Shown: piece after piece, positions 1 to 64,000 of the stretch
How positions within the stretch are numbered: the first letter of the stretch is position 1
How the letters are laid out: the number at the start of each line of letters is the position of its first letter
NCBI RefSeq assembly: GCF_016921195.1
Contig: NZ_JAFGYF010000001.1
Span: 1 to 64,000, forward strand
Origin: Cellulosimicrobium cellulans
GTDB taxonomy: Bacteria; Actinomycetota; Actinomycetes; Actinomycetales; Cellulomonadaceae
Direction of reading: 5' to 3'
DNA: 64,000 nt
The notes under the pieces: model-generated
The model's input: only the letters and a program-made list of their open reading frames with translations
What the model was told of the DNA's origin: nothing
Database searches by the model: none
Program-made: the position numbers and the translations under genes

Positions 1-89
1 AGTTCCACTCCACCGCGGGAGGCCCTCTCGCGCTACCAACTCAGATCAGCGCGTCACACTCTCTCGACCAACGTGCCCGGTCAGTACAG

Positions 90-341
90 CTAGTCGCGGT
101 CGCCGCGGTGCTTGCGGCGCATGGCCTCGATCAGGAGCCAGGTGTCGTCGTCGAAGGCGGTCGCATCGCCGACGAGGACGAGGGTGGTGAGGTAGAGAGC
201 CGCGTCGCGCAGGAACGCGTCGCCGTCGCGGCTGTCCGGCGGGGCGACCCGAGCCATGCCGTCGTCCACGACGGCCCGTTGCTCGGGCGTCATGGGACCG
301 AGCGAGTCGATGTACGCGCTCAGGTCGAACGGCTCGCCCAT
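90..341 (-). CDS. small conserved-looking hypothetical protein
   Basis: An 83-residue acidic, probably soluble protein that I do not recognise. The ATG at 341 is chosen because the reverse strand just upstream carries a purine-rich GGGGAGG ribosome-binding site, and upstream extension would run through low-complexity Arg/Ala sequence. The sequence has an N-terminal acidic helix with a Pro-Glu-Gln pattern, a central Leu-rich stretch (LYLTTLVLVGD) and a basic C-terminus (RRKHRGDRD). There is no signal peptide or membrane segment. It is monocistronic in this window, and no neighbour suggests a role. Confidence 0.6.
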   Translation of the reverse strand: MGEPFDLSAYIDSLGPMTPEQRAVVDDGMARVAPPDSRDGDAFLRDAALYLTTLVLVGDATAFDDDTWLLIEAMRRKHRGDRD

Positions 342-658
342 CTGACGCCTCCCCCCAGAGGCCGCCATCGTAGCGATGGCGGGTCGCGCCCGCGTCATGG
401 TCGTGCTCACCACGTTCCGTCCCGTGCCGACTGCTGGTCGCGCCCGCCGGCTCGGCGCTACCGGTAGGCGCGGCGCGTGCCGGTCCTCTGGCGTGCGCGC
501 GCACCGAACTGTACGCAGTTGGACGATCGTCCAGAACCGCCCCGAGCGCGGGGCGGTGAGTCGTCGCAGGTCAAGAGAGGGGGCGGCCCACCAGGGTGAT
601 GCACACAACGACGCAACTTCACCCGTCGTTCATCAAGACCTTCGTCAACGTGGGACGG
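342..658. other. 317-bp non-coding gap
   Basis: Lies upstream of the small gene ending at 90 and downstream of the gene ending at 659. The only structure I see is a weak inverted repeat, AACGACG (607-613) and CGTCGTT (624-630) with a 10-nt loop, next to the end of the 659-1189 gene. It could be a weak terminator or an operator. No gene is supported. Confidence 0.4.
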
Positions 659-1189
659 TCAGGCCTGGTCGAGCGCCTCGGTCGTCGTGGTGCCGGAGGT
701 CCCGATGACGGTCAGGTTCCGCAGGGCCGCGGCAGCGTGCAGGACCTGGGCGACCTCGTGGTCGCGCGCGGCGTGGATGCCGCACCACACGAGCTGCCGG
801 GCGAGGGCTTCCTGGGTCTCCCCGAGACGCGCGTCGCAGGCGCGACGCATGGCGCGGACCAGGGCGGCGGACGCGACGTCGAGCGGGGTCGCTGCGGCCG
901 TCGCGCTGCTCAGCGCCGAGGCGCCCGTGGTGCGCACGTCCACGGCGTGACCGAGCAGCCGGCGCCGGCCGACGGCGGTCGCGGCGGTTCGGGGGCTGCG
1001 TCGGTGGGCCGGGGACCGCAGGAGCTGGACGTGGAAGGCGTGGAGCTCGTCGGTCGTGAGGTCCGGCGGCAGGACGGTGTCGACCCGGCGGGTCCGCCCG
1101 GCGAACGGATGCGTGAGGTCGCTGGCACGGAGCAGGGTCGCGTACCCGAACAGGGTGGGGAGGACGATGCGGTGGGCGTCGCGGTGCAT
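659..1189 (-). CDS. hypothetical protein
   Basis: A 176-residue protein I do not recognise. It starts at an ATG preceded by GAGGTC on the reverse strand. The composition is Ala/Arg/Thr rich, with a helical middle section and a single conserved-looking patch (LARQLVWCGIHAARDHEVAQVL). No signal peptide or membrane segment is evident. The codon pattern (third-position G/C) looks coding in this frame. It lies downstream of the giant surface-protein gene on the same strand, but a strong hairpin separates them, so it is probably a separate transcript. Confidence 0.5.
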   Translation of the reverse strand: MHRDAHRIVLPTLFGYATLLRASDLTHPFAGRTRRVDTVLPPDLTTDELHAFHVQLLRSPAHRRSPRTAATAVGRRRLLGHAVDVRTTGASALSSATAAATPLDVASAALVRAMRRACDARLGETQEALARQLVWCGIHAARDHEVAQVLHAAAALRNLTVIGTSGTTTTEALDQA

Positions 1190-1445
1190 GGGGACCTCAC
1201 AGGCGGGGCGTGCGCGTCGACGGTGACGCGCGACGGGACGTCGTGCGGTGGGTTGCCGGGGAGTGCGCGGTAGCGATGACGGCGAGGACGGCGGCTCGGC
1301 GCCCGGTCTGCTTCAGGCGCCGGGCAGCCACCGGTGCGGGCTCTGGGTCGTGCCGAGGGGACGGGCGCGAGCCGGTGTCGGGTGACGCCGTCGAGCGGTG
1401 GCCCTCGGGCCTCACGTGGTGGTCCGTGGTGTCAGCGCTGAGGGC

Positions 1446-1482
1446 CGCCGGTCGCCCCGCCCCGTGGTCGGGGCGACCGGCG
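1446..1482 (-). terminator. strong hairpin terminator of the surface-protein gene
   Basis: A perfect 14-bp inverted repeat (arms 1446-1459 and 1469-1482) with a 9-nt loop starts 6 bp past the stop codon of the 1488-7925 gene. There is no T-tract, as is common for G+C-rich actinobacterial terminators. Confidence 0.75.
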
Positions 1483-1487
1483 AGGCC

Positions 1488-4400
1488 TCAGCTGGCCGTG
1501 GTGCGGCGGTTGCGGGCCGCGACCAGCACGATCACGCCGAGCAGGAGCAGCAGTGCTGCGCCGCCGGCGACCCAGGCGAGGGTGGCGCCGGTGGTCGCGA
1601 GCGACCCACCCGGCTTGCCGGGCTTGCCCGGGGTCCCGGGGTCACCGGGCTTGTCCGGGGTGTCGCACGCCTCCGCACTGTCGGTCAGCCCGTTGTGGGC
1701 GATGCCGGCGGTGTTCGCGAACCCACCGTTGCCATCGCTACCCGGTGCGGGGCAGGTGAACGTGGACTCGTTCACCGCGCCCGCGTCGAGGCTGGCCTCG
1801 ACCTGCACCTGGTAGGTGTGGGTCGTCCCGGCCGGGAGGGTGACGTCGCTGGCGACGACGTTCTCCGGTGCGCCGGCCTCGCCCTGCCCTGTCCACGTGC
1901 CCGACGCCGTCACGCCCTCGGGCGTCGCGGTCACCGTCGCGGTCTTGACCGTGATGCCCGCGCCGTAGCGCAGACGGTCGGTCAGGTCGTAGACCCCTGC
2001 CGTGGCGCCGTCGTTGCTGGCGGTGATGGTGTAGTTCACCGTCCAGGTCCCGTCGGCGTTCTTGGCGGGCTTGCCGTCCATGACCTTGGTGATGTCGATG
2101 GAGGGCACCGGGGCGCAGTCCGTGTCGGTCTGCGTCCCACCCGTCTCGTCCGTCAGCGTGGCCGCGTTGTTCAGACCCTGCTCCAGCGTGTTCGACCCCG
2201 CCGCAACGGTGCAGGCCGGCGAACCGGACCCGTCCTCGCCCACGTCGTCGGACGCGAAGTACAACGGCACGTCCGCGACCACCGTGACCCGGTAGACGTG
2301 CGGGGCGTACCCCTCGTCGTCCAGACCACCGATCGCGACGTCCGTCGCGATCCGCTGGTCGCCGTCACCGTCGAAGCCCTCGTTGACCGAGACTCCCTCG
2401 GGCCCGGTGACCGCCACGGAGTCGACGGTGATGACCGGGGCGAAGAGGAGCTCGTCGTCCAGGTCGTACGTGGTCGCCTCGGTGCCGACGTTGCCGACGG
2501 TCAGGTCATAGACGACCTCCCACTTGCCGTCCCCGACCGGGTTGGCCGAGACCAGCGCCTTGTCCAGGGTCGGCTTGCCGGGACGCACGCACTCGTCGTC
2601 GGAGTCCTGGATCCCGTTCCAGCCGATGCTGGCGACGTTGTTCAGGCCGCCCGGCACCGTGTCACCGTCACCGCTGGTGCAGGTGTCGACCGCGGGGTCG
2701 ATCACCACATCCGAGAGATCGGCCGCGTAGCGGACCGTGACCGTGTAGGTGTGCACGACCGGGGCGGTGCCCGCGCCGTCGATCGGCTGACCCGTCACGA
2801 CCCGGACGTCGCCGACACCGTTGAAGCCGGGGTTGATCCCCACCGACGCCGGAGCATCGGTGACGACGTCCTGGATCCCGACGATCGTGACCCCGTCGCC
2901 CGGGGCCAGGGTGTCGTCCAGGTCGTAGATCCCGGCGCCCGGGCCCCGGTTGGTCGCGGTGACCTCGTAGACCACGTCGTAGACCCCGTCCATGCCGGGC
3001 ACCGGAGTGACCGCACCCGACAGAGACTTCGTGATCTCGATCAGCGGCAGCGGCGCGCACGCCTCGTCCTCGGACGTCTCGCCGTTGTGGTCGAGCTCGA
3101 CCGTGTTCGCGAGCCCACCGTTGTCACCGGACCCCGGAGCGGGGCAGGTGAGGTCCGCGGGGGCCACGACGTCCACGTCGAGGGAGACCACGACCTGCAC
3201 CTGATACGTGTGCGTGCCACCCGCCTCGAGCGAGACGCCACCGGCGATCAGGTTCTCCGCGTCCTTGATGTCACCGCCCTGGCCGGTCCACCCGGCCTCC
3301 GCGGTGACTCCTGCCGGGGTCGTGATGACGTCGGCGGACTCGACGTTGATCCCGGCCCCGTACCGGAGCTGGTCGCGCACGTCGTACTCGCCCGCGGCCT
3401 GGCCCGTGTTGGTCGCGACCAGGTCGTAGGTGATGGTCCACGTCCCGTCACCGTTCGGCGTCGGGCCATCGGAGATGGTCTTGTCGACGTCGATCAGCGG
3501 CAGGGACGCGCACACGTCGTCCTCGGCGATGATCCCGTTGTGGTCCAGGCTGACCGAGTTCGCCAGCCCACCCTTGTCACCCGAACCGGGGGGCGGGCAC
3601 TGCAGGTTCACCGGATCGATCGTCGCCTCGTCCATCTCGACGACGACCTCGACCTGATAGGTGTGGCTCCCACCGGCGGCAAGGGTCACGTTCTCGGCGA
3701 TCAGGTTCTCCGCCGAGTCCTTGTCCGGGCCCAGACCCGTCCACGACCCCTCCGCCGTCACACCGGACGGCGTCGTGATGACGTCGGCGGACACGATGTC
3801 GATCCCCGTGCCGTAGTCCAGGCGGTCGAACACGTCGTACTCACCCGCGTCACCGCCCACGTTCTCCGCCACGATGTCGTACGTGATCGTGTACGTGCCG
3901 TCACCGTTCGGGGTCGGGCCGTTGCTGATCGTCTTGTCGACCGTGATGAACGCGATCGTCACGCACGCGGTCGCCTCGTCGGTCAGGTCGTTGTGCTCGA
4001 CCCCGGCCGCGTTCGACAGGCCACCGTTCTCACCCTCACCGAGCGCGGAGCACGGCGTGATCACCGGAACCCCGGTCACACCGTCCGCGATCCCGACGAC
4101 CACCTCCACCTGGTACGTGTGCGACCCGCCCGCAGGCAGGACCACACCGGAAGCGATCACGTTCTCCGCCGCACCCTCAGCACCCAGACCGGTCCACGAC
4201 CCGTTCGGCGTCACACCGGCCGGCGCAGTCACGACACTGCCGGAGACGACCTCCAGGTCACCCTCGGCCGTCATACGGTCCGTCACCTCGTAGGTGCCCT
4301 CGAACGCGCCGTCGTTCGTGGCGACGATGTCGTAGGTCACCGTCCACGTCCCGTCCCCGTTCGGGGTCGGGCCCGCGGACACCGTCTTGGTGATGTCGAT

Positions 4401-7400
4401 CGACGGGATCGGCGCACACGCCTGGTCGTCCTCGACCTCACCACGACCATCCGTCAGCTGGGAGGTGTTGTTGAACCCCTGCTCAGCGTCCGAACCCTCC
4501 GCCGGGCACGCCGTCGGGTCAGGGTCCGACCCGGCACCGGGCACCTGCAACGGCACGTCCGCGATCACCGTGACCTCGTAGTGATGAGCGGCGTAGCCGG
4601 CGTCGTCGTTGCCCAGCAGGGGCACGTTCGCCGCGATCGCGGTGTTGCCCTGACCGTCCCACGCCGGCGTCGCCAACGTCACGCCCGCCGGTGCGGTGGT
4701 CACCGTCGCGGAGATGATGCTCGCCTCGGGGGTGAAGCGCAGCGTGTCGTCCAGGTCGTACGTGGTCGGGTGGGCCGAGGTGTTCGTCACGTCGATCCCG
4801 TACACGACCTCCCACTGACCGTTCCCGACCGGCGTCGCCGAGAGCAGCGTCTTGACGTGGGTGGGGTCACCGTCCACCTCGAAACCGGCAGGGTCACAGC
4901 TGGTGTCGACCGGGTCCTCGGTGTCCTCGGGCTGGGGAGCAGCCACGCACGCGGTGTTGACCACCGTGTCCGGGCCACCCTCCTCCAGGACGATGGAGTA
5001 CTCCTCGACGTGCGCGTTCTCCTCACCCGGCAACAGCTCGTCGATCTCGAACGACCCCAGATCGGGCTGCTTGTCGTCCGTCACCACCAGGTCACGCAAG
5101 GTGCCCTGACCGGTGTTGACGACCACGATCCGGTAGTTGATCGTCTCCCCCGGCCGGAACGTCGGGTACTCCGCGACGTCGTTCGCGTCCACCCAGTTGC
5201 CCTCGGCGTCCTGCACGTACTTCTTCAGGGAGACCGAGTACATCGTGCCCATCGTCAACGGCTCCGAGGTGCGCATCACGAGCTCGGTGTGCTCGGCGAT
5301 CGCCTGGGCGCGGTTGACGTACGTGTCCCCCGGCTGCGCACCGTCCGGCTCGATGTTCACCGTGAACGCAAACGTCGCGCCCGGGGCGAGCTCACCACCG
5401 ATCACGCGGATCGCGGTCGGGTTCGCCACCGGCGTCGTGCTCCACCGCGCCGGATCCACCGTCCCCGGCGCCGGACCGTTGCTCGTGTCCGACGGGTCAT
5501 CCGACAGCGTCGCCGGGTCCTCGGTCGTGTAGTACACCGTCGCCCCCGCCGGCACGTTCACCCCGGTCACGTCATACGTACCCGAGAACGCGGTGCCACG
5601 ACCGTCGCCGTTGAACGGCAGGATGTCGATCGTGTCCGTGAACGCCTGCGGCAGCGGATCCTGCGACCGCAGGGTGATCGTCCAGGAGCCTTCCTCCCCG
5701 GACCCGTCACCATCCGGGTTCGCGATGAACCACTGATCCGTCGTCTTCGCGATGTCCGTCGTGCCGGACGTCGACACGGTGACCTGGGCCCTGGACGGTC
5801 CTGTCGTGATGCCTCCGTACTCCGCGGTGACCGTGTTCTGCAGCCTCTGGCCCGGGTCCACGGAGGCGTCCGGAACTGCCTGGTACGTCAGCGCGTGCTG
5901 CACGTTCGTGGTGACACCGTCCAGCTCCCAGGTCAGGACCTGCTGACCGGAGCTGTTGGTCGTTACCGTCGGAGCCGGCGTCGCCGAGCCCGCCACATAG
6001 GTCATCCCCACCGGCAGAGTGTCGACGATCCGGAAGTCATCGACCGTCGGAGGGACCACGCCGGCTCCGTTGGCCGAGTACGTCAGCGTGTAGGTCGCGG
6101 GAACACCCGGCCGTACGACGCCGCGGTCGACCGCCTTCTGCACGGCCGGTGTCGCGACGATCACCCGGAGGATGTCGCGGTAGCCGGAGGTGTAGGGGTA
6201 ACGAGCATCCGGCGTGTCCTGGACCCCGGGCGGCGGTCCCCCCGTGGCCATGTTCGGGCTCCAGACGCCGTCTCGAGCGTGGTTGCCGAACTGCCACACG
6301 TCCTGGCCGGCGGGCACGTTGTCCTTGAGCCGGGTCTGCAGGAAGATGCCGTAGTTGGTGATGCCTTGGTCACGGTTCTGGGCGACCGGGAGCGTGATGC
6401 GCACGGCCTTGACCGTCGACTTGTCCGTGGGCTCGGTCGTCGTCCAGCCGCCGTCGGCGATTCCGCAGTTGAAGTTGGCGGGGTTGTAGCTCGCGCTGTT
6501 CGGGTCCACCGTGGCGTTGCTGCCGACGTACCACTCGGTCACCACACCGACCGTGTCGGTCCAGCCTGGCGGGGAGTAGCGTCCCTCGTACTCGACGTAC
6601 TTGGTGTCGAGCACGTTGCAGGTGCTGAGCGTCGTGGCGGTCTCGTTCAGCGCGATCCCTCCGGCGGACTGCTGGTAGAGCGTCGTGCCTGGCGATACGC
6701 GGATGCTGTCGTCCCAGGACGAACCGCCGACGTTCATCCACCGCTCGGTGCGGTTGAACTGGGATGACCACCCGCCGACGAACGTGATGGTCTTAGTCGA
6801 CGTGTTGTTCGACGCGTCGTCGGTCGCGCTCTGCCCGCTCGGCGCGGTGTACGTCGGGGCGCTCACGTTCAGTGTGGTTCCCGTGCTCGTGGTGGTGTTC
6901 ACCCGGAAGGTGATCTGACCGCTCGCCACAACATCCTGATCCGCCGGAAGGGCGCGGTTTGACGAGTCCCGCGCTGGCACCTGGGTACGCGAGTAGTCGA
7001 TCCCCGTCAGCGTCAGCCGGTAGGTGTTGGTCCCGGTCTTGACGAAGGTGCACCCACCGACGAACGGAGCCATCTGGTCGGCGGGGTGCGAGCCAGCCGA
7101 CCATGGGTGGCCCTGCGCACCGGCACCGTCGAAGGCGGAACAACCTGTCGGTGCCACGTTCGTCACCGACCCGTTGTTCGCGGTGAACGTCAGGTCGTAG
7201 CTCACGGTCGCTGGCCCGGGGTCGGACCCCTTGTTGAGCGACAGGGTCCATTGGAAGGGCATGTCGACGTAGCCCGTACCCACGGTACGCACCTCGTTGG
7301 GCGTGCCCCAGCGGATGTCCATTCCGAATGGGTTGTTGATGGGGATCTCTGGCACGTCAGCGGTCTGGCCGTTGATCTCGCCCGTCATGGAGATCGTCTC

Positions 7401-7925
7401 GCCGGTCGGGCCGTCCACGATGACCGGGACCACGACGACGGCTGCGGTGCCCTCGTTCTGGGTACCGACGTTGCACGTGAGGGTCTTGCCGTCCGCGGAG
7501 ATCTCCGACATCGGCGTCACACCGGTGGTCAGGCACAGGTCCGGAATCGAGGCGATGCGCCCGTTCGTCACGGTGGTGGTGAACGTGACGTTGTCCACCG
7601 GGTCGTTCGACGGCGCTGCCTGGTCGTCGTTGACGTTGATCCGCCACTCGGCGTTGATCACATCCCCGGACGCGACCTCCGTCGTCGGCGTGCCGTCCGC
7701 CCACCGGGCGGTGATCTGGTACTCCGTGGCCGCCACGGCGGGCAGCGCGGCCGAGGCCGCGATACCGGTACCGGCTGTCGCGAGCGCGACGGCACCGGCG
7801 ACGGCGCGCTTCCACGTCCCTGTCCGGTGCCTCGGTCGGGCGTGGCGTGCTGTCTTCGTCCCGGCGCGAGACCCGCGCCGAGGGGCGCCGTCGGCGCCCG
7901 TCGTGCTCCATGGTCGTGGTCGCAT
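1488..7925 (-). CDS. giant sortase-anchored surface protein with DUF11/Ig-like repeats
   Basis: A 2145-residue secreted, wall-anchored protein, probably an adhesin or surface stalk. The N-terminus has a long basic region and a hydrophobic Ala/Val/Gly stretch ending near AVAA (residues about 38-66), a Sec signal with an extended n-region. Residues about 70-600 form a Cys-containing beta-rich head region. From about 600 to 1010 there are DUF11-like domains. From about 1015 to 2090 there are seven tandem units of about 155 residues, each opening with a variant of I-x-I-x-K-x-(8-10)-G-D-G-x-W-x-V-x-Y. The C-terminus has a Pro/Gly/Lys linker, the sorting signal LATTG near residue 2109, a membrane segment and an RNRR tail. 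LAxTG is typical of class E sortase substrates in actinobacteria. No sortase gene lies nearby, so a housekeeping enzyme elsewhere is assumed. The binding partner is unknown. The upstream region contains an element shared with the LuxR-gene promoter. Confidence 0.88.
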   Translation of the reverse strand: MRPRPWSTTGADGAPRRGSRAGTKTARHARPRHRTGTWKRAVAGAVALATAGTGIAASAALPAVAATEYQITARWADGTPTTEVASGDVINAEWRINVNDDQAAPSNDPVDNVTFTTTVTNGRIASIPDLCLTTGVTPMSEISADGKTLTCNVGTQNEGTAAVVVVPVIVDGPTGETISMTGEINGQTADVPEIPINNPFGMDIRWGTPNEVRTVGTGYVDMPFQWTLSLNKGSDPGPATVSYDLTFTANNGSVTNVAPTGCSAFDGAGAQGHPWSAGSHPADQMAPFVGGCTFVKTGTNTYRLTLTGIDYSRTQVPARDSSNRALPADQDVVASGQITFRVNTTTSTGTTLNVSAPTYTAPSGQSATDDASNNTSTKTITFVGGWSSQFNRTERWMNVGGSSWDDSIRVSPGTTLYQQSAGGIALNETATTLSTCNVLDTKYVEYEGRYSPPGWTDTVGVVTEWYVGSNATVDPNSASYNPANFNCGIADGGWTTTEPTDKSTVKAVRITLPVAQNRDQGITNYGIFLQTRLKDNVPAGQDVWQFGNHARDGVWSPNMATGGPPPGVQDTPDARYPYTSGYRDILRVIVATPAVQKAVDRGVVRPGVPATYTLTYSANGAGVVPPTVDDFRIVDTLPVGMTYVAGSATPAPTVTTNSSGQQVLTWELDGVTTNVQHALTYQAVPDASVDPGQRLQNTVTAEYGGITTGPSRAQVTVSTSGTTDIAKTTDQWFIANPDGDGSGEEGSWTITLRSQDPLPQAFTDTIDILPFNGDGRGTAFSGTYDVTGVNVPAGATVYYTTEDPATLSDDPSDTSNGPAPGTVDPARWSTTPVANPTAIRVIGGELAPGATFAFTVNIEPDGAQPGDTYVNRAQAIAEHTELVMRTSEPLTMGTMYSVSLKKYVQDAEGNWVDANDVAEYPTFRPGETINYRIVVVNTGQGTLRDLVVTDDKQPDLGSFEIDELLPGEENAHVEEYSIVLEEGGPDTVVNTACVAAPQPEDTEDPVDTSCDPAGFEVDGDPTHVKTLLSATPVGNGQWEVVYGIDVTNTSAHPTTYDLDDTLRFTPEASIISATVTTAPAGVTLATPAWDGQGNTAIAANVPLLGNDDAGYAAHHYEVTVIADVPLQVPGAGSDPDPTACPAEGSDAEQGFNNTSQLTDGRGEVEDDQACAPIPSIDITKTVSAGPTPNGDGTWTVTYDIVATNDGAFEGTYEVTDRMTAEGDLEVVSGSVVTAPAGVTPNGSWTGLGAEGAAENVIASGVVLPAGGSHTYQVEVVVGIADGVTGVPVITPCSALGEGENGGLSNAAGVEHNDLTDEATACVTIAFITVDKTISNGPTPNGDGTYTITYDIVAENVGGDAGEYDVFDRLDYGTGIDIVSADVITTPSGVTAEGSWTGLGPDKDSAENLIAENVTLAAGGSHTYQVEVVVEMDEATIDPVNLQCPPPGSGDKGGLANSVSLDHNGIIAEDDVCASLPLIDVDKTISDGPTPNGDGTWTITYDLVATNTGQAAGEYDVRDQLRYGAGINVESADVITTPAGVTAEAGWTGQGGDIKDAENLIAGGVSLEAGGTHTYQVQVVVSLDVDVVAPADLTCPAPGSGDNGGLANTVELDHNGETSEDEACAPLPLIEITKSLSGAVTPVPGMDGVYDVVYEVTATNRGPGAGIYDLDDTLAPGDGVTIVGIQDVVTDAPASVGINPGFNGVGDVRVVTGQPIDGAGTAPVVHTYTVTVRYAADLSDVVIDPAVDTCTSGDGDTVPGGLNNVASIGWNGIQDSDDECVRPGKPTLDKALVSANPVGDGKWEVVYDLTVGNVGTEATTYDLDDELLFAPVITVDSVAVTGPEGVSVNEGFDGDGDQRIATDVAIGGLDDEGYAPHVYRVTVVADVPLYFASDDVGEDGSGSPACTVAAGSNTLEQGLNNAATLTDETGGTQTDTDCAPVPSIDITKVMDGKPAKNADGTWTVNYTITASNDGATAGVYDLTDRLRYGAGITVKTATVTATPEGVTASGTWTGQGEAGAPENVVASDVTLPAGTTHTYQVQVEASLDAGAVNESTFTCPAPGSDGNGGFANTAGIAHNGLTDSAEACDTPDKPGDPGTPGKPGKPGGSLATTGATLAWVAGGAALLLLLGVIVLVAARNRRTTAS
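2040..4875 (-). repeat. seven tandem ~155-codon repeats inside the surface protein
   Basis: Approximate starts of the unit-opening motif on the reverse strand are near 4875, 4405, 3945, 3500, 3045, 2585 and 2110, a period of about 455-475 bp; the last unit extends toward about 1680. Units 2-4 are the most alike, sharing GPTPNGDGT and TTPSGVTAEGSWTG-type segments, which suggests recent internal duplication. The outer units have diverged. Confidence 0.7.
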
Positions 7926-8015
7926 GAACTCCCCATCGGTTCCGTGGCGCGCGCCCCTCGCGCGCTCGTCAACACCCCATGTGACCCAGGTGACAGCGGT
8001 CCGTGACGGAACCGT

Positions 8016-8066
8016 GAAGGAACCTCATCAACGAGATCATCAATTCTGGCGGATTTTCACCCGCTG
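8016..8066. promoter_or_regulatory. copy A of a 51-bp element shared with the LuxR-gene promoter
   Basis: Aligns without gaps to 14063-14113 with 41 of 51 identical bases. It contains a direct repeat TCATCA-N6-TCATCA (8025-8042) followed by the exact 13-mer TTTTCACCCGCTG. It lies 91 bp upstream of the giant surface-protein start, between that gene and the end of the TetR gene. The function is inferred to be a regulator-binding site. Confidence 0.6.
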
Positions 8067-8203
8067 ACCGCCAGATCTCCCGATACGCAGCCGGGGCCGG
8101 GGGAACGTCGCAGGCCACCCGTCACCGCCGTCCGTGGAGCCTGGTTCGGTCCCGTCGGGCGTCCACGGGAGGCTCGGCATCTCGAGCCCGGACCGTCTCC
8201 GGG

Positions 8204-8851
8204 TCACACGGACGCGTCGGGCTCGATGCCCAGCAACCGAAGGGCGGTGCACGCGTGCTCCCTCGCCTCCGTCGGCGTGGGCGCCGGTACGAGGTCGAGG
8301 AGCCGACGGCGGTGCCGCTCGCCGAGCAGCAGCCCGAACAAGGCCTCTGCCCGGTCGGTGGGCGCGCCGGCCGCCGACCGGCCACCCCGCCGCTCGGCCG
8401 GCTCCGGCACGGCGTCGAGCCGTGACGCCAGGAGCTCGACGTACCCACCGGGCCCGCTGGCGTAGAACCTCGCGGCGAGCTCCGGGAACCGGGGTGCCTC
8501 GGCGATCATCAGGCGGTGCATGCCGACCGCCTCGTCGGAGTGCAGCACGAGCACGAGCCGCGTGGCCAGGTCCGTGAGCGACTGCTCCGCGTCGGCCACC
8601 TGACCGACCGCGGCCAGTCGGAACCGCTCGACGGCCGCGGCGAACACCTCGGTCTTGTCTCCGACATGGACGTAGATCGTCCTCTTGGTCACGCGCGCGG
8701 CCGCGGCGAGCTCGTCGATCGACGTCCGCCCGAATCCCTGGGCGACGAAGAGGCGCACCGCGGCGTCGAGGATCTGGTCCCGCCGTCGTTCCCGCTCCTC
8801 GCGCGTCGGGCGACCGCGCTTGCGGGCCATGGTCTCCTCCGCGTCCTGCAT
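8204..8851 (-). CDS. TetR-family regulator of the adjacent dehydrogenase operon
   Basis: A 215-residue TetR/AcrR-type repressor. Residues about 18-64 form the helix-turn-helix DNA-binding domain (ILDAAVRLFVAQGFGRTSIDELAAAARVT, then KRTIYVHVGDK), preceded by a basic arm (ARKRGRPTREERERRRDQ). The C-terminal half is a helical ligand/dimer domain resembling AefR-like members. Two starts have good ribosome-binding sites: ATG 8851 (GGGAGGAG about 9 nt upstream) and ATG 8830 (GGAGGAGACC); I take the longer one. It is divergent from the E1/E2 operon starting at 8992, and the shared intergenic region carries a near-perfect 24-bp palindrome. Autoregulation and repression of the operon are therefore likely. 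The ligand is unknown. Confidence 0.85.
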   Translation of the reverse strand: MQDAEETMARKRGRPTREERERRRDQILDAAVRLFVAQGFGRTSIDELAAAARVTKRTIYVHVGDKTEVFAAAVERFRLAAVGQVADAEQSLTDLATRLVLVLHSDEAVGMHRLMIAEAPRFPELAARFYASGPGGYVELLASRLDAVPEPAERRGGRSAAGAPTDRAEALFGLLLGERHRRRLLDLVPAPTPTEAREHACTALRLLGIEPDASV

Positions 8852-8897
8852 CGCCACTCTCCTCCCGCTGCTGGGCTCGACGTCGGCGACGCCATCC

Positions 8898-8923
8898 TAT
8901 AATGAGACGATGTCGTATCATTA
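8898..8923 (+). promoter_or_regulatory. promoter -10 and TetR operator palindrome
   Basis: A perfect TATAAT -10 hexamer (8898-8903) on the + strand overlaps a 24-bp imperfect palindrome (8900-8923; halves TAATGA-GACGA and TCGTA-TCATTA). A weak -35 (TCGACG, 8877-8882) lies 15 bp upstream. The A+T-rich palindrome stands out in this G+C-rich sequence and is placed for a repressor to block the dehydrogenase operon. It is also within reach of the divergent regulator promoter. Confidence 0.75.
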
Positions 8924-8991
8924 GAACGCCGCCGTCCGAGGACGCGGTGCACCGAGGTTCCAGAGCCGAGCTCCGCAGGAGGAGTCGACAC

Positions 8992-10098
8992 ATGCCACAC
9001 CAGAGCAGCGCGAGGAAGCGGCGCGGAGGAGCCCGTCCGCACGACGCCTCCGCCGCGGAGACGTGCGATCGCGACCAGCTGACGCACTACTACCGGCAGA
9101 TGGTGCTCATCCGTCGCTTCGAGGAGCGCGCCGCCCGGGCGTACACCCAGGCCGAGATCGGGGGGTACTGCCACCTCAATCTCGGCGAGGAGGCGACCGT
9201 CGTCGGGCTGATGGCCGCCATCAGACCCACCGACTACCTCTTCACCAACTACCGCGAGCACGGGTACGCGATCGCGCGGGGCATCGACCCCGGCAGGGTG
9301 ATGGCCGAGCTCTACGGTCGCCGCGACGGGGTCTCGAAGGGGTGGGGCGGCTCGATGCACCTCTTCGACATGGACGCCCGGCTGCTCGGTGGATACGGGA
9401 TCGTCGGCGGCCAGGTACCCCTGGCCACGGGCGCAGCGCTCGCGATCGACTACCGCGGGGGCGACGAGGTCGTCGTGTGCCTCATGGGTGACGGGACGAC
9501 GAACATCGGCGCGTTCCACGAGTCGCTCAACCTCGCGGCGCTGTGGAGCCTGCCGATCGTGTTCGTCGTCGTGAACAACGGGCTCGGGATGGGGACGACG
9601 GTGGAGAAGGCGTCGGCCGAGCCCGAGCTCTACAAGCGTGCCGCGTCCTACCGGATGGCGTCGGCGCGCGTCGACGGCAACGACCCGGTCGCGGTGCGCT
9701 CGGCGATGCTCGCCGCGGTCGCGAGCGCCCGCGGCGGCCGCCCGTTCCTCCTGGAGACGGTCAGCTCTCGCCTGAAGGGCCACTCGGTGGTCGACCCGGC
9801 GCGGTACCGCACCAAGGAGGAGGCCGAGGCGTTGCGGTCGAGCGATCCGGTCGCCGCCTTCGCCGTCCGCCTGCACGAGCAGTCCGTGCTGACGGACGAG
9901 GCGATCGCGCAGGTCGACGCCGACGCCGTGGCGGCGGTCGCGCAGGCGGTCGCCTTCGCCGAGGCGAGCCCCCACCCGTCGGTGGGCACGCTCTTCGACC
10001 ACACCTACGCCACGCCCGTACCCAACGACTCGCAGCGGCTCCCCGGCCAGCCGCTGTTCGAACCCGCACCCCTCCCGGCGATCGGAGCGCCCGCATGA
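8992..10098 (+). CDS. 2-oxoacid/acetoin dehydrogenase E1 component, alpha subunit
   Basis: A 368-residue thiamine-pyrophosphate-dependent E1 alpha subunit. It is cytoplasmic and decarboxylates a 2-oxoacid, or cleaves acetoin, and passes the acyl group to E2 lipoyl groups. The TPP/Mg motif starts GDGTTN at about residue 166 and continues to the closing VVVNN. The GGSMH loop and the SHSV-like phosphorylation-loop segment (KGHSVVDPARYR) typical of the family are present. The start is set at 8992 by an AGGAGG site 8 nt upstream. The next gene overlaps by 4 nt (ATGA). The length and lack of extensions resemble the Acetobacterium/Bacillus acetoin dehydrogenase and PDH E1 alpha type. The exact substrate (pyruvate, acetoin or branched-chain) cannot be fixed from sequence alone. 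Confidence 0.88.
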   Translation: MPHQSSARKRRGGARPHDASAAETCDRDQLTHYYRQMVLIRRFEERAARAYTQAEIGGYCHLNLGEEATVVGLMAAIRPTDYLFTNYREHGYAIARGIDPGRVMAELYGRRDGVSKGWGGSMHLFDMDARLLGGYGIVGGQVPLATGAALAIDYRGGDEVVVCLMGDGTTNIGAFHESLNLAALWSLPIVFVVVNNGLGMGTTVEKASAEPELYKRAASYRMASARVDGNDPVAVRSAMLAAVASARGGRPFLLETVSSRLKGHSVVDPARYRTKEEAEALRSSDPVAAFAVRLHEQSVLTDEAIAQVDADAVAAVAQAVAFAEASPHPSVGTLFDHTYATPVPNDSQRLPGQPLFEPAPLPAIGAPA

Positions 10099-11093
10099 CC
10101 GTCATGACGTACCGCCAGGCGTTGCACGACACCTTGCGGGCGGAGATGCTGCGCGACGAGGACGTGCTGCTCGTCGGCGAGGAGATCGGCGTCTTCGAGG
10201 GCTCCTACAAGATCACAGCGGGGATGCTCGCGGAGTTCGGCGAGAAGCGCGTGCGCGACACGCCCATCGCCGAGGAGGGGTTCACCGGTGCGGCGATCGG
10301 CGCGGCCATGCTCGGCCTCCGCCCGGTCGTCGAGATCATGACGATCAACTTCTCGCTGCTGGCGCTCGACCAGATCGTCAACCACGCCGCCAAGATCTAC
10401 GGGATGTTCGGAGGCCAGGCCCGCGTGCCGCTCGTCATCCGCACGCCCGGCGGCGGCGGTCAGCAGCTGGGCGCCACGCACTCGCAGAACATCGAGCTGT
10501 ACTACGCCTTCGTCCCCGGCATGAAGGTCGTCGCGCCCTCCACCCCGGCGGACGCCAAGGCGCTGCTGCTCGCCGCGATCCGGGACGACGACCCGGTGCT
10601 GTTCCTCGAGAACCTCGCCCTCTACAACACCAAGGGCGAGGTGCCGGACGGCGACACCCCTGCCGAGATCGGCCGCGCGGCGGTCACCCGCGAGGGTTCC
10701 GACATCACGGTCGTCGCCTACTCGCGCATGGCAGCCGTCGCCCTGGAGGTAGCCGACCGGCTCGCCGCGAGCGACGGCCTGGACGTCGAGGTGGTCGACC
10801 TGCGGAGCCTGCGACCCCTCGACCGCGAGACGGTGGTCGCGTCGGTGCGCAAGACGCACTGCGCGGTGGTGGTCGAGGACGACTGGCTGACGTACGGGAT
10901 CGGCGCCGAGATCGCGGCCACGATCTCCGACGGCGCCTTCGACTGGCTCGACGCCCCCGTCCGCCGCGTCGCCATGGCCGAGGTCCCGCTCCCCTACTCC
11001 AAGCCGCTCGAGACCGCCGCGCTCCCCTCCGCGGACGACGTCGTGACGGCCGTCCGTCAGACGTTGGCCGCCGTGGGCCGACGCGCTCAGTAA
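10095..11093 (+). CDS. 2-oxoacid/acetoin dehydrogenase E1 component, beta subunit
   Basis: A 332-residue transketolase-like beta subunit that pairs with the preceding alpha subunit to form the alpha2beta2 E1. Recognisable segments are the N-terminal EEIGVFEGSYK, the GFTGAAIGAAMLGLRPV loop, a central QARVPLVIRTPGGGG stretch near residue 115, and the C-terminal domain with EVVDLRSLRPLD and a VVVEDDW segment. It overlaps the alpha-subunit stop by 4 nt, indicating translational coupling. The E2 gene follows 9 bp later. Confidence 0.88.
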   Translation: MTVMTYRQALHDTLRAEMLRDEDVLLVGEEIGVFEGSYKITAGMLAEFGEKRVRDTPIAEEGFTGAAIGAAMLGLRPVVEIMTINFSLLALDQIVNHAAKIYGMFGGQARVPLVIRTPGGGGQQLGATHSQNIELYYAFVPGMKVVAPSTPADAKALLLAAIRDDDPVLFLENLALYNTKGEVPDGDTPAEIGRAAVTREGSDITVVAYSRMAAVALEVADRLAASDGLDVEVVDLRSLRPLDRETVVASVRKTHCAVVVEDDWLTYGIGAEIAATISDGAFDWLDAPVRRVAMAEVPLPYSKPLETAALPSADDVVTAVRQTLAAVGRRAQ

Positions 11094-11102
11094 GGACCAT
11101 CC

Positions 11103-12383
11103 ATGATCGAGATCCTCATGCCGCGTCTCTCCGACACCATGGAGGAAGGCGCCATCTCCGCCTGGCACAAGAAGCCCGGCGACCCGGTCGAGGTCGGCGA
11201 CCTCCTCGTCGAGATCGAGACCGACAAGGCCACGATGGAGTACGAGGCGTACGACGCCGGCGTGCTCCAGGACATCGTCGTCCCCGAGGGCGACGTGGCC
11301 CAGATCGGGGCGGTGATCGCCCGGCTCGCCGACGGTACCGAGGACCCGGCCCCCGACTCCGGGCGCACCGTGGTGCCGCACCCCACCCCGCCCCCGGAGA
11401 CCGGAGGAACGGCACCCACCCGCCGCGAGCGGCTGTTCGCGACGCCGCTGGTCCGTCGGCTCGCCCGCGAGAACGGCATCGACCTCGACGGTGTCGTCGG
11501 CAGCGGACCCGGTGGCCGGGTCGTCCGCGCCGACATCGAGGCGCTGATCGCGCGTCCGGCTCGCGAGACCGACGGCGGAGCGGACGCCGGGCCGCAGCCC
11601 GGCACGGTGCCCGCGCCCGCGCCCGCGCCCGCGTCCGCGGCGGAGGATCGGGCTTCAGCCACCACGCCGGGCCCTGATCGGGCGGGGACGACCGCCGTCC
11701 CGTTCGACTCCGTCCGACAGGTCATCAGCCGGAGACTCACGGAGAGCAGCGCGTCGGTGCCGCACTTCTCCGTCACCGTCGTCGCCGACGTCGAGGAGCT
11801 GCTCACCCTGCGGGCCGACGTCAACGCGCGGCTCGCGGACGCCGGGCGACCGACGGTCAGCGTCAACGACCTCGTCGTCCGGGCGACCGCTGTCGCGCTC
11901 CGCGAGCACCCGGGGATCAACGCCTCGTACTCACCGGAGGGCCGCGGGCAGACGCTCCTGCACGAGCGCGTCGACATCGGCGTCGCGATGGCGTCCGACG
12001 CCGGTCTCGTGGTCCCGGTCGTCGCCGGCGCTGACCGGAAGACGGCCTCCCAGATCGCCGTCGAGTCCAAGGAGCTCGCCGCCCGGGCGCGAGAACGACG
12101 TCTCACCCCGGCGGACATGGCCGGCGCGACGTTCACGATCAGCAACCTCGGCATGCACGGAGTCGAGCAGTTCACCGCGATCATCAACCCGCCCGAGGGC
12201 GCGATCCTCGCGGTCGGCGCGGCACTCCCCGAGCCGGTGGCGGTCGACGGCGCCGTCCAGGTGCGCCGCCGCGTCCGCTGCACGCTCTCCGCCGACCACC
12301 GCATCATCGACGGCGCGTCGGCCGCGCAGTTCCTCGCGACGCTCCGCGGCCTGCTGGAGCGTCCGCTCCTGGTCCTCGCCTGA
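11103..12383 (+). CDS. dihydrolipoamide acyltransferase (E2)
   Basis: A 426-residue E2 core enzyme. Residues 1-75 are one lipoyl domain with the modified Lys in ETDKAT (K42). After a Pro-rich linker, residues about 107-142 are the peripheral-subunit-binding domain (TPLVRRLAREN through GRVVRADI). A second, Ala/Pro-rich linker (APAPAPAPAS) precedes the catalytic domain from about residue 200, which ends with DHRIIDG (catalytic His near 399). There is a single lipoyl domain. No dihydrolipoamide dehydrogenase (E3) gene follows, so a shared E3 elsewhere is implied. The operon ends here; the next promoter starts 12 bp downstream. Confidence 0.88.
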   Translation: MIEILMPRLSDTMEEGAISAWHKKPGDPVEVGDLLVEIETDKATMEYEAYDAGVLQDIVVPEGDVAQIGAVIARLADGTEDPAPDSGRTVVPHPTPPPETGGTAPTRRERLFATPLVRRLARENGIDLDGVVGSGPGGRVVRADIEALIARPARETDGGADAGPQPGTVPAPAPAPASAAEDRASATTPGPDRAGTTAVPFDSVRQVISRRLTESSASVPHFSVTVVADVEELLTLRADVNARLADAGRPTVSVNDLVVRATAVALREHPGINASYSPEGRGQTLLHERVDIGVAMASDAGLVVPVVAGADRKTASQIAVESKELAARARERRLTPADMAGATFTISNLGMHGVEQFTAIINPPEGAILAVGAALPEPVAVDGAVQVRRRVRCTLSADHRIIDGASAAQFLATLRGLLERPLLVLA

Positions 12384-12394
12384 TCGCCGTCGGA

Positions 12395-12400
12395 TAGGGT
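12395..12400 (+). promoter_or_regulatory. -10 element of a leaderless leader-peptide transcript
   Basis: TAGGGT fits the actinobacterial TANNNT -10 pattern. Exactly 7 nt separate it from the ATG at 12408, the spacing expected when transcription begins at the start codon itself. Confidence 0.55.
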
Positions 12401-12407
12401 GACGCGC

Positions 12408-12467
12408 ATGTCCGGTGCCTCCGCCGCGGCCGCTGCCGCGGCCGCTGTGACGAGGACGCCCCGCTAG
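12408..12467 (+). CDS. alanine-run leader peptide (uORF)
   Basis: A 19-codon ORF, M-S-G-A-S followed by eight consecutive Ala codons (GCCGCGGCCGCT repeated twice) and V-T-R-T-P-R, ending at TAG. It appears leaderless (see the -10 at 12395). Its stop codon sits inside the loop of a terminator hairpin, and the next gene is a multidrug exporter. This is the arrangement of a translation-sensing attenuator: ribosome position on the leader would decide whether the hairpin forms. GCCGCT (12429-12434 and 12441-12446) can pair with AGCGGC (12466-12471), offering an antiterminator. The peptide itself probably has no other function. Confidence 0.6.
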   Translation: MSGASAAAAAAAAVTRTPR

Positions 12468-12478
12468 CGGCGGGGCGT
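12456..12478 (+). terminator. attenuator hairpin upstream of the drug exporter
   Basis: A perfect 9-bp stem (ACGCCCCGC 12456-12464 and GCGGGGCGT 12470-12478) has a 5-nt loop containing the last two bases of the leader stop codon. A ribosome completing the leader would sit on the 5' arm. Confidence 0.6.
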
Positions 12479-12573
12479 TCGTCGACACCTTCTGACGCCC
12501 TTCCGCTTCGTGGTCGTACCGGAGCGGCGCCTCGTGCTGCCCCGGTGTTCCTCTCGAGCAACGGAGCGTCCCT

Positions 12574-14043
12574 GTGTCCTTCTCCACCTCTCCCGCGCGC
12601 CCGCTCGGCGCGCCCGCACGCGCCCGCGCGTGGCTGGTGCTGGTCTGCCTGGCCATGCTCCAGTTCTTCATCGCCGTCGACGTGACCGTCGTCAACGTCG
12701 CCCTGCCCGCCATCGGCCACGAGCTGGGCGGCGACCCGCGCCGGATGACGTGGGTGATCGTCGGCTACACGATCACGGGCGGCGGCCTGCTCATGCTCGG
12801 CGGACGCCTCGGGGACGTCCTGGGCCGCCGACGAGTTCTCGTGCTCGGCACCGCGCTGTTCGGCGCGGCCTCGGTGCTCGCGGGCGCCGCGTGGTCCTTG
12901 CCCGTGCTGGTGGCGGCCCGGCTCCTCCAGGGAGCGGGCGAGGCGCTCGCGCTGCCTGCGGCGATGGCGGTCATCGTCCTGCTCTTCCCCGAGGGACCTC
13001 GCCGCGCACGCGCCCTGGGCGTGTGGGCGGGAGTGGCGAGCTGCGGGCTCGTGGTCGGGTTCGTGCTCTCGGGCGTCATCACGGAGCTGCTCGGCTGGCG
13101 GTGGGTCTTCCTCGTCGCCGTCCCGTTCGTCGTGCTCGTCCTGGTCGCGGCGATCGTCCTCGTCCCGGCGGACCCCCAGCGCGAGCGTCGTCCCCTCGAC
13201 CTCGCCGGGTCGGCGCTGCTCACCGCCGCACCGCTGCTCTTCGCCGCCGGAGCGACCGGGGTGGGCGAGGGCGCTCCCGGCACCCGGTGGCTCGCCGTCG
13301 CCGCACTGCTCGCAGCCGTGGTCGCCGCCGCACTGTTCGTCAGGGTCGAGCGCCACGTGGCGAACCCGCTCGTGCCGCCGTCGTTCTTTCGCCACCGCGT
13401 CCGAGTGCTGGCCAACCTCGCCACCGCCCTCCTCAGCGCGGCGCTGTCGACGTCGTTCGTCCTGCTCACCTACCACCTGCAGCGCCGGCTGGGGCTGAGC
13501 CCGCTCGCCGCCGGGCTGACGCTCGTGCCTCTCGGCGTGTCCCTGGTCGTGGTCGCGGCCGTCGTCCCGCGCGCGCTGGACCGGTGGGGACCCCGTGCGT
13601 GCATGCTCGCCGGCATCACGTCCACCGCGTCCGGCGTGGCGGCCGTCGCGCTGTGCGCGCACCTCGGCGCTCCGGCCGCCGCCGCGGTCCCGGCGATGGT
13701 GCTCATCGCCGCCGGGATGGGGTTCGGGATCGTCGGACTGCAGTACGCGGCGGTCACGGGCGCGACGGACGAGGACGCCGGGGTCGCCGCGGGCGCCCAG
13801 CGGGCTGCCGACCAGCTCGGCGGATCCGCCGGGATCGCGGCCTACGTCGGTGTCGGGTTCGCACCGGCCTTCGCGGGCGCCACCCCCTACGTCGTCAGCG
13901 GCGCGCTCGCCGTGGCCGGGCTCGTCGTGGCCGGGCTCGTCGCCGCACGCATCGACCTCCCCGCCGCGGCACCGGCGACGGCCCCCGAGCGGCGTCCTGC
14001 GCCACGCGGGTTCCTCGGGCGCCGGAGCGCGCGGCGGAGATGA
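12574..14043 (+). CDS. DHA2-family (EmrB/QacA) multidrug MFS exporter
   Basis: A 489-residue inner-membrane proton-drug antiporter with about 14 predicted membrane segments. Motif D1-like residues in TM1 (AVDVTVVNVALP), motif A after TM2 (GGRLGDVLGRRRV), the R-x-x-Q-G-x-G segment of TM4 (RLLQGAGEAL) and a motif C-like TM5 (GLVVGFVLSGVITELLGWRWVF) are all visible; these mark the DHA2 drug exporters. GTG 12574 has GGAG 7 nt upstream. It lies just behind a leader peptide and attenuator hairpin, implying induction by a translation-affecting drug. The substrates cannot be read from sequence. Confidence 0.85.
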   Translation: MSFSTSPARPLGAPARARAWLVLVCLAMLQFFIAVDVTVVNVALPAIGHELGGDPRRMTWVIVGYTITGGGLLMLGGRLGDVLGRRRVLVLGTALFGAASVLAGAAWSLPVLVAARLLQGAGEALALPAAMAVIVLLFPEGPRRARALGVWAGVASCGLVVGFVLSGVITELLGWRWVFLVAVPFVVLVLVAAIVLVPADPQRERRPLDLAGSALLTAAPLLFAAGATGVGEGAPGTRWLAVAALLAAVVAAALFVRVERHVANPLVPPSFFRHRVRVLANLATALLSAALSTSFVLLTYHLQRRLGLSPLAAGLTLVPLGVSLVVVAAVVPRALDRWGPRACMLAGITSTASGVAAVALCAHLGAPAAAAVPAMVLIAAGMGFGIVGLQYAAVTGATDEDAGVAAGAQRAADQLGGSAGIAAYVGVGFAPAFAGATPYVVSGALAVAGLVVAGLVAARIDLPAAAPATAPERRPAPRGFLGRRSARRR

Positions 14044-14062
14044 CGGCGACGCGAGGCGATGT

Positions 14063-14113
14063 GGAGGAAGATCATCAACGGATTCATCACTTCTGAGGGC
14101 TTTTCACCCGCTG
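14063..14113. promoter_or_regulatory. copy B of the 51-bp shared element, upstream of the LuxR gene
   Basis: Direct repeat TCATCA-N6-TCATCA (14072-14089) then TTTTCACCCGCTG (14101-14113), 62 bp before the LuxR-type start. It is 41/51 identical, without gaps, to 8016-8066 ahead of the giant surface protein. Confidence 0.6.
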
Positions 14114-14175
14114 GTCCGGGCTTTCACCCTCGTGCCCTGGCACGCTCCCGGGGGTGCTGGGCGAAGATCGATCAG

Positions 14176-15794
14176 GTGAACCCACCGCTCGACGAGACGA
14201 CGTCCGGGAGCGATGAGGCGATCCGCGAGATGATCGCCACCGGCTCGCTCGAGGACATCGAAGACCTGTTCGACCTGCTCTGGTACGACCTGCCCGGTCG
14301 TTTCGCGCGCCCGATCATGGAGAGGGTCCGTGGCCTGGACCCCGTGGAGTTCGAGCACAGGCCACGCCTGCTGCACGCGGCTCTCCTCGCTCACCACCGC
14401 GCCGAGATCGCTGAGCGTGACGGCGAGCTGATGAAGGTCCTGCACGTGTTCGCCGTCCAGGGCCGCGCGTACGCCGCCCGGCTCGCGTCCTTCACCCGCC
14501 CGAGCGACCTCGTCACGGCCGGCACGATCGCCGTCATCTCGGCACGGCTGCGCGGGGCCTACGAGGAGTCCGAGCGGCTGGGCGCGTGGGTCGACAAGCA
14601 GCTCGCGCTCAGGGGGACCGGGCACACCCTTCCCTGGACGCCGGCGCACATCACGACCAAGCCCGGCTGGCTGTCGGCCCAGCGCGGTGTCACCGCGATG
14701 CTCGCGGGTCGGCTCGACCACGCCGCGAAGCTGTACACCCAGGCGCACGTCGAGGCCGGACCGCCCCCGCACGCGCACCACGCCGGCGCGAACGCGCTGG
14801 CCAACCTCGCCCTCGTCGCCGCCTACCGCGGGCACCTCGGCCTGGCCCGTACCTGGCTCACCGCGCTCGACGACAGCGCTGCCGTCCCGCCGTGGATCGA
14901 GCACCTGACCACCGTCGGCGCACAGATCGCACGCGCACTCGTCGCGATCGAGGAGCAGACCCCGTCGAGGCGAGCTCTCGCCTGGACGTCGTCGGGCCGG
15001 CGACCCAGAGCCTGGAGCTGTGGCCCTTCATCGCCTACGCGCACTCGAGCCACGCGGCGCTGTTCGGCGACCCGCACGCGGCGCTCGCGCGCCTGGACGA
15101 GGCCAGGACGCGGCACGGTGCGCTCGAACCGGACCCCACCACCCTGGCGGGTCAGCTCGTGCTGCGCTCCGAGGCCAAGCTGCTGCTCAAGGCGGCCGAG
15201 GGCAACCGCCTGCTGCGCCTCGTCGAGGCCTACCCCGACGTCGCGTCGTTGCGTCAGCACGCCGCCTGGGTCCATCTGCTCGCCGGCCACCCGTACGAGG
15301 CCATCCGCTCCACGGCCCAGGCCCTGCACCAGCTCCACATCCCCGTGACGGACATGATGGGCCTGCACCTCGTCAAGGCGATCGCACACCTGCGCACCGG
15401 CAACAAGCACCACGCCGCCGCTGCGTTCCGCAAGGCCGTGGCGCTGCGCACGAGCGACAACCACGTCAAGCCGTTCCTGGCCGCCGAGCCCGACGACCTC
15501 AACCACCTCGCCCAGCTCGCCGACGTCCCCAACCCGTTGCTCAACCGGCGCGTCCAGCACGTGAACCTCCCCCGCCCCACCGCCGTCGTCCGCCTCTCAC
15601 GCCGTGAACGGGCCGTCCTGGCCGCGCTCAGCACCGGCGACACCGCCGAGCAGGCCGCCGCACGGTTCGAGGTCTCCCCCGCCACGGTGCGCACCCAGAT
15701 CCGGAGCATCTACCGCAAGCTCGGCGTCTCACGGCGAGCCGCCGCGCTCGCGCGCGCCGAAGAGCTCGGGCTGCTCGACGACACCGACGACTGA
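14176..15794 (+). pseudogene. LuxR-type HTH regulator, frameshifted
   Basis: A long helical regulator of about 540 residues read in two frames. The first part (14176 to about 14963) has helical repeats resembling TPR-type sensor regions. The second part (about 14961 to 15794) continues the repeats (DVVGPATQSLELWPF onward) and ends with a LuxR HTH (LSRRERAVLAALSTGDTAEQAAA, then VSPATVRTQIRSIYRKLGVSRR). The frames join at a CCCC run (14960-14963); one additional C would restore a continuous protein. So the gene is either recently inactivated or the base is a sequencing error. GTG 14176 is the likely start, since upstream residues look non-coding. Its promoter carries the 51-bp element also found ahead of the surface protein, so it may regulate itself and that gene. 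Confidence 0.75.
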
Positions 15795-15879
15795 CACACC
15801 GCCCGTGCGGCACGACAGCAGCACGTGACGCGGCCCGGTCGTCGTCGGACGCGCCGGCCCCGGTGCGGGTCGGCCGCGC

Positions 15880-16482
15880 TCAAGACGCCTGGGCGAAGAG
15901 GTGGTCCAGGTGCTGGTCGATGGCGGCCAGCGCGGCTCGCGGCTCGATCACCTCGAGCTCGAGCAGCGGGGTGAACCCGGTCAGCGCCAGGAGGAGATCC
16001 GTCTCGACGTCCGGGTCGCGGTCCGGTGCGATCTGCCCCTGCGCGATCGCCTCACGGACGAGCCGTGCGACCAGGGCGCGGCCGTCCCGCAGCCCGAGGC
16101 TCGCCTGCTCGCGCAGCGCCGGGTCGTGCAGCGCCTCCAGGACGTAGGCGGCGCTCATGCGGCTGGACGCGCGCGCGTCGGGACCCAGAGGGAGCATCTC
16201 GACGAGGACCAGCCGGAGCACGTCCCGCGGGTGCGGGGGCTGGTCGAGCGCGCCCAGCCCCCGCGCGACCCGGTCGGCGGTCTGCTCGGCAGTGAGCTCC
16301 ATCGCGAAGGTCAACAGCGCGGTGCGTGAGGCGAAGTAGTGCTGCACATGCCCGAGCGAGACCCCCGCCTCGCGGGCGACCTCGCGCATCGTGGCCCTGG
16401 TCCAGCCGTGCTGGTCGACGACCCGCCACAGCGCACGCGCGATGGCCGCGCGACGCTCCTGATGGTCCACCAGCTTCGGCAC
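15880..16482 (-). CDS. TetR-family regulator (BetI-like)
   Basis: A 200-residue repressor. The HTH lies at residues about 10-55 (AIARALWRVVDQHGWTRATMREVAREAGVSLGHVQHYFASR). The C-terminal domain has the Leu-rich helical pattern of the BetI-type group. GTG 16482 is chosen because AGGAGG (16488-16493 on the reverse strand) precedes it with good spacing; longer readings extend across the divergent promoter. It is divergent from the DUF1992 gene at 16555. A weak inverted repeat ACGAC/GTCGT (16504-16508, 16524-16528) between them could be its operator. The target and ligand are unknown. Confidence 0.8.
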   Translation of the reverse strand: MPKLVDHQERRAAIARALWRVVDQHGWTRATMREVAREAGVSLGHVQHYFASRTALLTFAMELTAEQTADRVARGLGALDQPPHPRDVLRLVLVEMLPLGPDARASSRMSAAYVLEALHDPALREQASLGLRDGRALVARLVREAIAQGQIAPDRDPDVETDLLLALTGFTPLLELEVIEPRAALAAIDQHLDHLFAQAS

Positions 16483-16554
16483 CCGGGGCCTCCTGTCTCC
16501 GGCACGACACGTGACACAATACAGTCGTATGGCAAACGTCGGGACGGAGGGACG

Positions 16555-17076
16555 ATGACTGACCCGCACCACCCCCCGGCGTTCTTCAACGCCGCCGCGG
16601 TCGCCATCGACGACGAGGTGGCGATCGCCCTGCTGGCCGACCTGCACATCCGCAGAGCGATCGCACGCGGCGAGTTCGACGACCTGCCCGGCAGCGGCAA
16701 GCCGCTCCCCATGCCCGACCGCCACGACCCCGACTGGTGGCTCAAGAACCTCGTCAAGCGCGAGCGGCTCGTGGTGCTGCCACCGTCCATCGAGCTGCGC
16801 AGGGAGGACGCCGCGCTCGACGAACGTCTCGACGAGATCTGGGTCGAGGAAGACGTGCGCCGCGAGGTCGAGGAGTTCAACCGGCGGGTGATCCGTGGCC
16901 GCTACCTGCCGCCCGCGGGCCCGCCCCTGGTCACCATGCCCCGGGACGTCGACGCGACGGTCGCGGCATGGGCGCGCCGCCGGGCGGCACGTGCCGCGGA
17001 GGCACGAGCAGCAGAGCGCGCGGAAGCGAGCGACGAGCGTCGCCCCCGGCGGTGGCGCCGTCTGCGACGTCGGTGA
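16555..17076 (+). CDS. DUF1992 (DnaJ-C28-like) protein
   Basis: A 173-residue cytoplasmic protein. Residues about 18-90 match the DUF1992/DNAJC28 conserved domain: an N-terminal helix (RRAIARGEFDDLPGSGKPL) with the family's F-D-x-L-x-G-x-G-K-P-L signature, then PDWWLKNLVKRERLVVLPPSIELRRE. The C-terminus is a highly charged Ala/Arg/Glu helix, possibly coiled coil. The biochemical role of the family is not established. ATG 16555 follows GGAGG. It is convergent with arr, with only 14 bp between the stop codons. Confidence 0.82.
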   Translation: MTDPHHPPAFFNAAAVAIDDEVAIALLADLHIRRAIARGEFDDLPGSGKPLPMPDRHDPDWWLKNLVKRERLVVLPPSIELRREDAALDERLDEIWVEEDVRREVEEFNRRVIRGRYLPPAGPPLVTMPRDVDATVAAWARRRAARAAEARAAERAEASDERRPRRWRRLRRR

Positions 17077-17090
17077 CGGCAGCCGCGCCG

Positions 17091-17501
17091 TCAGTTGATG
17101 ATCTCGCCCCGCTCGTCGGACCGCAGTGCTGCCAGACGTGCGCGCCAGGACGCCAGCGCCTCGGGGCTCAACCGCGGCCAGTCGGCCACCTCGCGGACCA
17201 CCCGCAGCGGCTCGCTGCTCCGGTACGACCGCGTGGGATTGCCGGGGAACTTCTTGTCGGTGACGTTCGGGTCGTCCTCGAACGGCCCCGTCGGCTCGAC
17301 CTCGTAGACCCGGGGCGCGGCGTCGCCGGCCGCCAGCTCGGCAGCAAGGCCCGCGCCGTCGACGAGCGCGGTGAAGTACACGTGGTTCATGGTGATCTCG
17401 GGCCGGTAGTTCGACCGGAAGCCCGCGGTCAGCAGGTCACCCGTCCGGAGATCGGCCTTCGTGCCGTGGAAGAACGGCCCCTCGTCCAGCGCCTGGTTCA
17501 C
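17091..17501 (-). CDS. arr: rifamycin ADP-ribosyltransferase (Arr)
   Basis: A 136-residue enzyme of the Arr family, which inactivates rifamycins by ADP-ribosylation using NAD+. The family signature is strong: FFHGTKADL, HVYFTA, VYEVEPTGPFEDDPN and FPGNPTRSYRS. The Arr-ms catalytic residues H19, Y49 and D84 correspond to H12, Y42 and D77 here at a constant offset of 7. The length matches the family (about 140). The gene starts at a GTG with no ribosome-binding site, and a TANNNT box (TAGCCT) lies 6 nt upstream, so it is probably translated from a leaderless mRNA. It is chromosomal-looking, with no integron or transposon features, unlike mobile arr-2/arr-3 cassettes. Confidence 0.92.
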   Translation of the reverse strand: MNQALDEGPFFHGTKADLRTGDLLTAGFRSNYRPEITMNHVYFTALVDGAGLAAELAAGDAAPRVYEVEPTGPFEDDPNVTDKKFPGNPTRSYRSSEPLRVVREVADWPRLSPEALASWRARLAALRSDERGEIIN

Positions 17502-17507
17502 CCGCTC

Positions 17508-17513
17508 AGGCTA
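17508..17513 (-). promoter_or_regulatory. -10 box of a leaderless arr transcript
   Basis: TAGCCT on the reverse strand, 6 nt before the GTG start of arr. No Shine-Dalgarno sequence fits between them. No convincing -35 is seen. Confidence 0.45.
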
Positions 17514-17567
17514 GGCCGCGGTCACCCACCGATGCTTCATGTGGCCCTCAGACCTCATCGCGGGCCA

Positions 17568-17627
17568 TGGTCAACCGGTTGACCACTCGCCCGACGACCC
17601 GCTACGTTGTGCGCAACCGCTTAACCA
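17568..17627 (+). promoter_or_regulatory. fructan-operon promoter with two LacI-type operators
   Basis: Operator 1 is the perfect 18-bp palindrome TGGTCAACCGGTTGACCA (17568-17585). Operator 2 (17610-17627, reverse strand TGGTTAAGCGGTTGCGCA) matches it at 14 of 18 positions. Their centres are 42 bp apart, four helical turns. A promoter is interleaved: -35 TTGACC (17579-17584) inside operator 1, an 18-bp spacer and -10 TACGTT (17603-17608), so operator 2 covers the expected start site. The likely binder is the LacI protein encoded at 22394. Confidence 0.8.
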
Positions 17628-17642
17628 CGACGATGGGTAGCA

Positions 17643-19130
17643 ATGGACCAGCGAGGGTTCTACCAGCCGACCGACGCCTGGGTGGGGGACGTCATCCCCT
17701 GGCAGGAGGGCGGGGTCTTCCACCTCTTCTACCTGCACGAGACGCGTCGCACGCCGAAGGACGGCATGCCGTGGCACCGGGTCGTCACCGACAACCTGGT
17801 CGACTTCCACGACGCCGGGGAGGCGCTCGCCTCGGGTGGACCGTCCGCGGCGGACTTCAACGTCTACACGGGCAGCATCGTCGTGGACGACGAGGGGACG
17901 CACCACGCGTTCTACACCGGGCAGAACCCCGCCCACGTGGGTGCGGACGGGCGCCCGCTCCAGGTGGTCATGCACGCGACGAGCAGCGACGGCATGCGTT
18001 CCTGGCGGAGCCACCCCGAGGAGACGTTCGGCGCGACGCCCGGGTACGAGACCGGGGACTGGCGCGACCCGTTCGTCTTCTGGGACGCCCAGGCCGGGCT
18101 GTGGCGCATGCTGATCACGGCCCGCCACGACCACGGGCCGGAGCGCCGACGGGGCGTCATCGCCCAGTGCGTCTCGCGCGACCTGTCCACGTGGGAAGCC
18201 GCGGCGCCCTTCTGGGACCCGCGCCGGTACGTCGCCCACGAGTGCCCCGAGGTGTTCCAGTGGGGCGAGTGGTGGTACCTCGTGTACTCCGAGTTCAGCG
18301 ACGCCTTCACCACGCGCTACCGGATGGCCCGCAGCCTGGAGGGCCCGTGGCTCGTGCCCGAGCACGACACGCTCGACGGGCGCGCCTACTACGCCGCCAA
18401 GTCCGCGGAGCGCGACGGCCGGCGGTTCTTCTTCGGCTGGATCGCCTCGCGCGAGGGCGCGACCGACGACGGAGCGTGGCAGTGGGCGGGCACGATGTCC
18501 GTGCTCGAGGCCGAGCAGCGCGAGGACGGCACGCTCGTCTTCCACCCCACCCGCGAGCTGCGCGACACCTTCGCCGAGCCCGTGGACGTCGTCCCCGCCG
18601 GGACGTCACTGGTCGCCCCCGACGGGCTCGCGAGCGTCCTCTCGCCCGCGGACGCCCCGGCCGCGTTCCGGCTCACCGCCCGGTTCGACGTCGCCCAGGG
18701 CACGCGGGAGGTCGGCCTCCTGCTGCGTGCGAGCCCGGACGGCGACGAGGGGTACGTGCTGCGCCTCGAACCGCACCGACAGCGCCTCGTCCTGGACCGG
18801 TGGCCGCGCCGGCAGACCGGCACCGAGCAGTGGCAGATCTCCGGCGACGTGCCGTTCGCCGTCGAGCTCGAGCGCCCGTGCGCGCTCGACCTCGGCGAGC
18901 ACGAGCTCGAGGTGATCGTCGACGGGGACCTGTGCGTCGCCACGGTCGACGACGCGACGGTGCTGAGCACCCGCCTCTACGACCGGACGGACGGGCGCGT
19001 CGGAGCCTTCGTCGGGGAGGGCACCGCCATCCTCACCCGCCTCGCGCTCGCCCCCCGTGCGACGCACGACCCGGCGCGACCGCTCGACGACGCCACGGCC
19101 CTCGACGACGTGCTCGCCGCGGCCACCTAG
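17643..19130 (+). CDS. atypical GH32 family glycosidase (cytoplasmic)
   Basis: A 495-residue clan GH-J enzyme without a signal peptide, first gene of the fructan operon. The usual W-M-N-D-P-N-G nucleophile motif is replaced by W-V-G-D-V-I-P-W, which keeps only the catalytic Asp (D16). The other two GH32 signatures remain: the transition-state Asp in WRDPFVF (near 140) and the acid/base Glu in HECPEVFQW (near 201). The C-terminal beta-sandwich runs from about residue 330 and includes a VEL-EVIVDGD edge. The altered -1/+1 pocket suggests a substrate other than plain sucrose or inulin. Its position beside an ABC importer and a levan fructotransferase makes an imported fructan dimer such as difructose anhydride IV a reasonable guess, not a demonstrated function. 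Confidence 0.8.
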   Translation: MDQRGFYQPTDAWVGDVIPWQEGGVFHLFYLHETRRTPKDGMPWHRVVTDNLVDFHDAGEALASGGPSAADFNVYTGSIVVDDEGTHHAFYTGQNPAHVGADGRPLQVVMHATSSDGMRSWRSHPEETFGATPGYETGDWRDPFVFWDAQAGLWRMLITARHDHGPERRRGVIAQCVSRDLSTWEAAAPFWDPRRYVAHECPEVFQWGEWWYLVYSEFSDAFTTRYRMARSLEGPWLVPEHDTLDGRAYYAAKSAERDGRRFFFGWIASREGATDDGAWQWAGTMSVLEAEQREDGTLVFHPTRELRDTFAEPVDVVPAGTSLVAPDGLASVLSPADAPAAFRLTARFDVAQGTREVGLLLRASPDGDEGYVLRLEPHRQRLVLDRWPRRQTGTEQWQISGDVPFAVELERPCALDLGEHELEVIVDGDLCVATVDDATVLSTRLYDRTDGRVGAFVGEGTAILTRLALAPRATHDPARPLDDATALDDVLAAAT

Positions 19131-19184
19131 ACCGCATCTCGACCTGCTGCCCCTACCCATCCCTTGATCGACGGAGATTTGACC

Positions 19185-20522
19185 ATGGCCATCAGGAAGC
19201 GCAACGCAGCACTCCTCGCCGCCGTCACCGCCACCGCGCTCGCGCTCACCGGCTGCGCGGGCGGGACCGGCGGCGGCGACCCCACCGACGTGAACCCCGA
19301 GGGGGAGATCGAACCTCGCGAGATCTCCTGGCTCCTCTCACGACCCGCCGACGGTGGCGTGATCACCGCGATGGAGCAGATCGCCGACGAGTACGCGGCC
19401 GACCACCCCGGCTTCTCGCTGAACCTCATCACCACGCCCGACCGGCCGTCGTACATCCAGAAGTACGAGACCCTCGCGGCCGCGAACAAGCTCCCGGAGC
19501 TCTTCGACACCGACGCCACGCCCTTCGCGCAGAAGCTCGCGAGCCAGGGCCGGATGATCGACGTCGACGCCCTGCTCGACGACCTCGGGCTGGCCGAGGA
19601 CTATCGCGAAGCCGCGCTGGGCTACCAGCGGTTCGACGACGGCTCGCTGTACATGGTGCCGTTCGAGTTCCAGCTCGAGTTCTTCTGGTACAACACGGCA
19701 CTGTTCGAGGCGGCCGGCGTCACGGTCCCCGCGACGCTCGACGACTTCCCGCAGCTGTGCCGGGACCTGCGCGCCCAGGGCATCACGCCGATCGCGCTCG
19801 ACGGCCAGGACCAGTGGCCGCTCGAGCGGTACATGGCCTACTACCCGTTCCGGATGGCGGGCCCGCAGTACGTGCAGGACCTCAAGAACGGTGACGCGTC
19901 GTTCTCCGACCCCGCCGGCGTGGCCGCCGCCGAGTGGCTGTCCGAGCTCGGAGAGGCCGGGTGCTTCCAGGAGGGCTTCTCCTCCACGGGCTACGCCGAC
20001 GCCCAGGCGCTGTTCACGTCGGGGAAGGCCGCCGTCTACAACATCGGGACGTGGGAGCTGGGCAACCTCGCCACCGAGGCGCTCGACCCGGGCGTGCGCG
20101 ACGACGTCGACTACTTCACCCTCCCGACCGTCGACGGCGCGGTCACCACGGACGACGAGTACGTCACGCCGTCCGGGATCGGCATGGCGGTCAACGCCCA
20201 GACGTACGACCCGCTGGTCCGGGACTTCCTGAAGTTCGCGCTCGAGCGGTACCCCGAGATCTACGCGGCCACGGGCGCGCTGTCGCCGACGACGACAGCG
20301 ACGACCACGATCCCGGCCGACGCGACCCCGCTGTACTCCCGCGCCGTCGAGCAGGCCGACACGGTCGGACCGCAGATCGCGATGCCCTGGGACACGCAGC
20401 TCGACCCGGCGACCAACACCCGGCTCCAGCAGGAGCTCACGCTCCTGGTCCAGGGCGACATCACTCCCGAGGAGTTCGTGGCGACCATGGACGCGACGCT
20501 GCAGGAGAACATCGATGGTTGA
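19185..20522 (+). CDS. CUT1 ABC transporter substrate-binding lipoprotein (fructan products)
   Basis: A 445-residue family 1 solute-binding protein. The N-terminus is a lipoprotein signal (AVTATALALTGC, Cys near residue 25) and it should be tethered to the outer face of the membrane. The body has the extracellular-binding-protein pattern, with aromatic clusters (FFWYNTALFEAAGV; AVYNIGTWELGN). ATG 19185 is chosen because the lipoprotein signal begins there and GGAG precedes it. It follows the atypical GH32 by 54 bp and overlaps the first permease by 8 nt. The substrate is inferred from its GH32 neighbours. Confidence 0.87.
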   Translation: MAIRKRNAALLAAVTATALALTGCAGGTGGGDPTDVNPEGEIEPREISWLLSRPADGGVITAMEQIADEYAADHPGFSLNLITTPDRPSYIQKYETLAAANKLPELFDTDATPFAQKLASQGRMIDVDALLDDLGLAEDYREAALGYQRFDDGSLYMVPFEFQLEFFWYNTALFEAAGVTVPATLDDFPQLCRDLRAQGITPIALDGQDQWPLERYMAYYPFRMAGPQYVQDLKNGDASFSDPAGVAAAEWLSELGEAGCFQEGFSSTGYADAQALFTSGKAAVYNIGTWELGNLATEALDPGVRDDVDYFTLPTVDGAVTTDDEYVTPSGIGMAVNAQTYDPLVRDFLKFALERYPEIYAATGALSPTTTATTTIPADATPLYSRAVEQADTVGPQIAMPWDTQLDPATNTRLQQELTLLVQGDITPEEFVATMDATLQENIDG

Positions 20523-21489
20523 CACAGCGACGGTCGAGGTCGAGGCCCAGCCTCGGCCTCGGCCTCGGCCTCGACAGCAGGCACGGCGCACACCGCTGAG
20601 GTCGTCGATGCTGCCCCGCCGGTCCCGGATCGCGGTCCTGGTCTTCCTGGTGCCTCCGCTCGTCCTGTACGGCGTGGCGGTGCTGCTGCCGATCGTGCAG
20701 TCCCTGGTCCTGAGCCTGTTCCGGTGGGACGGCATCAGCGACATGGACTTCGTCGGCCTCGACAACTACACCAGGATGTTCACGCGCGACGACGTCTTCT
20801 GGACCGCGTTCGGCAACGCCCTCGGGTACCTGGCGATCTGCCTCGTGCTCCAGCTCGGCGGCGCGCTGGCCGTGGCGGGTCTGCTGACGGCGCTCCCCCG
20901 GGCACGCGAGCTCGTCAAGACCCTCTACCTGCTGCCGGCCGTCATCTCGACCGTCGCGATCGCGTTCCTGTTCCAGCGCATCTACTCCCTCGAGCCCGTC
21001 GGCCTGCTCAACCAGGTCCTCGCCTGGGTCGGGCTGGAGAACCTGCAGACGGCGTGGCTGTCGAACGTGGACACGGTGCTCGCCGCGGTGTCCGTGCCCG
21101 AGGGATGGCGCTTCACCGGCCTGTACATGCTCATCGTCTACGCGGCGCTCATCGCCGTGCCCCGCGAGCTCGAGGAGGCCGCGCGCCTCGACGGGGCCTC
21201 GTGGTGGCAGGTGTTCTGGCGCATCCGCTTCCCCTACATCCGGCCGGTCTGGATCACGACGACGATCATGGCGACGACCTTCGCGCTGCGCGGGTTCGAC
21301 ATCCCGTACCTGCTCACGAACGGCGGCCCCGGCCAGGCCTCCGAGCTGCTGACGACCTACATGTACAAGACCGCGTTCGTGCACACGGACTACGGCTACG
21401 CCAGCGCGATCTCCGTGTTCATCGTGGTCGAGTGCCTTGTCGCCGTCGGCCTCATCTTCCTCCTGCTCCGTCGAAGGGACGCCTCGTGA
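20515..21489 (+). CDS. CUT1 ABC transporter permease (MalF type)
   Basis: A 324-residue inner-membrane permease with six predicted membrane segments and the EAA loop EEAARLDGASWWQVFWRIRFP near residue 220, which docks the ATPase. The N-terminal tail has a short Pro-Arg repeat encoded by tandem CTCGGC units (about 20545-20573), probably a slippage-prone but harmless linker. It overlaps both neighbours by 4-8 nt. No ATPase gene lies in the operon; actinobacterial CUT1 systems commonly use a shared MsiK-type ATPase. Confidence 0.87.
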   Translation: MVDTATVEVEAQPRPRPRPRQQARRTPLRSSMLPRRSRIAVLVFLVPPLVLYGVAVLLPIVQSLVLSLFRWDGISDMDFVGLDNYTRMFTRDDVFWTAFGNALGYLAICLVLQLGGALAVAGLLTALPRARELVKTLYLLPAVISTVAIAFLFQRIYSLEPVGLLNQVLAWVGLENLQTAWLSNVDTVLAAVSVPEGWRFTGLYMLIVYAALIAVPRELEEAARLDGASWWQVFWRIRFPYIRPVWITTTIMATTFALRGFDIPYLLTNGGPGQASELLTTYMYKTAFVHTDYGYASAISVFIVVECLVAVGLIFLLLRRRDAS

Positions 21490-22397
21490 CCACGCCCGTC
21501 CTGGCCCGATCCACGGGCGACACCGCACGGCCCACGCGACCGCCGGCCCGCGCGCACGCGCGCTCGTCGCGGCTGCGCGTGCAGCGGACGCTGCTGACCG
21601 CGACGATCGTCGCGATCGTCGTCGTCCAGGTCTACCCGCTCGCCTGGCTGTTCCTCACGAGCTTCCGGACCGCGGCGGACTTCGCCGGCGGCAACCCGTT
21701 CGCCATCCCCGGAGAGCTCACGCTCGACAACTACTCGCGGGCGTTCGCGACCGGCAACCTGTGGCTGAACATCGTCAACAGCTTCGTCGTGACCCTCGGC
21801 GCGAGCGCGCTGATCGTCGTCGCCGGGATGATGGGTGCCTTCGCGCTGCAGGTGCTCGGCTTCCGCTTCAGCGGGCTCGTGCGCGCGCTGTTCCTGCTGG
21901 GCATCATCGTGCCCGTGCAGATCGCGCTCGTCCCGCTCTTCGTCGACTACGCCCAGGTGGGGCTGCTCGACACGTACGCCTCCATGATCATCCCGCTCGC
22001 GGCCTTCTCGCTGCCCATGGCGATCTACCTGTTCTCGTCGTTCTACGAGTACATCCCCCGAGAGATGTACGAGGCGGCGTCGCTCGACGGCGCGGGCCCG
22101 TACCGGATCTTCGCGCGCATCACGACCCCGCTGTCGGTGAACACCATCATCACGGTGGTCCTCGTGAACAGCATCTTCATCTGGAACGACTTCATCTTCG
22201 CCAACACGTTCGTGCTGTCCGACGGGCTCAAGACCATCCCGCTCGGTCTGCAGAACTACATCGGCGCGATGGGGAACACCGACTGGACGGCGACCTTCGC
22301 GGCCGTGTGCGTCACCGTGACGCCGTTGCTGCTGGTGTTCCTCGTCCTGAACAAGGCGATGATCAACGGACTCGAGAGCGGGGTGACCAAGGGATGA
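21486..22397 (+). CDS. CUT1 ABC transporter permease (MalG type)
   Basis: A 303-residue partner permease with six membrane segments. The EAA loop MYEAASLDGAGPYRIFARITTPL lies near residue 198, and the MalG-like NDFIFANTFVLSDGLKTIPLGLQ stretch near 235. GTG 21486 overlaps the upstream stop by 4 nt, and the LacI gene overlaps its own stop by 4 nt (ATGA). Transporter and regulator are therefore translationally coupled. Confidence 0.87.
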   Translation: MTTPVLARSTGDTARPTRPPARAHARSSRLRVQRTLLTATIVAIVVVQVYPLAWLFLTSFRTAADFAGGNPFAIPGELTLDNYSRAFATGNLWLNIVNSFVVTLGASALIVVAGMMGAFALQVLGFRFSGLVRALFLLGIIVPVQIALVPLFVDYAQVGLLDTYASMIIPLAAFSLPMAIYLFSSFYEYIPREMYEAASLDGAGPYRIFARITTPLSVNTIITVVLVNSIFIWNDFIFANTFVLSDGLKTIPLGLQNYIGAMGNTDWTATFAAVCVTVTPLLLVFLVLNKAMINGLESGVTKG

Positions 22398-23413
22398 GCA
22401 CAGCAGGCAACGGCAAGCCCGGTGCGGCCGTCACGATGCGCGACGTCGCGAAGCTCGCGGGCGTCTCGGTCGCCACGGTCTCGCACGTCGTGAACGACAA
22501 GCCCGGTGCGCGCATCGGCACGGACGCCCGGCGACGGGTCCGCGAGGCCGTCGAGCAGCTCGGCTACCGCCCCAACGCACTGGCGAAGACGCTCTCTCGC
22601 GGCACGTCGGCGTTCATCGGCCTCGTCGCCGACGAGATCGCGACCACCCCGTTCGCGGGCCAGATCATCCACGGTGCGCAGGACGAGGCGTGGAAGCACG
22701 GCTACGTGCTGCTCGTCGCCAACACCGACGGCAACGTCGCTGCGGAGAACGACGCCATCGCGATGATGCTCGAGCACCAGGTGCGCGGGATCCTCTACTC
22801 CACCTGGTACCACCGCGAGATCGTCGTCCCCGAGTCGCTGCACCAGACCGACACGATCCTGGTCGACTGCTACGCCGACGGCAGCGGCCTGCCGGCCGTG
22901 GTCCCCGACGAGGAGCAGGGCGGCCGGACCGCCACCGAGGAGCTCCTCGCCACGGGCCACCGACGCATCGCCTTCCTCAACACGACCACCCCGTCCCCCG
23001 CCCAGACCGGTCGTCTGGCCGGATACCGCGCCGCCCTCGAGGCGGCCGGCGTCGGCTACGACCCCGGGCTCGTCCTGTCCGTGGCACCCGAGCAGGAGGG
23101 TGGCTACGCCGGGACGTCGCACGTCGTCGAGTCCGGCGCGACGGCCGTGTTCTGTCACAACGACCGCGTGGCGATGGGCGTGTACGACGGCCTGCGGGAG
23201 CGCGGGCTGCGCATCCCCGACGACGTCGCCGTCATGGGCTTCGACAACCAGGACGTCATCGCCGCCCACCTGCGCCCGACCCTGTCCACGGTGGCGCTGC
23301 CGCACTACGAGCTGGGTGCCGCGGGCGTGCGGATGCTCCTCGGCGTCGACCCCTCGCCGGACGACGAGCCCCGTCTCATCGCCTGCCCGCCTGTCCGCCG
23401 GCACTCGGTCTGA
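22394..23413 (+). CDS. LacI-family regulator of the fructan operon
   Basis: A 339-residue repressor. Residues about 17-65 are the HTH plus hinge (TMRDVAKLAGVSVATVSHVVND, then a RPNALAKTL hinge helix), followed by a periplasmic-binding-like effector domain (residues about 75-335). It is encoded inside the operon it probably controls. The palindromic operators at 17568-17627 are the obvious targets. The effector is unknown; a fructan-derived sugar imported by the adjacent transporter is likely. Confidence 0.87.
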   Translation: MSTAGNGKPGAAVTMRDVAKLAGVSVATVSHVVNDKPGARIGTDARRRVREAVEQLGYRPNALAKTLSRGTSAFIGLVADEIATTPFAGQIIHGAQDEAWKHGYVLLVANTDGNVAAENDAIAMMLEHQVRGILYSTWYHREIVVPESLHQTDTILVDCYADGSGLPAVVPDEEQGGRTATEELLATGHRRIAFLNTTTPSPAQTGRLAGYRAALEAAGVGYDPGLVLSVAPEQEGGYAGTSHVVESGATAVFCHNDRVAMGVYDGLRERGLRIPDDVAVMGFDNQDVIAAHLRPTLSTVALPHYELGAAGVRMLLGVDPSPDDEPRLIACPPVRRHSV

Positions 23414-23425
23414 GGAGTCGATCCC

Positions 23426-24880
23426 GTGCCCCCGACGAGCACCACCGTGCCCCGGCCCCGATTCCACTTCACCCCCCGGCGACACTGGATGAACGACCCC
23501 AACGGGCTCGTGCACCACGGCGGCCTGTGGCACCTGTACTTCCAGCACAACCCCGAGGGTTCCGACTGGGGCAACATGAGCTGGGGCCACGCCACGAGCC
23601 CCGACCTGGAGCACTGGACCGAGCACCCCGTGGCGCTGGCGCACCGGACGGGCGAGCAGATCTTCTCCGGCTCCGTCGTGGCGTCGCGTGCCGGCGGCGA
23701 CGTCCTCACGGCCTTCTACACGAGCGCCTACGACGACGGGCACCAGGCACAGTCCAGGGCGACCAGCCTCGACGGCGGCTTCACGTGGAAGACCGACCCC
23801 GCCGACCCGATCCTCGACCGGGGCACCACCGCGTTCCGCGACCCCAAGGTGATCCGCTACGACGACGGCCGCCACCCCCGCTGGGTCATGCTCACCGTCG
23901 AGGCGGACGACCGGCAGGTCCTGCTCTACGCCTCCACCGACCTGGTGACCTGGGAGCACCTGAGCACCTTCGGTCCCCTGGGGGCGGCGGGTGTCGTGTG
24001 GGAGTGTCCGGACCTCGTCAGGCTGCCCCTGGACGGTGACGGCGACGACGCTCGGTGGGTGCTCCTGCTCAGCACCAACCCGGTCGGCGACGACCCCGAC
24101 CCCGCGGGCTCGTCGATGCACTACGTCGTCGGGCACTTCGACGGGACCGCGTTCGTCCCGGACACCCCCGAGCTCCGCCGGCTCGACCACGGCCGTGACT
24201 ACTACGCGGCCGTCACGTTCGACGACGCCCCGGGCGGCGAGGCCGTGACGATCGGCTGGATGGGCAACTGGCGCTACGCGCACGCGTTCCCGTCCGACCC
24301 CTGGCGCGGCGCGATGTCGTTGCCACGCGTCCTCGGGCTCCGCACCGTGCAAGGACGACCCACGCTCATGCAGGCACCGCCGGCCTTCGTCCGCGAGCGC
24401 CTCACCCACGCGGCGGCGACCTCGGTCGCCGTCGTCGACCGCCCGGCGGAGCTCTCGCTCACCGGGCACGTCCTGGTCGAGCTCGGCTGGGACCCCGCAA
24501 CGACCGGCACGCTCCGCGTGCGGCTGCGCGGGGCGGCGGACGCCTTCGTCGACCTGGTGCACGCACCCGGGACCGGGAGCCTGCGCCTCACGCGCGGCGG
24601 CCCGGCCGCCGAGGCGGTGCACCCCGACTTCCCGTCGACGACCGCCGTCCCCCTGCCGGGCGACCGCCCGGCACGCCTGCTCCTCAGCCTCGACGGACCC
24701 CTCCTCGAGGTCTTCGTCGGGGACGGTGAGGCGGCTGCGTCGAACCTGGTCCTCCTGGGGGCCGGCGGTGTGACCGCGAGCCTCGAGACGGCACGGCCAG
24801 GAACCGTGCACGTGACCGCGGTCGACATCGAGGCGCCCAGCGATGCCGACGCCCCCGAACCTGCCGCCGCACTGGGCTGA
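23426..24880 (+). CDS. GH32 beta-fructosidase (cytoplasmic levanase/inulinase/sucrase)
   Basis: A 484-residue canonical GH32 enzyme with no signal peptide. The nucleophile is in WMNDPNG (D24), the transition-state Asp in FRDPK (near 137) and the acid/base Glu in WECPD (near 194). The five-bladed propeller spans about residues 15-320 and the beta-sandwich about 345-470. It would release fructose from imported levan- or inulin-type oligosaccharides. GTG 23426 has GAGGAG upstream. It follows lacI by 12 bp and is the last gene before a 93-bp gap. Confidence 0.9.
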   Translation: MPPTSTTVPRPRFHFTPRRHWMNDPNGLVHHGGLWHLYFQHNPEGSDWGNMSWGHATSPDLEHWTEHPVALAHRTGEQIFSGSVVASRAGGDVLTAFYTSAYDDGHQAQSRATSLDGGFTWKTDPADPILDRGTTAFRDPKVIRYDDGRHPRWVMLTVEADDRQVLLYASTDLVTWEHLSTFGPLGAAGVVWECPDLVRLPLDGDGDDARWVLLLSTNPVGDDPDPAGSSMHYVVGHFDGTAFVPDTPELRRLDHGRDYYAAVTFDDAPGGEAVTIGWMGNWRYAHAFPSDPWRGAMSLPRVLGLRTVQGRPTLMQAPPAFVRERLTHAAATSVAVVDRPAELSLTGHVLVELGWDPATTGTLRVRLRGAADAFVDLVHAPGTGSLRLTRGGPAAEAVHPDFPSTTAVPLPGDRPARLLLSLDGPLLEVFVGDGEAAASNLVLLGAGGVTASLETARPGTVHVTAVDIEAPSDADAPEPAAALG

Positions 24881-24973
24881 CGAGCTCTTCCCTCCTGCCA
24901 GCCGTCCTTCCACCACCGCCCGAACCAGGGTGAACGCTTCGTCGCGCCCACCCGTCCACGAGAGGAACCAGCA

Positions 24974-26539
24974 ATGACGCCGTCCGTCTCGCGCCGCACC
25001 GTGCTCCAGGGAGCCGGCGCCGGAGCACTCGCGCTGATCTTCGGCGGCGCCGTGCCGTCCGCAGCCCGAGCAGCAGCCCCGGGCTCGCTCCGCGCCGTCT
25101 ACCACATGACTCCGCCCAGCGGCTGGCTCTGCGACCCGCAACGCCCGGTCACCACGCACGGCGCCTACCAGCTGTACTACCTGCACTCCGACCAGAACAA
25201 CGGCCCCGGCGGCTGGGACCACGCGACCACGACCGACGGCGTCGCCTTCACCCACCACGGCACCGTGATGCCGCTGCAGCCCGACTTCCCGGTCTGGTCC
25301 GGGTCGGCCGTCGTCGACACGGCGAACACGGCCGGCTTCGGCGCCGGAGCGGTCGTCGCGCTCGCGACCCAGCCGACCGACGGGATCCGCAGGTACCAGG
25401 AGCAGTACCTCTACTGGTCGACCGACGGCGGCTTCACGTTCACCGCCCTGCCCGACCCCGTCATCGTCAACACCGACGGTCGCGCCGCGACGACGCCCGC
25501 CGAGATCGAGAACGCCGAGTGGTTCCGCGACCCCAAGATCCACTGGGACGCCACCCGGGCCGAGTGGGTCTGCGTCATCGGACGGCTGCGGTACGCCGCC
25601 TTCTACACCTCGCCGAACCTGCGCGACTGGACGCTGCGCCGCAACTTCGACTACCCGAACCACGCCCTCGGCGGCATCGAGTGCCCCGACCTGTTCGAGA
25701 TGACCGCCGACGACGGGACACGCCACTGGGTGCTCGGCGCCAGCATGGACGCCTACGGGGTCGGTCTGCCGATGACCTACGCCTACTGGACGGGCACGTG
25801 GGACGGCGAGCAGTTCCTCGCGGACGACCTCACCCCGCAGTGGCTCGACTGGGGCTGGGACTGGTACGCCGCCGTCACCTGGCCCTCGGCCGACGCACCG
25901 GAGACCAAGCGGCTCGCCGTCGCGTGGATGAACAACTGGAAGTACGCCGCCCGCGACGTCCCTACCGACGCGACCGACGGCTACAACGGCCAGAACTCGA
26001 TCGTCCGCGAGCTACGGCTCGCCCGACAGCCCGGTGGTTGGTACAGCCTCCTGAGCAGCCCGGTGACGGCGCTGGCGAGCTACGTCACCGCGACCACCAC
26101 GCTGCCCGACCGGACCGTGGACGGCAGCGCCGTGCTGCCCTGGACCGGACGCGCGTACGAGATCGAGCTCGACATCGCCTGGGACACCGCGACGAACGTC
26201 GGCATCTCCGTAGGACGCTCCCCCGACGGCTCCCGGCACACGAACATCGGCAAGTACGGAGCGGACCTGTACGTCGACCGCGGACCCTCGGACCTCGCCG
26301 GCTACTCGCTCGCGCCCTACTCGCGCGCCGCCGCCCCCATCGACGCCGGCGCCAGGTCGGTGCACCTGCGCATCCTCGTCGACACCCAGAGCGTCGAGGT
26401 CTTCGTCAACGCGGGCCACACCGTGCTCTCGCAACAGGTCCACTTCGCCGAGACAGACACGGGGATCTCGCTCTACACCGACGGCGGCCCCGCGCGGTTC
26501 ACCGGCATCACGATCCGCGAGCTCGGGGAGGCGATCTAG
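24974..26539 (+). CDS. lftA: levan fructotransferase (DFA IV-forming), secreted
   Basis: A 521-residue GH32 enzyme very close in sequence to the Arthrobacter/Paenarthrobacter levan fructotransferases, as I recall them, which convert levan to difructose anhydride IV (EC 4.2.2.16). The N-terminus has a Tat-type signal (SRRTVLQGAGAG, cleavage near residue 33-35). The nucleophile is in GWLCDPQRPV (D54) instead of WMNDPNG, the LFT hallmark. FRDPKIHWD and IECPDLFE supply the other catalytic acids. WGWDWYAAVTWP and an SVEVFVN edge close the protein. It has AGGAA before the ATG and no clear separate promoter, so it may be co-transcribed with the upstream operon. The function is confident at family level; the product was not tested. 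Confidence 0.9.
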   Translation: MTPSVSRRTVLQGAGAGALALIFGGAVPSAARAAAPGSLRAVYHMTPPSGWLCDPQRPVTTHGAYQLYYLHSDQNNGPGGWDHATTTDGVAFTHHGTVMPLQPDFPVWSGSAVVDTANTAGFGAGAVVALATQPTDGIRRYQEQYLYWSTDGGFTFTALPDPVIVNTDGRAATTPAEIENAEWFRDPKIHWDATRAEWVCVIGRLRYAAFYTSPNLRDWTLRRNFDYPNHALGGIECPDLFEMTADDGTRHWVLGASMDAYGVGLPMTYAYWTGTWDGEQFLADDLTPQWLDWGWDWYAAVTWPSADAPETKRLAVAWMNNWKYAARDVPTDATDGYNGQNSIVRELRLARQPGGWYSLLSSPVTALASYVTATTTLPDRTVDGSAVLPWTGRAYEIELDIAWDTATNVGISVGRSPDGSRHTNIGKYGADLYVDRGPSDLAGYSLAPYSRAAAPIDAGARSVHLRILVDTQSVEVFVNAGHTVLSQQVHFAETDTGISLYTDGGPARFTGITIRELGEAI

Positions 26540-26606
26540 GCCATGCCGCCATACCGCTCACCGAAGCGGCACCCGCAGAGGCGACCGACGACGACCGGCA
26601 CGTGCT

Positions 26607-26626
26607 TCGTCCGGGGGGCCGGACGA
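26607..26626. terminator. bidirectional terminator between convergent genes
   Basis: An 8-bp stem (CGTCCGG/CCGGACG plus a T-A pair) with a GGGG loop lies between the ends of the levan fructotransferase (+) and the lipoprotein GH32 (-). Confidence 0.6.
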
Positions 26627-26648
26627 TCGCGGGCGAACCACCCACGAA

Positions 26649-28292
26649 TCACCAGATCGAGGCCAGCCGCGTCACCTCGATCGATCTCAAGGTCGCCGTC
26701 CCTCCGCGCGCGTAGACCGAGAGCCCGACGGTGCCCTCGCCGGGGTAGACCACCATCGTCCCGGTGAGGGCCCCGTCGTCGACGAACGCCTCCACGGAGG
26801 ACTCGTCGACGAGCACCCGCAGCCGCACCACGCCGTCCAGCGGCGCGTACGGCGCCGCTCGGCGGATCCCGAACTCGGTGTTCTCCCCGCTCCTGTCGGG
26901 CAGCGTGGTGAGGCCGGCGTGGGTCCGGTCCAGGAAGAACCCCTCGGGGCCGATGCCGACGACCGTCGCCTCCTCGATCGACCCGTCCTCAGCGCGACGC
27001 TCACGGACCCGCAGCCCGACCTCCTCCGCGTCTCCCACGGCGATCTCCGCGAGCGCCTGGTAGGTCGTGCCGGGGTCGTCGAGCACCGCCTCGTCGTCCC
27101 CGAGCGCCACGTCGGTGACGGTCGTGGTCCCCTCGCCCAGCACCTGGAGCTCGGGGACGGGCGTCTGCGCGAGGACGTACCCGCCGTCGGGCAGCACGTC
27201 GCCCGACGGTGCGGGGCCGTCCGGAGCCACGCGCCGCAGGGACAGCTCGCGCGGGACGCTCATCGCGTTCTGCCACGGCGTCGTCGGGGCGGAGTAGGGG
27301 AAGCGCCAGCTGCCCATCCAGCCGAGCCAGAGTCTGCGCCCGTCGGGTGCGTGCTCGAACGTCTGGGCGGCGTAGAAGTCCTGGCCCACGTCGGTGATCT
27401 GCACGGCCTCAGACGGTGTCGCGGGGTCGCGCGTGAACGTCGTCCCGTCGAAGTCGCCGACGAAGTACTGGGCCGTCGACCCGTTCGTCTCCTCGGAGTC
27501 GCCGACGCTCACGGTGAGCACCCAGCGCACGTCGTCCGGATCCCCGTCCACGGGCAGGGGGAACAGGTCCGGGCACTCCCACACGGCCGAGTGCAGGCCC
27601 TGCCCCTCGCCGAAGGTGCTGAGCCGCTCCCAGTGCAGGAGGTCCGGGGAGCCGTGGAGCTCGACGCCGTCCCCCACGGAGACGACCATGACCCACCGGT
27701 GCGTCGCCTCGTGCCAGAAGACCTTCGGGTCACGGAAGTCGCTGCGCCCGTCGTTCGGGATCACGGGGTTGTCCGCGTAGCGCTCCCACGTGCGGCCACG
27801 GTCGGTGCTGTACGCGAGCGACTGCGCCTCACCGCCCTCCGTCGAGGTGTACACCGCGACGAGGCCGCCCTCGCCTGCAGGGAACAGCCCCGACGTGTTC
27901 GCCCCGTCCACGACGGCGCTCCCGGACAGGGCCTGGCCGAGCTCGTCGTGCTCGAGCGCCGTGGGGAGCGTCTCCCAGTGCACGAGGTCCGTGCTCACCG
28001 CGTGCGCCCACGTCCCGTCCTGCTGGTGGAACAGGTGCCACTCCCCCTCGAACCACACGAGCCCGTTCGGGTCCGCGAGGCGTCCCTCGGGCGGGCTGTA
28101 GTGGAACTGCGGACGCCACGGCTCGGCGTACGCCGTGCTCTCGCGCGGGCCGGGCGCCGTCGTGCCCGACGGCGCCCGGTCGTCCTCCGGCGTGCCGGTG
28201 CACCCCGCGAGCAGCGCGAGCGCGAGCGCGACGGCTGCCGCGACCCCGCGTGACGGGACGCGCCGTGCCGTGGAGCGACCGGTTCTCGCCAT
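26649..28292 (-). CDS. GH32 levanase-like lipoprotein
   Basis: A 547-residue surface lipoprotein. The signal peptide is AAAVALALALLAGC (Cys near residue 31), followed by an acidic/Pro linker. Catalytic residues are the Asp of RLADPNG (a variant of WMNDPNG), FRDPKVFW and WECPDLFPL. The body is the five-bladed propeller with a C-terminal beta-sandwich ending in SSVEAFVDD. It probably hydrolyses levan or other fructan at the outer face of the membrane. Its start is uncertain: ATG 28292 gives a standard lipoprotein n-region, whereas a GTG lies at 28310. It lies 105 bp downstream of the levansucrase gene on the same strand, so the pair may be one transcript. Confidence 0.85.
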   Translation of the reverse strand: MARTGRSTARRVPSRGVAAAVALALALLAGCTGTPEDDRAPSGTTAPGPRESTAYAEPWRPQFHYSPPEGRLADPNGLVWFEGEWHLFHQQDGTWAHAVSTDLVHWETLPTALEHDELGQALSGSAVVDGANTSGLFPAGEGGLVAVYTSTEGGEAQSLAYSTDRGRTWERYADNPVIPNDGRSDFRDPKVFWHEATHRWVMVVSVGDGVELHGSPDLLHWERLSTFGEGQGLHSAVWECPDLFPLPVDGDPDDVRWVLTVSVGDSEETNGSTAQYFVGDFDGTTFTRDPATPSEAVQITDVGQDFYAAQTFEHAPDGRRLWLGWMGSWRFPYSAPTTPWQNAMSVPRELSLRRVAPDGPAPSGDVLPDGGYVLAQTPVPELQVLGEGTTTVTDVALGDDEAVLDDPGTTYQALAEIAVGDAEEVGLRVRERRAEDGSIEEATVVGIGPEGFFLDRTHAGLTTLPDRSGENTEFGIRRAAPYAPLDGVVRLRVLVDESSVEAFVDDGALTGTMVVYPGEGTVGLSVYARGGTATLRSIEVTRLASIW

Positions 28293-28397
28293 CGTCACCA
28301 CGCTAGGCACCGTGGCATCCCACCCGCCCGCCGGGGCGCGAGGGAGGGGCGACGGCCGGGTGCCGCCGCCCCGCCTCAGGCGTGCGACCCTCGTCCG

Positions 28398-30290
28398 CTA
28401 CGGGAGCGGACTCGGGTCGGGATCGGGCGAGACGGCCTGCTCGGCGTTCGCGGGGATGTCCCCGTAGCCGCCGAGGCCGTCGTCGCCGTAGGAGCGGTCG
28501 ACGACCGCGCTCGTGCCGGCGATGTTGAGCTTCACCGTCGGCGCGAGGGTCCCGCCGCGTCGCACGTCCGGGTTGCCGATGGCGTCGATGAACGACTCGA
28601 CGAGACCCCCGGGCTGGACGTAGTGCGAGTAGGACTGGAACGCGTGCGCCGTCTGGAACGGGTCCGGGCTCGCCGGGGTCCCGACCGCGTAGTTGAGGTT
28701 CGTCGGGTTGCCCAGGGCGAGCCCGCTCCCCTCGTTGAGCGGCTGGAAGTCGGACCGGATGCCGTTGCCCACGAACCCGTAGACGCCGTCCGGACCGTCC
28801 AGGTACCAGAACCGCGGATCGGTCGAGTCGGTGTCCGGGCCGCGCGCGAACGTGTGCCGGTGGCTGATCGTGAACAGGTAGTACTTCGACCCCTGCACGT
28901 AGATCTGCGGACGCTCCGTCTGGTCGTTGACGCAGTTGCCGGACAGGATCGGCGGCAGGTACCGCCACTGCGTCATCGCCTTGTTCTCGGCGACGGCGAG
29001 GCCGACGTTCGCCATCTGGAAGTTCGCGCCCGAGGCCGTCACGGTCTCAGGCAGCTCGGCGTACGGATCGCCCTCGCGGTAGCCGAGGTCCTCGGCCGTG
29101 CACGGCACCGACCCGCGCTCACCGCCCGTGTTGCCCTCGAACACCATGTACGTCGGGCTGTCCTCGGTGTTCGGGTCCTCGAAGGTGAACGGGTCGCGGA
29201 AGTTGACGAACGCGTTCTGCTCACGGGTCTGGTAGAGCGTCCCGTCCGGCACGAGCAGCTGGTGCTGGTCGCGTGCACCGGTGAGCCACACGCCGTCCTC
29301 GTCGGCGAAGATGCGCAGCTCGGTCTGGACGATGCGCGGGTCGGCGGGCTGGATCTCCTGGTCGTTCGCGTCCCGGTAGAACGCGACCGCCGTGTAGAAC
29401 ATCCGGAGCTTGTTGCCCTCCATGATCCGGGTCGAGCCGGACCACTCGGTGACCGTCGAGAACGACTGGTCCTCGAAGATCGCGCCCGCGGCGCCGTCCG
29501 GGAACACGTGGCCCCCGTAGATCCAGCCGCCGTTGGCCGGCCGCTCGTCGGCGGGCACGTCAGCGGGCCGGTAGAAGAACCCGATCCGCGCGTGGGTGTG
29601 CCGGTCGTCGAACGTGTACCCGGCCGTCGAGTCGGCGACGAGCGAGAAGATGACCTCCCAGCCCTTGAAGCTCAGCTGGTTCGAGTGCTCGTCCGTCAGC
29701 GTCCAGGTGTCCCACACCCAGACCTGGGTGCCGTTCTGGTCCACCAGGACCGGGAAGTCCTGCGGGATCTCGGGCATCGTGTACTCCTCCGGCAGGGAGT
29801 TCTCCCCTGCCGGCGCGGAGGGCTCCGACATCGCCCGGATCTGGAGGGCGTCCGCACGGGTCCACCGCGCGGTGAAGTCGTCCTCCGGGTCGTACGCCTG
29901 CTGGCTGTGGATCGACGGCGCAGGGAAGCCCGGGAAGCGGAACGGGGTGACGAGCCCGTCCTCACCCGGGTCGTCGGTCGGTGGCGCTTCGTCGGCAGGC
30001 GGTTCGTCGCCGCCCTCCGGCGGCGCGGGGTCCTCTGTCGCAGGTGCCGGATCGGCCGGGACTGGCTCCTCGAGTGCGGGGGCGGTCTCCGACGGAGCCG
30101 TCTCCTGAGGCACCGGCGCGGTGTCGTCCGTCGTGGTCTCGGTGGGCGACGGGGGCGTCGGCGCCTCGTCGTCCTCGGCCGCCAAGGCGGTCGTGGAGCC
30201 GATCGTGATGGTTCCCAGGAGGAGGCCGGTGGCGAGCAGTCCGCTCACCAGCCTCTTCGTGCGTGGTCGTGTGCGTGTCGAAGACTTCAC
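28398..30290 (-). CDS. GH68 levansucrase/fructosyltransferase, secreted
   Basis: A 630-residue secreted enzyme that transfers fructose from sucrose to growing fructan, probably levan. It has an N-terminal signal peptide (LVSGLLATGLLLGTITIGSTTALAA) and then a Pro/Glu/Thr/Ala-rich linker (residues about 40-110). The GH68 catalytic propeller shows WVWDTW (nucleophile Asp near 193), FRDPF (transition-state Asp near 365) and TERPQIY (acid/base Glu near 457). The C-terminal tail lacks an anchor. GTG 30290 has AAGGTG upstream. Levan as opposed to inulin is inferred from the levan-degrading neighbours; the sequence alone does not settle linkage. Confidence 0.9.
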   Translation of the reverse strand: MKSSTRTRPRTKRLVSGLLATGLLLGTITIGSTTALAAEDDEAPTPPSPTETTTDDTAPVPQETAPSETAPALEEPVPADPAPATEDPAPPEGGDEPPADEAPPTDDPGEDGLVTPFRFPGFPAPSIHSQQAYDPEDDFTARWTRADALQIRAMSEPSAPAGENSLPEEYTMPEIPQDFPVLVDQNGTQVWVWDTWTLTDEHSNQLSFKGWEVIFSLVADSTAGYTFDDRHTHARIGFFYRPADVPADERPANGGWIYGGHVFPDGAAGAIFEDQSFSTVTEWSGSTRIMEGNKLRMFYTAVAFYRDANDQEIQPADPRIVQTELRIFADEDGVWLTGARDQHQLLVPDGTLYQTREQNAFVNFRDPFTFEDPNTEDSPTYMVFEGNTGGERGSVPCTAEDLGYREGDPYAELPETVTASGANFQMANVGLAVAENKAMTQWRYLPPILSGNCVNDQTERPQIYVQGSKYYLFTISHRHTFARGPDTDSTDPRFWYLDGPDGVYGFVGNGIRSDFQPLNEGSGLALGNPTNLNYAVGTPASPDPFQTAHAFQSYSHYVQPGGLVESFIDAIGNPDVRRGGTLAPTVKLNIAGTSAVVDRSYGDDGLGGYGDIPANAEQAVSPDPDPSPLP

Positions 30291-30355
30291 GTCCGTTCAC
30301 CTTCTGCTGGATCCGTGAGCGTCTTCGTCCGAACGGTTCTCCCCCAACGTTTTCG

Positions 30356-30386
30356 AGCGTAGTGTGACGTGCACCACACCTGTCAA
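30356..30386 (-). promoter_or_regulatory. levansucrase promoter with a palindrome in the spacer
   Basis: On the reverse strand -35 TTGACA (30381-30386) and -10 TACGCT (30356-30361) are 19 bp apart. The spacer contains GTGTG-N8-CACAC (30362-30379) with a GTGCAC core, a candidate repressor site. Confidence 0.45.
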
Positions 30387-30595
30387 GGCATCGGCAGGTT
30401 CGCCACAGGAACGGTCACAGGGGGTGACTTCCCCGGTGCGTCCCATCGCACCCGACGACTGGCGATGACGCCGGCCGCACATACGGCTTCGGCTGAACGG
30501 CACGCGAATCCCGCGACATCTCCTCCTCCATGAAGCACGCGTCGCGCCCTGCGCGACGGCGCCCCCGGGCGCACTCCGACAACTCATGGAGCATC

Positions 30596-31573
30596 ATGAA
30601 CACCTCAACAGCCCACGGCCGGCCACCGGCCGAGCCACGGCGCGGGCCTCGTCATCACCGACGCGCTGCCCGCGCGGTCGGCATCGTCTGCGCGGCCACG
30701 CTCGCCACGAGCGGCACGGTCGTACTCGCGCTGCCCGCGGCCTCCTCGCCCGGACAGAGCGTCACGTCGCTGCGCGACCTCGAAGCAGAGGACCTCGCCG
30801 CGACGATCGCCGGGCGCGGCATCACGGTGCGCAGCGCCACCTTCTCCGGCAACGACGTCCAGGCCGGCCGCTTCTCCGGGATGAACGACACCGGCCTCGC
30901 GCGCGGTGTCGCGCTCACGACCGGCTCGGTCATCGACGCCGACCCGCAGTCCGAGGCCGACACCGACTTCTCCGCCTCGGCCGTCCTCGGCCCGAACGAG
31001 AAGCTGACCACCACCGGCGACCTCGGCGGCCGCGGCGCGCGCGCCCTCGACCGCCTGGTCGGGCAGACCACCTACGACGCGGCCGTGCTCACCATGCGGG
31101 TCGTGCCGTCAGGCAACCGCCTCTCCCTGTCCTACGTCTTCGGCAGCGAGGAGTACGCAGGATGGAGCGAGCAGGACTTCGCCGACGCGTTCGCCATCTG
31201 GGTGAACGGCCAGCCGTGCTCCACCGTCCCGCGCACACGTGACCTGGTGTCCACGGCCACCGTCAACGCGAGCTCGCACCCCGAGCTGTACGTGGAGAAC
31301 TTCGCGCCGAACGACCCGGGCGCCGGGACGCACGACACGGAGCTCAACGCGTTCACCACGGTCCTCACGTGCGACGCCCGCGTCACACCGCGGCGGGTCA
31401 GCACCGTACGGGTCGCCGTGGCCGACACCCGCGACGGACAGCTCGACAGCACCGTCCTGCTCGGACGGGACTCCCTCGTGTCGAGCCGCGGCAACGGCCC
31501 CCAGGCCGACCGCGACCATCGCGACCACGGCAGGTGGAACCACGGCGGACAGTACTGGCAGATCCGGCGCTGA
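30596..31573 (+). CDS. secreted choice-of-anchor L domain protein
   Basis: A 325-residue exported protein. After an Arg-rich n-region, a hydrophobic segment (AVGIVCAATLATSGTVVLAL) forms the signal peptide. The mature part matches the choice-of-anchor L domain pattern: an initial LAATIAGRGITVRSATFSG, the GMNDTGLARGVALTTGSV block, LSLSYVFGSEEY and FAIWVNG. The domain occurs in extracellular proteins with various C-terminal anchors, but no anchor is visible here, only a His/Asp/Arg-rich tail. ATG 30596 has GGAG 4 nt upstream; an upstream ATG at 30530 is possible. The function is unknown. Confidence 0.75.
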   Translation: MNTSTAHGRPPAEPRRGPRHHRRAARAVGIVCAATLATSGTVVLALPAASSPGQSVTSLRDLEAEDLAATIAGRGITVRSATFSGNDVQAGRFSGMNDTGLARGVALTTGSVIDADPQSEADTDFSASAVLGPNEKLTTTGDLGGRGARALDRLVGQTTYDAAVLTMRVVPSGNRLSLSYVFGSEEYAGWSEQDFADAFAIWVNGQPCSTVPRTRDLVSTATVNASSHPELYVENFAPNDPGAGTHDTELNAFTTVLTCDARVTPRRVSTVRVAVADTRDGQLDSTVLLGRDSLVSSRGNGPQADRDHRDHGRWNHGGQYWQIRR

Positions 31574-31633
31574 CCGAACCAGACGCACACCGGCACGGCC
31601 GACGTCTGCTGCCGGGAAGTGCTTGAAGCACGA

Positions 31634-31665
31634 GGTGTGGGCGTCCCCGCAGGGACACCCACACC
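31634..31665. terminator. hairpin downstream of the anchor-L gene
   Basis: Arms 31634-31646 and 31653-31665 (13 positions with one C/A mismatch) and a 6-nt loop, 60 bp past the + strand stop. Confidence 0.6.
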
Positions 31666-31776
31666 GTCGCGTTCGCACCGAATCAGCACCTGCAGACCGA
31701 ATCGCACGAACTCGCGGCGCCCGGCCCGCAGGATCGCGACGTGACGAAGCCGAGGAGGAATCGCCCTACGCCGGTG

Positions 31777-31834
31777 CGAGGCACCTCCGGGCCTGGTGAG
31801 CATCAGAAGACGCGCCACGCCCGGAGGTGCCTCG
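31777..31834. terminator. 16-bp perfect-stem bidirectional terminator
   Basis: Arms 31777-31792 and 31819-31834 are perfect inverted copies with a 26-nt loop. The element sits between convergent genes, 23 bp from the stop of the GH43 gene on the reverse strand. Confidence 0.7.
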
Positions 31835-31856
31835 TCCACGGGGACGAGAGGGGCCC

Positions 31857-34800
31857 TCAGCCGCAGGTCCGAGCGTCAAAGGCGACGTCGTACACCGTGT
31901 CCACAGGGGTGCCGTCGAGGACTGCCGTCCCCGTGACGGCTACCGTGCCCGCCTCGACGGACGTCGCTCGGGTCGGGAACGACTGGTAGGCGTTCCTGCC
32001 CGGCGCCACGTCCGTGAACGACTTCTCTCCGAACGGCGTCGTGAGGGTCAGGTCCGCGGGCACGCTGCCCGCGTTCGTCGCGCGGACCGCGATGTAGGTC
32101 TTGCCCGCCAGGCACCGCGGCGACACGTCCACGTCCAGGTCGACGGTCGGCACCTCTCCGGAGACCTTGACCTTGACCTGGACGTCCGCGAGCTCCGGGT
32201 CGAGCTCCTCGGCATAGGTCATGTCGAGTATGGGCTGGCCGTCGGCGGCCCAGTGGACGCGCCGGACCTCGGTGTCGCGGCCATCGCCGGAGGCGGTGCC
32301 GTTGCCCCAGCGGTGGTAGACGTAGAGGAGGTTGTCGTCCTCGTCCCAGGTGAACGAGCCGTGTCCGGGGCCCTGCTCGTAGCGGCCGTAGTCGACGCCC
32401 GTGACCATGGGTTCGCTCTTCTGCAGCGGGGCACCGTACTTGTGCCAGCTGTGGATGTCGGTGAGGTCGGCGTCCTCGTCCGCCCACACGCCGCCGACGA
32501 TGTAGGTGGGGCTGACGCCGGAGCCGGAAGTGGTCAGGTAGATCTTGCCGTCGTGGTGCAGGGGGAACGCGCCTTCGCTGAGATGGTCCTCGAACGTCAG
32601 GGTCGGCACGATGATCGGCGTCGCCGTCGTGGTGATCCGTGTCGGGTCGGCCGGATCGACCTTGGCGATCCATGTCGCGGGGTCGCTCAAGCCGGGTGTG
32701 ACGTAGCGCTGGGACCACGCGTAGTACGCCTCACCACCGGCCTCGACGTAGGTCATGTCGAGCGAGATGTTCTGGGCGAATCCCGGTCGTCCGAGGGGGT
32801 TTCCTGCGGCGTCGAGGATCGGCGCCGGAGTCGACCAGTGGTCGGGGTTCGCCGGGTCTCCCCCGTCCTCGAGCTGCATGATGTGGGCCTGCACGGTCCG
32901 CCACGATCCACCGCTGTTCGCTTGGGAGTCGTTCTCGTTGAAGCAGGGGGCGAACAGGATGGACAGGCGTCCGCCGATCTCGTGGATCTCCGGTGCCCAG
33001 TAGCAGCCTGCGATGGTGCGGCCCTGCGTGTTCCTCTCTGCCCGGGTGAGTCGGTTGAGCAGATCGACCTCCAGCGAACGACCGCCGTTGACGTCCGCGA
33101 GGGCTTCGATCGAGCTCGCGGCCCGGATCGGCAGGTGGGTGGAGCCGACGTTGTCGTTGTTGGTGTCGTCGGTGGCGATGAAGAGATAGGTGGTCTCGGC
33201 GTCCCGGGTGTACCGGTAGATGGTCGGGTCGGCCCGGTTGTGCGCGAACTGGCGGGGGTACCGGGTCTGCTTGATCCGGCCGTCGAGCGTGTAGGTGCCG
33301 GGGCCGGCGTCGGCGAGGCCGGCCAGCTGGTCGGCGTCCCACGTGACAGCGCGCTGGGCTGTCGATCCGTCGGAGTAGGTCAGGGTCGCGCGGACGTCCT
33401 GGAGGGCACCGGTGGCACCCGGGGCGATCTCCTGGTCGGGGACCGTGACGGCCGTGTTGGTGATGCGGCCGAACCGGGTCCGCAGCGCGTCAGCGGCCGT
33501 GGCCGGGACGGTGATCGCGTTGGTCGGCTCGGCGTCGGCGATACGGGAGGCGACGTCGTCGGGGACGGCGAGCGCGGTGGTGATCGGCGCACCGTCGCGA
33601 GGCTGGTCGCGGTTGCCGTCGGTCGCGACCACGGTGCGACGCCCCCCGTACGGGGAGTGCGGGTCCGGCACGCTGGCGGTGCGCCCGAGGTCCTCGATCA
33701 GGACGTGCTGCGCACGCCCGGCGTCGGTGGTCCACGACACGAGGTACCGGTCCTCGGCGGAGTCGTAGAGCGCGACCGGGTCGTTGATGCCCGCCGTCGT
33801 CCCGAGGTCGACGAGGCCCAGCTCGCGGAAGTCGGTGACGTTGCCGGGCTCCTGCGAGCGGAAGACGAGGGCCTGGCTCGTCCGGGTGCCGTCCGAGCTG
33901 CCGTCGACCTCGACCCGTGTGGCGATGACGCCGAGTGTGCCGTCAGCGAACCAGAAGAGCGACGGGTCGCGCAGGGCGCGCAGGTCGCTGAGGTCGACGC
34001 CGGTGAAGACGCTGCTCGCGAAGAGCACACCACCGTTCTCGTTGAGCGGCTCGGCCGTCTCGACATGATCGCCGAGCGCGAGGTGCAGCGACCGGGCGAC
34101 GGTCTGGTGGTTGGCCTGGTCCACGGAGGTCGGGGTGCGGGTGTAGGCGAGGAGCGCCTGTGAACCGTCTTGCGGAAGCACCTTCACCGAGAACTGCTTC
34201 GTCAGCGTGTCACCCTCGACCGCGGCGGACGCGGTGACCTCGACGTCGAGAGCCGCGTCGTCGTCGTTGACGAGCATGCCGTCCACGACGGCGGTCGCCG
34301 GCTCGGCGCTCCAGACGACGAGCCCGTCGCCCACGGGGGGCAGGGAGTATCCGTCGCCCACGATCGGCGGCACGACGAGACGGGACCGCAGGTCGGCGGT
34401 GATCTCCTCGGTCGAGAAGGCGCGCACCACGACGTCGACGGCGTCGCCACGGATCTCCACGCCTCCGAGGGAGGCTGCCGGCGTGAGCGTCACGGTGACG
34501 TCCGGGCTGCCCGGTGCCGGGCGGCGCACGGTGCCGCTGCTCGTGACGACGTCAGGGTGGCTGCTCGTCCAGGTGATCGACGCGCCGTTGCTGCCGGTGG
34601 CAGGCAGCGGCAGGTCGCCACGGACGTCGGCGGTGTCACCGAGCTCGATCGCGTCCAGGTCCGCGCGGGCGAGCGCGGTGTAGCCCTCCACGCCGAGTGC
34701 GGCCACCTCACCGGGCGCCAGAGCGGACGCGAAGACCTGGACCTCGTCGATCGCCCCGCCGAACAACGGATCGACTGCGTACAGGGACCGGCCGAGGTAA

Positions 34801-35456
34801 CCCGACGCGGCGGCGGCACCGAGTGCCGCCTCCGCGGTGTGCGCCGTGGTGGAGCGGGCGACCTCGGTGCCGTTGAGGTAATAGGCGATGTCGGTGCCGC
34901 CGTCGAGCACGACGGCGACGTGCTCCCAGCGGTCCGCGACCAGCGGCCGCGGTGCGGTGGAGCGCTGCTCCGTGCCTTGCTTGATCGCTCCGAAAGATGC
35001 CGCTCCGCACCTGGGGGTGGCAAAGACGTAGCTGGTGCTGTCGCGCCCGAGAGCGAAGGGCCAGGTGCAGTCCCGGGCGCCGTCCCAGCGGACCCATCCG
35101 GCGATCGTCAGATCTGTCTGCCCCGGACCGACGAGGCCGGCCGGGAGCTGGACGTACGGGGCACCCGAGGTGTTGGCGCCCCCGGGCAGCTCGATCGCGA
35201 GGTCCCCCGGCGTACCCGTCACACCGGGGACGAGGGACGCCCCGGTTCCGACCACGGTGGCGTGCCGGGCGCCGGTGCCGGCATCGTGGAGGGTCGCGCC
35301 TGCGCCGACGGCAGCGTCGTCGTCGAAGGCGTAGTGCACGTCGGCCACGGGTGCGGCCGCTGCCGGGGCTGCCGCGAGCCCGACCCCGACGAGGCCGCTC
35401 GCGACGAGCAACCCCGGCAGGGTGAGGGCAAGCAGTCGGGAAGGTCTGGACTTCAT
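31857..35456 (-). CDS. secreted LamG-GH43 glycosidase with C-terminal two-Cys module
   Basis: A 1199-residue extracellular enzyme, probably acting on arabinan- or xylan-type glycans. It has a signal peptide (residues about 1-35), a LamG/concanavalin-like domain (about 40-215) and Ig-like domains (about 240-350). A long middle region (about 370-640) also looks like a five-bladed propeller. A Big_4-like segment (about 650-720) precedes the GH43-type domain (about 735-1090), with NRADPTIYRY (catalytic Asp), WAPEIHEIGG and GPGHGSFTWDED. The last 90 residues (PRCLAGKTY to the final CG) are shared with two other enzymes here. The ATG at 35456 starts the signal peptide. The next upstream gene on the same strand is 55 bp away, so the two LamG-GH43 genes are probably one operon. 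The exact linkage specificity is unknown. Confidence 0.78.
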   Translation of the reverse strand: MKSRPSRLLALTLPGLLVASGLVGVGLAAAPAAAAPVADVHYAFDDDAAVGAGATLHDAGTGARHATVVGTGASLVPGVTGTPGDLAIELPGGANTSGAPYVQLPAGLVGPGQTDLTIAGWVRWDGARDCTWPFALGRDSTSYVFATPRCGAASFGAIKQGTEQRSTAPRPLVADRWEHVAVVLDGGTDIAYYLNGTEVARSTTAHTAEAALGAAAASGYLGRSLYAVDPLFGGAIDEVQVFASALAPGEVAALGVEGYTALARADLDAIELGDTADVRGDLPLPATGSNGASITWTSSHPDVVTSSGTVRRPAPGSPDVTVTLTPAASLGGVEIRGDAVDVVVRAFSTEEITADLRSRLVVPPIVGDGYSLPPVGDGLVVWSAEPATAVVDGMLVNDDDAALDVEVTASAAVEGDTLTKQFSVKVLPQDGSQALLAYTRTPTSVDQANHQTVARSLHLALGDHVETAEPLNENGGVLFASSVFTGVDLSDLRALRDPSLFWFADGTLGVIATRVEVDGSSDGTRTSQALVFRSQEPGNVTDFRELGLVDLGTTAGINDPVALYDSAEDRYLVSWTTDAGRAQHVLIEDLGRTASVPDPHSPYGGRRTVVATDGNRDQPRDGAPITTALAVPDDVASRIADAEPTNAITVPATAADALRTRFGRITNTAVTVPDQEIAPGATGALQDVRATLTYSDGSTAQRAVTWDADQLAGLADAGPGTYTLDGRIKQTRYPRQFAHNRADPTIYRYTRDAETTYLFIATDDTNNDNVGSTHLPIRAASSIEALADVNGGRSLEVDLLNRLTRAERNTQGRTIAGCYWAPEIHEIGGRLSILFAPCFNENDSQANSGGSWRTVQAHIMQLEDGGDPANPDHWSTPAPILDAAGNPLGRPGFAQNISLDMTYVEAGGEAYYAWSQRYVTPGLSDPATWIAKVDPADPTRITTTATPIIVPTLTFEDHLSEGAFPLHHDGKIYLTTSGSGVSPTYIVGGVWADEDADLTDIHSWHKYGAPLQKSEPMVTGVDYGRYEQGPGHGSFTWDEDDNLLYVYHRWGNGTASGDGRDTEVRRVHWAADGQPILDMTYAEELDPELADVQVKVKVSGEVPTVDLDVDVSPRCLAGKTYIAVRATNAGSVPADLTLTTPFGEKSFTDVAPGRNAYQSFPTRATSVEAGTVAVTGTAVLDGTPVDTVYDVAFDARTCG

Positions 35457-35511
35457 CGTCGTTCCTCTCGCATCGTGGGTGTCATCCGCAGGTCGAGGCC
35501 GTAGGGCATGG

Positions 35512-38460
35512 TCAGCCGCAAGCACGCGCGTCGAACGCCACCTCGTAGGACGTCGGGGTGCCACCGTCGACCCAGCCGGCGACCGTGACGGTGCCCGCCG
35601 CGACCGAGGTCGTCCGCGTCGCGAACGACTGGTAGGCGCTCTTGCCCGGCGCCACGTCGGCGAACGACCTCTCTCCAAACGGCGTCGTGAGGGTCACGTC
35701 CACGGGCACGTCGCCCGCGTTCGTCGCCCGCACCGCGAGGTAGACCTTGCCCGCGAGGCACCTTGGCGACAGCTCGACCTCGAGCGGCACCTGGGTCTGC
35801 GGGTCACCGACAGCCGTGAGCGTCGCAACGGCCGGCGTACCCGCGCCGTTGGCGAGGCGGCCCTCGACGGTGACGGTGTCACCCGGTCGCGTGAGCTGCC
35901 CGAGGTCCACGTGGTCCCACGCGACCGCCACCTGCTCGGTGTGCCCGTCCCGGAACGTCGCCGTCACGGTGGCGGGCAGGTCGACGCTCGTGGTGCCGAT
36001 CTCGACGTCCAGCGCGACGGGCGCGACATCGGTGACGAGGAGGTTGGGCGCCCACCTCGCCGCGAGGGCGTCGCGCTCGGCGCGCGTGATCCCGATGACC
36101 GAGCCGTGGCGCGGTGAGCGCGGGAGCGAGAAGGACGACGGGTAGGTCCAGGCGACGTCGCCCTCGAGCGAATCCGTCATCAGCGGGATGTACCCCACGC
36201 CGCCGTAGTCGTCGACCCACAGGTAGTACCGGTTGCCGTTGACGTCGTCGTCGTTGGCGAGGAACGCGCTCGGCCCTTCGACCTCGGGGGTGCCGGCGGT
36301 GCGGCCGATGCACGTATCGACGAGCTGCCAGGCGCCGGAGGCCGTGGTCGCGCGCAGGCTCGTCGACCTCTGCCCGATGATGTCCGGGGACGGGCAGCCG
36401 CTGGCCTGGGTGGCCTTGGTGAACCGGTAGTAGGTGTCGCCGTCCTTGAGGACGGTCGAGTCGATCAGGCCACGGTCCTCGACCAGGCCCGGGACGTCGG
36501 CCGCCTTGAACCAGGGCTCGGGGTCGGTGAACGTGCGGAAGTCACGCGTGATCGACGTGAGGATCTGCGGGCCGTTGCCGTCCTGGACCGTGCGCGCCTC
36601 GTCGCTGTACATCGTCGACGTCCAGTACACGAGGTAGGCGTCGATCGACTCGTCGTAGAACGCCTCCGGCGCCCACGTCATCCCGGCGTTCGGCAGGTTG
36701 ACCTCGACGTGGCGCTGTTCGCCCCAGTTCACGAGGTCCGTGGACTCCCAGATCTCGAGGTGGCGGCTGCCGCGGTCGGTCGCGCCTCCCCATCCCGTAC
36801 GCCCGACCGACAGGTCGGTGGCGAGCAGGAAGAACCGGTCGCCCTCGTGGGAGCGCATGATGAACGGGTCGCGCAGCCCCATCGTGCCCTTGGTCGACTC
36901 CAATACGGGCTGGGCGCCGTTCAGCTCCTTCCAGCGCAGCGCGTCGTTGCCGTCGGACGTGGCGAACCGGATCTTCTCGCCCTCGATGCTGTCCGCCGTG
37001 AAGTAGGCGAACATGTAGGCCTCGAAATCCTCGCGCCCGATGCGAGGGTCCGCGGGAACGTTCACCACCACGTCCACGTCGACCGATTCAGCACCCGCGA
37101 CCGCGACGGTCGCGGTGAGCGTGACCGTCGTGTCCCGTTCGCCACGCGTGACGGATCCCTTGCGCACCACGTCGGGCGCCGTGCCGGAGTCGGTGTCGGA
37201 GATGACGGCGTCGTCCGAGGACCGCCAGACGATCGTCGCCGCCTCGGCACCGCGCATGTCGGGGGCGACGTCGCTGCCGCTCTCGGGCAACGTCAGGCTC
37301 CCGAGCACGTCGCCCTGGAACGCCGGCAGCTCCGGGATCCTCGCGGCGACCTGCCGGGCGAGGAACGCCTCGGGACCGTCACCCTCGGCCCAGGCCCTCA
37401 CCGTCACCGCGATCGGCGCGCCGACGACGGTCACGGGTCCGAACGACGCCGTGGGCGTCAGGGTCACGCGCTCGTCGGGCTCGCCGGCGGTTGGCCTCGT
37501 CACGACACCCGTCGTGCTCACGACGTCCGGCGCGCTCGAGACCCACGTGAGCGTCGAGCCGCCGGCACCGACGGTCGCCAGGTCGAGGTCGTTCTCGACG
37601 GCGCTCGTGTCACCGAGGTCGACAGCCACGTCGCGCTGCGCGACGGCCGCGTAGACGGCCCGTTCCGCCTCCTGGAGCTGCTCCGCAGTCAGCGCCTCGG
37701 TGTAGACGCGGACGTCGTCGATCGCGCCGTCCCAGTACGCATCGGCGGCGTAGAACGACTTCCCGACGTACCCCGAGAACGTCGCAGTCCCGACAGCGGC
37801 GGCCGCGGTGTGCGTCGTCGCCGCGTGCCCCACACGCACGCCGTCGAGGTACGTCGACACCGACGTGCCACCGTCGACGACGACCGCGAGGTGCGCCCAA
37901 CGGTTCGTCGGGACCGTGCCCTGGCCGGTCGCGCGAACCTCGTTGCCGTCGCGGATCGCTCCGTAGGCGTTGCCACCGCAATCGGTCGTGGCGAACACGT
38001 GCCGCTCGACCGCCGAACCCAGCGTGAAGGGCCACGTGCACGCTGGAGCCCCGCTCCAACGAATCCACGCCGACATCGTGACGTCCGTCGTGCTCGCGTC
38101 GAGCAAACCCGGCGCGATCCGCACGTACGGCGCTGCGGCCGTGTTCGCTCCACCGGGCAGCGAGAGCGCGCGATCGTCCTCGTGGCCCGTCGGACCGGTC
38201 ACGAGAGAAGCTCCGGTGTTGAGGACGGTGCCGGGGTGGGATGCGGACCCGCTGTCCTGCACGACCGTGCCGGCGCCCGCCCCCGCCAGACCGTCGAAGG
38301 TGTACTCGAGCACCGGTTCAGGCACCTCGACCCCGGCCGATGCGTTCAGCGCTCCGCCGGCGACGAGCGCCGACGTGAGCCCGAGCACCGCCAGGGCGGC
38401 CGCAGCGCGTCGGCGCTCGACCTCTCGATGGCCCACGTTCTTCCTTCTAGCGTTCAGCAC
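35512..38460 (-). CDS. secreted LamG-GH43 glycosidase with C-terminal two-Cys module
   Basis: A 982-residue extracellular enzyme. A basic n-region and hydrophobic stretch (AAAALAVLGLTSALVAGGALNASA) form the signal. LamG occupies about residues 48-215, and Ig-like domains about 225-460. The GH43 domain (about 470-810) begins AYMFAYFTADSI and carries GLRDPFIMRS (catalytic Asp near 528) and MTWAPEAFYDE. An Ig-like/Big_4 domain follows (about 820-890), then the shared 90-residue C-terminal module (PRCLAGKVY to the final CG). GTG 38460 is supported by AAGGAGGAGGGG upstream. The likely target is an arabinose- or galactose-containing plant glycan. The promoter region holds LacI-like palindromes. Confidence 0.8.
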   Translation of the reverse strand: MLNARRKNVGHREVERRRAAAALAVLGLTSALVAGGALNASAGVEVPEPVLEYTFDGLAGAGAGTVVQDSGSASHPGTVLNTGASLVTGPTGHEDDRALSLPGGANTAAAPYVRIAPGLLDASTTDVTMSAWIRWSGAPACTWPFTLGSAVERHVFATTDCGGNAYGAIRDGNEVRATGQGTVPTNRWAHLAVVVDGGTSVSTYLDGVRVGHAATTHTAAAAVGTATFSGYVGKSFYAADAYWDGAIDDVRVYTEALTAEQLQEAERAVYAAVAQRDVAVDLGDTSAVENDLDLATVGAGGSTLTWVSSAPDVVSTTGVVTRPTAGEPDERVTLTPTASFGPVTVVGAPIAVTVRAWAEGDGPEAFLARQVAARIPELPAFQGDVLGSLTLPESGSDVAPDMRGAEAATIVWRSSDDAVISDTDSGTAPDVVRKGSVTRGERDTTVTLTATVAVAGAESVDVDVVVNVPADPRIGREDFEAYMFAYFTADSIEGEKIRFATSDGNDALRWKELNGAQPVLESTKGTMGLRDPFIMRSHEGDRFFLLATDLSVGRTGWGGATDRGSRHLEIWESTDLVNWGEQRHVEVNLPNAGMTWAPEAFYDESIDAYLVYWTSTMYSDEARTVQDGNGPQILTSITRDFRTFTDPEPWFKAADVPGLVEDRGLIDSTVLKDGDTYYRFTKATQASGCPSPDIIGQRSTSLRATTASGAWQLVDTCIGRTAGTPEVEGPSAFLANDDDVNGNRYYLWVDDYGGVGYIPLMTDSLEGDVAWTYPSSFSLPRSPRHGSVIGITRAERDALAARWAPNLLVTDVAPVALDVEIGTTSVDLPATVTATFRDGHTEQVAVAWDHVDLGQLTRPGDTVTVEGRLANGAGTPAVATLTAVGDPQTQVPLEVELSPRCLAGKVYLAVRATNAGDVPVDVTLTTPFGERSFADVAPGKSAYQSFATRTTSVAAGTVTVAGWVDGGTPTSYEVAFDARACG

Positions 38461-38983
38461 GCCACCCCTCCTCCTTGAGCGGGTAATACGTCGGCGCGGG
38501 AGGACACACCCACACGCGCCACGGTCCTGGACGACGGTCCGGTCGAGCTCCTTCTCGATCGGCCGCGTCCCATGTCGACGCGTCGGGCGACTTTCGATGT
38601 TGTGCGCAACGCCCGGCCGACCACCGCATGTTAGCGCTCACACGAATCGGCGTCCATGCCCGCCAGGCGTTGCGACCGCCGAGAAACCACCCGTGGTCGT
38701 CGCAGGTCGTCGCTGAGGCGCGGCCCGGTCGGCCCACCGCTGCCACCGGCCAGTCACTGACTCGGCTCGTGTGGAGCCGAACGTCGGGGAACGTGCCTCG
38801 GGGGGCGCCGCCCAGGTGTCGCCAGGCGCACCGGAGGGTTTCACGGCGGTCCCCAGCGAGCACTCCGACGATGAGACCCTTTGCCTCAGGACCTCGCCCG
38901 CGCGTCCGGGGCCCGCGGAGATCGACGAGTCGTCGTTCTCGCGGGGGGCGTGACGCGATCGCTCGTCGCGGACCGTTCTCGTC
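38461..38983. other. 523-bp regulatory and intergenic region
   Basis: Upstream of the LamG-GH43 gene pair and downstream of the dehydrogenase gene that ends at 38984. It contains the two palindromes listed separately (38599-38610, 38629-38642). The part from about 38660 to 38983 has no gene or strong repeat that I can support. Confidence 0.5.
38599..38642 (-). promoter_or_regulatory. two LacI-type palindromes upstream of the GH43 genes
   Basis: GTTGTGCGCAAC (38599-38610) is identical to 17606-17617 in the fructan promoter. TGTTAGCGCTCACA (38629-38642) is a near-perfect palindrome of the TGTTAGCGCTAACA type seen for actinobacterial LacI regulators of plant-glycan genes. They are about 140-180 bp upstream of the GTG. 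No lacI gene is adjacent. Confidence 0.6.
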
Positions 38984-40069
38984 TCACGGTGATGACGGCA
39001 ACGATCCCGGGACTTCTCCGGGCCGCGGGCTCAGGTCGAGCAGCACCTTCGACGACCGTGCCGCGTCTCCGGCGACGGTGAACGCCTCCAGGGTCTGGTG
39101 GAGAGGGAGCTCATGGCTGATGACCGGGGCCGCGTCGAGCGAGCCGTCCGCCATCGCAGCGAGGACGTCGTCGATCTCGTCGTTGAAACGGAACGACCCG
39201 CGAACGTCGAGCTCGCGGGTCACGACGAGCGAGAGCAGTGCCGGCTGCGGGCCGCTGGGCATGAGGCCCACGAGGACGACCGTGCCCCCTCGCGCGGCGC
39301 CACGGACCGCGGACTCGAGCCCCGGCGTCGACCCGGAACACTCGAGCACCACGTCCGCCTCGACGGCGGCGATCGCGTCGGCCTCGGTCGCCGGGAGCGT
39401 CTCGTCGGCCCCGAGGGCGCGTGCCGTCGCGAGCGCGTGCTCGTGCAGGTCCACCGCGACGACACGCGCGGCACCGTGGTGCTTGAGCACCGCGACGGCG
39501 AGGGCGCCGATCGGCCCCGCGCCGACGACGAGCGCCGTGGTCCCCCGCACGTCACCTGCGCGGTCGACGGCGTGCCACGCGACGGCGGCGGGCTCGGCGA
39601 GCGCGGCCCTGCGCAGGTCCAGGCCCGGGGGCAGGGCGCGCAGGAGCCGGGTGGGCAGCGCGACGTATGACGCGAACGCGCCGTGCGTGTGCGGCACGTA
39701 CGCCGCGCTGCCGAGGTACGACGCGCCCGGGGAGATGTTGGGTCGGTCGTGGGGGTACCGGCCCGGGGCGGTGCCGCGCGTGGCGGGGTGCACGGCCACC
39801 GGCGTCCCCGCGGCGGGCCCGCTGCCGTCCGCCGCCGCCACGACCACCGTGCCCGACACCTCGTGCCCGAGGCGCATGGGCGACCGCAGCACGGACTCGC
39901 CCGCAGCGCCGTGGCGCCAGTAGTGCAGATCGGACCCGCAGATCCCGCCGTACGCCATCCGGACGAGCGCCTCGTCCGGGCCGGGAACGGGCATGGGCTG
40001 CTGCTCGACCCGGAGGTCGTCGGCGCCGTGGGCGACGACGGCGGTCGTCGTCGTGGGAAGGTCGGTCAT
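38984..40069 (-). CDS. zinc-type L-idonate/L-gulonate 5-dehydrogenase
   Basis: A 361-residue medium-chain dehydrogenase that oxidises a sugar acid with NAD(P)+. The catalytic zinc ligands are in GGICGSDLHYWRHG (Cys) and RLGHEVSG (His-Glu). The nucleotide-binding motif is VVGAGPIGALAVAVLK and the following Asp (VDLHEH) favours NAD+. The sequence resembles L-idonate 5-dehydrogenase (IdnD) and RspB-type L-gulonate 5-dehydrogenase; these cannot be told apart by eye. AAGGAGAACC precedes the ATG. It lies last in an operon with fructuronate reductase-like and ManD genes, which favours the L-gulonate reading (to D-fructuronate). Confidence 0.82.
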   Translation of the reverse strand: MTDLPTTTTAVVAHGADDLRVEQQPMPVPGPDEALVRMAYGGICGSDLHYWRHGAAGESVLRSPMRLGHEVSGTVVVAAADGSGPAAGTPVAVHPATRGTAPGRYPHDRPNISPGASYLGSAAYVPHTHGAFASYVALPTRLLRALPPGLDLRRAALAEPAAVAWHAVDRAGDVRGTTALVVGAGPIGALAVAVLKHHGAARVVAVDLHEHALATARALGADETLPATEADAIAAVEADVVLECSGSTPGLESAVRGAARGGTVVLVGLMPSGPQPALLSLVVTRELDVRGSFRFNDEIDDVLAAMADGSLDAAPVISHELPLHQTLEAFTVAGDAARSSKVLLDLSPRPGEVPGSLPSSP

Positions 40070-40121
40070 GGTTCTCCTTCGGAGCGGGCCGATCGGTCGG
40101 AGCGGTCGTGGGCGCCAGGGG

Positions 40122-41504
40122 TCAACGCGTCGTGGGGACGACGTCGTCGATCGCGTTCCTGGGGTCGGCGAGGTCGCGGTCGCGCGTCTCCGGTGCCCTG
40201 AGCGCGGCGACGAACGCGAGAAGCATCGCGAGGGACATGTAGACGGCGACGGGCACCCAGGACCCGGAGAATGCCGTGACGAGCGCCGCGGCGATGAGCG
40301 GGGCGAAGCCGCCGCCGAGCACGGCCGCGAACTCGCGGCCGAGCGTCACGCCCGCGTACCGGTAGCGGCTGCCGAACATCTCGGGGAAGTAGCTCATCGT
40401 GATCGCCACGCCGCCCTGGCACGCGAGCATGAAGCCGACGATCATCGCTGTGTAGATCCAGGCCAGGTCGCCGGTGTTGAGCGCCAGGAAGGTCGGGTAG
40501 GGCAGGACGAGCAGCGCGCCGGCGACGACGAGGAACGTGCTGCGCCGACCGAACCGGTCGGACAACCCGCCGAGCAGCCACGCGGCGATACCGCCGAAGA
40601 TCGCCCCGACGAGCAGGATCTGCGGCACCTTCGCGGCGTCGATCTGGACGGATTCCTTGAGATAGGACGCCATGAACACCTGGTACGTGTACGACTGGAC
40701 GCTCAGGCCGACGGTCATGAAGGTCACGATCGCGAGCAGACGCTTGCCGTTGCGGAAGACCTCACGCACGGGCGCGGCGGCAGTGACCTTCTGCTCCTTG
40801 GCCTCGGCGAAGACCGGCGTCTCGTTGAGCTTGCGGCGGAAGAAGTAGGCGGAGAGCGTCACGAGGATGCTCGACATGAAGACGGCTCGCCATCCCCAGC
40901 TCATGAGCTGGTCCTCGGGCAGCAGCTGGACGAGGGCCCATGCCCCGGCGCCGAGCACCGTCCCGCTCGCGGCACCCACCATGACGAGGGACGCGAGCCG
41001 GCCGCGCTTGCCGTGGGGCGCCGCCTCGGTGAGCAGCGTCGCACCGCCGGACTGCTCGGCGCCCGCACCGAAGCCCTGGCCGAACCGGCAGAGCACGAGG
41101 AGCGTCGGGGCGAGCAGACCCGCCTGCTCGTACGTCGGCAGGAAGCCGATGGCGAGCGTCGACAGGCCCATGAGCAGCAGCGTCGTCACGAGCACCCACT
41201 TGCGCCCGAGCCGGTCGCCGTAGCGGGAGAAGAAGAGCCCGCCGAGCGGGCGTGCGCAGAACCCGACGGCGTAGGCGCTGAAGCTCGCAAGGATGCCCGC
41301 TGCGGGCGAGACGTTGGGGAAGAACAGCTGTGAGAAGACGAGCGCCGACGCCGTGCCGTAGAGCACGAAGTCGTAGTTCTCCAGCGCCGTGCCGACGAGG
41401 CCCGCCGTGGCGGCACGCCGGACCTCGGCCGGGTGCGGTTCGCGGGCTCCCGCGGGCGGTCCTGTCGGGGTCGTGGTGGGGTTCGAGGAGATCGTGCGGT
41501 CCAT
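40122..41504 (-). CDS. MFS metabolite:H+ symporter
   Basis: A 460-residue inner-membrane transporter with about 12 membrane segments, of the metabolite:H+ symporter type. Signs are the early GLVGTALENYDFVLYG segment, a motif A-like loop (SRYGDRLGRKWVL), its repeat in the second half (GGLSDRFGRRST), and the GFGAGAEQSGG stretch. ATG 41504 has GGAGGACCCC upstream. It probably imports the hexonate used by the neighbouring enzymes. This is an inference from the operon. Confidence 0.83.
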   Translation of the reverse strand: MDRTISSNPTTTPTGPPAGAREPHPAEVRRAATAGLVGTALENYDFVLYGTASALVFSQLFFPNVSPAAGILASFSAYAVGFCARPLGGLFFSRYGDRLGRKWVLVTTLLLMGLSTLAIGFLPTYEQAGLLAPTLLVLCRFGQGFGAGAEQSGGATLLTEAAPHGKRGRLASLVMVGAASGTVLGAGAWALVQLLPEDQLMSWGWRAVFMSSILVTLSAYFFRRKLNETPVFAEAKEQKVTAAAPVREVFRNGKRLLAIVTFMTVGLSVQSYTYQVFMASYLKESVQIDAAKVPQILLVGAIFGGIAAWLLGGLSDRFGRRSTFLVVAGALLVLPYPTFLALNTGDLAWIYTAMIVGFMLACQGGVAITMSYFPEMFGSRYRYAGVTLGREFAAVLGGGFAPLIAAALVTAFSGSWVPVAVYMSLAMLLAFVAALRAPETRDRDLADPRNAIDDVVPTTR

Positions 41505-41619
41505 GGGGTCCTCCAGGTCGGGCTCCGTGCGGGAGCCCTCACGTCGTCGTGACGACCGTGGCGGTCGGTGCCCTGGGAAGGGCGATGGGTGGTGGAAGGG
41601 CGTGCAGATCGGGGTGAGG

Positions 41620-43128
41620 TCAGGCCGCTCCGGCGGCACGGGCCGCGCCGGCGGCGGCGGCGCGCACGCCGTGGGCGACGATGGTGCGCACGTGCGCGGC
41701 GACGCGCTGCGCGAAGGCGGGGTGGGCGGCGATCTCGTCGCCGAGGAGCCCGCCCCGCCCGAGCACTGCGTCGACGAGGGCGTCGGTGCTCCGCGTCGTG
41801 CGGGCGAGCTCGGCGAGACGTGCGCGCGCCGGGTCGGTCATCGCGGCCGCGTGCGGTCCCGGTTCGAAGCCGTCGATCGGCGCGACGCAGCACAGCCACG
41901 CGGCGACGGTCAGGGCGAGGTGCTCGGGCACCCGCCCCTCCCGCAGGGCCCGGACGGCCGGGACGGGCACGCGCTGGGGAAGCTTGACCGAGCCGTCCGA
42001 GCCGACCTGGCTCGTGCGGTGCCCCAGGGCGGAGTTCGACCAGCGGTCGAACAGCTGCGCGACGTACGCGTCGACGTCGAACCCGCGCGGCAGCGTGATG
42101 CTCGGCAGGTACTCGTCCGCGATGACCGCTCGTGCCGCGCGCTCTACGAACTCCTGCGCGCGTGCGTCCGGGATCGTCGCGCGCCCGTCGAGGGCACCGA
42201 GGTACGCGAGGAGCGAGTGCGTGCCGTTGAGCAGCCGCAGCTTCACCAGCTCGTACGCCTCGACCTCCGGCGAAAACACCGCGCCGCCGCGCTCCCACGC
42301 GGGCCGGCCCGCGGCGAAGTCGTCCTCGAGCACCCACATGGTGAACGGCTCCGCCGGCACCGGCGCCGCGTCCGCGAGACCGGTGACCCGCCGCACCTCG
42401 TCGGCGTAGCGGTCGGTCGTGGCCGGGACGATCCGGTCGACCATCGAGTTCGGGAAGCGCGCCCGGTCGGCGACCCAGTCCAGCACGTCCTGGTCGGCGC
42501 CGGACGCCGCGAGGAAGTCGAGCACGAGCGCGCGCGTGGTGGACCCGTTGGACTGGAGGTTGTCGCACGACAGGACCGTCACGGGCTCGCCGTGCCCGAG
42601 GGCTCGACGCTCCAGCGCCCGCGCGAGCTGCCCGACCGTCGTCACCGGAGCTGCGCCGACGCCGAGATCGTGGCGGACGTCCGCGGCGTCGAGGTCGAGA
42701 CGGCCCGTGCCCGGGACGACGTGGTAGCCGTGCTCCGTCACGGTCATCGACACGATCCGCGTGGTGGCGGCCGCAGCCGCGGCGACGACAGCCTCCGGGT
42801 CGTCCGCGGCGACGAGCGTGCCCGTGTGGACGCCCGGGACGGAGACGGTGCTGCGACCGGGGGCGATCTGGAGCACGGAGTACAGGTGGTCCTGCGCGCG
42901 CATCGCGTCGACGACGTGGCGCGACCGGTTGGCGACGCCGAGCACGCCCCAGTCGCCGGGCTCCGCGCGCTGCGCGATCGCGGTGTACACCGCCTGGTGG
43001 GCACGGTGGAAGTTGCCCAGGCCGAGGTGCACGATCCCCGTCGCGGAGGGCTCCGCCGGGGCGACGAGCAGGTCGGCCAGAGGCGCGTCGCGGCCCAGCC
43101 GCGTGGCGGCGTCGGTGGAGGACGTCAT
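41620..43128 (-). CDS. fructuronate reductase-like mannitol dehydrogenase family enzyme
   Basis: A 502-residue polyol-specific long-chain dehydrogenase. The N-terminal Rossmann part holds GIVHLGLGNFHRAHQAVY, and the C-terminal domain has the family signature around KLRLLNGTHSLLAYLG with the catalytic Lys. VLSCDNLQSNG is also typical. It is UxuB/MtlD-like and interconverts D-fructuronate and D-mannonate (or a mannitol-type substrate). It starts 5 bp after the ManD stop. Standing between ManD and a gulonate/idonate-type dehydrogenase makes the uronate role more likely than mannitol. Confidence 0.82.
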   Translation of the reverse strand: MTSSTDAATRLGRDAPLADLLVAPAEPSATGIVHLGLGNFHRAHQAVYTAIAQRAEPGDWGVLGVANRSRHVVDAMRAQDHLYSVLQIAPGRSTVSVPGVHTGTLVAADDPEAVVAAAAAATTRIVSMTVTEHGYHVVPGTGRLDLDAADVRHDLGVGAAPVTTVGQLARALERRALGHGEPVTVLSCDNLQSNGSTTRALVLDFLAASGADQDVLDWVADRARFPNSMVDRIVPATTDRYADEVRRVTGLADAAPVPAEPFTMWVLEDDFAAGRPAWERGGAVFSPEVEAYELVKLRLLNGTHSLLAYLGALDGRATIPDARAQEFVERAARAVIADEYLPSITLPRGFDVDAYVAQLFDRWSNSALGHRTSQVGSDGSVKLPQRVPVPAVRALREGRVPEHLALTVAAWLCCVAPIDGFEPGPHAAAMTDPARARLAELARTTRSTDALVDAVLGRGGLLGDEIAAHPAFAQRVAAHVRTIVAHGVRAAAAGAARAAGAA

Positions 43129-43133
43129 GGGGA

Positions 43134-44351
43134 TCACCAGTCCGTGAGGGTGCCGTCGAGGCGACGGGCGACGGGTAGGTAGGCGGGCTCGTACGGGTAC
43201 TTCGCGGCCCGCGCCTCGTCGACCTCGACGCCGATGCCGGGTGCGTCCCCGGGGTGCAGGTAGCCGTCGGCGTAGGTCCACGCGTGCGGGAAGACCTCGT
43301 GCGCGGCCTCGGAGTAGCCCATGTACTCCTGAATCGCGAAGTTGTGCGTGGCCAGGCCCACGTGGATGCTCGCACCGAAGGACACGGGCGAGACGTCGGA
43401 AGGCCCGTGCGGGGCGCCCTTGACCTGGTACACCTCGGCGAGCGCGAGGATCTTGCGCAGGTGGCTGATGCCACCCGCGTGCACGACGGCGGTGCGGACG
43501 TAGTCGACGAGCTGCTCGGTGATGAGCTGGTGGCAGTCGAAGACGGTCGTGAACACCTCGCCGATCGCGAGCGGCGTCGTCGTGTGCTGCCGCACGAGCC
43601 GCAGCACCTCCTGGTTCTCAGCCGGTGTGACGTCCTCGAGCCAGAACAGGTCGACGGGCTCGAGCTCCTTGGCGAGACGGGCAGCCTGCTGCGGGGTGAG
43701 GCGGTGGTGCGCGTCGTGGAGCAGGTGCAGCTCGGGTCCGACGTGGTCACGCACGCCCTGCAGGACTTCCGGCGCGTGCCGCAGGTAGGTGGCCGTGTCC
43801 CACGTCTCCTCCACGGGCGCGGCCCCGCGCGCCGCGGGCTCGTACGAGGCGACGTCGCGGTGCACGCCGTAGACCGTCTCGAGGCCGGGCACCCCCGACT
43901 GCGCGCGCACGGCGAGGAAGCCCTGCTCGCGGCGCGCGTCGACGGCGTCGAGCAGCGCGGGCAGCTCCCACGCGGACGCGTGCGTGTACGTGAGGACCCG
44001 GTCGCGCACCGCACCGCCGATGAGCTGGTACACCGGCTGGCCGAGCGTCTTGCCCTTGACGTCCCACAGCGCGACGTCGACCGCGCCGATCGCGGCCATC
44101 GTCACGGGTCCGCGGCGCCAGTACGCGCCGCGGTAGAGCAGCTGCCACGTGTCCTCGACGCGCGCCGGGTCGCGCCCGACGAGGAGGGGGCAGACGTGGT
44201 CGCGCAGGTAGGACGCGACGGCGAGCTCTCGCCCGTTGAGCGTCGCGTCGCCCCAGCCCACGACGCCGTCGGCCGTGGTCACCTTGAGCGTGACGTAGTT
44301 GCGGCCGGGGCTCGTGACGAGCACCTCGGCGGCGACGATGCGGTCGCTCAT
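43134..44351 (-). CDS. manD: D-mannonate dehydratase (enolase superfamily, ManD/RspA)
   Basis: A 405-residue enolase-superfamily dehydratase that converts D-mannonate to 2-keto-3-deoxy-D-gluconate. Residues recognisable for ManD are the metal ligands in [20 protein letters not shown] and AIGEVFTT, then [10 protein letters not shown] and [13 protein letters not shown]. The usual ManD length is about 400 residues. The lid loop segment [12 protein letters not shown] is present. It overlaps the upstream hydroxyacid dehydrogenase by 4 nt (ATGA). The sequence fits the efficient ManD type, but related acid sugar dehydratases in this group have low or different activity, so kinetics are uncertain. 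Confidence 0.87.
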
Positions 44352-45355
44352 GCGGGGACCTCCTCGGGGCGGAGCGCGACGACGCGTTCGAGCGGGCGGC
44401 CCTCGGCCAGGGCCGTGACGTTGGCCGCGACGTCGACGACCCGCCCGAGGAACGTCTGACGGGTCACGCCCGACAGGTGCGGCGTCATCCGCACGTTGTC
44501 GAGCTCGTGGAACGGCAGGGCGGCAGGCGCCGCCTGCCCGTCGGGGCCGGGGTAGGAGTACCAGACGTCGACGGCCGCGCCGCGGATGGTGCGCGCGGCG
44601 AGCGCCTCGTACAGAGCGCGCTCGTCGACGACGGGTCCGCGCGCCACGTTGACGAGGACGCCGTCGGTACCGAGACGCGCGAGCTCCGGAGCGCCGACCA
44701 TGCCGCGCGTGCGCTCGTCGAGCGGGACGCTGACCACGACGACGTCCGACTCGTCGAGGAGGCGGGGCAGCGCGTCGACCCCGCCCGCCCACTCGAGCCC
44801 GACCGACGACGCGTCGACGCCGCCGCGACCGGTCACGGCCCGCCCGGTGGCGCCGAAGGCCGACAGCGCGCGCCAGCACGCCGAGCCGATGTGACCGAAC
44901 CCGACGAGACCGACGCGCGCGGCACCGAGCGTCTGCGGCTGCGGGAGCGACCGGTCGTACACCGACGACCGCCACAGCCCCGTGCGCAGCGCCGCGTCGG
45001 CAAGGTGGAGGTCGCGGCGCAGGTCGATCGCCGCCCAGGTGACGTACTCGGCGATGGAGCGCTCGTGGTGGAACGTGTTCGCCACCACGACCCCCGGGCG
45101 CAGCGCTGACGGGTCCACCCGGTCGGTGCCGGCGCCGGCGACGTGGACGAGCCGGAGCGCGGGCGCCGCGGCGGCCATCGCGGGCGTCAGCTCGGGGCCG
45201 ACCAGCACGTGCGCGTCGCGCAGCGCGGCGGCCGTGTCGTCGGGCGCGAGACCGACGGCCCAGGACACCTCCGTGCCGCCGGGCAGGCGCGCGACGAGCT
45301 CGTCGCGCAGCGGGACCAGGTTCGCGTCGGTCACGACGACGTGGAGCCCGCTCAT
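44348..45355 (-). CDS. D-isomer-specific 2-hydroxyacid dehydrogenase
   Basis: A 335-residue NAD(P)-dependent dehydrogenase. The Rossmann motif is [21 protein letters not shown], the catalytic Arg lies in [11 protein letters not shown], and the catalytic His in [13 protein letters not shown]. It overlaps both neighbours by 4 nt, so it is tightly coupled to lacI and manD. The substrate is not evident; a 2-keto or 2-hydroxy intermediate of hexonate use, or a glyoxylate-like compound, is possible. Confidence 0.85.
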
Positions 45356-46374
45356 CGACGTGCCCCCCGCGGGTCCCAGCCCGGCGCCGGCGCGGTCGAC
45401 TGCCGGACCACGAGCTGCGTCGGCAGGTGCACCGTGCGGGCCGGGTCGACGTCGTCGTCCTGCGCGAGCAGGGCTTGCAGGAGGTCGACGCTCAGGACTC
45501 CGGCCCGGGACATCGGCACCTGGATGCTCGTGAGCTGCGGCTTGGCGACGCGCGCGATCGTCGTGTCGTCGATGCCGACGACCGACAGGTCCTCGGGGAC
45601 CGTGAGACCGAGCTGCGCGGCGCCCTCGACGATGCCGAGCGCGACGAGGTCGTTGTGCGCGATCACCGCGGTCGCTCCCGTGGCCACGACGCTCGCCGCC
45701 GCGGCGTTGCCGCCGGCCATGGTCTCGGCGTGCCATCCCAGGACGTCGAGCTCGACGTCGTGCTCGTCCGCGAGCCGGCGCATCGCGGCGACCCGGTGCT
45801 CGTTGGACCACGAGAGCTGGTTGCCCTGCACGTACGCGAGGTGCTCGTGCCCGAGGACGCGCAGGTACTCGACCGCCTGGCGCAGGCCGTGCTCGGCGTC
45901 CGCCAGGACGCTCGGAGCCTCGTCCGAGTCGCGGTTCACGAGCACGAGCGGGGCGTCCCCGCAGAGCTCGACGATGTCGTGCGCCGGCAGGCGCGGCGAG
46001 CACGCGATGAACCCGTCGACCCGGCCGTGGAGCTCGCCGAGAATCTCACGCTCGCGGTCCGGGCTGCCGTCGGCGTCGGTGAGGACGAGCGTCTGGCGGC
46101 GGTACCAACCGTGCGCCTGGGCGGCCTTGACGAACGACGCGATGATCGGGTTCGCAAGGTCGGGGACGGTCATCGCGACCGTCGTCGACCGGGTCGGCCG
46201 CGTCGTCGTGCGCTGCCTGCGCGCCGACGAGGCGACGTATCCGATCTCCTCCGCCGCACGCACGACCCGCGCGAGCGTCTCTGGCGAGATGCGGTCCGGC
46301 TCGCTGAACGCGCGCGAGGCGGTCGACAGCGACACCCCGGCGCGCTGTGCGACCTCGGTGAGCGTGGGAGCCAC
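45352..46374 (-). CDS. LacI-family regulator of the hexonate operon
   Basis: A 340-residue repressor. The HTH is at residues about 4-50 ([22 protein letters not shown]) and is followed by a non-standard hinge and the effector-binding domain. GTG 46374 is the start (GGAAGGACGG upstream); an earlier start would read through the operator. It is the first gene of its own operon and should be autoregulated through the inverted repeat at 46425-46454. Confidence 0.85.
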
Positions 46375-46424
46375 GATGATCCGTCCTTCCGTCGGCGGTG
46401 ACGTCGCCCACAACCTTGCGCCAC

Positions 46425-46454
46425 CTTGTGCAAACTTGTCAACCCTTGCACAAG
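46425..46454 (-). promoter_or_regulatory. LacI operator and -35 of the hexonate operon
   Basis: Perfect inverted arms CTTGTGCAA (46425-46433) and TTGCACAAG (46446-46454) flank a reverse-strand TTGACA (46437-46442), so a bound repressor would mask the -35 hexamer. The -10 is not clear. Confidence 0.65.
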
Positions 46455-46469
46455 CCGGTGCTGTGCGCG

Positions 46470-47204
46470 GTGAGAAACAGGAGGCCCTCGACGTCGCCGA
46501 CACGGTTGCCGCGTGTCGAGATCGACGCGCGCTCCGTGCTCGACCTGGGGTGCGGGCCGGGCCACTTGTCCGCGGTCCTGCAGTCTCGATGGCCCGAGGC
46601 GCACGTCCTGGGCGTCGACGCCTCGGCGGCGATGATCGAGCGCGCCAGGTCGCAGGCGACCGCTACGACGCGGTACGAGCTCGGGGACCTGCGGAGCTGG
46701 ACCCCGCCGGCCGCCGCCGACGTGGTGGTGAGCAACGCGACGCTGCAGTGGATCCCTGACCACCTGGACCTCCTGCCCCGCCTGGCCGGCTTCGTCGCCC
46801 CCGGTGGTGCGCTCGCGTTCAGCGTCCCGAGCAACCACGACGCGCCCATGAACCGCCTGCTGCGCGAGATCTGCGGACGCGAGCCGTATGTCTCGCACAC
46901 CACCGACCTCGCACAGGGACGTTCCGCGCACGAGACCTCGACCTACCTCGAGGTGCTCGCAGGGCTCGGCTGGAAGGTCGATGCGTGGGAGACGACGTAC
47001 GTCCATGCGCTGCCCGGGAAGGACCCCGTGCTGCGCTGGGTCACCGCCGCGGGTGCCCGGCCCGTGCTCGACGCCCTGCCGGACGAGGTCCGGCCCGCAT
47101 TCCTCCAGGAGTACAGCGCCGCGCTCCGCCAGGCATACCCGCGACGCCCGTACGGCACGCTCCTGCCGTTCCACCGGATCTTCGTCGTCGCGACCCGCGG
47201 CTGA
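46470..47204 (+). pseudogene. trans-aconitate methyltransferase-like, N-terminally truncated
   Basis: A SAM-dependent methyltransferase of the Tam type. Visible are motif I (VLDLGCGPGHLS), the acidic loop (LGVDASAAM), the VVSNATLQWIPDH segment typical of Tam, and a C-terminal PYGTLLPFHRIFVVATR. The usual first 25 or so residues (W-D-P-x-x-Y and the R-P-F-x-x-L-L helix) are missing or scrambled. The 5' end runs into the hexonate-operon operator. A GTG at 46470 gives 244 residues; whether this makes a functional enzyme is doubtful. The loss of the N-terminus at the junction suggests rearrangement. Confidence 0.6.
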
Positions 47205-47213
47205 CCAGGCCCG

Positions 47214-47394
47214 ACGCGCGGGCACCCGCACCGACGTCGACCGACTCTGGGCCAGCGCACCCGCACACAGGTGGAACCCGCTCTACACCGACCAGCACCC
47301 CTGGGCGGGCGGCCCGAACTACTACGCCGCCTACCTCGAGAACGAGGAACGGTTCAAGCTCGAGCTCGTCGCCAAAGACGACCCCGAACGGTGA
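47214..47394 (+). pseudogene. coding remnant without a start codon
   Basis: A frame ending at 47394 reads with good coding character (DRLWASAPAHRWNPLY, then PWAGGPNYYAAYLENEERF and VAKDDPER) but has no ATG or GTG after the methyltransferase stop. It looks like the C-terminus of a lost gene. I do not recognise the family. Confidence 0.35.
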
Positions 47395-47417
47395 CGGCGC
47401 CGCGGCGCCGTGTGCGC

Positions 47418-47918
47418 TCAGTCGTCCGGCTCAAGGAGAAGGAGCAGGACCGGGGCACCCCCGAGGTCGCACGCCACGGTGAAGCTCCCCGCCTGGTCGA
47501 CCGCGGCCGAGGCGAAGGCGAAGAGGGTCTGCGGACGGCCTGCGGCCTCGAGCCCTCGCGGCTCCGGGACGTTCAGGGCTTCGGCCGCCCGCTCCATCGG
47601 CACGCCGTCGAGCGAGCAGTCGACCGGGTCCACCCGCCGCACGTCATCGCGGCGGGTCAGCGCCCACACGGTGGCGGCCCCTGCGGACTCCACCACCGTC
47701 GCTCCTGCCGGGTCTCCCGGAACCTCTGTCATCGCGGCGAACCGGGCCTCGACCTCGGCGAGCTCGACATCGGCACCGGTGTCGTCCGCGTCATCCACCC
47801 CCGACACGGGGATCGGGGAGCATGCCGCGAGGACGCACGCGAGCGACACCGCGACCAGGCCACCGAAGAGCTTGCGACGGGGCGCGAGGGAAGTCCACAT
47901 GGTCCGATTCCATCGCAT
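47418..47918 (-). CDS. small lipoprotein of unknown function
   Basis: A 166-residue probable lipoprotein. The signal peptide ends in VSLACVLAAC (lipobox Cys near residue 33), preceded by basic residues (APRRK). The mature part is acidic, with a single further Cys pair (VDCSLDG and VACDLGG) that could form a disulfide. ATG starts at 47918 and 47900 are both possible; the second gives a shorter n-region. It is monocistronic, and no neighbour suggests a role. Confidence 0.65.
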   Translation of the reverse strand: MRWNRTMWTSLAPRRKLFGGLVAVSLACVLAACSPIPVSGVDDADDTGADVELAEVEARFAAMTEVPGDPAGATVVESAGAATVWALTRRDDVRRVDPVDCSLDGVPMERAAEALNVPEPRGLEAAGRPQTLFAFASAAVDQAGSFTVACDLGGAPVLLLLLEPDD

Positions 47919-48086
47919 CCGCGACGGTCGACGCCAACCGCAGCCCGCTGGACGCGGGGCGGATCATCCTTGACCACGGACAGCTCGACGCCGTGACTCA
48001 GCCACGAACCACCCGTGCTGGAGGGCGAGCGACTGACGCCGACGTCCTGGTGTGCGTGACGACGGCGAACAGCTCGTTGGCGTCAG

Positions 48087-50054
48087 TCAGATCGTGGGCA
48101 GAAACACCCGCATCGTTCCCGGAGCGTGCTCCGCCCAGCGGTGGTAGGGCACGAGGGCGATCGCGAACTCTTCTCGCAGCGTCACGGTTGGCCGAACGCT
48201 GAAGTAGGGCAGCGAGGAGTGCTCCGTCGGATGGTGCCGCACGGTTCTCGCCCGGAGGAGGGCACCGTCCCCTTCGAGGCGTGGGCGCCCGCCGACGTCG
48301 ACGCGGACGTTCTCGATCGTCACTCCGGCGGGTAGGTCGGCGGATTCAAGGCAGAGAACGAGGGGCCCCTTCTCGACGGCGACGGTGCCGCGTAGGGCGT
48401 CGATGCGGGGGTCGGGCCAAGTGAAGCGGGGCTCGACCGGCACGTTGAGCCGGACCGTGTCACCGGCGCGCAGGACGGTGCACACGGTAGCCCAGCCAGG
48501 GGCGACGAGCCGCTCCTGGCCGGCGGCGTCGATGAGCGTTGCCCCGTGCCCCCATTCGGGCACGCGCAAACGCAGCGTCACCTTCCGTTCAGGTGCGTCA
48601 AGGATCGTGACCTGGATCGCTCCGTCGGCGGGGTATCTGGTCTCGACGCGCACGCTGAGGTGGCCGCCGGCGTCGAGTTCGACGTCGATCTCGCAGGGTG
48701 CGTGCTGGACGATCGTGAGCTCGTCGCCGTCGACGGTTGCGACGTTGGTCTGCCAGGACGCGAGGGTGCGTGCGACGTTCGTGGGGCAGCACGACACGTC
48801 GAACCAGGGCGCGCGGAGTCCGCCTTCGGCGCGGGCGTTCACGTCACCGGCTTCGGCGGTGTTGGCCGGGACGCGCTGCTGCAGGGGATTGGCGTAGAAG
48901 AACGCACGACCGTCGGCGCGCGGTGAGGTGGCGACGATGTTGTAGTAGGTGCGTTCCATGAGGTCGGCGTAGCGCACGTCGCCGGTAGCGAGGAAGAGCC
49001 TCCAGGAGACCATGGTCGACGCGACGCCGGCGCACGTCTCGCAGTAGGCGCGGTCGGGAGGCAGTTCCCAGTCGTCTCCGAAGCCCTCGTCCTGGTGGCG
49101 CGATCCCATTCCGCCCGTGAGGTAGGTGCGGCGCTGGACGGACCGTTCCCACTGGCTGACGACTGCGTCGAGGAGTTCATCGTCGTGGGTGTCGACAGCG
49201 ACATCGACCGCGCCTGCGGCGAGGTAGAGGGCGCGTACGGCGTGCCCCCGCCAGACGTCTGCCTCGCGCACCGGGATGTCGTCCTGGAAGTAGGAGGAAC
49301 CCAGCAGGGGAATCGGGGTCAGGACGCCGCGACCGCGACGTTCGACGAAGAGTCGAGCCTGCTCCGTGTATCGCGGTTCGTCGAGGGCGCGGCCGAGCTC
49401 GGCCAGGCCGACCTCGATCTCGGGATGGCCGCAAATAGCCTGGCGTCCCTGAGGGCCGAACTCACGACAGACGTGATCGGCGGCGCGCCGAGCGACTCGG
49501 ACGAGCAGGTCGTCCTCACCCCGGGTGCGCCAGCGCGCGACTGCTGCCTGGAGCAGGTGCCCGATGCAGTACAGCTCGTGTCCGCGCTCGAGGTCGCTGT
49601 AGCGCTCGGCCTGTCCGCGGTGGCCGTAGCAGGTGTTGAGGTAGCCGTCCTCGTCTTGTGCGGCGGCGACGCGGGCGACGAGCCGGTCGAAGGTCGCGGC
49701 GAGTGGACGCGTGTCGGTGCGGGCGAGCTCCCAGGCTATGGCTTCGAGGAGCTTGTAGATCTCGGAATCGGAGAACTGCCAGCCGCGGCGTTCACGTCGC
49801 GTGTTGCCGCTTGCGACAGCGTCGAAGTTCGCGATCCATCCCAGCCGTTCCATCCAGGTCAGGCAGTGCTGGATCGTTGCCCAGGCGTTCGTCTCCTGGC
49901 GCACTCCCCAGAACCCGCCTGTGAGCCGGACCTCTCCGACTCCGAGCCCGCGACGGGTCGCGAGGAGCGGTGCGACGGGTCGCGACTGTGGCGAGCTGGT
50001 GCCTCCCTCGGCGGTGGAGCCGAGGGAGGCACCGGCGGATGTGGGTTGGTTCAT
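48087..50054 (-). CDS. GH127 beta-L-arabinofuranosidase-like enzyme (cytoplasmic)
   Basis: A 655-residue enzyme of the HypBA1-type (alpha/alpha)6 barrel family with C-terminal beta-sandwiches. It releases beta-L-arabinofuranose or related pentoses from disaccharides. Catalytic and zinc-site residues are visible: the Glu in RAYCETCAG (near 340) and the nucleophile Cys pair in CCPTN (near 421). GGMGSRHQDEGFGDDWELP and WQFSDSEIYKLLEA are family segments. There is no signal peptide, so it acts on imported sugars. It overlaps the GH31 stop by 4 nt. Some GH127 members cut other sugars, so the exact substrate is inferred from family. Confidence 0.88.
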   Translation of the reverse strand: MNQPTSAGASLGSTAEGGTSSPQSRPVAPLLATRRGLGVGEVRLTGGFWGVRQETNAWATIQHCLTWMERLGWIANFDAVASGNTRRERRGWQFSDSEIYKLLEAIAWELARTDTRPLAATFDRLVARVAAAQDEDGYLNTCYGHRGQAERYSDLERGHELYCIGHLLQAAVARWRTRGEDDLLVRVARRAADHVCREFGPQGRQAICGHPEIEVGLAELGRALDEPRYTEQARLFVERRGRGVLTPIPLLGSSYFQDDIPVREADVWRGHAVRALYLAAGAVDVAVDTHDDELLDAVVSQWERSVQRRTYLTGGMGSRHQDEGFGDDWELPPDRAYCETCAGVASTMVSWRLFLATGDVRYADLMERTYYNIVATSPRADGRAFFYANPLQQRVPANTAEAGDVNARAEGGLRAPWFDVSCCPTNVARTLASWQTNVATVDGDELTIVQHAPCEIDVELDAGGHLSVRVETRYPADGAIQVTILDAPERKVTLRLRVPEWGHGATLIDAAGQERLVAPGWATVCTVLRAGDTVRLNVPVEPRFTWPDPRIDALRGTVAVEKGPLVLCLESADLPAGVTIENVRVDVGGRPRLEGDGALLRARTVRHHPTEHSSLPYFSVRPTVTLREEFAIALVPYHRWAEHAPGTMRVFLPTI

Positions 50055-52078
50055 GAGCCGATGTGTGCGAGCAGCTGGTCGAGGGTCTGGTCGCGAACGA
50101 ACACCGGCACAACGTCCAGCGGTGCGTCGACGTCGATCTCGTGCCCGCCGTCGTGAACGGCTCCGGTGGCGTGCTCCACCCATCGCGCCCCGGCCGGGAG
50201 GTAGACGGTGCGCCGACGGTCGCCAGCGCTGGTCACGGGTGCGACGAGGATGTCGGGCCCATAGAGGTACTGGTCGTCGATGTCCCAGGCGCGGGGGTCG
50301 TCGGGGAACTCGTGGAACAGTCCGCGCAGGACCGGCTGGCCGTCCTCGTGGGCTTGGGCCATGACGTGGCGGCTGTACGGGCGCAGCGTCTCGCGCAGCT
50401 CGAGGTAGCGGACGAGGATGTCGTAGACGTCCTCGCCGAAGCTCCACAGCTCGTTCGGGCCTCCCGAGCGCAGTCGGGGGCTGCCGTCGGCCGCGGTGAC
50501 GTCCTCGTAGGGCAGGCGGTCGCCGTGCATGCGCATGACCGGGCAGAACGTGCCGAACTGCATCCAGCGGATGAGCAGCTCGTGGAACGCGGGGTCGGTG
50601 GAGTCACCCTGGTGGAAGCCGCCGATGTCGGTGGTGAACCAGGGGATGCCCGCGACGCCCATGTGGATGCCGGCGGTGATCTGGCGGCGCAGGTCTTCGA
50701 AGGTGGAGTGGATGTCTCCGGACCACACGAGGACGCCGTAGCGCTGGCTGCCGGCCCAGGCGCACCGCACGAGGTTGACCACGTCCTGCTGCCCGGCCTG
50801 GACCTGCCCGTCGTAGAAGGCGCGCGCGTACAGCTGGGGGTAGACGTTGCCGACCTGGGCGTTGGTGCCGGCGTGGTAGCGGTAGTTGTCGAAGTCGTAG
50901 ACGCCGTACTCGGGCTCGGCCTCGTCCAGCCAGAACGCGCGGATGCCGTGGTCGTAGTAGTTCTTCGTCACGATCTCCCACAGGCGGGCCCGGGCGGCGG
51001 GGTTGGTGACGTCGTAGAACATCGACGGGCCTTGGAAGCCCATCTGGACGTCCAGGCCACGGTCGGCCTTGACGAGGTAGTTGCGCTGACGGAACTCCGG
51101 GAAGTTCTCCGACTGGGTGGAGACCTGGGGCCAGATGGAGACCATGAGCTCGATGCCGAGGTCGTTGAGCTCGGCGACCATCGCCTTGGGGTCGGGCCAG
51201 AACTCCTCGTCGAAGCGGAAGTCGCCCATCTCGGGCCAGTGGAAGAAGTCGGCCACGATGACGTCCATCGGCAGGCCGCGACGCTTGTGCTCGCGGGCCA
51301 CCTCGAGCAGCTGCTCCTGGTTCCAGTAGCGCAGCTTGCACTGCCAGTACCCCAACCCGTACTCCGGCATCATCGGCGCGTGACCGGTCGCGTCGGCGTA
51401 GGCGCTGGTGATCTGGGCCGGGGTGTCACCGGCGGTGATCCAGTAGTCGAGCTGCTGGGTCGAGCCCGCGGTCCACTCCGTACGGTTCGCGGCGAACGTG
51501 GCCTGTCCGATCGCGGGGTTGTGCCACAAGAAGCCGTAGCCGGCGCTGGACAGCACGAACGGGACGCTGGCCTGAGAGTTGCGGTGCGCGAGCTCGAAGG
51601 TGCTGCCCTTGATGTCGAGGATGTGCTGCTGGTACTGCCCCATCCCGTAGAGCTTCTCGCCAGGGTTGGGCTCGAAGCTCGCGGTGAGACGGTGGTCCCC
51701 GCCCAGCAGCGGCTGGAAGGCCCGGGCGCGCAGCTTGAGCGACCCGCCGGCACCGAGCTCGCGCAGCAGCGTGCGCCCGTGGTGGTCGACGAACTCGATC
51801 GAGCAGGTCGCAGTGTCGTACCCGGTCTGCTCGTCGTACCCGCGCTTGGCGCGCAGGTGGGCGCTGATGCGCCCGTTGGTGATCACGGCCCGCTCGTCCT
51901 CAACCGTGATCCGCGCATCGCGGGCGCCCGGCTCGAGCAGCGCCCAGTCGGTGTCCAGGACCTCACCCATCACCGTGGCCCTCACCCGGAGGCTGTTCGC
52001 CCCCCAGGGCTCGACGACGAGCGTCTCGCCGTCGCCCCGCCAGACCAGGCGGTGGCCCTCGATGTCGAAGGTCCTCAT
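50051..52078 (-). CDS. GH31 alpha-glycosidase (alpha-xylosidase-like, cytoplasmic)
   Basis: A 675-residue GH31 (beta/alpha)8-barrel enzyme. The nucleophile is in FWLDEAEPEYGVY (near residue 384) and the acid/base in WSGDIHSTFEDL (near 450). GLGYWQCKLRYWNQEQLLEVAREHKRR and the DIGGFHQG segment are typical. No signal peptide is present, so it is intracellular. The Glu-Ala-Glu after the nucleophile resembles alpha-xylosidases more than alpha-glucosidases. Given the GH39 and GH127 partners, an alpha-galactosyl, alpha-xylosyl or L-arabinosyl cap is equally possible. It is translationally coupled to GH127. Confidence 0.85.
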   Translation of the reverse strand: MRTFDIEGHRLVWRGDGETLVVEPWGANSLRVRATVMGEVLDTDWALLEPGARDARITVEDERAVITNGRISAHLRAKRGYDEQTGYDTATCSIEFVDHHGRTLLRELGAGGSLKLRARAFQPLLGGDHRLTASFEPNPGEKLYGMGQYQQHILDIKGSTFELAHRNSQASVPFVLSSAGYGFLWHNPAIGQATFAANRTEWTAGSTQQLDYWITAGDTPAQITSAYADATGHAPMMPEYGLGYWQCKLRYWNQEQLLEVAREHKRRGLPMDVIVADFFHWPEMGDFRFDEEFWPDPKAMVAELNDLGIELMVSIWPQVSTQSENFPEFRQRNYLVKADRGLDVQMGFQGPSMFYDVTNPAARARLWEIVTKNYYDHGIRAFWLDEAEPEYGVYDFDNYRYHAGTNAQVGNVYPQLYARAFYDGQVQAGQQDVVNLVRCAWAGSQRYGVLVWSGDIHSTFEDLRRQITAGIHMGVAGIPWFTTDIGGFHQGDSTDPAFHELLIRWMQFGTFCPVMRMHGDRLPYEDVTAADGSPRLRSGGPNELWSFGEDVYDILVRYLELRETLRPYSRHVMAQAHEDGQPVLRGLFHEFPDDPRAWDIDDQYLYGPDILVAPVTSAGDRRRTVYLPAGARWVEHATGAVHDGGHEIDVDAPLDVVPVFVRDQTLDQLLAHIGS

Positions 52079-52106
52079 CGTGTGCTTCCTTTCCGATGGT
52101 GCCCAC

Positions 52107-52124
52107 CGCGACGACTGCGTCGCG
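52107..52124 (-). other. intercistronic hairpin between permease and GH31
   Basis: CGCGACG (52107-52113) pairs with CGTCGCG (52118-52124) around a 4-nt loop. It lies in the 85-bp gap and could reduce read-through from the transporter into the glycosidases. Confidence 0.5.
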
Positions 52125-52163
52125 ACAAGACGTGATGCCCCTGCTGAGGTGAGTGCGTGAGCG

Positions 52164-52985
52164 CTAGTCCTTGACCGCTCCGGCGGTCACGCCTGCGGCG
52201 ACGTAGCGCTGCGCGGCGATGAGGAGAAGGGCGGTCGGGATGGAGGCGACCACCGCGGTCGCCATCATCGGGCCCCATTCCTGATTCTGGGCTCCGATGT
52301 AGTTGTAGATACCCATAGTGATCGGACGCAGCTCTCCGCCCTCACGGTTGAGGGTCGAGGCGAAGATGAAGTCCGACCACGCCCACAGGAACGCGAACAG
52401 CGACGCGGTCACCATCGAGTTGCGCGAGACCGGGATGACGACCGAGCGGAAGGTGCGCCACGTGGAGGCGCCGTCGAGCTGAGCGGCCTGGATGAGCTCG
52501 CGCGGGATTCCCCGCATGAACGCCGTGAACAGCATGACCGCGAACGGGATCGCGATCGTGGAGTCGGCGATGATCAGGCCGGGGATCGTGTTGAGCATGC
52601 CCAGGCGGGAGTAGATCGAGTAGAAGCCGAGCGACATGACCACGGCCGGGACCATCTGCGCGACGATCAGGACGAAGCTCAGGGTGTTGCCCCAGGGAAG
52701 CGCGAGCTTGGCGATCGCGTACGCAGCGGGCATCGCCACGACAAGCGTGAGCGCCACCGTGCCCAGCCCGACGACCAGGCTCGTGCCCAGGTAGGGCAGC
52801 TGTTCGGACAGCACCGTGGCGTAGTGCCCGAGGGTGAAGTCGAACGGGAGCAGGTCGCCGCGACGGATGGACTCACGCCGGGTGAGCGAGACGTTGACCA
52901 TCCAGTAGATCGGGAACAGCATCACCGCGGTCAGGGCCAGCGCGATGAGGGTCTTCCACCAGGTGCGATGCGTGGTGTGCAGCAT
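52164..52985 (-). CDS. CUT1 ABC transporter permease (MalG type)
   Basis: A 273-residue permease with six membrane segments, an EAA loop (LIQAAQLDGASTWRTFRSVVIP) near residue 183 and the ending typical of CUT1 (AQRYVAAGVTAGAVKD). Its ATG shares one base with the stop of the upstream permease (TGATG), so the two are coupled. It imports arabinose-containing oligosaccharides by inference. Confidence 0.86.
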   Translation of the reverse strand: MLHTTHRTWWKTLIALALTAVMLFPIYWMVNVSLTRRESIRRGDLLPFDFTLGHYATVLSEQLPYLGTSLVVGLGTVALTLVVAMPAAYAIAKLALPWGNTLSFVLIVAQMVPAVVMSLGFYSIYSRLGMLNTIPGLIIADSTIAIPFAVMLFTAFMRGIPRELIQAAQLDGASTWRTFRSVVIPVSRNSMVTASLFAFLWAWSDFIFASTLNREGGELRPITMGIYNYIGAQNQEWGPMMATAVVASIPTALLLIAAQRYVAAGVTAGAVKD

Positions 52986-53956
52986 CAGTCCTCCTGCTTG
53001 CGTTGCAGTGCGAGGTACAGCAGGCCGAAGGCGAGTGCGACGACCAGCAGGATCGAGCCCACGGCCGATGCTTCGGAGTACTGGATGGAGGCCGAGGTGC
53101 CCTTGCCGAACGCCATCGCGTACGACCAGGTCGCCAGCGTCTGGGACGTGCCGGTGCCCATCGTCATGATCCAGATGATGTCCACGACCTTGAGCGTGTA
53201 GACCAGGCCGAGCAGCAGCGTGATCATCGACACCGGCCGCAGCAGCGGGAAGGTGATGCGCCAGAACTGCTGCCAGGTGTTCGCGCCGTCCAGCGCCGCC
53301 GCTTCGTACAGGTCTCCGGGGATGTTCTGCAGGCCCGAGTACAAGATGACGAGGTTGAACGGGATCCCGAGCCAGATGTTGGCGATGATGACCGCCGCGA
53401 GGGCGTTCTCGGCGTTGAGCCACCAGACCGGGTCGACGCCGAAGAGGCCCAGGAACCGGTTGAGGATGCCGTTGTCGGCGTTCATCATCCACTGCCAGGT
53501 CGTACCGGAGACGATCACGGGCAGCAGCCACGGCACGAGGAACATCGCACGCAGCACGCTGGACAGCGGGAAGGCGCGGCGGAAGAACACGGCCAGTCCC
53601 AGGCCGGCGGCGTACTGCACGATCAGCGAGGCGAACGTGAAGACCGCGGTCTGGATGACGATGCGGCGGAAGCGGTCCTGGCCGAGGATGTCGGCGTAGA
53701 TGTCGAAGCCGACGAACGGTGCCCCGCCGTAGACGAAGGTGTTGCGGTCGTACTCGTGCAGGCTCATCGAGAAGTTCTGGACGAGCGGATAGACGTAGAA
53801 GAGCACGAGGTAGATGACCAGCGGTGCCGCGAACGCCACGGCTACCCAGCGGGGGGACAGGCTGGGGCGGCGGCGAGGCTGGCTGGCCTGGTCCGCAGGC
53901 GGGCGGGCCGATTGCGGGCTCGTCCGGGTCGGGGCAGGCATCGTGGGGGACGACAT
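52985..53956 (-). CDS. CUT1 ABC transporter permease (MalF type)
   Basis: A 323-residue permease with a Pro-rich cytoplasmic N-terminus, then six membrane segments, and an EAA loop LYEAAALDGANTWQQFWRITFPLL near residue 220. ATG 53956 has AGGTGAA upstream. It follows the binding-protein gene after a 103-bp gap that holds a strong hairpin. No ATPase gene is in the operon, as in the other CUT1 system here. Confidence 0.86.
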   Translation of the reverse strand: MSSPTMPAPTRTSPQSARPPADQASQPRRRPSLSPRWVAVAFAAPLVIYLVLFYVYPLVQNFSMSLHEYDRNTFVYGGAPFVGFDIYADILGQDRFRRIVIQTAVFTFASLIVQYAAGLGLAVFFRRAFPLSSVLRAMFLVPWLLPVIVSGTTWQWMMNADNGILNRFLGLFGVDPVWWLNAENALAAVIIANIWLGIPFNLVILYSGLQNIPGDLYEAAALDGANTWQQFWRITFPLLRPVSMITLLLGLVYTLKVVDIIWIMTMGTGTSQTLATWSYAMAFGKGTSASIQYSEASAVGSILLVVALAFGLLYLALQRKQED

Positions 53957-54008
53957 GGAGTTCACCTGACTGACGGATCGGTGGCGGGCGCACAGTGGCG
54001 TCCGCCGT

Positions 54009-54046
54009 GCGGCGACGCCCGATGCTCTGGGCACGGGCGTCGCCGC
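54009..54046 (-). other. 13-bp stem hairpin after the binding-protein gene
   Basis: A perfect 13-bp stem (54009-54021, 54034-54046) with a 12-nt loop lies between the solute-binding-protein stop and the first permease. Such hairpins commonly stabilise the upstream message or partly terminate, allowing more binding protein than permease. Confidence 0.65.
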
Positions 54047-54059
54047 CGGGTGTGGCAGA

Positions 54060-55322
54060 TCAGCTCTCGGCCGCGTCCTTGAAGGCGGTCTCGACCTGGG
54101 CGCTGTCGCCTGCGGCGTTGAGGGAGGTCTGCAGGGCCTCGCTCAGGCGCGCTGAGACGTCGACGTACTCCGCCCCGAGCTCGGTGGTGCGGCCTTGGGC
54201 GCCCTCGACGATCGGTGCCCACGGCTCCCACAGCGGGTTGGCCGCGACCTGCTCGGCGCGCACCTCAGGCTTGGCTGCGAGGTAGCCCAGGGTCTCGTTC
54301 GTCTCCAGGAGCTTGTCGCCCTCGGTCAGGCACGAGATGACCGCGGCCGCGTTCGCGAAGTGGTCCGAGGCGTTCTCCGACTGCACCGGGGCCATGAGGA
54401 ACTCCCCGCCGGTGGGCACGGGCGCCACTCCCCCGTCCTTGGACGGGATCGGGATGACGCCGACCTCGAACCCGGCGTCTGCCGCGGCCGCGGCGAACCA
54501 CGACCCGTTCTCGGCGAAGGCGTACTCCCCCGTCAAGAACAAGTCCCACGCCGCCGACTGGTTGTCGGTGGCCGCGGACTTGGGTGCGTAGCCGTTGCCG
54601 ATCCAGTCCGACATGAGCTGCCCGGTGGCGACTGCCTCGGCCGAGCCCAGGTCGGACAGGTCCGCGCCCGCGCCCCAGTACCAGGGCAACGCCTGGAAGA
54701 CGCCCTCTTCACCGGCGATGCCGGAGAAGGTGATGCCCTTGTTGCCGGCCGCGGTGACCGTCGCCAGCGCGTTCTCCAGCGCGGCCCAGTCCGTGATCGA
54801 CGCGGGGTCGATGCCGGCTGACGAGAGGATGTCCGCGTTGTAGTACAGACCCAGGGCGTTCGAGCCGAACGGGATCCCGTACGTCTCGCCGTCCACGACG
54901 CCCGGGCCGAGCAGGTTCTCGTCGATCCCGGTCGTGTCGATGCCGACCTGGTCCGCGGTCGCCACCAGACCGGCGCCCACCGCCTCGGGCATCGCGGGGT
55001 TGTCCAGCAGGATCACGTCGGGCGCGTTGCCCTCGCGCACCGAGGTCGTGAGCTGGTTGATCAGGTCCGCCGTCGGGGCGGCGGTGCGGGTGATCGTGGA
55101 CCCCTCCGGCGCGCAGCTCTTGACCAGGGTGTCCCACGGCGTGCCGTCGGTGTGCTGGGGGTAGGGGTCCCAGAAGGTGATCTCGTCGGTCGTGGTGCCT
55201 TCGCTCGCGTCGCCGGTCGCCTCGGGCACGCCCCCACCGCCAGAACCGCACGCGCTGAGCGCAAGGCCCACCAGCGTCACCGCACCCAGGGCGGCGATGT
55301 TCCGCCTGCGCTTCGTTGCCAT
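54060..55322 (-). CDS. CUT1 ABC transporter substrate-binding lipoprotein (arabinose-containing glycan)
   Basis: A 420-residue family 1 solute-binding protein. The lipoprotein signal is RRNIAALGAVTLVGLALSACGSGGGG (Cys near residue 25). Typical segments are DVILLDNPAMPEAV, YGIPFGSNALGLYYNADIL and WAALENALATVTAAG. GGAGGAGAG precedes ATG 55322. It heads an operon with two permeases, GH31 and GH127, and the promoter overlaps a LacI operator. The ligand is probably a disaccharide released by the GH39 enzyme encoded nearby. Confidence 0.87.
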   Translation of the reverse strand: MATKRRRNIAALGAVTLVGLALSACGSGGGGVPEATGDASEGTTTDEITFWDPYPQHTDGTPWDTLVKSCAPEGSTITRTAAPTADLINQLTTSVREGNAPDVILLDNPAMPEAVGAGLVATADQVGIDTTGIDENLLGPGVVDGETYGIPFGSNALGLYYNADILSSAGIDPASITDWAALENALATVTAAGNKGITFSGIAGEEGVFQALPWYWGAGADLSDLGSAEAVATGQLMSDWIGNGYAPKSAATDNQSAAWDLFLTGEYAFAENGSWFAAAAADAGFEVGVIPIPSKDGGVAPVPTGGEFLMAPVQSENASDHFANAAAVISCLTEGDKLLETNETLGYLAAKPEVRAEQVAANPLWEPWAPIVEGAQGRTTELGAEYVDVSARLSEALQTSLNAAGDSAQVETAFKDAAES

Positions 55323-55394
55323 CACACTCTCCTCCACATCGAGGGCTGTTCCTGCGTCCCGGTTCGTCCCGGCAGTCACGCAGTCCATCCGGCG

Positions 55395-55464
55395 TCGAAC
55401 CGGTTCGAGTTGAAATTACTCACAACGAATCGAACCGTCAACTCTCAACGAGGTGACGGTTCGA
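55395..55464 (-). promoter_or_regulatory. promoter and LacI operator of the transport operon
   Basis: Reverse-strand -35 TTGACG (55436-55441), exact 17-bp spacer, -10 TAATTT (55413-55418). Immediately downstream the perfect palindrome TCGAACCGGTTCGA (55395-55408) covers the expected start site. A wider inverted repeat (TCGAACCGTCA 55430-55440 and TGACGGTTCGA 55454-55464) overlaps the -35 and may also terminate the upstream lacI transcript. Confidence 0.8.
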
Positions 55465-55488
55465 CTTGGGATTGCGCGGCGGGGCTGG

Positions 55489-56496
55489 CTACTTCAGCGT
55501 GCGCACGCTGGCGCGGTCGGTCAGCTGCGGGGGAACGAGCATGTGCGAGGTGGTGGTCTCGACCTGGCCACCCATGCGCTGGGTGAGCAGCCGCACCGCG
55601 GACTGCGCCACCATCTCGGGCTGGGACTCCACGGAGGTGTAGGGCAGGGCGAAGAAGTCGGCGAGCTCGGAGGAGTGCAGACTGACCACCGACAGGTCAC
55701 GGGGCACCTCGAGGCCGGCCTCGTGCAGCACCGTCGGCAGCATCGCGACCGCGCCGTCGTTGTGGACCAGCAGAGCGGTGGACCCCTCGTGGCGACGCAG
55801 CAGCTCACGCAGGTCCTGGCGAATCTCGGCAGGCTCTGGCCGGCAGTAGTGGTCTACGAGGCTGACCCCGAGCCGGCGGGCACGCGCCCTTGCTGCGCGG
55901 TCGAACCGCGTGGCGAAGGTGTGTCCGGCTTGGTAGATCTCCTGCGGCCACCGCACGAAGGTGACCTTGCGGTGCCCCTTCTCGTACAGGTGGTTGACCA
56001 GCGTCTGCGCGCCGCTCGCGAAGTCCAGGTCGACCGCATCCAGGCTCGAGCCGTCGGCCATCCCGACCAGAACCGCCGGAAATCCGGCGGTCTCGATGGG
56101 GTCGACGCGCGGGTCGTCGGCCACGACGTTGAGCAGCACCAGCCCGTCGACCTGACGCCCGGCGATCGCGCTGCGCACGGCCCGCACGCCGTCGCTGTCG
56201 GTGATGAGCTGCAGGCCGTACCCGGACTCTCGCGCCGCGTCCGACAGTGCGACCAAATAGGCGGCCAACGCCGGCTGGAACTCGGAGTGGTGGAACTGCA
56301 CGACCACGCCGATGTTCATCGTGCGCGCCGTGGCCAGCGCCCGCGCGCTGGAGCGCACCGAGAAGTCCAGCCGCTGGATCGCCGCATGGACCCGGTCCTT
56401 GGTCTCCTGCGAGATCGTGCGCTTACCCGACAGCACGTACGACACCGTGCTGCGCGAGACGCCCGCCTCTCGCGCAACGTCTCCGATGTTTGCCAT
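55489..56496 (-). CDS. LacI-family regulator of the arabinose-glycan locus
   Basis: A 335-residue repressor. The HTH is at residues 1-45 (NIGDVAREAGVSRSTVSYVLSGKRTI) with a hinge, then the effector domain. It lies between two transcription units that both carry AACCGGTT-centred operators just after their -10 boxes (55395-55408 and 56638-56650). It is therefore the likely regulator of both the transport/GH31/GH127 operon and the divergent GH39 gene. Confidence 0.87.
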   Translation of the reverse strand: MANIGDVAREAGVSRSTVSYVLSGKRTISQETKDRVHAAIQRLDFSVRSSARALATARTMNIGVVVQFHHSEFQPALAAYLVALSDAARESGYGLQLITDSDGVRAVRSAIAGRQVDGLVLLNVVADDPRVDPIETAGFPAVLVGMADGSSLDAVDLDFASGAQTLVNHLYEKGHRKVTFVRWPQEIYQAGHTFATRFDRAARARARRLGVSLVDHYCRPEPAEIRQDLRELLRRHEGSTALLVHNDGAVAMLPTVLHEAGLEVPRDLSVVSLHSSELADFFALPYTSVESQPEMVAQSAVRLLTQRMGGQVETTTSHMLVPPQLTDRASVRTLK

Positions 56497-56606
56497 GTGC
56501 CTCTCCTTCAGCCCGCCCCGTCGGGGCCCCGGCCCCGCCTGCCGCTGGATCGACGGGGATCACCTCGCACTGTCGAACAAGGAAGGCCAACGTCGCGAGC
56601 GCACCC

Positions 56607-56650
56607 TTGACCACCCGTAGACGTCAGGCTAGCGTAATCGAACCGGTTCA
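56607..56650 (+). promoter_or_regulatory. promoter and LacI operator of the GH39 gene
   Basis: -35 TTGACC (56607-56612), 17-bp spacer, -10 TAGCGT (56630-56635), then TCGAACCGGTTCA (56638-56650) at the expected start site. The arrangement mirrors the transport-operon promoter at 55395-55441. Confidence 0.75.
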
Positions 56651-56735
56651 CCACGTCCAAGGTCGGACGCGTGATTGCCGAGACGACCGGGGGCGTGTGC
56701 ACCGACTGTCCAGTCACACGAGAAAGTTGGATCCA

Positions 56736-59700
56736 GTGGTACGACGACGTACACCGGCGCGCACGCGCCACGCGACCCCACTCCGCAGAGCGATCGGTGG
56801 CGGGCTCGTCGCCGCGCTCTCCTTCGGGACCCTCGGCACCGCCGTCGGGCTGGCCCCCTCAGCCGCCGCGGGGGTGCCCGACGACGAGCTGGTCCTGCGC
56901 TACGACTTCGAGCCGTCCCAGGTCTCCGGCGACGTGATCGAGGACCTTTCCGCCAAGGGGCTGGACGGGAAGCTGGTGAACGCCGGCAACGCGACCTTCC
57001 CGCAGGGCCACACCGACGGAAGTGCCGCGCTCGAGCTGCCGGGCGGGGCGACGGGGTCGACCACGGCGCCCTACGTGCAGATCCCCAACGGAGTCTTCGA
57101 GGGCCTCGAGGCCGCCACCATCTCCACCTGGGTCCGCTGGGACGGCGGGGCCGACTTCCAATGGGTCTACAACCTCGGCCGAGACAACAACCGGGCCACG
57201 TTCCTCACCCCGTCCTTCGGCGGCGACCCGCGCTCGCGCTCGTCGATCAAGCCGGTCAACAACAACGCCGAGGTCGGCGTGTCCAGCATCGGCAAGCTGC
57301 CGACCGGCACCTGGGTCAACGCCGTCACCGTGATCGACCAGTCCACGATCACCTACTACCTCAACGGCATCAGGGTCGGCTCGACCAACGCCACCCTCGA
57401 CCTCGACGCGGTCATGCACTCCCCGACGAACACGACCTCCGGGTTCCTCGGCAAGCCCTTCTGGGGCGGGCACCCGTTCTTCGACGGCGCGCTCGACGAC
57501 TTCCGCATCTATGGCACCGCGTTGGGCGCCGAGACCGTCGCCGAGCTGTACGGGCAGGCCCTTCCCACGCTCCAGGGCGTCGCCCAGACCTCGATCTCGG
57601 TCGAGACGACCAGGGGCACGGCCCCCGCGCTGCCCGCGACGGCACCCGGTGACTTCAGCGACAGGATCCAGCGCGCGGTGAACATCACGTGGGACGAGGT
57701 CGAACCGAGCTCCTACGCCGAGCCCGGACGGTTCTCCGTGAACGGCACCGTCGACGGCACCGACCAGGTCGTCACCGCGAACGTGCGCGTCACGCTCCCC
57801 GGCCAGACCACTATCGACCTCGGCGAGAGCACCGGCGCCTTCCACGGTGGCGCGTCAGGGACCCTGTACGGCCTGTACGACCAGGGCCTGCCCTCGAACA
57901 ATCTCGTCGACGCGATCAACCTGCGCACCGTGGCCACGAAGGCCCAGGACGGCCCCCAGCACCCCGGCGCTGACGCGCTCGAGGTCGTCAAGCCGCTGGC
58001 CGACTCCTCCGACGGTGACGTGTACATCTACATGACCGACGTCCACCGCGGCTTCCCCTACCAGTGGCCAGGGAGCACGCCCGAGCAGAAGCTCGACCTG
58101 TACATGGAGAAGCTCGAGAAGCAGGTCGACCAGGTTCTCGAGCTGCCGGCCGAGTACCAGGACAACATCGTCCTCATGCCGTACAACGAGCCCGAGGGGA
58201 ACATGTTCGGCACCGGTGAGTGGAGCTACAACCGCGTCAGTTGGCTCAACAACCCCACGGACTTCTTCGCTGCATGGGACCGCGCCTACCACCTCATCAA
58301 GACCAAGTGGCCTGAGGCCCGCATCGGCGGGCCGAATACGAGCGTTCTGTTCAACCAGGTCCACGGCTTCATGGAGCATGTCGTCGAGGCCGGTACCGTC
58401 CCGGACGTCATCGCCTGGCACGAGCTCTCCGACCCCGCCACGATCCGCAGCTCCGTCGACCGGTACCGCGGCTGGGAGGACGAGATCTTCGCCGGCACGG
58501 ACCTCGAAGGCACCCACCTGCCGATCAACATCACCGAGTACGCGTTCAACTATCACACCTCGGTTCCCGGGCAGATGATCCAGTGGGTCTCTGCCCTGGA
58601 GGACAAGAAGGTCTTCGGGGACATCGCGTACTGGAACATCGACGGGAACCTGTCCGACTCCGCCGTCCAGGCCAACCGCGCCAACGGCCAGTGGTGGCTG
58701 CTCAACGCCTACGCCCAGATGAGCGGCAACACGGTCAAGCTCACGCCGCCGCGCCCGAACGTCAGCTACACCCTGCAAGGCGTGGCCACCCTCGACCAGG
58801 ACAAGGCACAGGCCCGCACGATCCTCGGCGGTGCCGGCGGCGAGAGCTTCGTCTCCTACGAGAACGTGCCCACCGAGCTGTTCGGCCAGACGGTCCACGT
58901 CCAGGTCAAGGAGATCGGCTGGACCGGACAGCTCGGCGACTCCGCCAACCCGCCCACCGTCGCCGAGTACGACGCTCAGGTCAGCAACGGTGGCCTCGTC
59001 GTGCACTTCGGCGGTGAGGACGTCCCGGCCATGAACGCCGAATCTGCCTACCAGATCATCCTTACCCCCGGGGCAAACGCGTCCGCCTCCTCGACCAGTC
59101 CGACGATCTGGGACGCGACGTACGAGGCCGAGGACGCCGCCCACACCGGCTCCGGCTGGTCCCTGAACGGTCCCGAGGGTGGCCCCACGCGGCAGGGCAG
59201 CTTCTACACTTCCGGCGAGTACAACGTCGGTGGTCTTCGCACCGGGTCCAACGTCACGCTCGACTTCACCGTCGACGTCCCCCAGGACGGCACCTACGAC
59301 CTGAGCGTGTTCGCGAACTCGCTCAACACCTACGGCGCCGTCCAGGAACAGGGTCCCACCAACGTTTTCCTGCGCGTCGACGGCGACGCCACCACCGAGC
59401 AGGAGATCCACCTTCCCCTCGGGTACAAGTGGGTCGTGTGGGACCACGCCGACACCACCGTCGACCTCACCGCCGGCAAGCACACCATCACGCTGGCCGC
59501 TCGCAGCCTGGACGGCACTCGGGTGACCAAGGGCGACGCCATCGTCGACAAGATCGACCTGTCCCTGGCAAACCCCAAGCACACCCAGGAGATCTACGAG
59601 GCCGAGTACGCCTCCCTCGACGGGGCCCAGCTCGACTACAGCATCCCGGGCGTGTCCGGCTCCGGCGTCGCAAGCATCGGCGCGGACCAGGCCGTGACGT

Positions 59701-60698
59701 TCTGGGTCTACTCCCCCACCGACGCCGGCGCCCACCTCACCGTAGACGCCACCGGCGACGGTCAGCGTGCCCTCTCGGTCAACGACCGCGAGATCACCAC
59801 CCAGGACGAGGTCACCACGTTCCTGGTCGGCGGGATCAACAAGATCACCGTCCAGGGCACGGCAGGCACCACGCTCGTCGACCGCCTGCGTGTCGAGTTC
59901 GACGACGAGTCCCTGTCCGGGACCACCTACGAGGCCGAGGACGGCGAGCTCGCCGGCACCGCCCAGGTATCCGGCCTGACCCTGGCCAGCGGCGGCAAGG
60001 CCGTGACCAACGTGGGAGGCGACCCGGGCAACGCCAACACCCTCACCTTCGACAATGTGGAGGCCCCTGCGGCCGGGACGTACGCGATGACCGTGCGCTA
60101 CTCCAACCAGGAACAGTCCCCGGCCACGCACTACAACCCCGACCCGCTCGCCCGCTACGCCCACATCTCGGTCAACGGCGGCGAAGTCCAGAAGGTCCCG
60201 TTCCCGCACTCGTTCCACCAGAACAACTTCTGGGACCTCACCGTGTTCGTCGACCTCGACGAGGGCAGCAACACCATCCGGTTCTCCTCCGAGGAGAAGC
60301 CCAACTTCGACGGCGTCACCTACGCCTCCGACGACTGGCCGGACGTGCTGCTGCGCTCGAAGTACGCGCCGAACCTCGACAAGATCACGATCACCCCGAC
60401 CACCACGGTCGAGGCCGACGAGCTCGACGTCTCGGTCGAGGCGACGCCCCGCTGCCTGGCCGGCAGGGCCTACCTCGCAATTCGGGCGACGAACAACGAG
60501 AACGGGCCGGTGGACATCACCGTCACGACCCCTGTCGGCAGCAAGACGTTCACCGCGGTCGCACCGGGCACGGCGGCCTACCAGTCGTTCAACTCCCGCG
60601 CCACGACTCTGTCAGCGGGAAGCGGGACCTGGGAAGTCACCCGTGAGGACCGGTCCGCCACGCTCACTGCGGACTATCAGGGCACGCAGTGCGGATGA
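56736..60698 (+). CDS. secreted LamG-GH39-CBM glycosidase, arabinose-glycan side-chain releasing type
   Basis: A 1320-residue extracellular enzyme. The signal peptide (GGGLVAALSFGTLGTAVG, ending near AAAG) is followed by LamG (residues about 50-270), an Ig-like segment (about 275-350) and a GH39 barrel (about 355-790). The acid/base Glu is in MPYNEPEGN (near 485) and the nucleophile Glu in NITEYAFNYH (near 600). Three CBM6/35-like modules begin YEAEDAAHTG, YEAEYASLDG and YEAEDGELAG (residues about 795-1225). The shared two-Cys module closes the protein. The layout recalls Bifidobacterium GH39 enzymes that release disaccharides from gum-arabic-type arabinogalactan side chains; the match is by architecture and genomic setting, not by test. 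GTG 56736 is the most plausible start, with a weak ribosome-binding site. Confidence 0.78.
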   Translation: MVRRRTPARTRHATPLRRAIGGGLVAALSFGTLGTAVGLAPSAAAGVPDDELVLRYDFEPSQVSGDVIEDLSAKGLDGKLVNAGNATFPQGHTDGSAALELPGGATGSTTAPYVQIPNGVFEGLEAATISTWVRWDGGADFQWVYNLGRDNNRATFLTPSFGGDPRSRSSIKPVNNNAEVGVSSIGKLPTGTWVNAVTVIDQSTITYYLNGIRVGSTNATLDLDAVMHSPTNTTSGFLGKPFWGGHPFFDGALDDFRIYGTALGAETVAELYGQALPTLQGVAQTSISVETTRGTAPALPATAPGDFSDRIQRAVNITWDEVEPSSYAEPGRFSVNGTVDGTDQVVTANVRVTLPGQTTIDLGESTGAFHGGASGTLYGLYDQGLPSNNLVDAINLRTVATKAQDGPQHPGADALEVVKPLADSSDGDVYIYMTDVHRGFPYQWPGSTPEQKLDLYMEKLEKQVDQVLELPAEYQDNIVLMPYNEPEGNMFGTGEWSYNRVSWLNNPTDFFAAWDRAYHLIKTKWPEARIGGPNTSVLFNQVHGFMEHVVEAGTVPDVIAWHELSDPATIRSSVDRYRGWEDEIFAGTDLEGTHLPINITEYAFNYHTSVPGQMIQWVSALEDKKVFGDIAYWNIDGNLSDSAVQANRANGQWWLLNAYAQMSGNTVKLTPPRPNVSYTLQGVATLDQDKAQARTILGGAGGESFVSYENVPTELFGQTVHVQVKEIGWTGQLGDSANPPTVAEYDAQVSNGGLVVHFGGEDVPAMNAESAYQIILTPGANASASSTSPTIWDATYEAEDAAHTGSGWSLNGPEGGPTRQGSFYTSGEYNVGGLRTGSNVTLDFTVDVPQDGTYDLSVFANSLNTYGAVQEQGPTNVFLRVDGDATTEQEIHLPLGYKWVVWDHADTTVDLTAGKHTITLAARSLDGTRVTKGDAIVDKIDLSLANPKHTQEIYEAEYASLDGAQLDYSIPGVSGSGVASIGADQAVTFWVYSPTDAGAHLTVDATGDGQRALSVNDREITTQDEVTTFLVGGINKITVQGTAGTTLVDRLRVEFDDESLSGTTYEAEDGELAGTAQVSGLTLASGGKAVTNVGGDPGNANTLTFDNVEAPAAGTYAMTVRYSNQEQSPATHYNPDPLARYAHISVNGGEVQKVPFPHSFHQNNFWDLTVFVDLDEGSNTIRFSSEEKPNFDGVTYASDDWPDVLLRSKYAPNLDKITITPTTTVEADELDVSVEATPRCLAGRAYLAIRATNNENGPVDITVTTPVGSKTFTAVAPGTAAYQSFNSRATTLSAGSGTWEVTREDRSATLTADYQGTQCG

Positions 60699-60724
60699 TC
60701 GCGCCACAGTGATGCCCCACTGAT

Positions 60725-60768
60725 GGCGCGGCCGGTTCAGGTGAACGTTCACCTGAACCGGCCGCGCC
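60725..60768. terminator. perfect 44-bp palindrome
   Basis: Two 22-bp arms meet with no spacer (centre between 60746 and 60747; core GTGAACGTTCAC). It starts 27 bp past the GH39 stop. It should terminate transcription in both directions and could extrude as a cruciform. Confidence 0.75.
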
Positions 60769-60899
60769 GCGCCGTCACACCGCCAGGCCCACGGCCAATC
60801 ACCGCGGACACATGCGCCGCTGCGGGCGACCGCGCAAAACCGCTCAAAGAAGAGGGGACTTATGGACAGCGCGAGCACCAACCACATGAGTCGCCCCCG

Positions 60900-61120
60900 G
60901 TGAGTCCGCTCGACCACCTCGGTTTCGACGCCGACACCTGGGACAGCTGGAACGCCTGGGGTACCGGCACCACCAATCCAAATCCCAACCCCGACCCCGG
61001 CACGACCGCGCACCAGATCGTGAACGGTAAGTCGGGCAAGTGCATCGACCGCGCCGGCGGCGGCACCACCAACGGCACCAAGGCACACCTGTGGGACTGC
61101 CGCGGATACCCCTCCCAGTG
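60900..61120 (+). pseudogene. CBM13 (ricin-B lectin) fragment
   Basis: The frame from about 60900 reads SPLDHLGFDADTWDSWNAWG, then an Asn/Pro/Gly linker and HQIVNGKSGKCIDRAGGGTT, ending LWDCRGYPSQW. This is a glycosidase C-terminal linker followed by the first part of a ricin-type lectin repeat with its Q-W motif. No upstream catalytic part or clean start exists, and the frame then runs into transposase sequence. Confidence 0.6.
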
Positions 61121-61327
61121 GCCGAGTCCCAGATCGGGCTTCACAAGACCGAGCTCATCCGCCCCGAAGGCCCCTGGAAGGGCCTCGACGACCTCGAGGC
61201 CGCCACCTTGGACTGGGTCCACTGGTTCAACACGGAGCGCACCCACGGATCCATCGACGACCTCACCCCGGTCGAAGCCGAAGCGGCCTACTACAGCCAC
61301 CACCAACGCCAAGCCGACTCGGCTTGA
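61110..61327 (+). mobile_element. IS3-family transposase C-terminal remnant
   Basis: Reading AESQIGLHKTELIRPEGPWKG, then LEAATLDWVHWFNTERTHGSIDDLTPVEAE, this is the conserved end of an IS3-family OrfB integrase (the N-T-E-R-x-H-x-x-x-x-x-x-T-P block). The DDE domain's first half and any left terminal repeat are missing, so the element is dead. It is joined directly to the lectin fragment. Confidence 0.7.
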
Positions 61328-61342
61328 CGCACGAAACCCAGT

Positions 61343-61359
61343 CCCCGGACACGCCGGGG
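61343..61359. terminator. short hairpin after the transposase remnant
   Basis: CCCCGG (61343-61348) pairs with CCGGGG (61354-61359) around 5 nt. It lies downstream of both the remnant (+) and dnaB (-). Confidence 0.4.
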
Positions 61360-61391
61360 TGACTCATAGTGGGAGGATTGTGCAAAGTAGG

Positions 61392-61439
61392 CTGCATATC
61401 GACGAAAACGCGAACGCCTACATCTGCATATCGGCGAAA
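61392..61439. repeat. 16-bp direct repeat at the dnaB 3' end
   Basis: CTGCATATCG-A-CGAAA (61392-61407) and CTGCATATCG-G-CGAAA (61424-61439) differ at one base and are 32 bp apart. The second copy contains the last codons of dnaB; the first is outside the gene, toward the transposase remnant. Confidence 0.55.
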
Positions 61440-63760
61440 CGCTGGTAATGGCCCTGGAATGCGACTGTAATGGTGTCTGTTGGGCCATTTCTGTGCTTGG
61501 CGACAATCAGGTCCGCCTCGCCTGCACGCGGCGATTCTTTTTCATATGCATCTTCGCGATGCAAAAGGATCACAACGTCAGCATCTTGTTCGATAGATCC
61601 ACTTTCACGAAGGTCACTCATTTGCGGTTTCTTGTCCCCGCGCTGCTCAGGACCACGGTTCAGCTGCGAGATCGCGATGACCGGAACCTCGAGCTCCTTC
61701 GCGAGGAGCTTCAGCGCACGCGAGAACTCCGAGACCTCCTGCTGGCGCGACTCGACGCGCTTGCCCGAGCTCATGAGCTGGAGGTAGTCGATCACGACGA
61801 GCTTGAGGTCGTGCCGCTGCTTGAGGCGGCGGCACTTCGCCCGGATCTCCATGAGCGACATGTTGGGCGAGTCGTCGATGAACAGCGGCGCCTCGGCGAC
61901 CTTGCCCATCGTCGAGGCGAGCTTCTGCCAGTCCTGCTCGTCCATCTTCCCGGACCGCATCCGCGTCAGCGGAACTCGCGCCTCGGCGGCGAGAAGGCGC
62001 ATGGTGATCTCGTTGCGGCTCATCTCCAGCGAGAAGATGACGGACGCCATCTGGTGGTGCACCGCAGCGTGGGTCGCGACGTTGATGCCGAGCACGGAGT
62101 TGTGCGTGGGCACCATCGATCGTCCTGCCAGGTACAGGTGCGAGGGATGGTCGACCTCGACGCAGCGCACCGGCACCGACTCGATCCGACGGACGTCGAC
62201 GACGAACCGTGACGTGAGCCGCGCGGTGCCCGGACGGCGACGCTCCTTGTGGGCGAGGCGCTTGCGCTCCAGCCAGAAGACGTCGTCCTCGGTCGTGAAG
62301 GTGATCGCGTACGCCGTCGACGACGCCGCGGTCCGCTCCTTCACGGTCTTCGTCGACCACCCCGTGCGGTACCCGAGCGACAGGATGAGCTCACGCGTCT
62401 CGCGCGCGAGACGCTCGTTCGTCAGGCTGATCTGAATGCTGCCCTGCGACATGACGGTGCCATCGGTGTCGAGCAGACCCGCCAAGAGGTCTCGGCGCTG
62501 AGCCTCGCTCGCACGCAGGTAGGCAGCTGGGATGTGGTCGATCCCCGGCACACCGAGCGTGCGCAGGTCGTCCGCGTCCGGCCGCGCGACGTACCCGAGG
62601 CCTTCGATCCGCATCGCGATCTCAGGGTCGGCCGAGGTGAGCTCGGCCCGTCGGGAGCTGCCGTCGCCCAGCCACACCCCGAGTGCGTACGGGTGGATCG
62701 GGAGGTCCGCGTCGGGCAGGTCGAGCGGCGCCGCGGTGACGATGGAGTGGTTCGTGCGCTGGTCGGCCGTCGCCGTCCGGAGCGTGGCGGCGAGCTCCTC
62801 GGTCGTCCGCACGGACGACTCCGGCGTCTCGCCGGATCGCACCGCGCGCCGCTGGGCGCGGGTCGAGGTGACCCACTGGTGCTGGGCGTCCGCGACGATC
62901 ACCGTGCCGTCGTCGAGCTCGACCTCGTAGCACGGGCGGTCGACCATGACCTCCGTCGCGGCGACGACGCGCGTGGGCGTCCCGTTCGCGGAGAGGAGCA
63001 GGTCACCGACGGCGACGTCACCCATCGTCGTCCAGCCCGACGGCGTCGGGAGCGGCGTGTCCAGCGCGAGCGCCTTGCCGATAGCGGGTCGCGCAGCGAC
63101 GACGATCATCTGGCCGGGGTGGAGCCCGTTGGTGAGCCGGTCGAAGTCGGAGTAGCCGGTGGGGACGCCGGTCATGCCCTCGCCGCGACCCTGGGCCGCC
63201 TCGATCTCGTCGAACGTCGGGCCGAGGATCTCCGAGAGCGGGAGGTAGTCCTCGGTCGTGCGCCGCTCGGTGACGGCGTAGACCTCGGCCTGGGCATTGT
63301 TGACGATCTCGTCGACGTCGCCGCCGTCGGTCGCGTAGCCGAGCTGCACGATGCGCGTGCCGGCCTCGACGAGCCGACGGAGCACGGCGCGCTCGCGCAC
63401 GATGCGCGCGTAGTACCCGGCGTTGGCGGCGGTCGGGACGCCGGCCATGAGGTCGTGGATGTACGGGGCTCCGCCGATGCGCTGGAGCTCGCCGCGCTTG
63501 GTCAGCTCGGCGACGACGGTGATGGCGTCGGCGGGCTCTCCCCGGCCGTAGAGGTCGATGATCGCCTCGTAGACGACCTCGTGCGCAGGGCGGTAGAAGT
63601 CGGAGCCACGGATCTGCTCGATGACGTCGGCGATGGCGTCCTTGGACAGCAGCATGCCGCCGAGCACGCTCATCTCCGCCGCGACGTCCTGGGGAGGCGT
63701 CCGGTCGAAACCTGACGGCCCCGGTCCCCCGTAGCTCTCCTCGAGCTCCTCGATCGACAT
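61418..63760 (-). CDS. dnaB: replicative DNA helicase DnaB containing an intein
   Basis: A 780-residue precursor. Residues 1-229 are the N-terminal DnaB domain, linker and start of the RecA-like ATPase, up to the P-loop Gly-Lys (AARPAIGK). Residues 230-554 are an intein. The remaining 226 residues continue with Ser of the P-loop (SVLGINVATHAA), Walker B (LKLVVIDYLQLM) and the arginine-finger region (KHRNGPTDTITV). Without the intein the protein is 455 residues, normal for DnaB. It unwinds DNA at the replication fork as a hexamer. No other replication gene lies in the window. ATG 63760 is used; a clear ribosome-binding site (CGAGGGGCG on the reverse strand) precedes it. Confidence 0.93.
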   Translation of the reverse strand: MSIEELEESYGGPGPSGFDRTPPQDVAAEMSVLGGMLLSKDAIADVIEQIRGSDFYRPAHEVVYEAIIDLYGRGEPADAITVVAELTKRGELQRIGGAPYIHDLMAGVPTAANAGYYARIVRERAVLRRLVEAGTRIVQLGYATDGGDVDEIVNNAQAEVYAVTERRTTEDYLPLSEILGPTFDEIEAAQGRGEGMTGVPTGYSDFDRLTNGLHPGQMIVVAARPAIGKALALDTPLPTPSGWTTMGDVAVGDLLLSANGTPTRVVAATEVMVDRPCYEVELDDGTVIVADAQHQWVTSTRAQRRAVRSGETPESSVRTTEELAATLRTATADQRTNHSIVTAAPLDLPDADLPIHPYALGVWLGDGSSRRAELTSADPEIAMRIEGLGYVARPDADDLRTLGVPGIDHIPAAYLRASEAQRRDLLAGLLDTDGTVMSQGSIQISLTNERLARETRELILSLGYRTGWSTKTVKERTAASSTAYAITFTTEDDVFWLERKRLAHKERRRPGTARLTSRFVVDVRRIESVPVRCVEVDHPSHLYLAGRSMVPTHNSVLGINVATHAAVHHQMASVIFSLEMSRNEITMRLLAAEARVPLTRMRSGKMDEQDWQKLASTMGKVAEAPLFIDDSPNMSLMEIRAKCRRLKQRHDLKLVVIDYLQLMSSGKRVESRQQEVSEFSRALKLLAKELEVPVIAISQLNRGPEQRGDKKPQMSDLRESGSIEQDADVVILLHREDAYEKESPRAGEADLIVAKHRNGPTDTITVAFQGHYQRFADMQM
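62099..63073 (-). other. class 3-type DnaB intein with LAGLIDADG endonuclease
   Basis: A 325-residue insert exactly between the Lys and Ser of the P-loop. The first residue is Ala (ALALDTPLPTPSGW), not Cys or Ser. It carries the Trp-Cys-Thr triplet of class 3 inteins: Trp in block B (ADAQHQW), Cys in block F (VRCVEVDHPSH), Thr in block G (VPTHN). The C-terminal His-Asn and +1 Ser are present. LAGLIDADG-type motifs are LGVWLGDGS (about residues 356-365 of the precursor) and LLAGLLDTDGTV (about 424-434), so a homing endonuclease is probably encoded. Confidence 0.88.
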
Positions 63761-64000
63761 GCGCCCCTCGCTCCCCCGAGCCAGTCACGACCCACCGAGG
63801 GACCGCGCGACCGGGACAAACCTTCGTCGTACACGTGTTCTACTGCGGGCCACCCACACGACTGTCCCGGTGGCCGCGCCTCCCGCCTCCGACAGGCACG
63901 ACCCCGCGACACTAGAACGCTGTTCCACACCCTGCAAACGACCCTGTGCACGCCCGGTGGACAGCGGCCCCCGAACCTGTGGACACAGTCCCCGTCACTG
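63761..64000. other. dnaB upstream region to window end
   Basis: Non-coding 5' flank of dnaB. I see no gene. TGTGGACAC near 63979 partly resembles the actinobacterial DnaA box (TTGTCCACA reversed) but is not a clear cluster. Confidence 0.35.

Follow-up and report, generated by a model that had tools for sequence, protein, structure and literature searches.

The locus

The window analysed here, a stretch of 64,000 nucleotides at the beginning of a Cellulosimicrobium cellulans contig (NZ_JAFGYF010000001.1, assembly GCF_016921195.1), encodes three multidomain enzymes whose ends of about 93 residues, judged by their alignment, are one homologous domain (Table 1). PRCLAG, RATN, TTP.G, VAPG and AYQSF, together with a terminal Cys-Gly, are common to the three copies, a stop codon follows directly after each, and the aligned C-termini of the other two copies are 63% and 39% identical to that of copy 1. 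A shared C-terminal module on these proteins had been proposed in a preliminary description of the DNA, and every motif named there is present in the alignment.

Table 1. Features of the window, with positions counted from its first nucleotide
Feature	Position	Strand	Details
Module copy 1, end of first GH43 enzyme	31860..32138	-	RCLAG...AYQSF...TCG; stop 31857-31859
Module copy 2, end of second GH43 enzyme	about 35515..35793	-	stop 35512-35514
Module copy 3, end of GH39-like enzyme	about 60417..60695	+	stop 60696-60698
Carrier 1, predicted secreted	31857..35456	-	Laminin_G_3, aBig_2, GH43, module; probable start ATG 35456, ahead of signal peptide; listed ORF (31857-35678) begins with TTG 35678
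Carrier 2, predicted secreted	35512..38460	-	Laminin_G_3, aBig_2, GH43 (weak), Big_4, module
Carrier 3	56247..60698	+	Laminin_G_3, Big_4, GH39-like catalytic part, CBM6/CBM35, module; true start probably near 56736, ahead of signal peptide
GH32-like and GH68-like proteins	26649-30290	-	labels from translation
Small ORF behind GH39-like gene	60723-61448	+	partial RicinB-lectin match at C1:61005-61121
DnaB replicative helicase	61418-63760	-	label from translation; apparent intein about 62099-63073

The Pfam match to GH43 has an E-value of 1.2e-19 in carrier 1 and a weak 7.3e-9 in carrier 2. GH39 gave no Pfam match at E <= 1 in carrier 3, the catalytic part of which was matched to PDB 5u22 (E 1.2e-33) and to PDB 8uwt, an entry named 'family 5/39 of glycosyl hydrolases' (E 1.2e-19).

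Three other features of the window may be recorded. The apparent intein of the DnaB helicase lies in the P-loop region and spans about residues 230-555 of 780. The small ORF that comes next after the GH39-like gene has the partial lectin match and is possibly truncated or in the wrong frame. The fructan-cleaving GH32-like protein adjoins a GH68 levansucrase-like protein, and neither of them is among the module matches of this genome.

Copies within the genome

A profile made from the three copies found 46 places at E <= 1e-3 in the 4.58-Mb genome, a number that rules out chance similarity as the source of the shared ends. At 45 of them the module is C-terminal, the protein stopping 0-11 residues past the profile match, and the remaining one, at C23:117014, is internal and weak (E 6.4e-5). 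Searched with a later profile, the same genome yielded 48 matches. One of the modules is identical to that of a C. composti locus (L075). The second cysteine is present in 42 of the 45 copies, with the stop 0-1 residue later. Cys-Gly, with which all three window copies end as had been described, is not universal across the genome: 28 copies end in Cys-Gly, five in Cys-Ser, four in Cys-Ala, one in Cys-Asp and four in the cysteine itself, and three have no such cysteine. Secretion, also part of the preliminary description, was borne out by a crude signal-peptide rule that 42 of the 45 carriers pass, although one pass (C18:74221) is doubtful and one miss (C4:272) shows a signal-like stretch.

The module ends of the three window proteins gave no Pfam or NCBIfam match at E <= 1. 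Among the matches listed for the 45 modules in Pfam at the same threshold, the best was a weak one to DUF4232 (E 0.0011, 10 members); there was no clear Pfam match to a known CBM family, CBM_35 being listed for three members with a best E of 0.022. Forty modules matched 13 NCBIfam families at E <= 1, with no type IX secretion (T9SS) model among them, and sequence searches of the PDB with the module gave designed proteins and weak matches, with no clear natural chain. A match to an already characterised domain, which would have counted against the preliminary description, was not found in the libraries searched (Pfam, NCBIfam, PDB), and a description of the domain was not found in the open-licence PMC literature searched.

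The carriers

Pfam was used to scan 41 of the 42 further carriers of the genome with their last 95 residues omitted (C18:370584 was left out). The glycosidase types found were GH2, GH10, GH13 pullulanase, GH30, GH43, GH92, GH127 and alpha-L-arabinofuranosidase, the last of which we take to be GH51. A search of the PDB with the GH92 carrier by phmmer gave nothing at E <= 1e-50. Glucoamylase-like, BNR-repeat (sialidase-like) and ThuA/GSDH proteins and 3-keto-disaccharide hydrolases were also found. With the window three included, 23 of 44 scanned carriers, about half, are glycosidase-like, a figure that counts Pfam matches and, for the GH39-like enzyme, the PDB match. The rest include peptidases (subtilase S8, peptidase M28), a purple acid phosphatase, a GDSL lipase, an esterase, an asparaginase and a protein that combines LTD, endonuclease, metallophosphatase and 5'-nucleotidase domains; the nuclease carrier is ExeM/NucH by NF033681 (E 1.4e-176). 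No family was found in two carriers (C17:72710 and C20:178238), and four more showed accessory domains only. The unrelated catalytic types of the preliminary description are thereby confirmed and extended, its label of secreted glycosidases proves too narrow, and the arabinogalactan specificity that it had raised finds no support in a list with peptidases, phosphatases, a nuclease and an asparaginase. A module restricted to glycosidases or to arabinogalactan is ruled out by the same list.

Several carriers already bear CBMs or lectin-like domains. None of nine CBM2 matches and one of nine RicinB matches (C4:72652) lie on carriers, a scarcity that is suggestive only. Eight carriers are found within about 43 kb of one contig (C9:5213-47747, L047-L049), with GH43, alpha-L-arabinofuranosidase and GH127 enzymes among them, and this group looks like an arabinan-type cluster.

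Fold, cysteines and a conserved face

AlphaFold2 predicts a seven-strand Ig-like sandwich (pLDDT 97.3). Cys16 lies where strand A ends, and Cys99 is C-terminal. The two cysteines go together: both, neither or a single one are present in 42, 3 and 0 copies of the own genome (the cysteine of C20:178238 lies upstream of the module), 106, 6 and 0 of other Cellulosimicrobium loci, 27, 4 and 0 of a distant set, and 74, 4 and 0 of seven multi-copy genomes, sets that overlap in part and in which many rows are orthologues. The Ig-like fold with a cysteine pair that had been suggested from the sequence agrees with both the prediction and this joint presence, the natural reading of which is a disulphide that would tie the first strand to the last residue. 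Such a bond would also speak against the use of the cysteines as a processing site. The idea that Cys-Gly marks a site of cleavage or lipidation was rejected, as the residue after the cysteine varies and 13 of 188 modules lack the two cysteines.

Outward positions were assigned by strand alternation, rather than by computed exposure, to residues 20, 22, 24, 26 and 28 of strand B and 56, 58, 60 and 62 of strand E. Among the 45 paralogues of the own genome their mean pairwise identity is 0.66 versus 0.28 for sixteen outward positions of strands C, D, F and G (permutation p below 0.001), a comparison in which the strands were grouped with the columns already in view and the shared ancestry of the paralogues inflates conservation within the genome. 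In three other lineages the same two groups gave 0.94 and 0.63 (f105, p 0.0014), 0.48 and 0.24 (g46, p 0.0080) and 0.30 and 0.20 (f19, p 0.0173). For strand A, with four outward positions, the means are 0.41 (own genome), 0.78 (f105), 0.42 (g46) and 0.42 (f19), the last of which is above that of B/E. Several positions are uniform within a lineage and different between lineages: at residue 26, 88% of own copies have Arg and every f105 copy has Thr, and residue 58 is Tyr in 97% of own and 100% of f105 copies and Ser in 57% of f19 copies. Packing against neighbouring domains does not explain the conservation of the B/E positions, since those domains differ between carriers, and with both carriers and neighbours differing, a common external partner would be its simplest cause; we infer, in addition, that the face is exposed.

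Distribution and history

The module is an actinobacterial C-terminal Ig-like domain family with an extreme expansion in Cellulosimicrobium. Among named species genomes, relatives were encoded in 330 of 358 pattern-bearing stretches. The best 80 of these 330 relatives gave 71 loci, 67 of them under the name Cellulosimicrobium and four under that of Sphaerisporangium cinnabarinum ATCC 31213, an entry that is probably a mislabelled relative. In a set of 59 genomes, 26 had a match: the own genome has 48 and the 16 other Cellulosimicrobium genomes 27-64 copies, and among the 42 genomes from outside the genus one (G026, another genus of the same family) has 36 and the rest 0-4. A survey of the family found matches in 91 of 221 genomes, from 16 of 25 genera, and many of these genomes carry one or few copies only; a sample of the phylum found them in seven of 396, the own genome included. 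With a broader profile (A4, 40 rows), 35 of 394 genomes of the class matched, from 13 of 138 genera, and multi-copy groups appeared in f19, f105 and f107. The copy numbers are graded, from 0-1 through 12-22 to 64, the high ones being lower bounds where at most 22 candidates (221-genome survey) or 12 (phylum and class surveys) were scored per genome. Such a gradation is unlike the strict all-or-nothing pattern that dedicated machines typically show.

The rule of a C-terminal position, implied by the preliminary description, holds within the genus, for 45 of 46 own-genome matches and for all 112 distinct modules of the best-scoring Cellulosimicrobium loci in named species (0-10 residues past the match), and is relaxed outside it, where 28 of 31, 27 of 28 and 77 of 78 modules are C-terminal in three partly overlapping sets. 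The scattered internal positions that were to count against it amount to a few non-terminal copies, those seen lying outside the genus: further sequence follows the module in L147, L168 and L223, and a short tail in L146 and L240, the latter cut by its stretch. The carriers at L146 and L147 have a 5'-nucleotidase C-terminal domain, and a 5'-nucleotidase domain was found in three of 20 scanned carriers from other genera. Four loci (L146, L147, L165 and L223), three of them with 5'-nucleotidase-type proteins, show a variant ending, AYYWDG.GH..Y or similar, and in two of the four the module is followed by aromatic repeats that look CBM5/12-like by eye.

A match to the M28 peptidase C18:4370 was found in nine of 16 module-free genomes. 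The relative in G018, a module-free genome, is 63% identical and has its stop directly after the catalytic domain, at the point from which the own protein runs on into the module, which fits a module appended behind complete enzymes. Two (L181 and L183) of seven peptidase relatives compared in translation were in a different frame and are uninformative. Of 108 carriers at other Cellulosimicrobium loci that have a homologous carrier in the own genome, 87 (86 of 104 at a carrier identity of at least 60%) find their closest own-genome module on that homologue, which suggests that the spread mostly predates the species and that each enzyme then kept its module; over the 86 orthologous pairs the median identity is 87% for modules versus 94% for carriers. 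A tree was built with 123 modules taken from eight genomes; it has few columns and many unresolved forks. Copies cluster in it by genome (26 label changes versus a shuffled mean of 72.5), and no genome's copies form a single group. As drawn, rows without cysteines occur in five separate places. The pattern fits repeated expansion, in separate lineages, of what would be an old family.

Is there a processing enzyme?

The preliminary description had considered a sorting signal linked to a particular processing enzyme, and the distributions of sortases, LPXTG anchors and exosortases do not follow the module. Sortase (PF04203) is found in all 59 genomes with no relation to module number, there being 1-3 in the genus and 11 in the module-free G024. 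LPXTG anchors number 0-1 per genome in the 17 Cellulosimicrobium genomes, and many module-free relatives also have none. A sortase link was rejected on these counts. Weak PF09721-like (exosortase) matches occur in five of 18 module-rich genomes and in one of 41 others (own C6:5377-6006, G005, G011, G016, G026 and G038), two of the six being over the cut-off and three, the own-genome one included, having a TGA in frame. With five of its six matches in module-rich genomes, exosortase was a lead, one set aside in view of the 13 of 18 such genomes that have no match.

The carrier ends themselves give the same picture. Over their final 60 residues the 45 carriers show no hydrophobic tail, the highest 19-residue hydropathy mean being 1.29; an LPXTG-type tail was not found in the last 150, where one LPxTA string occurs; and the Gly-rich motif, transmembrane helix and basic end of a GlyGly-CTERM tail are absent from the carrier ends, which were read directly.

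The NCBIfam models matching the ExeM-type carrier include ExeM-GG for the enzyme and two LPXTG 5'-nucleotidases for its 5'-nucleotidase part, the GG presumably standing for GlyGly-CTERM. The module occupies the same slot as these known sorting ends, which favours a destination tag. M36 sorting-signal models were set aside as evidence, since their matches to the M28 carrier are confined to the PA domain. According to passages of Haft and Varghese (PMC3237569), GlyGly-CTERM is found in some members of a family and LPXTG or PEP-CTERM instead in others.

What the module may do

The reading that we favour, with a probability of about 0.43, is that of a destination tag, a non-covalent surface- or matrix-retention domain behind complete enzymes. 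A self-contained Ig-like domain, closed by its putative disulphide and appended behind complete secreted enzymes, would after export and folding bind, through the B/E sheet face, a polymer or protein of the producing cell, for which a wall glycopolymer, an exopolysaccharide or an envelope receptor are candidates, and the enzyme would then be held on the surface of the cell or within the matrix and not diffuse away. Here we infer both that the partner is common to the carriers and that it sits on the producer. In favour of this reading, a single genome has the same end on 45 proteins of many unrelated kinds. The asparaginase, the 5'-nucleotidase/ExeM-type nuclease and the purple acid phosphatase use small or soluble substrates, so that substrate binding would gain them little and retention at the cell would. 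The stop point of the G018 peptidase, the sorting-named NCBIfam models, the conserved B/E positions, the low LPXTG numbers and the lack of CBM2 on carriers were counted on the same side. Against retention, low-copy genomes fit a simple accessory domain equally well, carriers with CBMs or lectin-like domains may be substrate-bound, sequence follows the module in a few proteins outside the genus, and the low LPXTG numbers are not special to Cellulosimicrobium.

The placing of the second cysteine, 0-1 residue before the stop in nearly all own copies, would also suit a structural end cap, in which a disulphide-tied Ig-like end shields the C-terminus from exoproteases and aids folding while binding nothing. 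Such a cap would be independent of the carrier and need no processing enzyme, and the fold is predicted with high confidence; we still regard it as somewhat unlikely, as it leaves unexplained the more conserved B/E positions and the very uneven spread between sister genera, and copies without the cysteine pair persist. If the module were instead a carbohydrate-binding module for a common insoluble substrate, such as the fungal or plant cell wall, the glycosidase-like half of the carriers would be accounted for, as would the eight copies in the C9 cluster, whose carriers include GH43, arabinofuranosidase and GH127 enzymes, and the conserved Tyr and Arg at B/E positions; the yeast-lytic glucanases of C. 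cellulans use a C-terminal CBM13 likewise, as described in parts of PMC1458353. This explanation is unlikely in our estimate, given that the carriers act on several different polymers and include an asparaginase, a nuclease, a phosphatase, a lipase and peptidases, that many already have CBMs, and that 5'-nucleotidase domains recur on carriers from other genera.

A processed sorting signal would involve a dedicated protease or transpeptidase with the folded domain as its target, which it would cut off or swap for a covalent anchor, in a type IX-like manner. The C-terminal position, the many carriers and the expansion in particular lineages are marks that sorting systems leave in genomes (cf. 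GlyGly-CTERM, as treated in sections of PMC3237569), and exosortase-like matches are commoner in module-rich genomes. We nevertheless consider it very improbable, as there is no transmembrane or basic tail, sortase does not follow the module, most module-rich genomes are without an exosortase-like match, and low-copy genomes and non-terminal copies exist.

Retention, if true, would explain how enzymes are kept at the cell by an actinobacterium that is rich in exoenzymes and nearly devoid of LPXTG proteins, and would provide a portable, genetically simple tag for surface display. In either case, a domain family for which Pfam and NCBIfam have no model ends 27-64 proteins per Cellulosimicrobium genome and merits a model, and in enzyme engineering recombinant constructs keep or drop the module without its role being considered.

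Comparison with known systems

The type IX CTDs of Bacteroidota are extreme C-terminal beta-sandwich domains of about 80-100 residues on dozens of unrelated secreted enzymes, and profiles of T9SS tails are in NCBIfam. The module likewise is an extreme C-terminal beta-sandwich on dozens of unrelated secreted enzymes; it differs in its monoderm hosts, its cysteine pair and the lack of an NCBIfam T9SS match (40 modules and the three window proteins), and we know of no type IX-like machinery for it. It may be imagined as a monoderm counterpart, a folded, transmembrane-free sorting domain addressed to one dedicated surface receptor with a binding face co-adapted in each lineage (Arg26/Tyr58/Ser60 in Cellulosimicrobium, Thr26/Tyr58/Ser60/Asn62 in family f105, mostly Ser58/Ala60 in family f19), a speculation that we hold to be decidedly unlikely.

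The LPXTG/sortase, PEP-CTERM/exosortase and GlyGly-CTERM/rhombosortase systems resemble the module in having one C-terminal homology region on many unrelated secreted proteins, with strong differences between genera, as set out in portions of PMC3237569. Where their signals consist of a motif, a transmembrane helix and a basic tail, the module is a folded, Ig-like domain of about 93 residues with a cysteine pair. Generic Ig-like domains and designed Ig folds, including 9fyn among the PDB matches, have a common arrangement with it, with no kinship shown, and GbpA (PDB 2xwx, residues 313-414) is listed among the closest known systems. Within the same genus, the CBM13 of the yeast-lytic glucanases is, like the module, a C-terminal targeting domain on secreted enzymes, and brings the enzyme to its substrate, according to PMC1458353. 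It differs in being made of three repeats and targeted to the substrate, and the carrier C4:72652 bears a RicinB-type domain besides the module.
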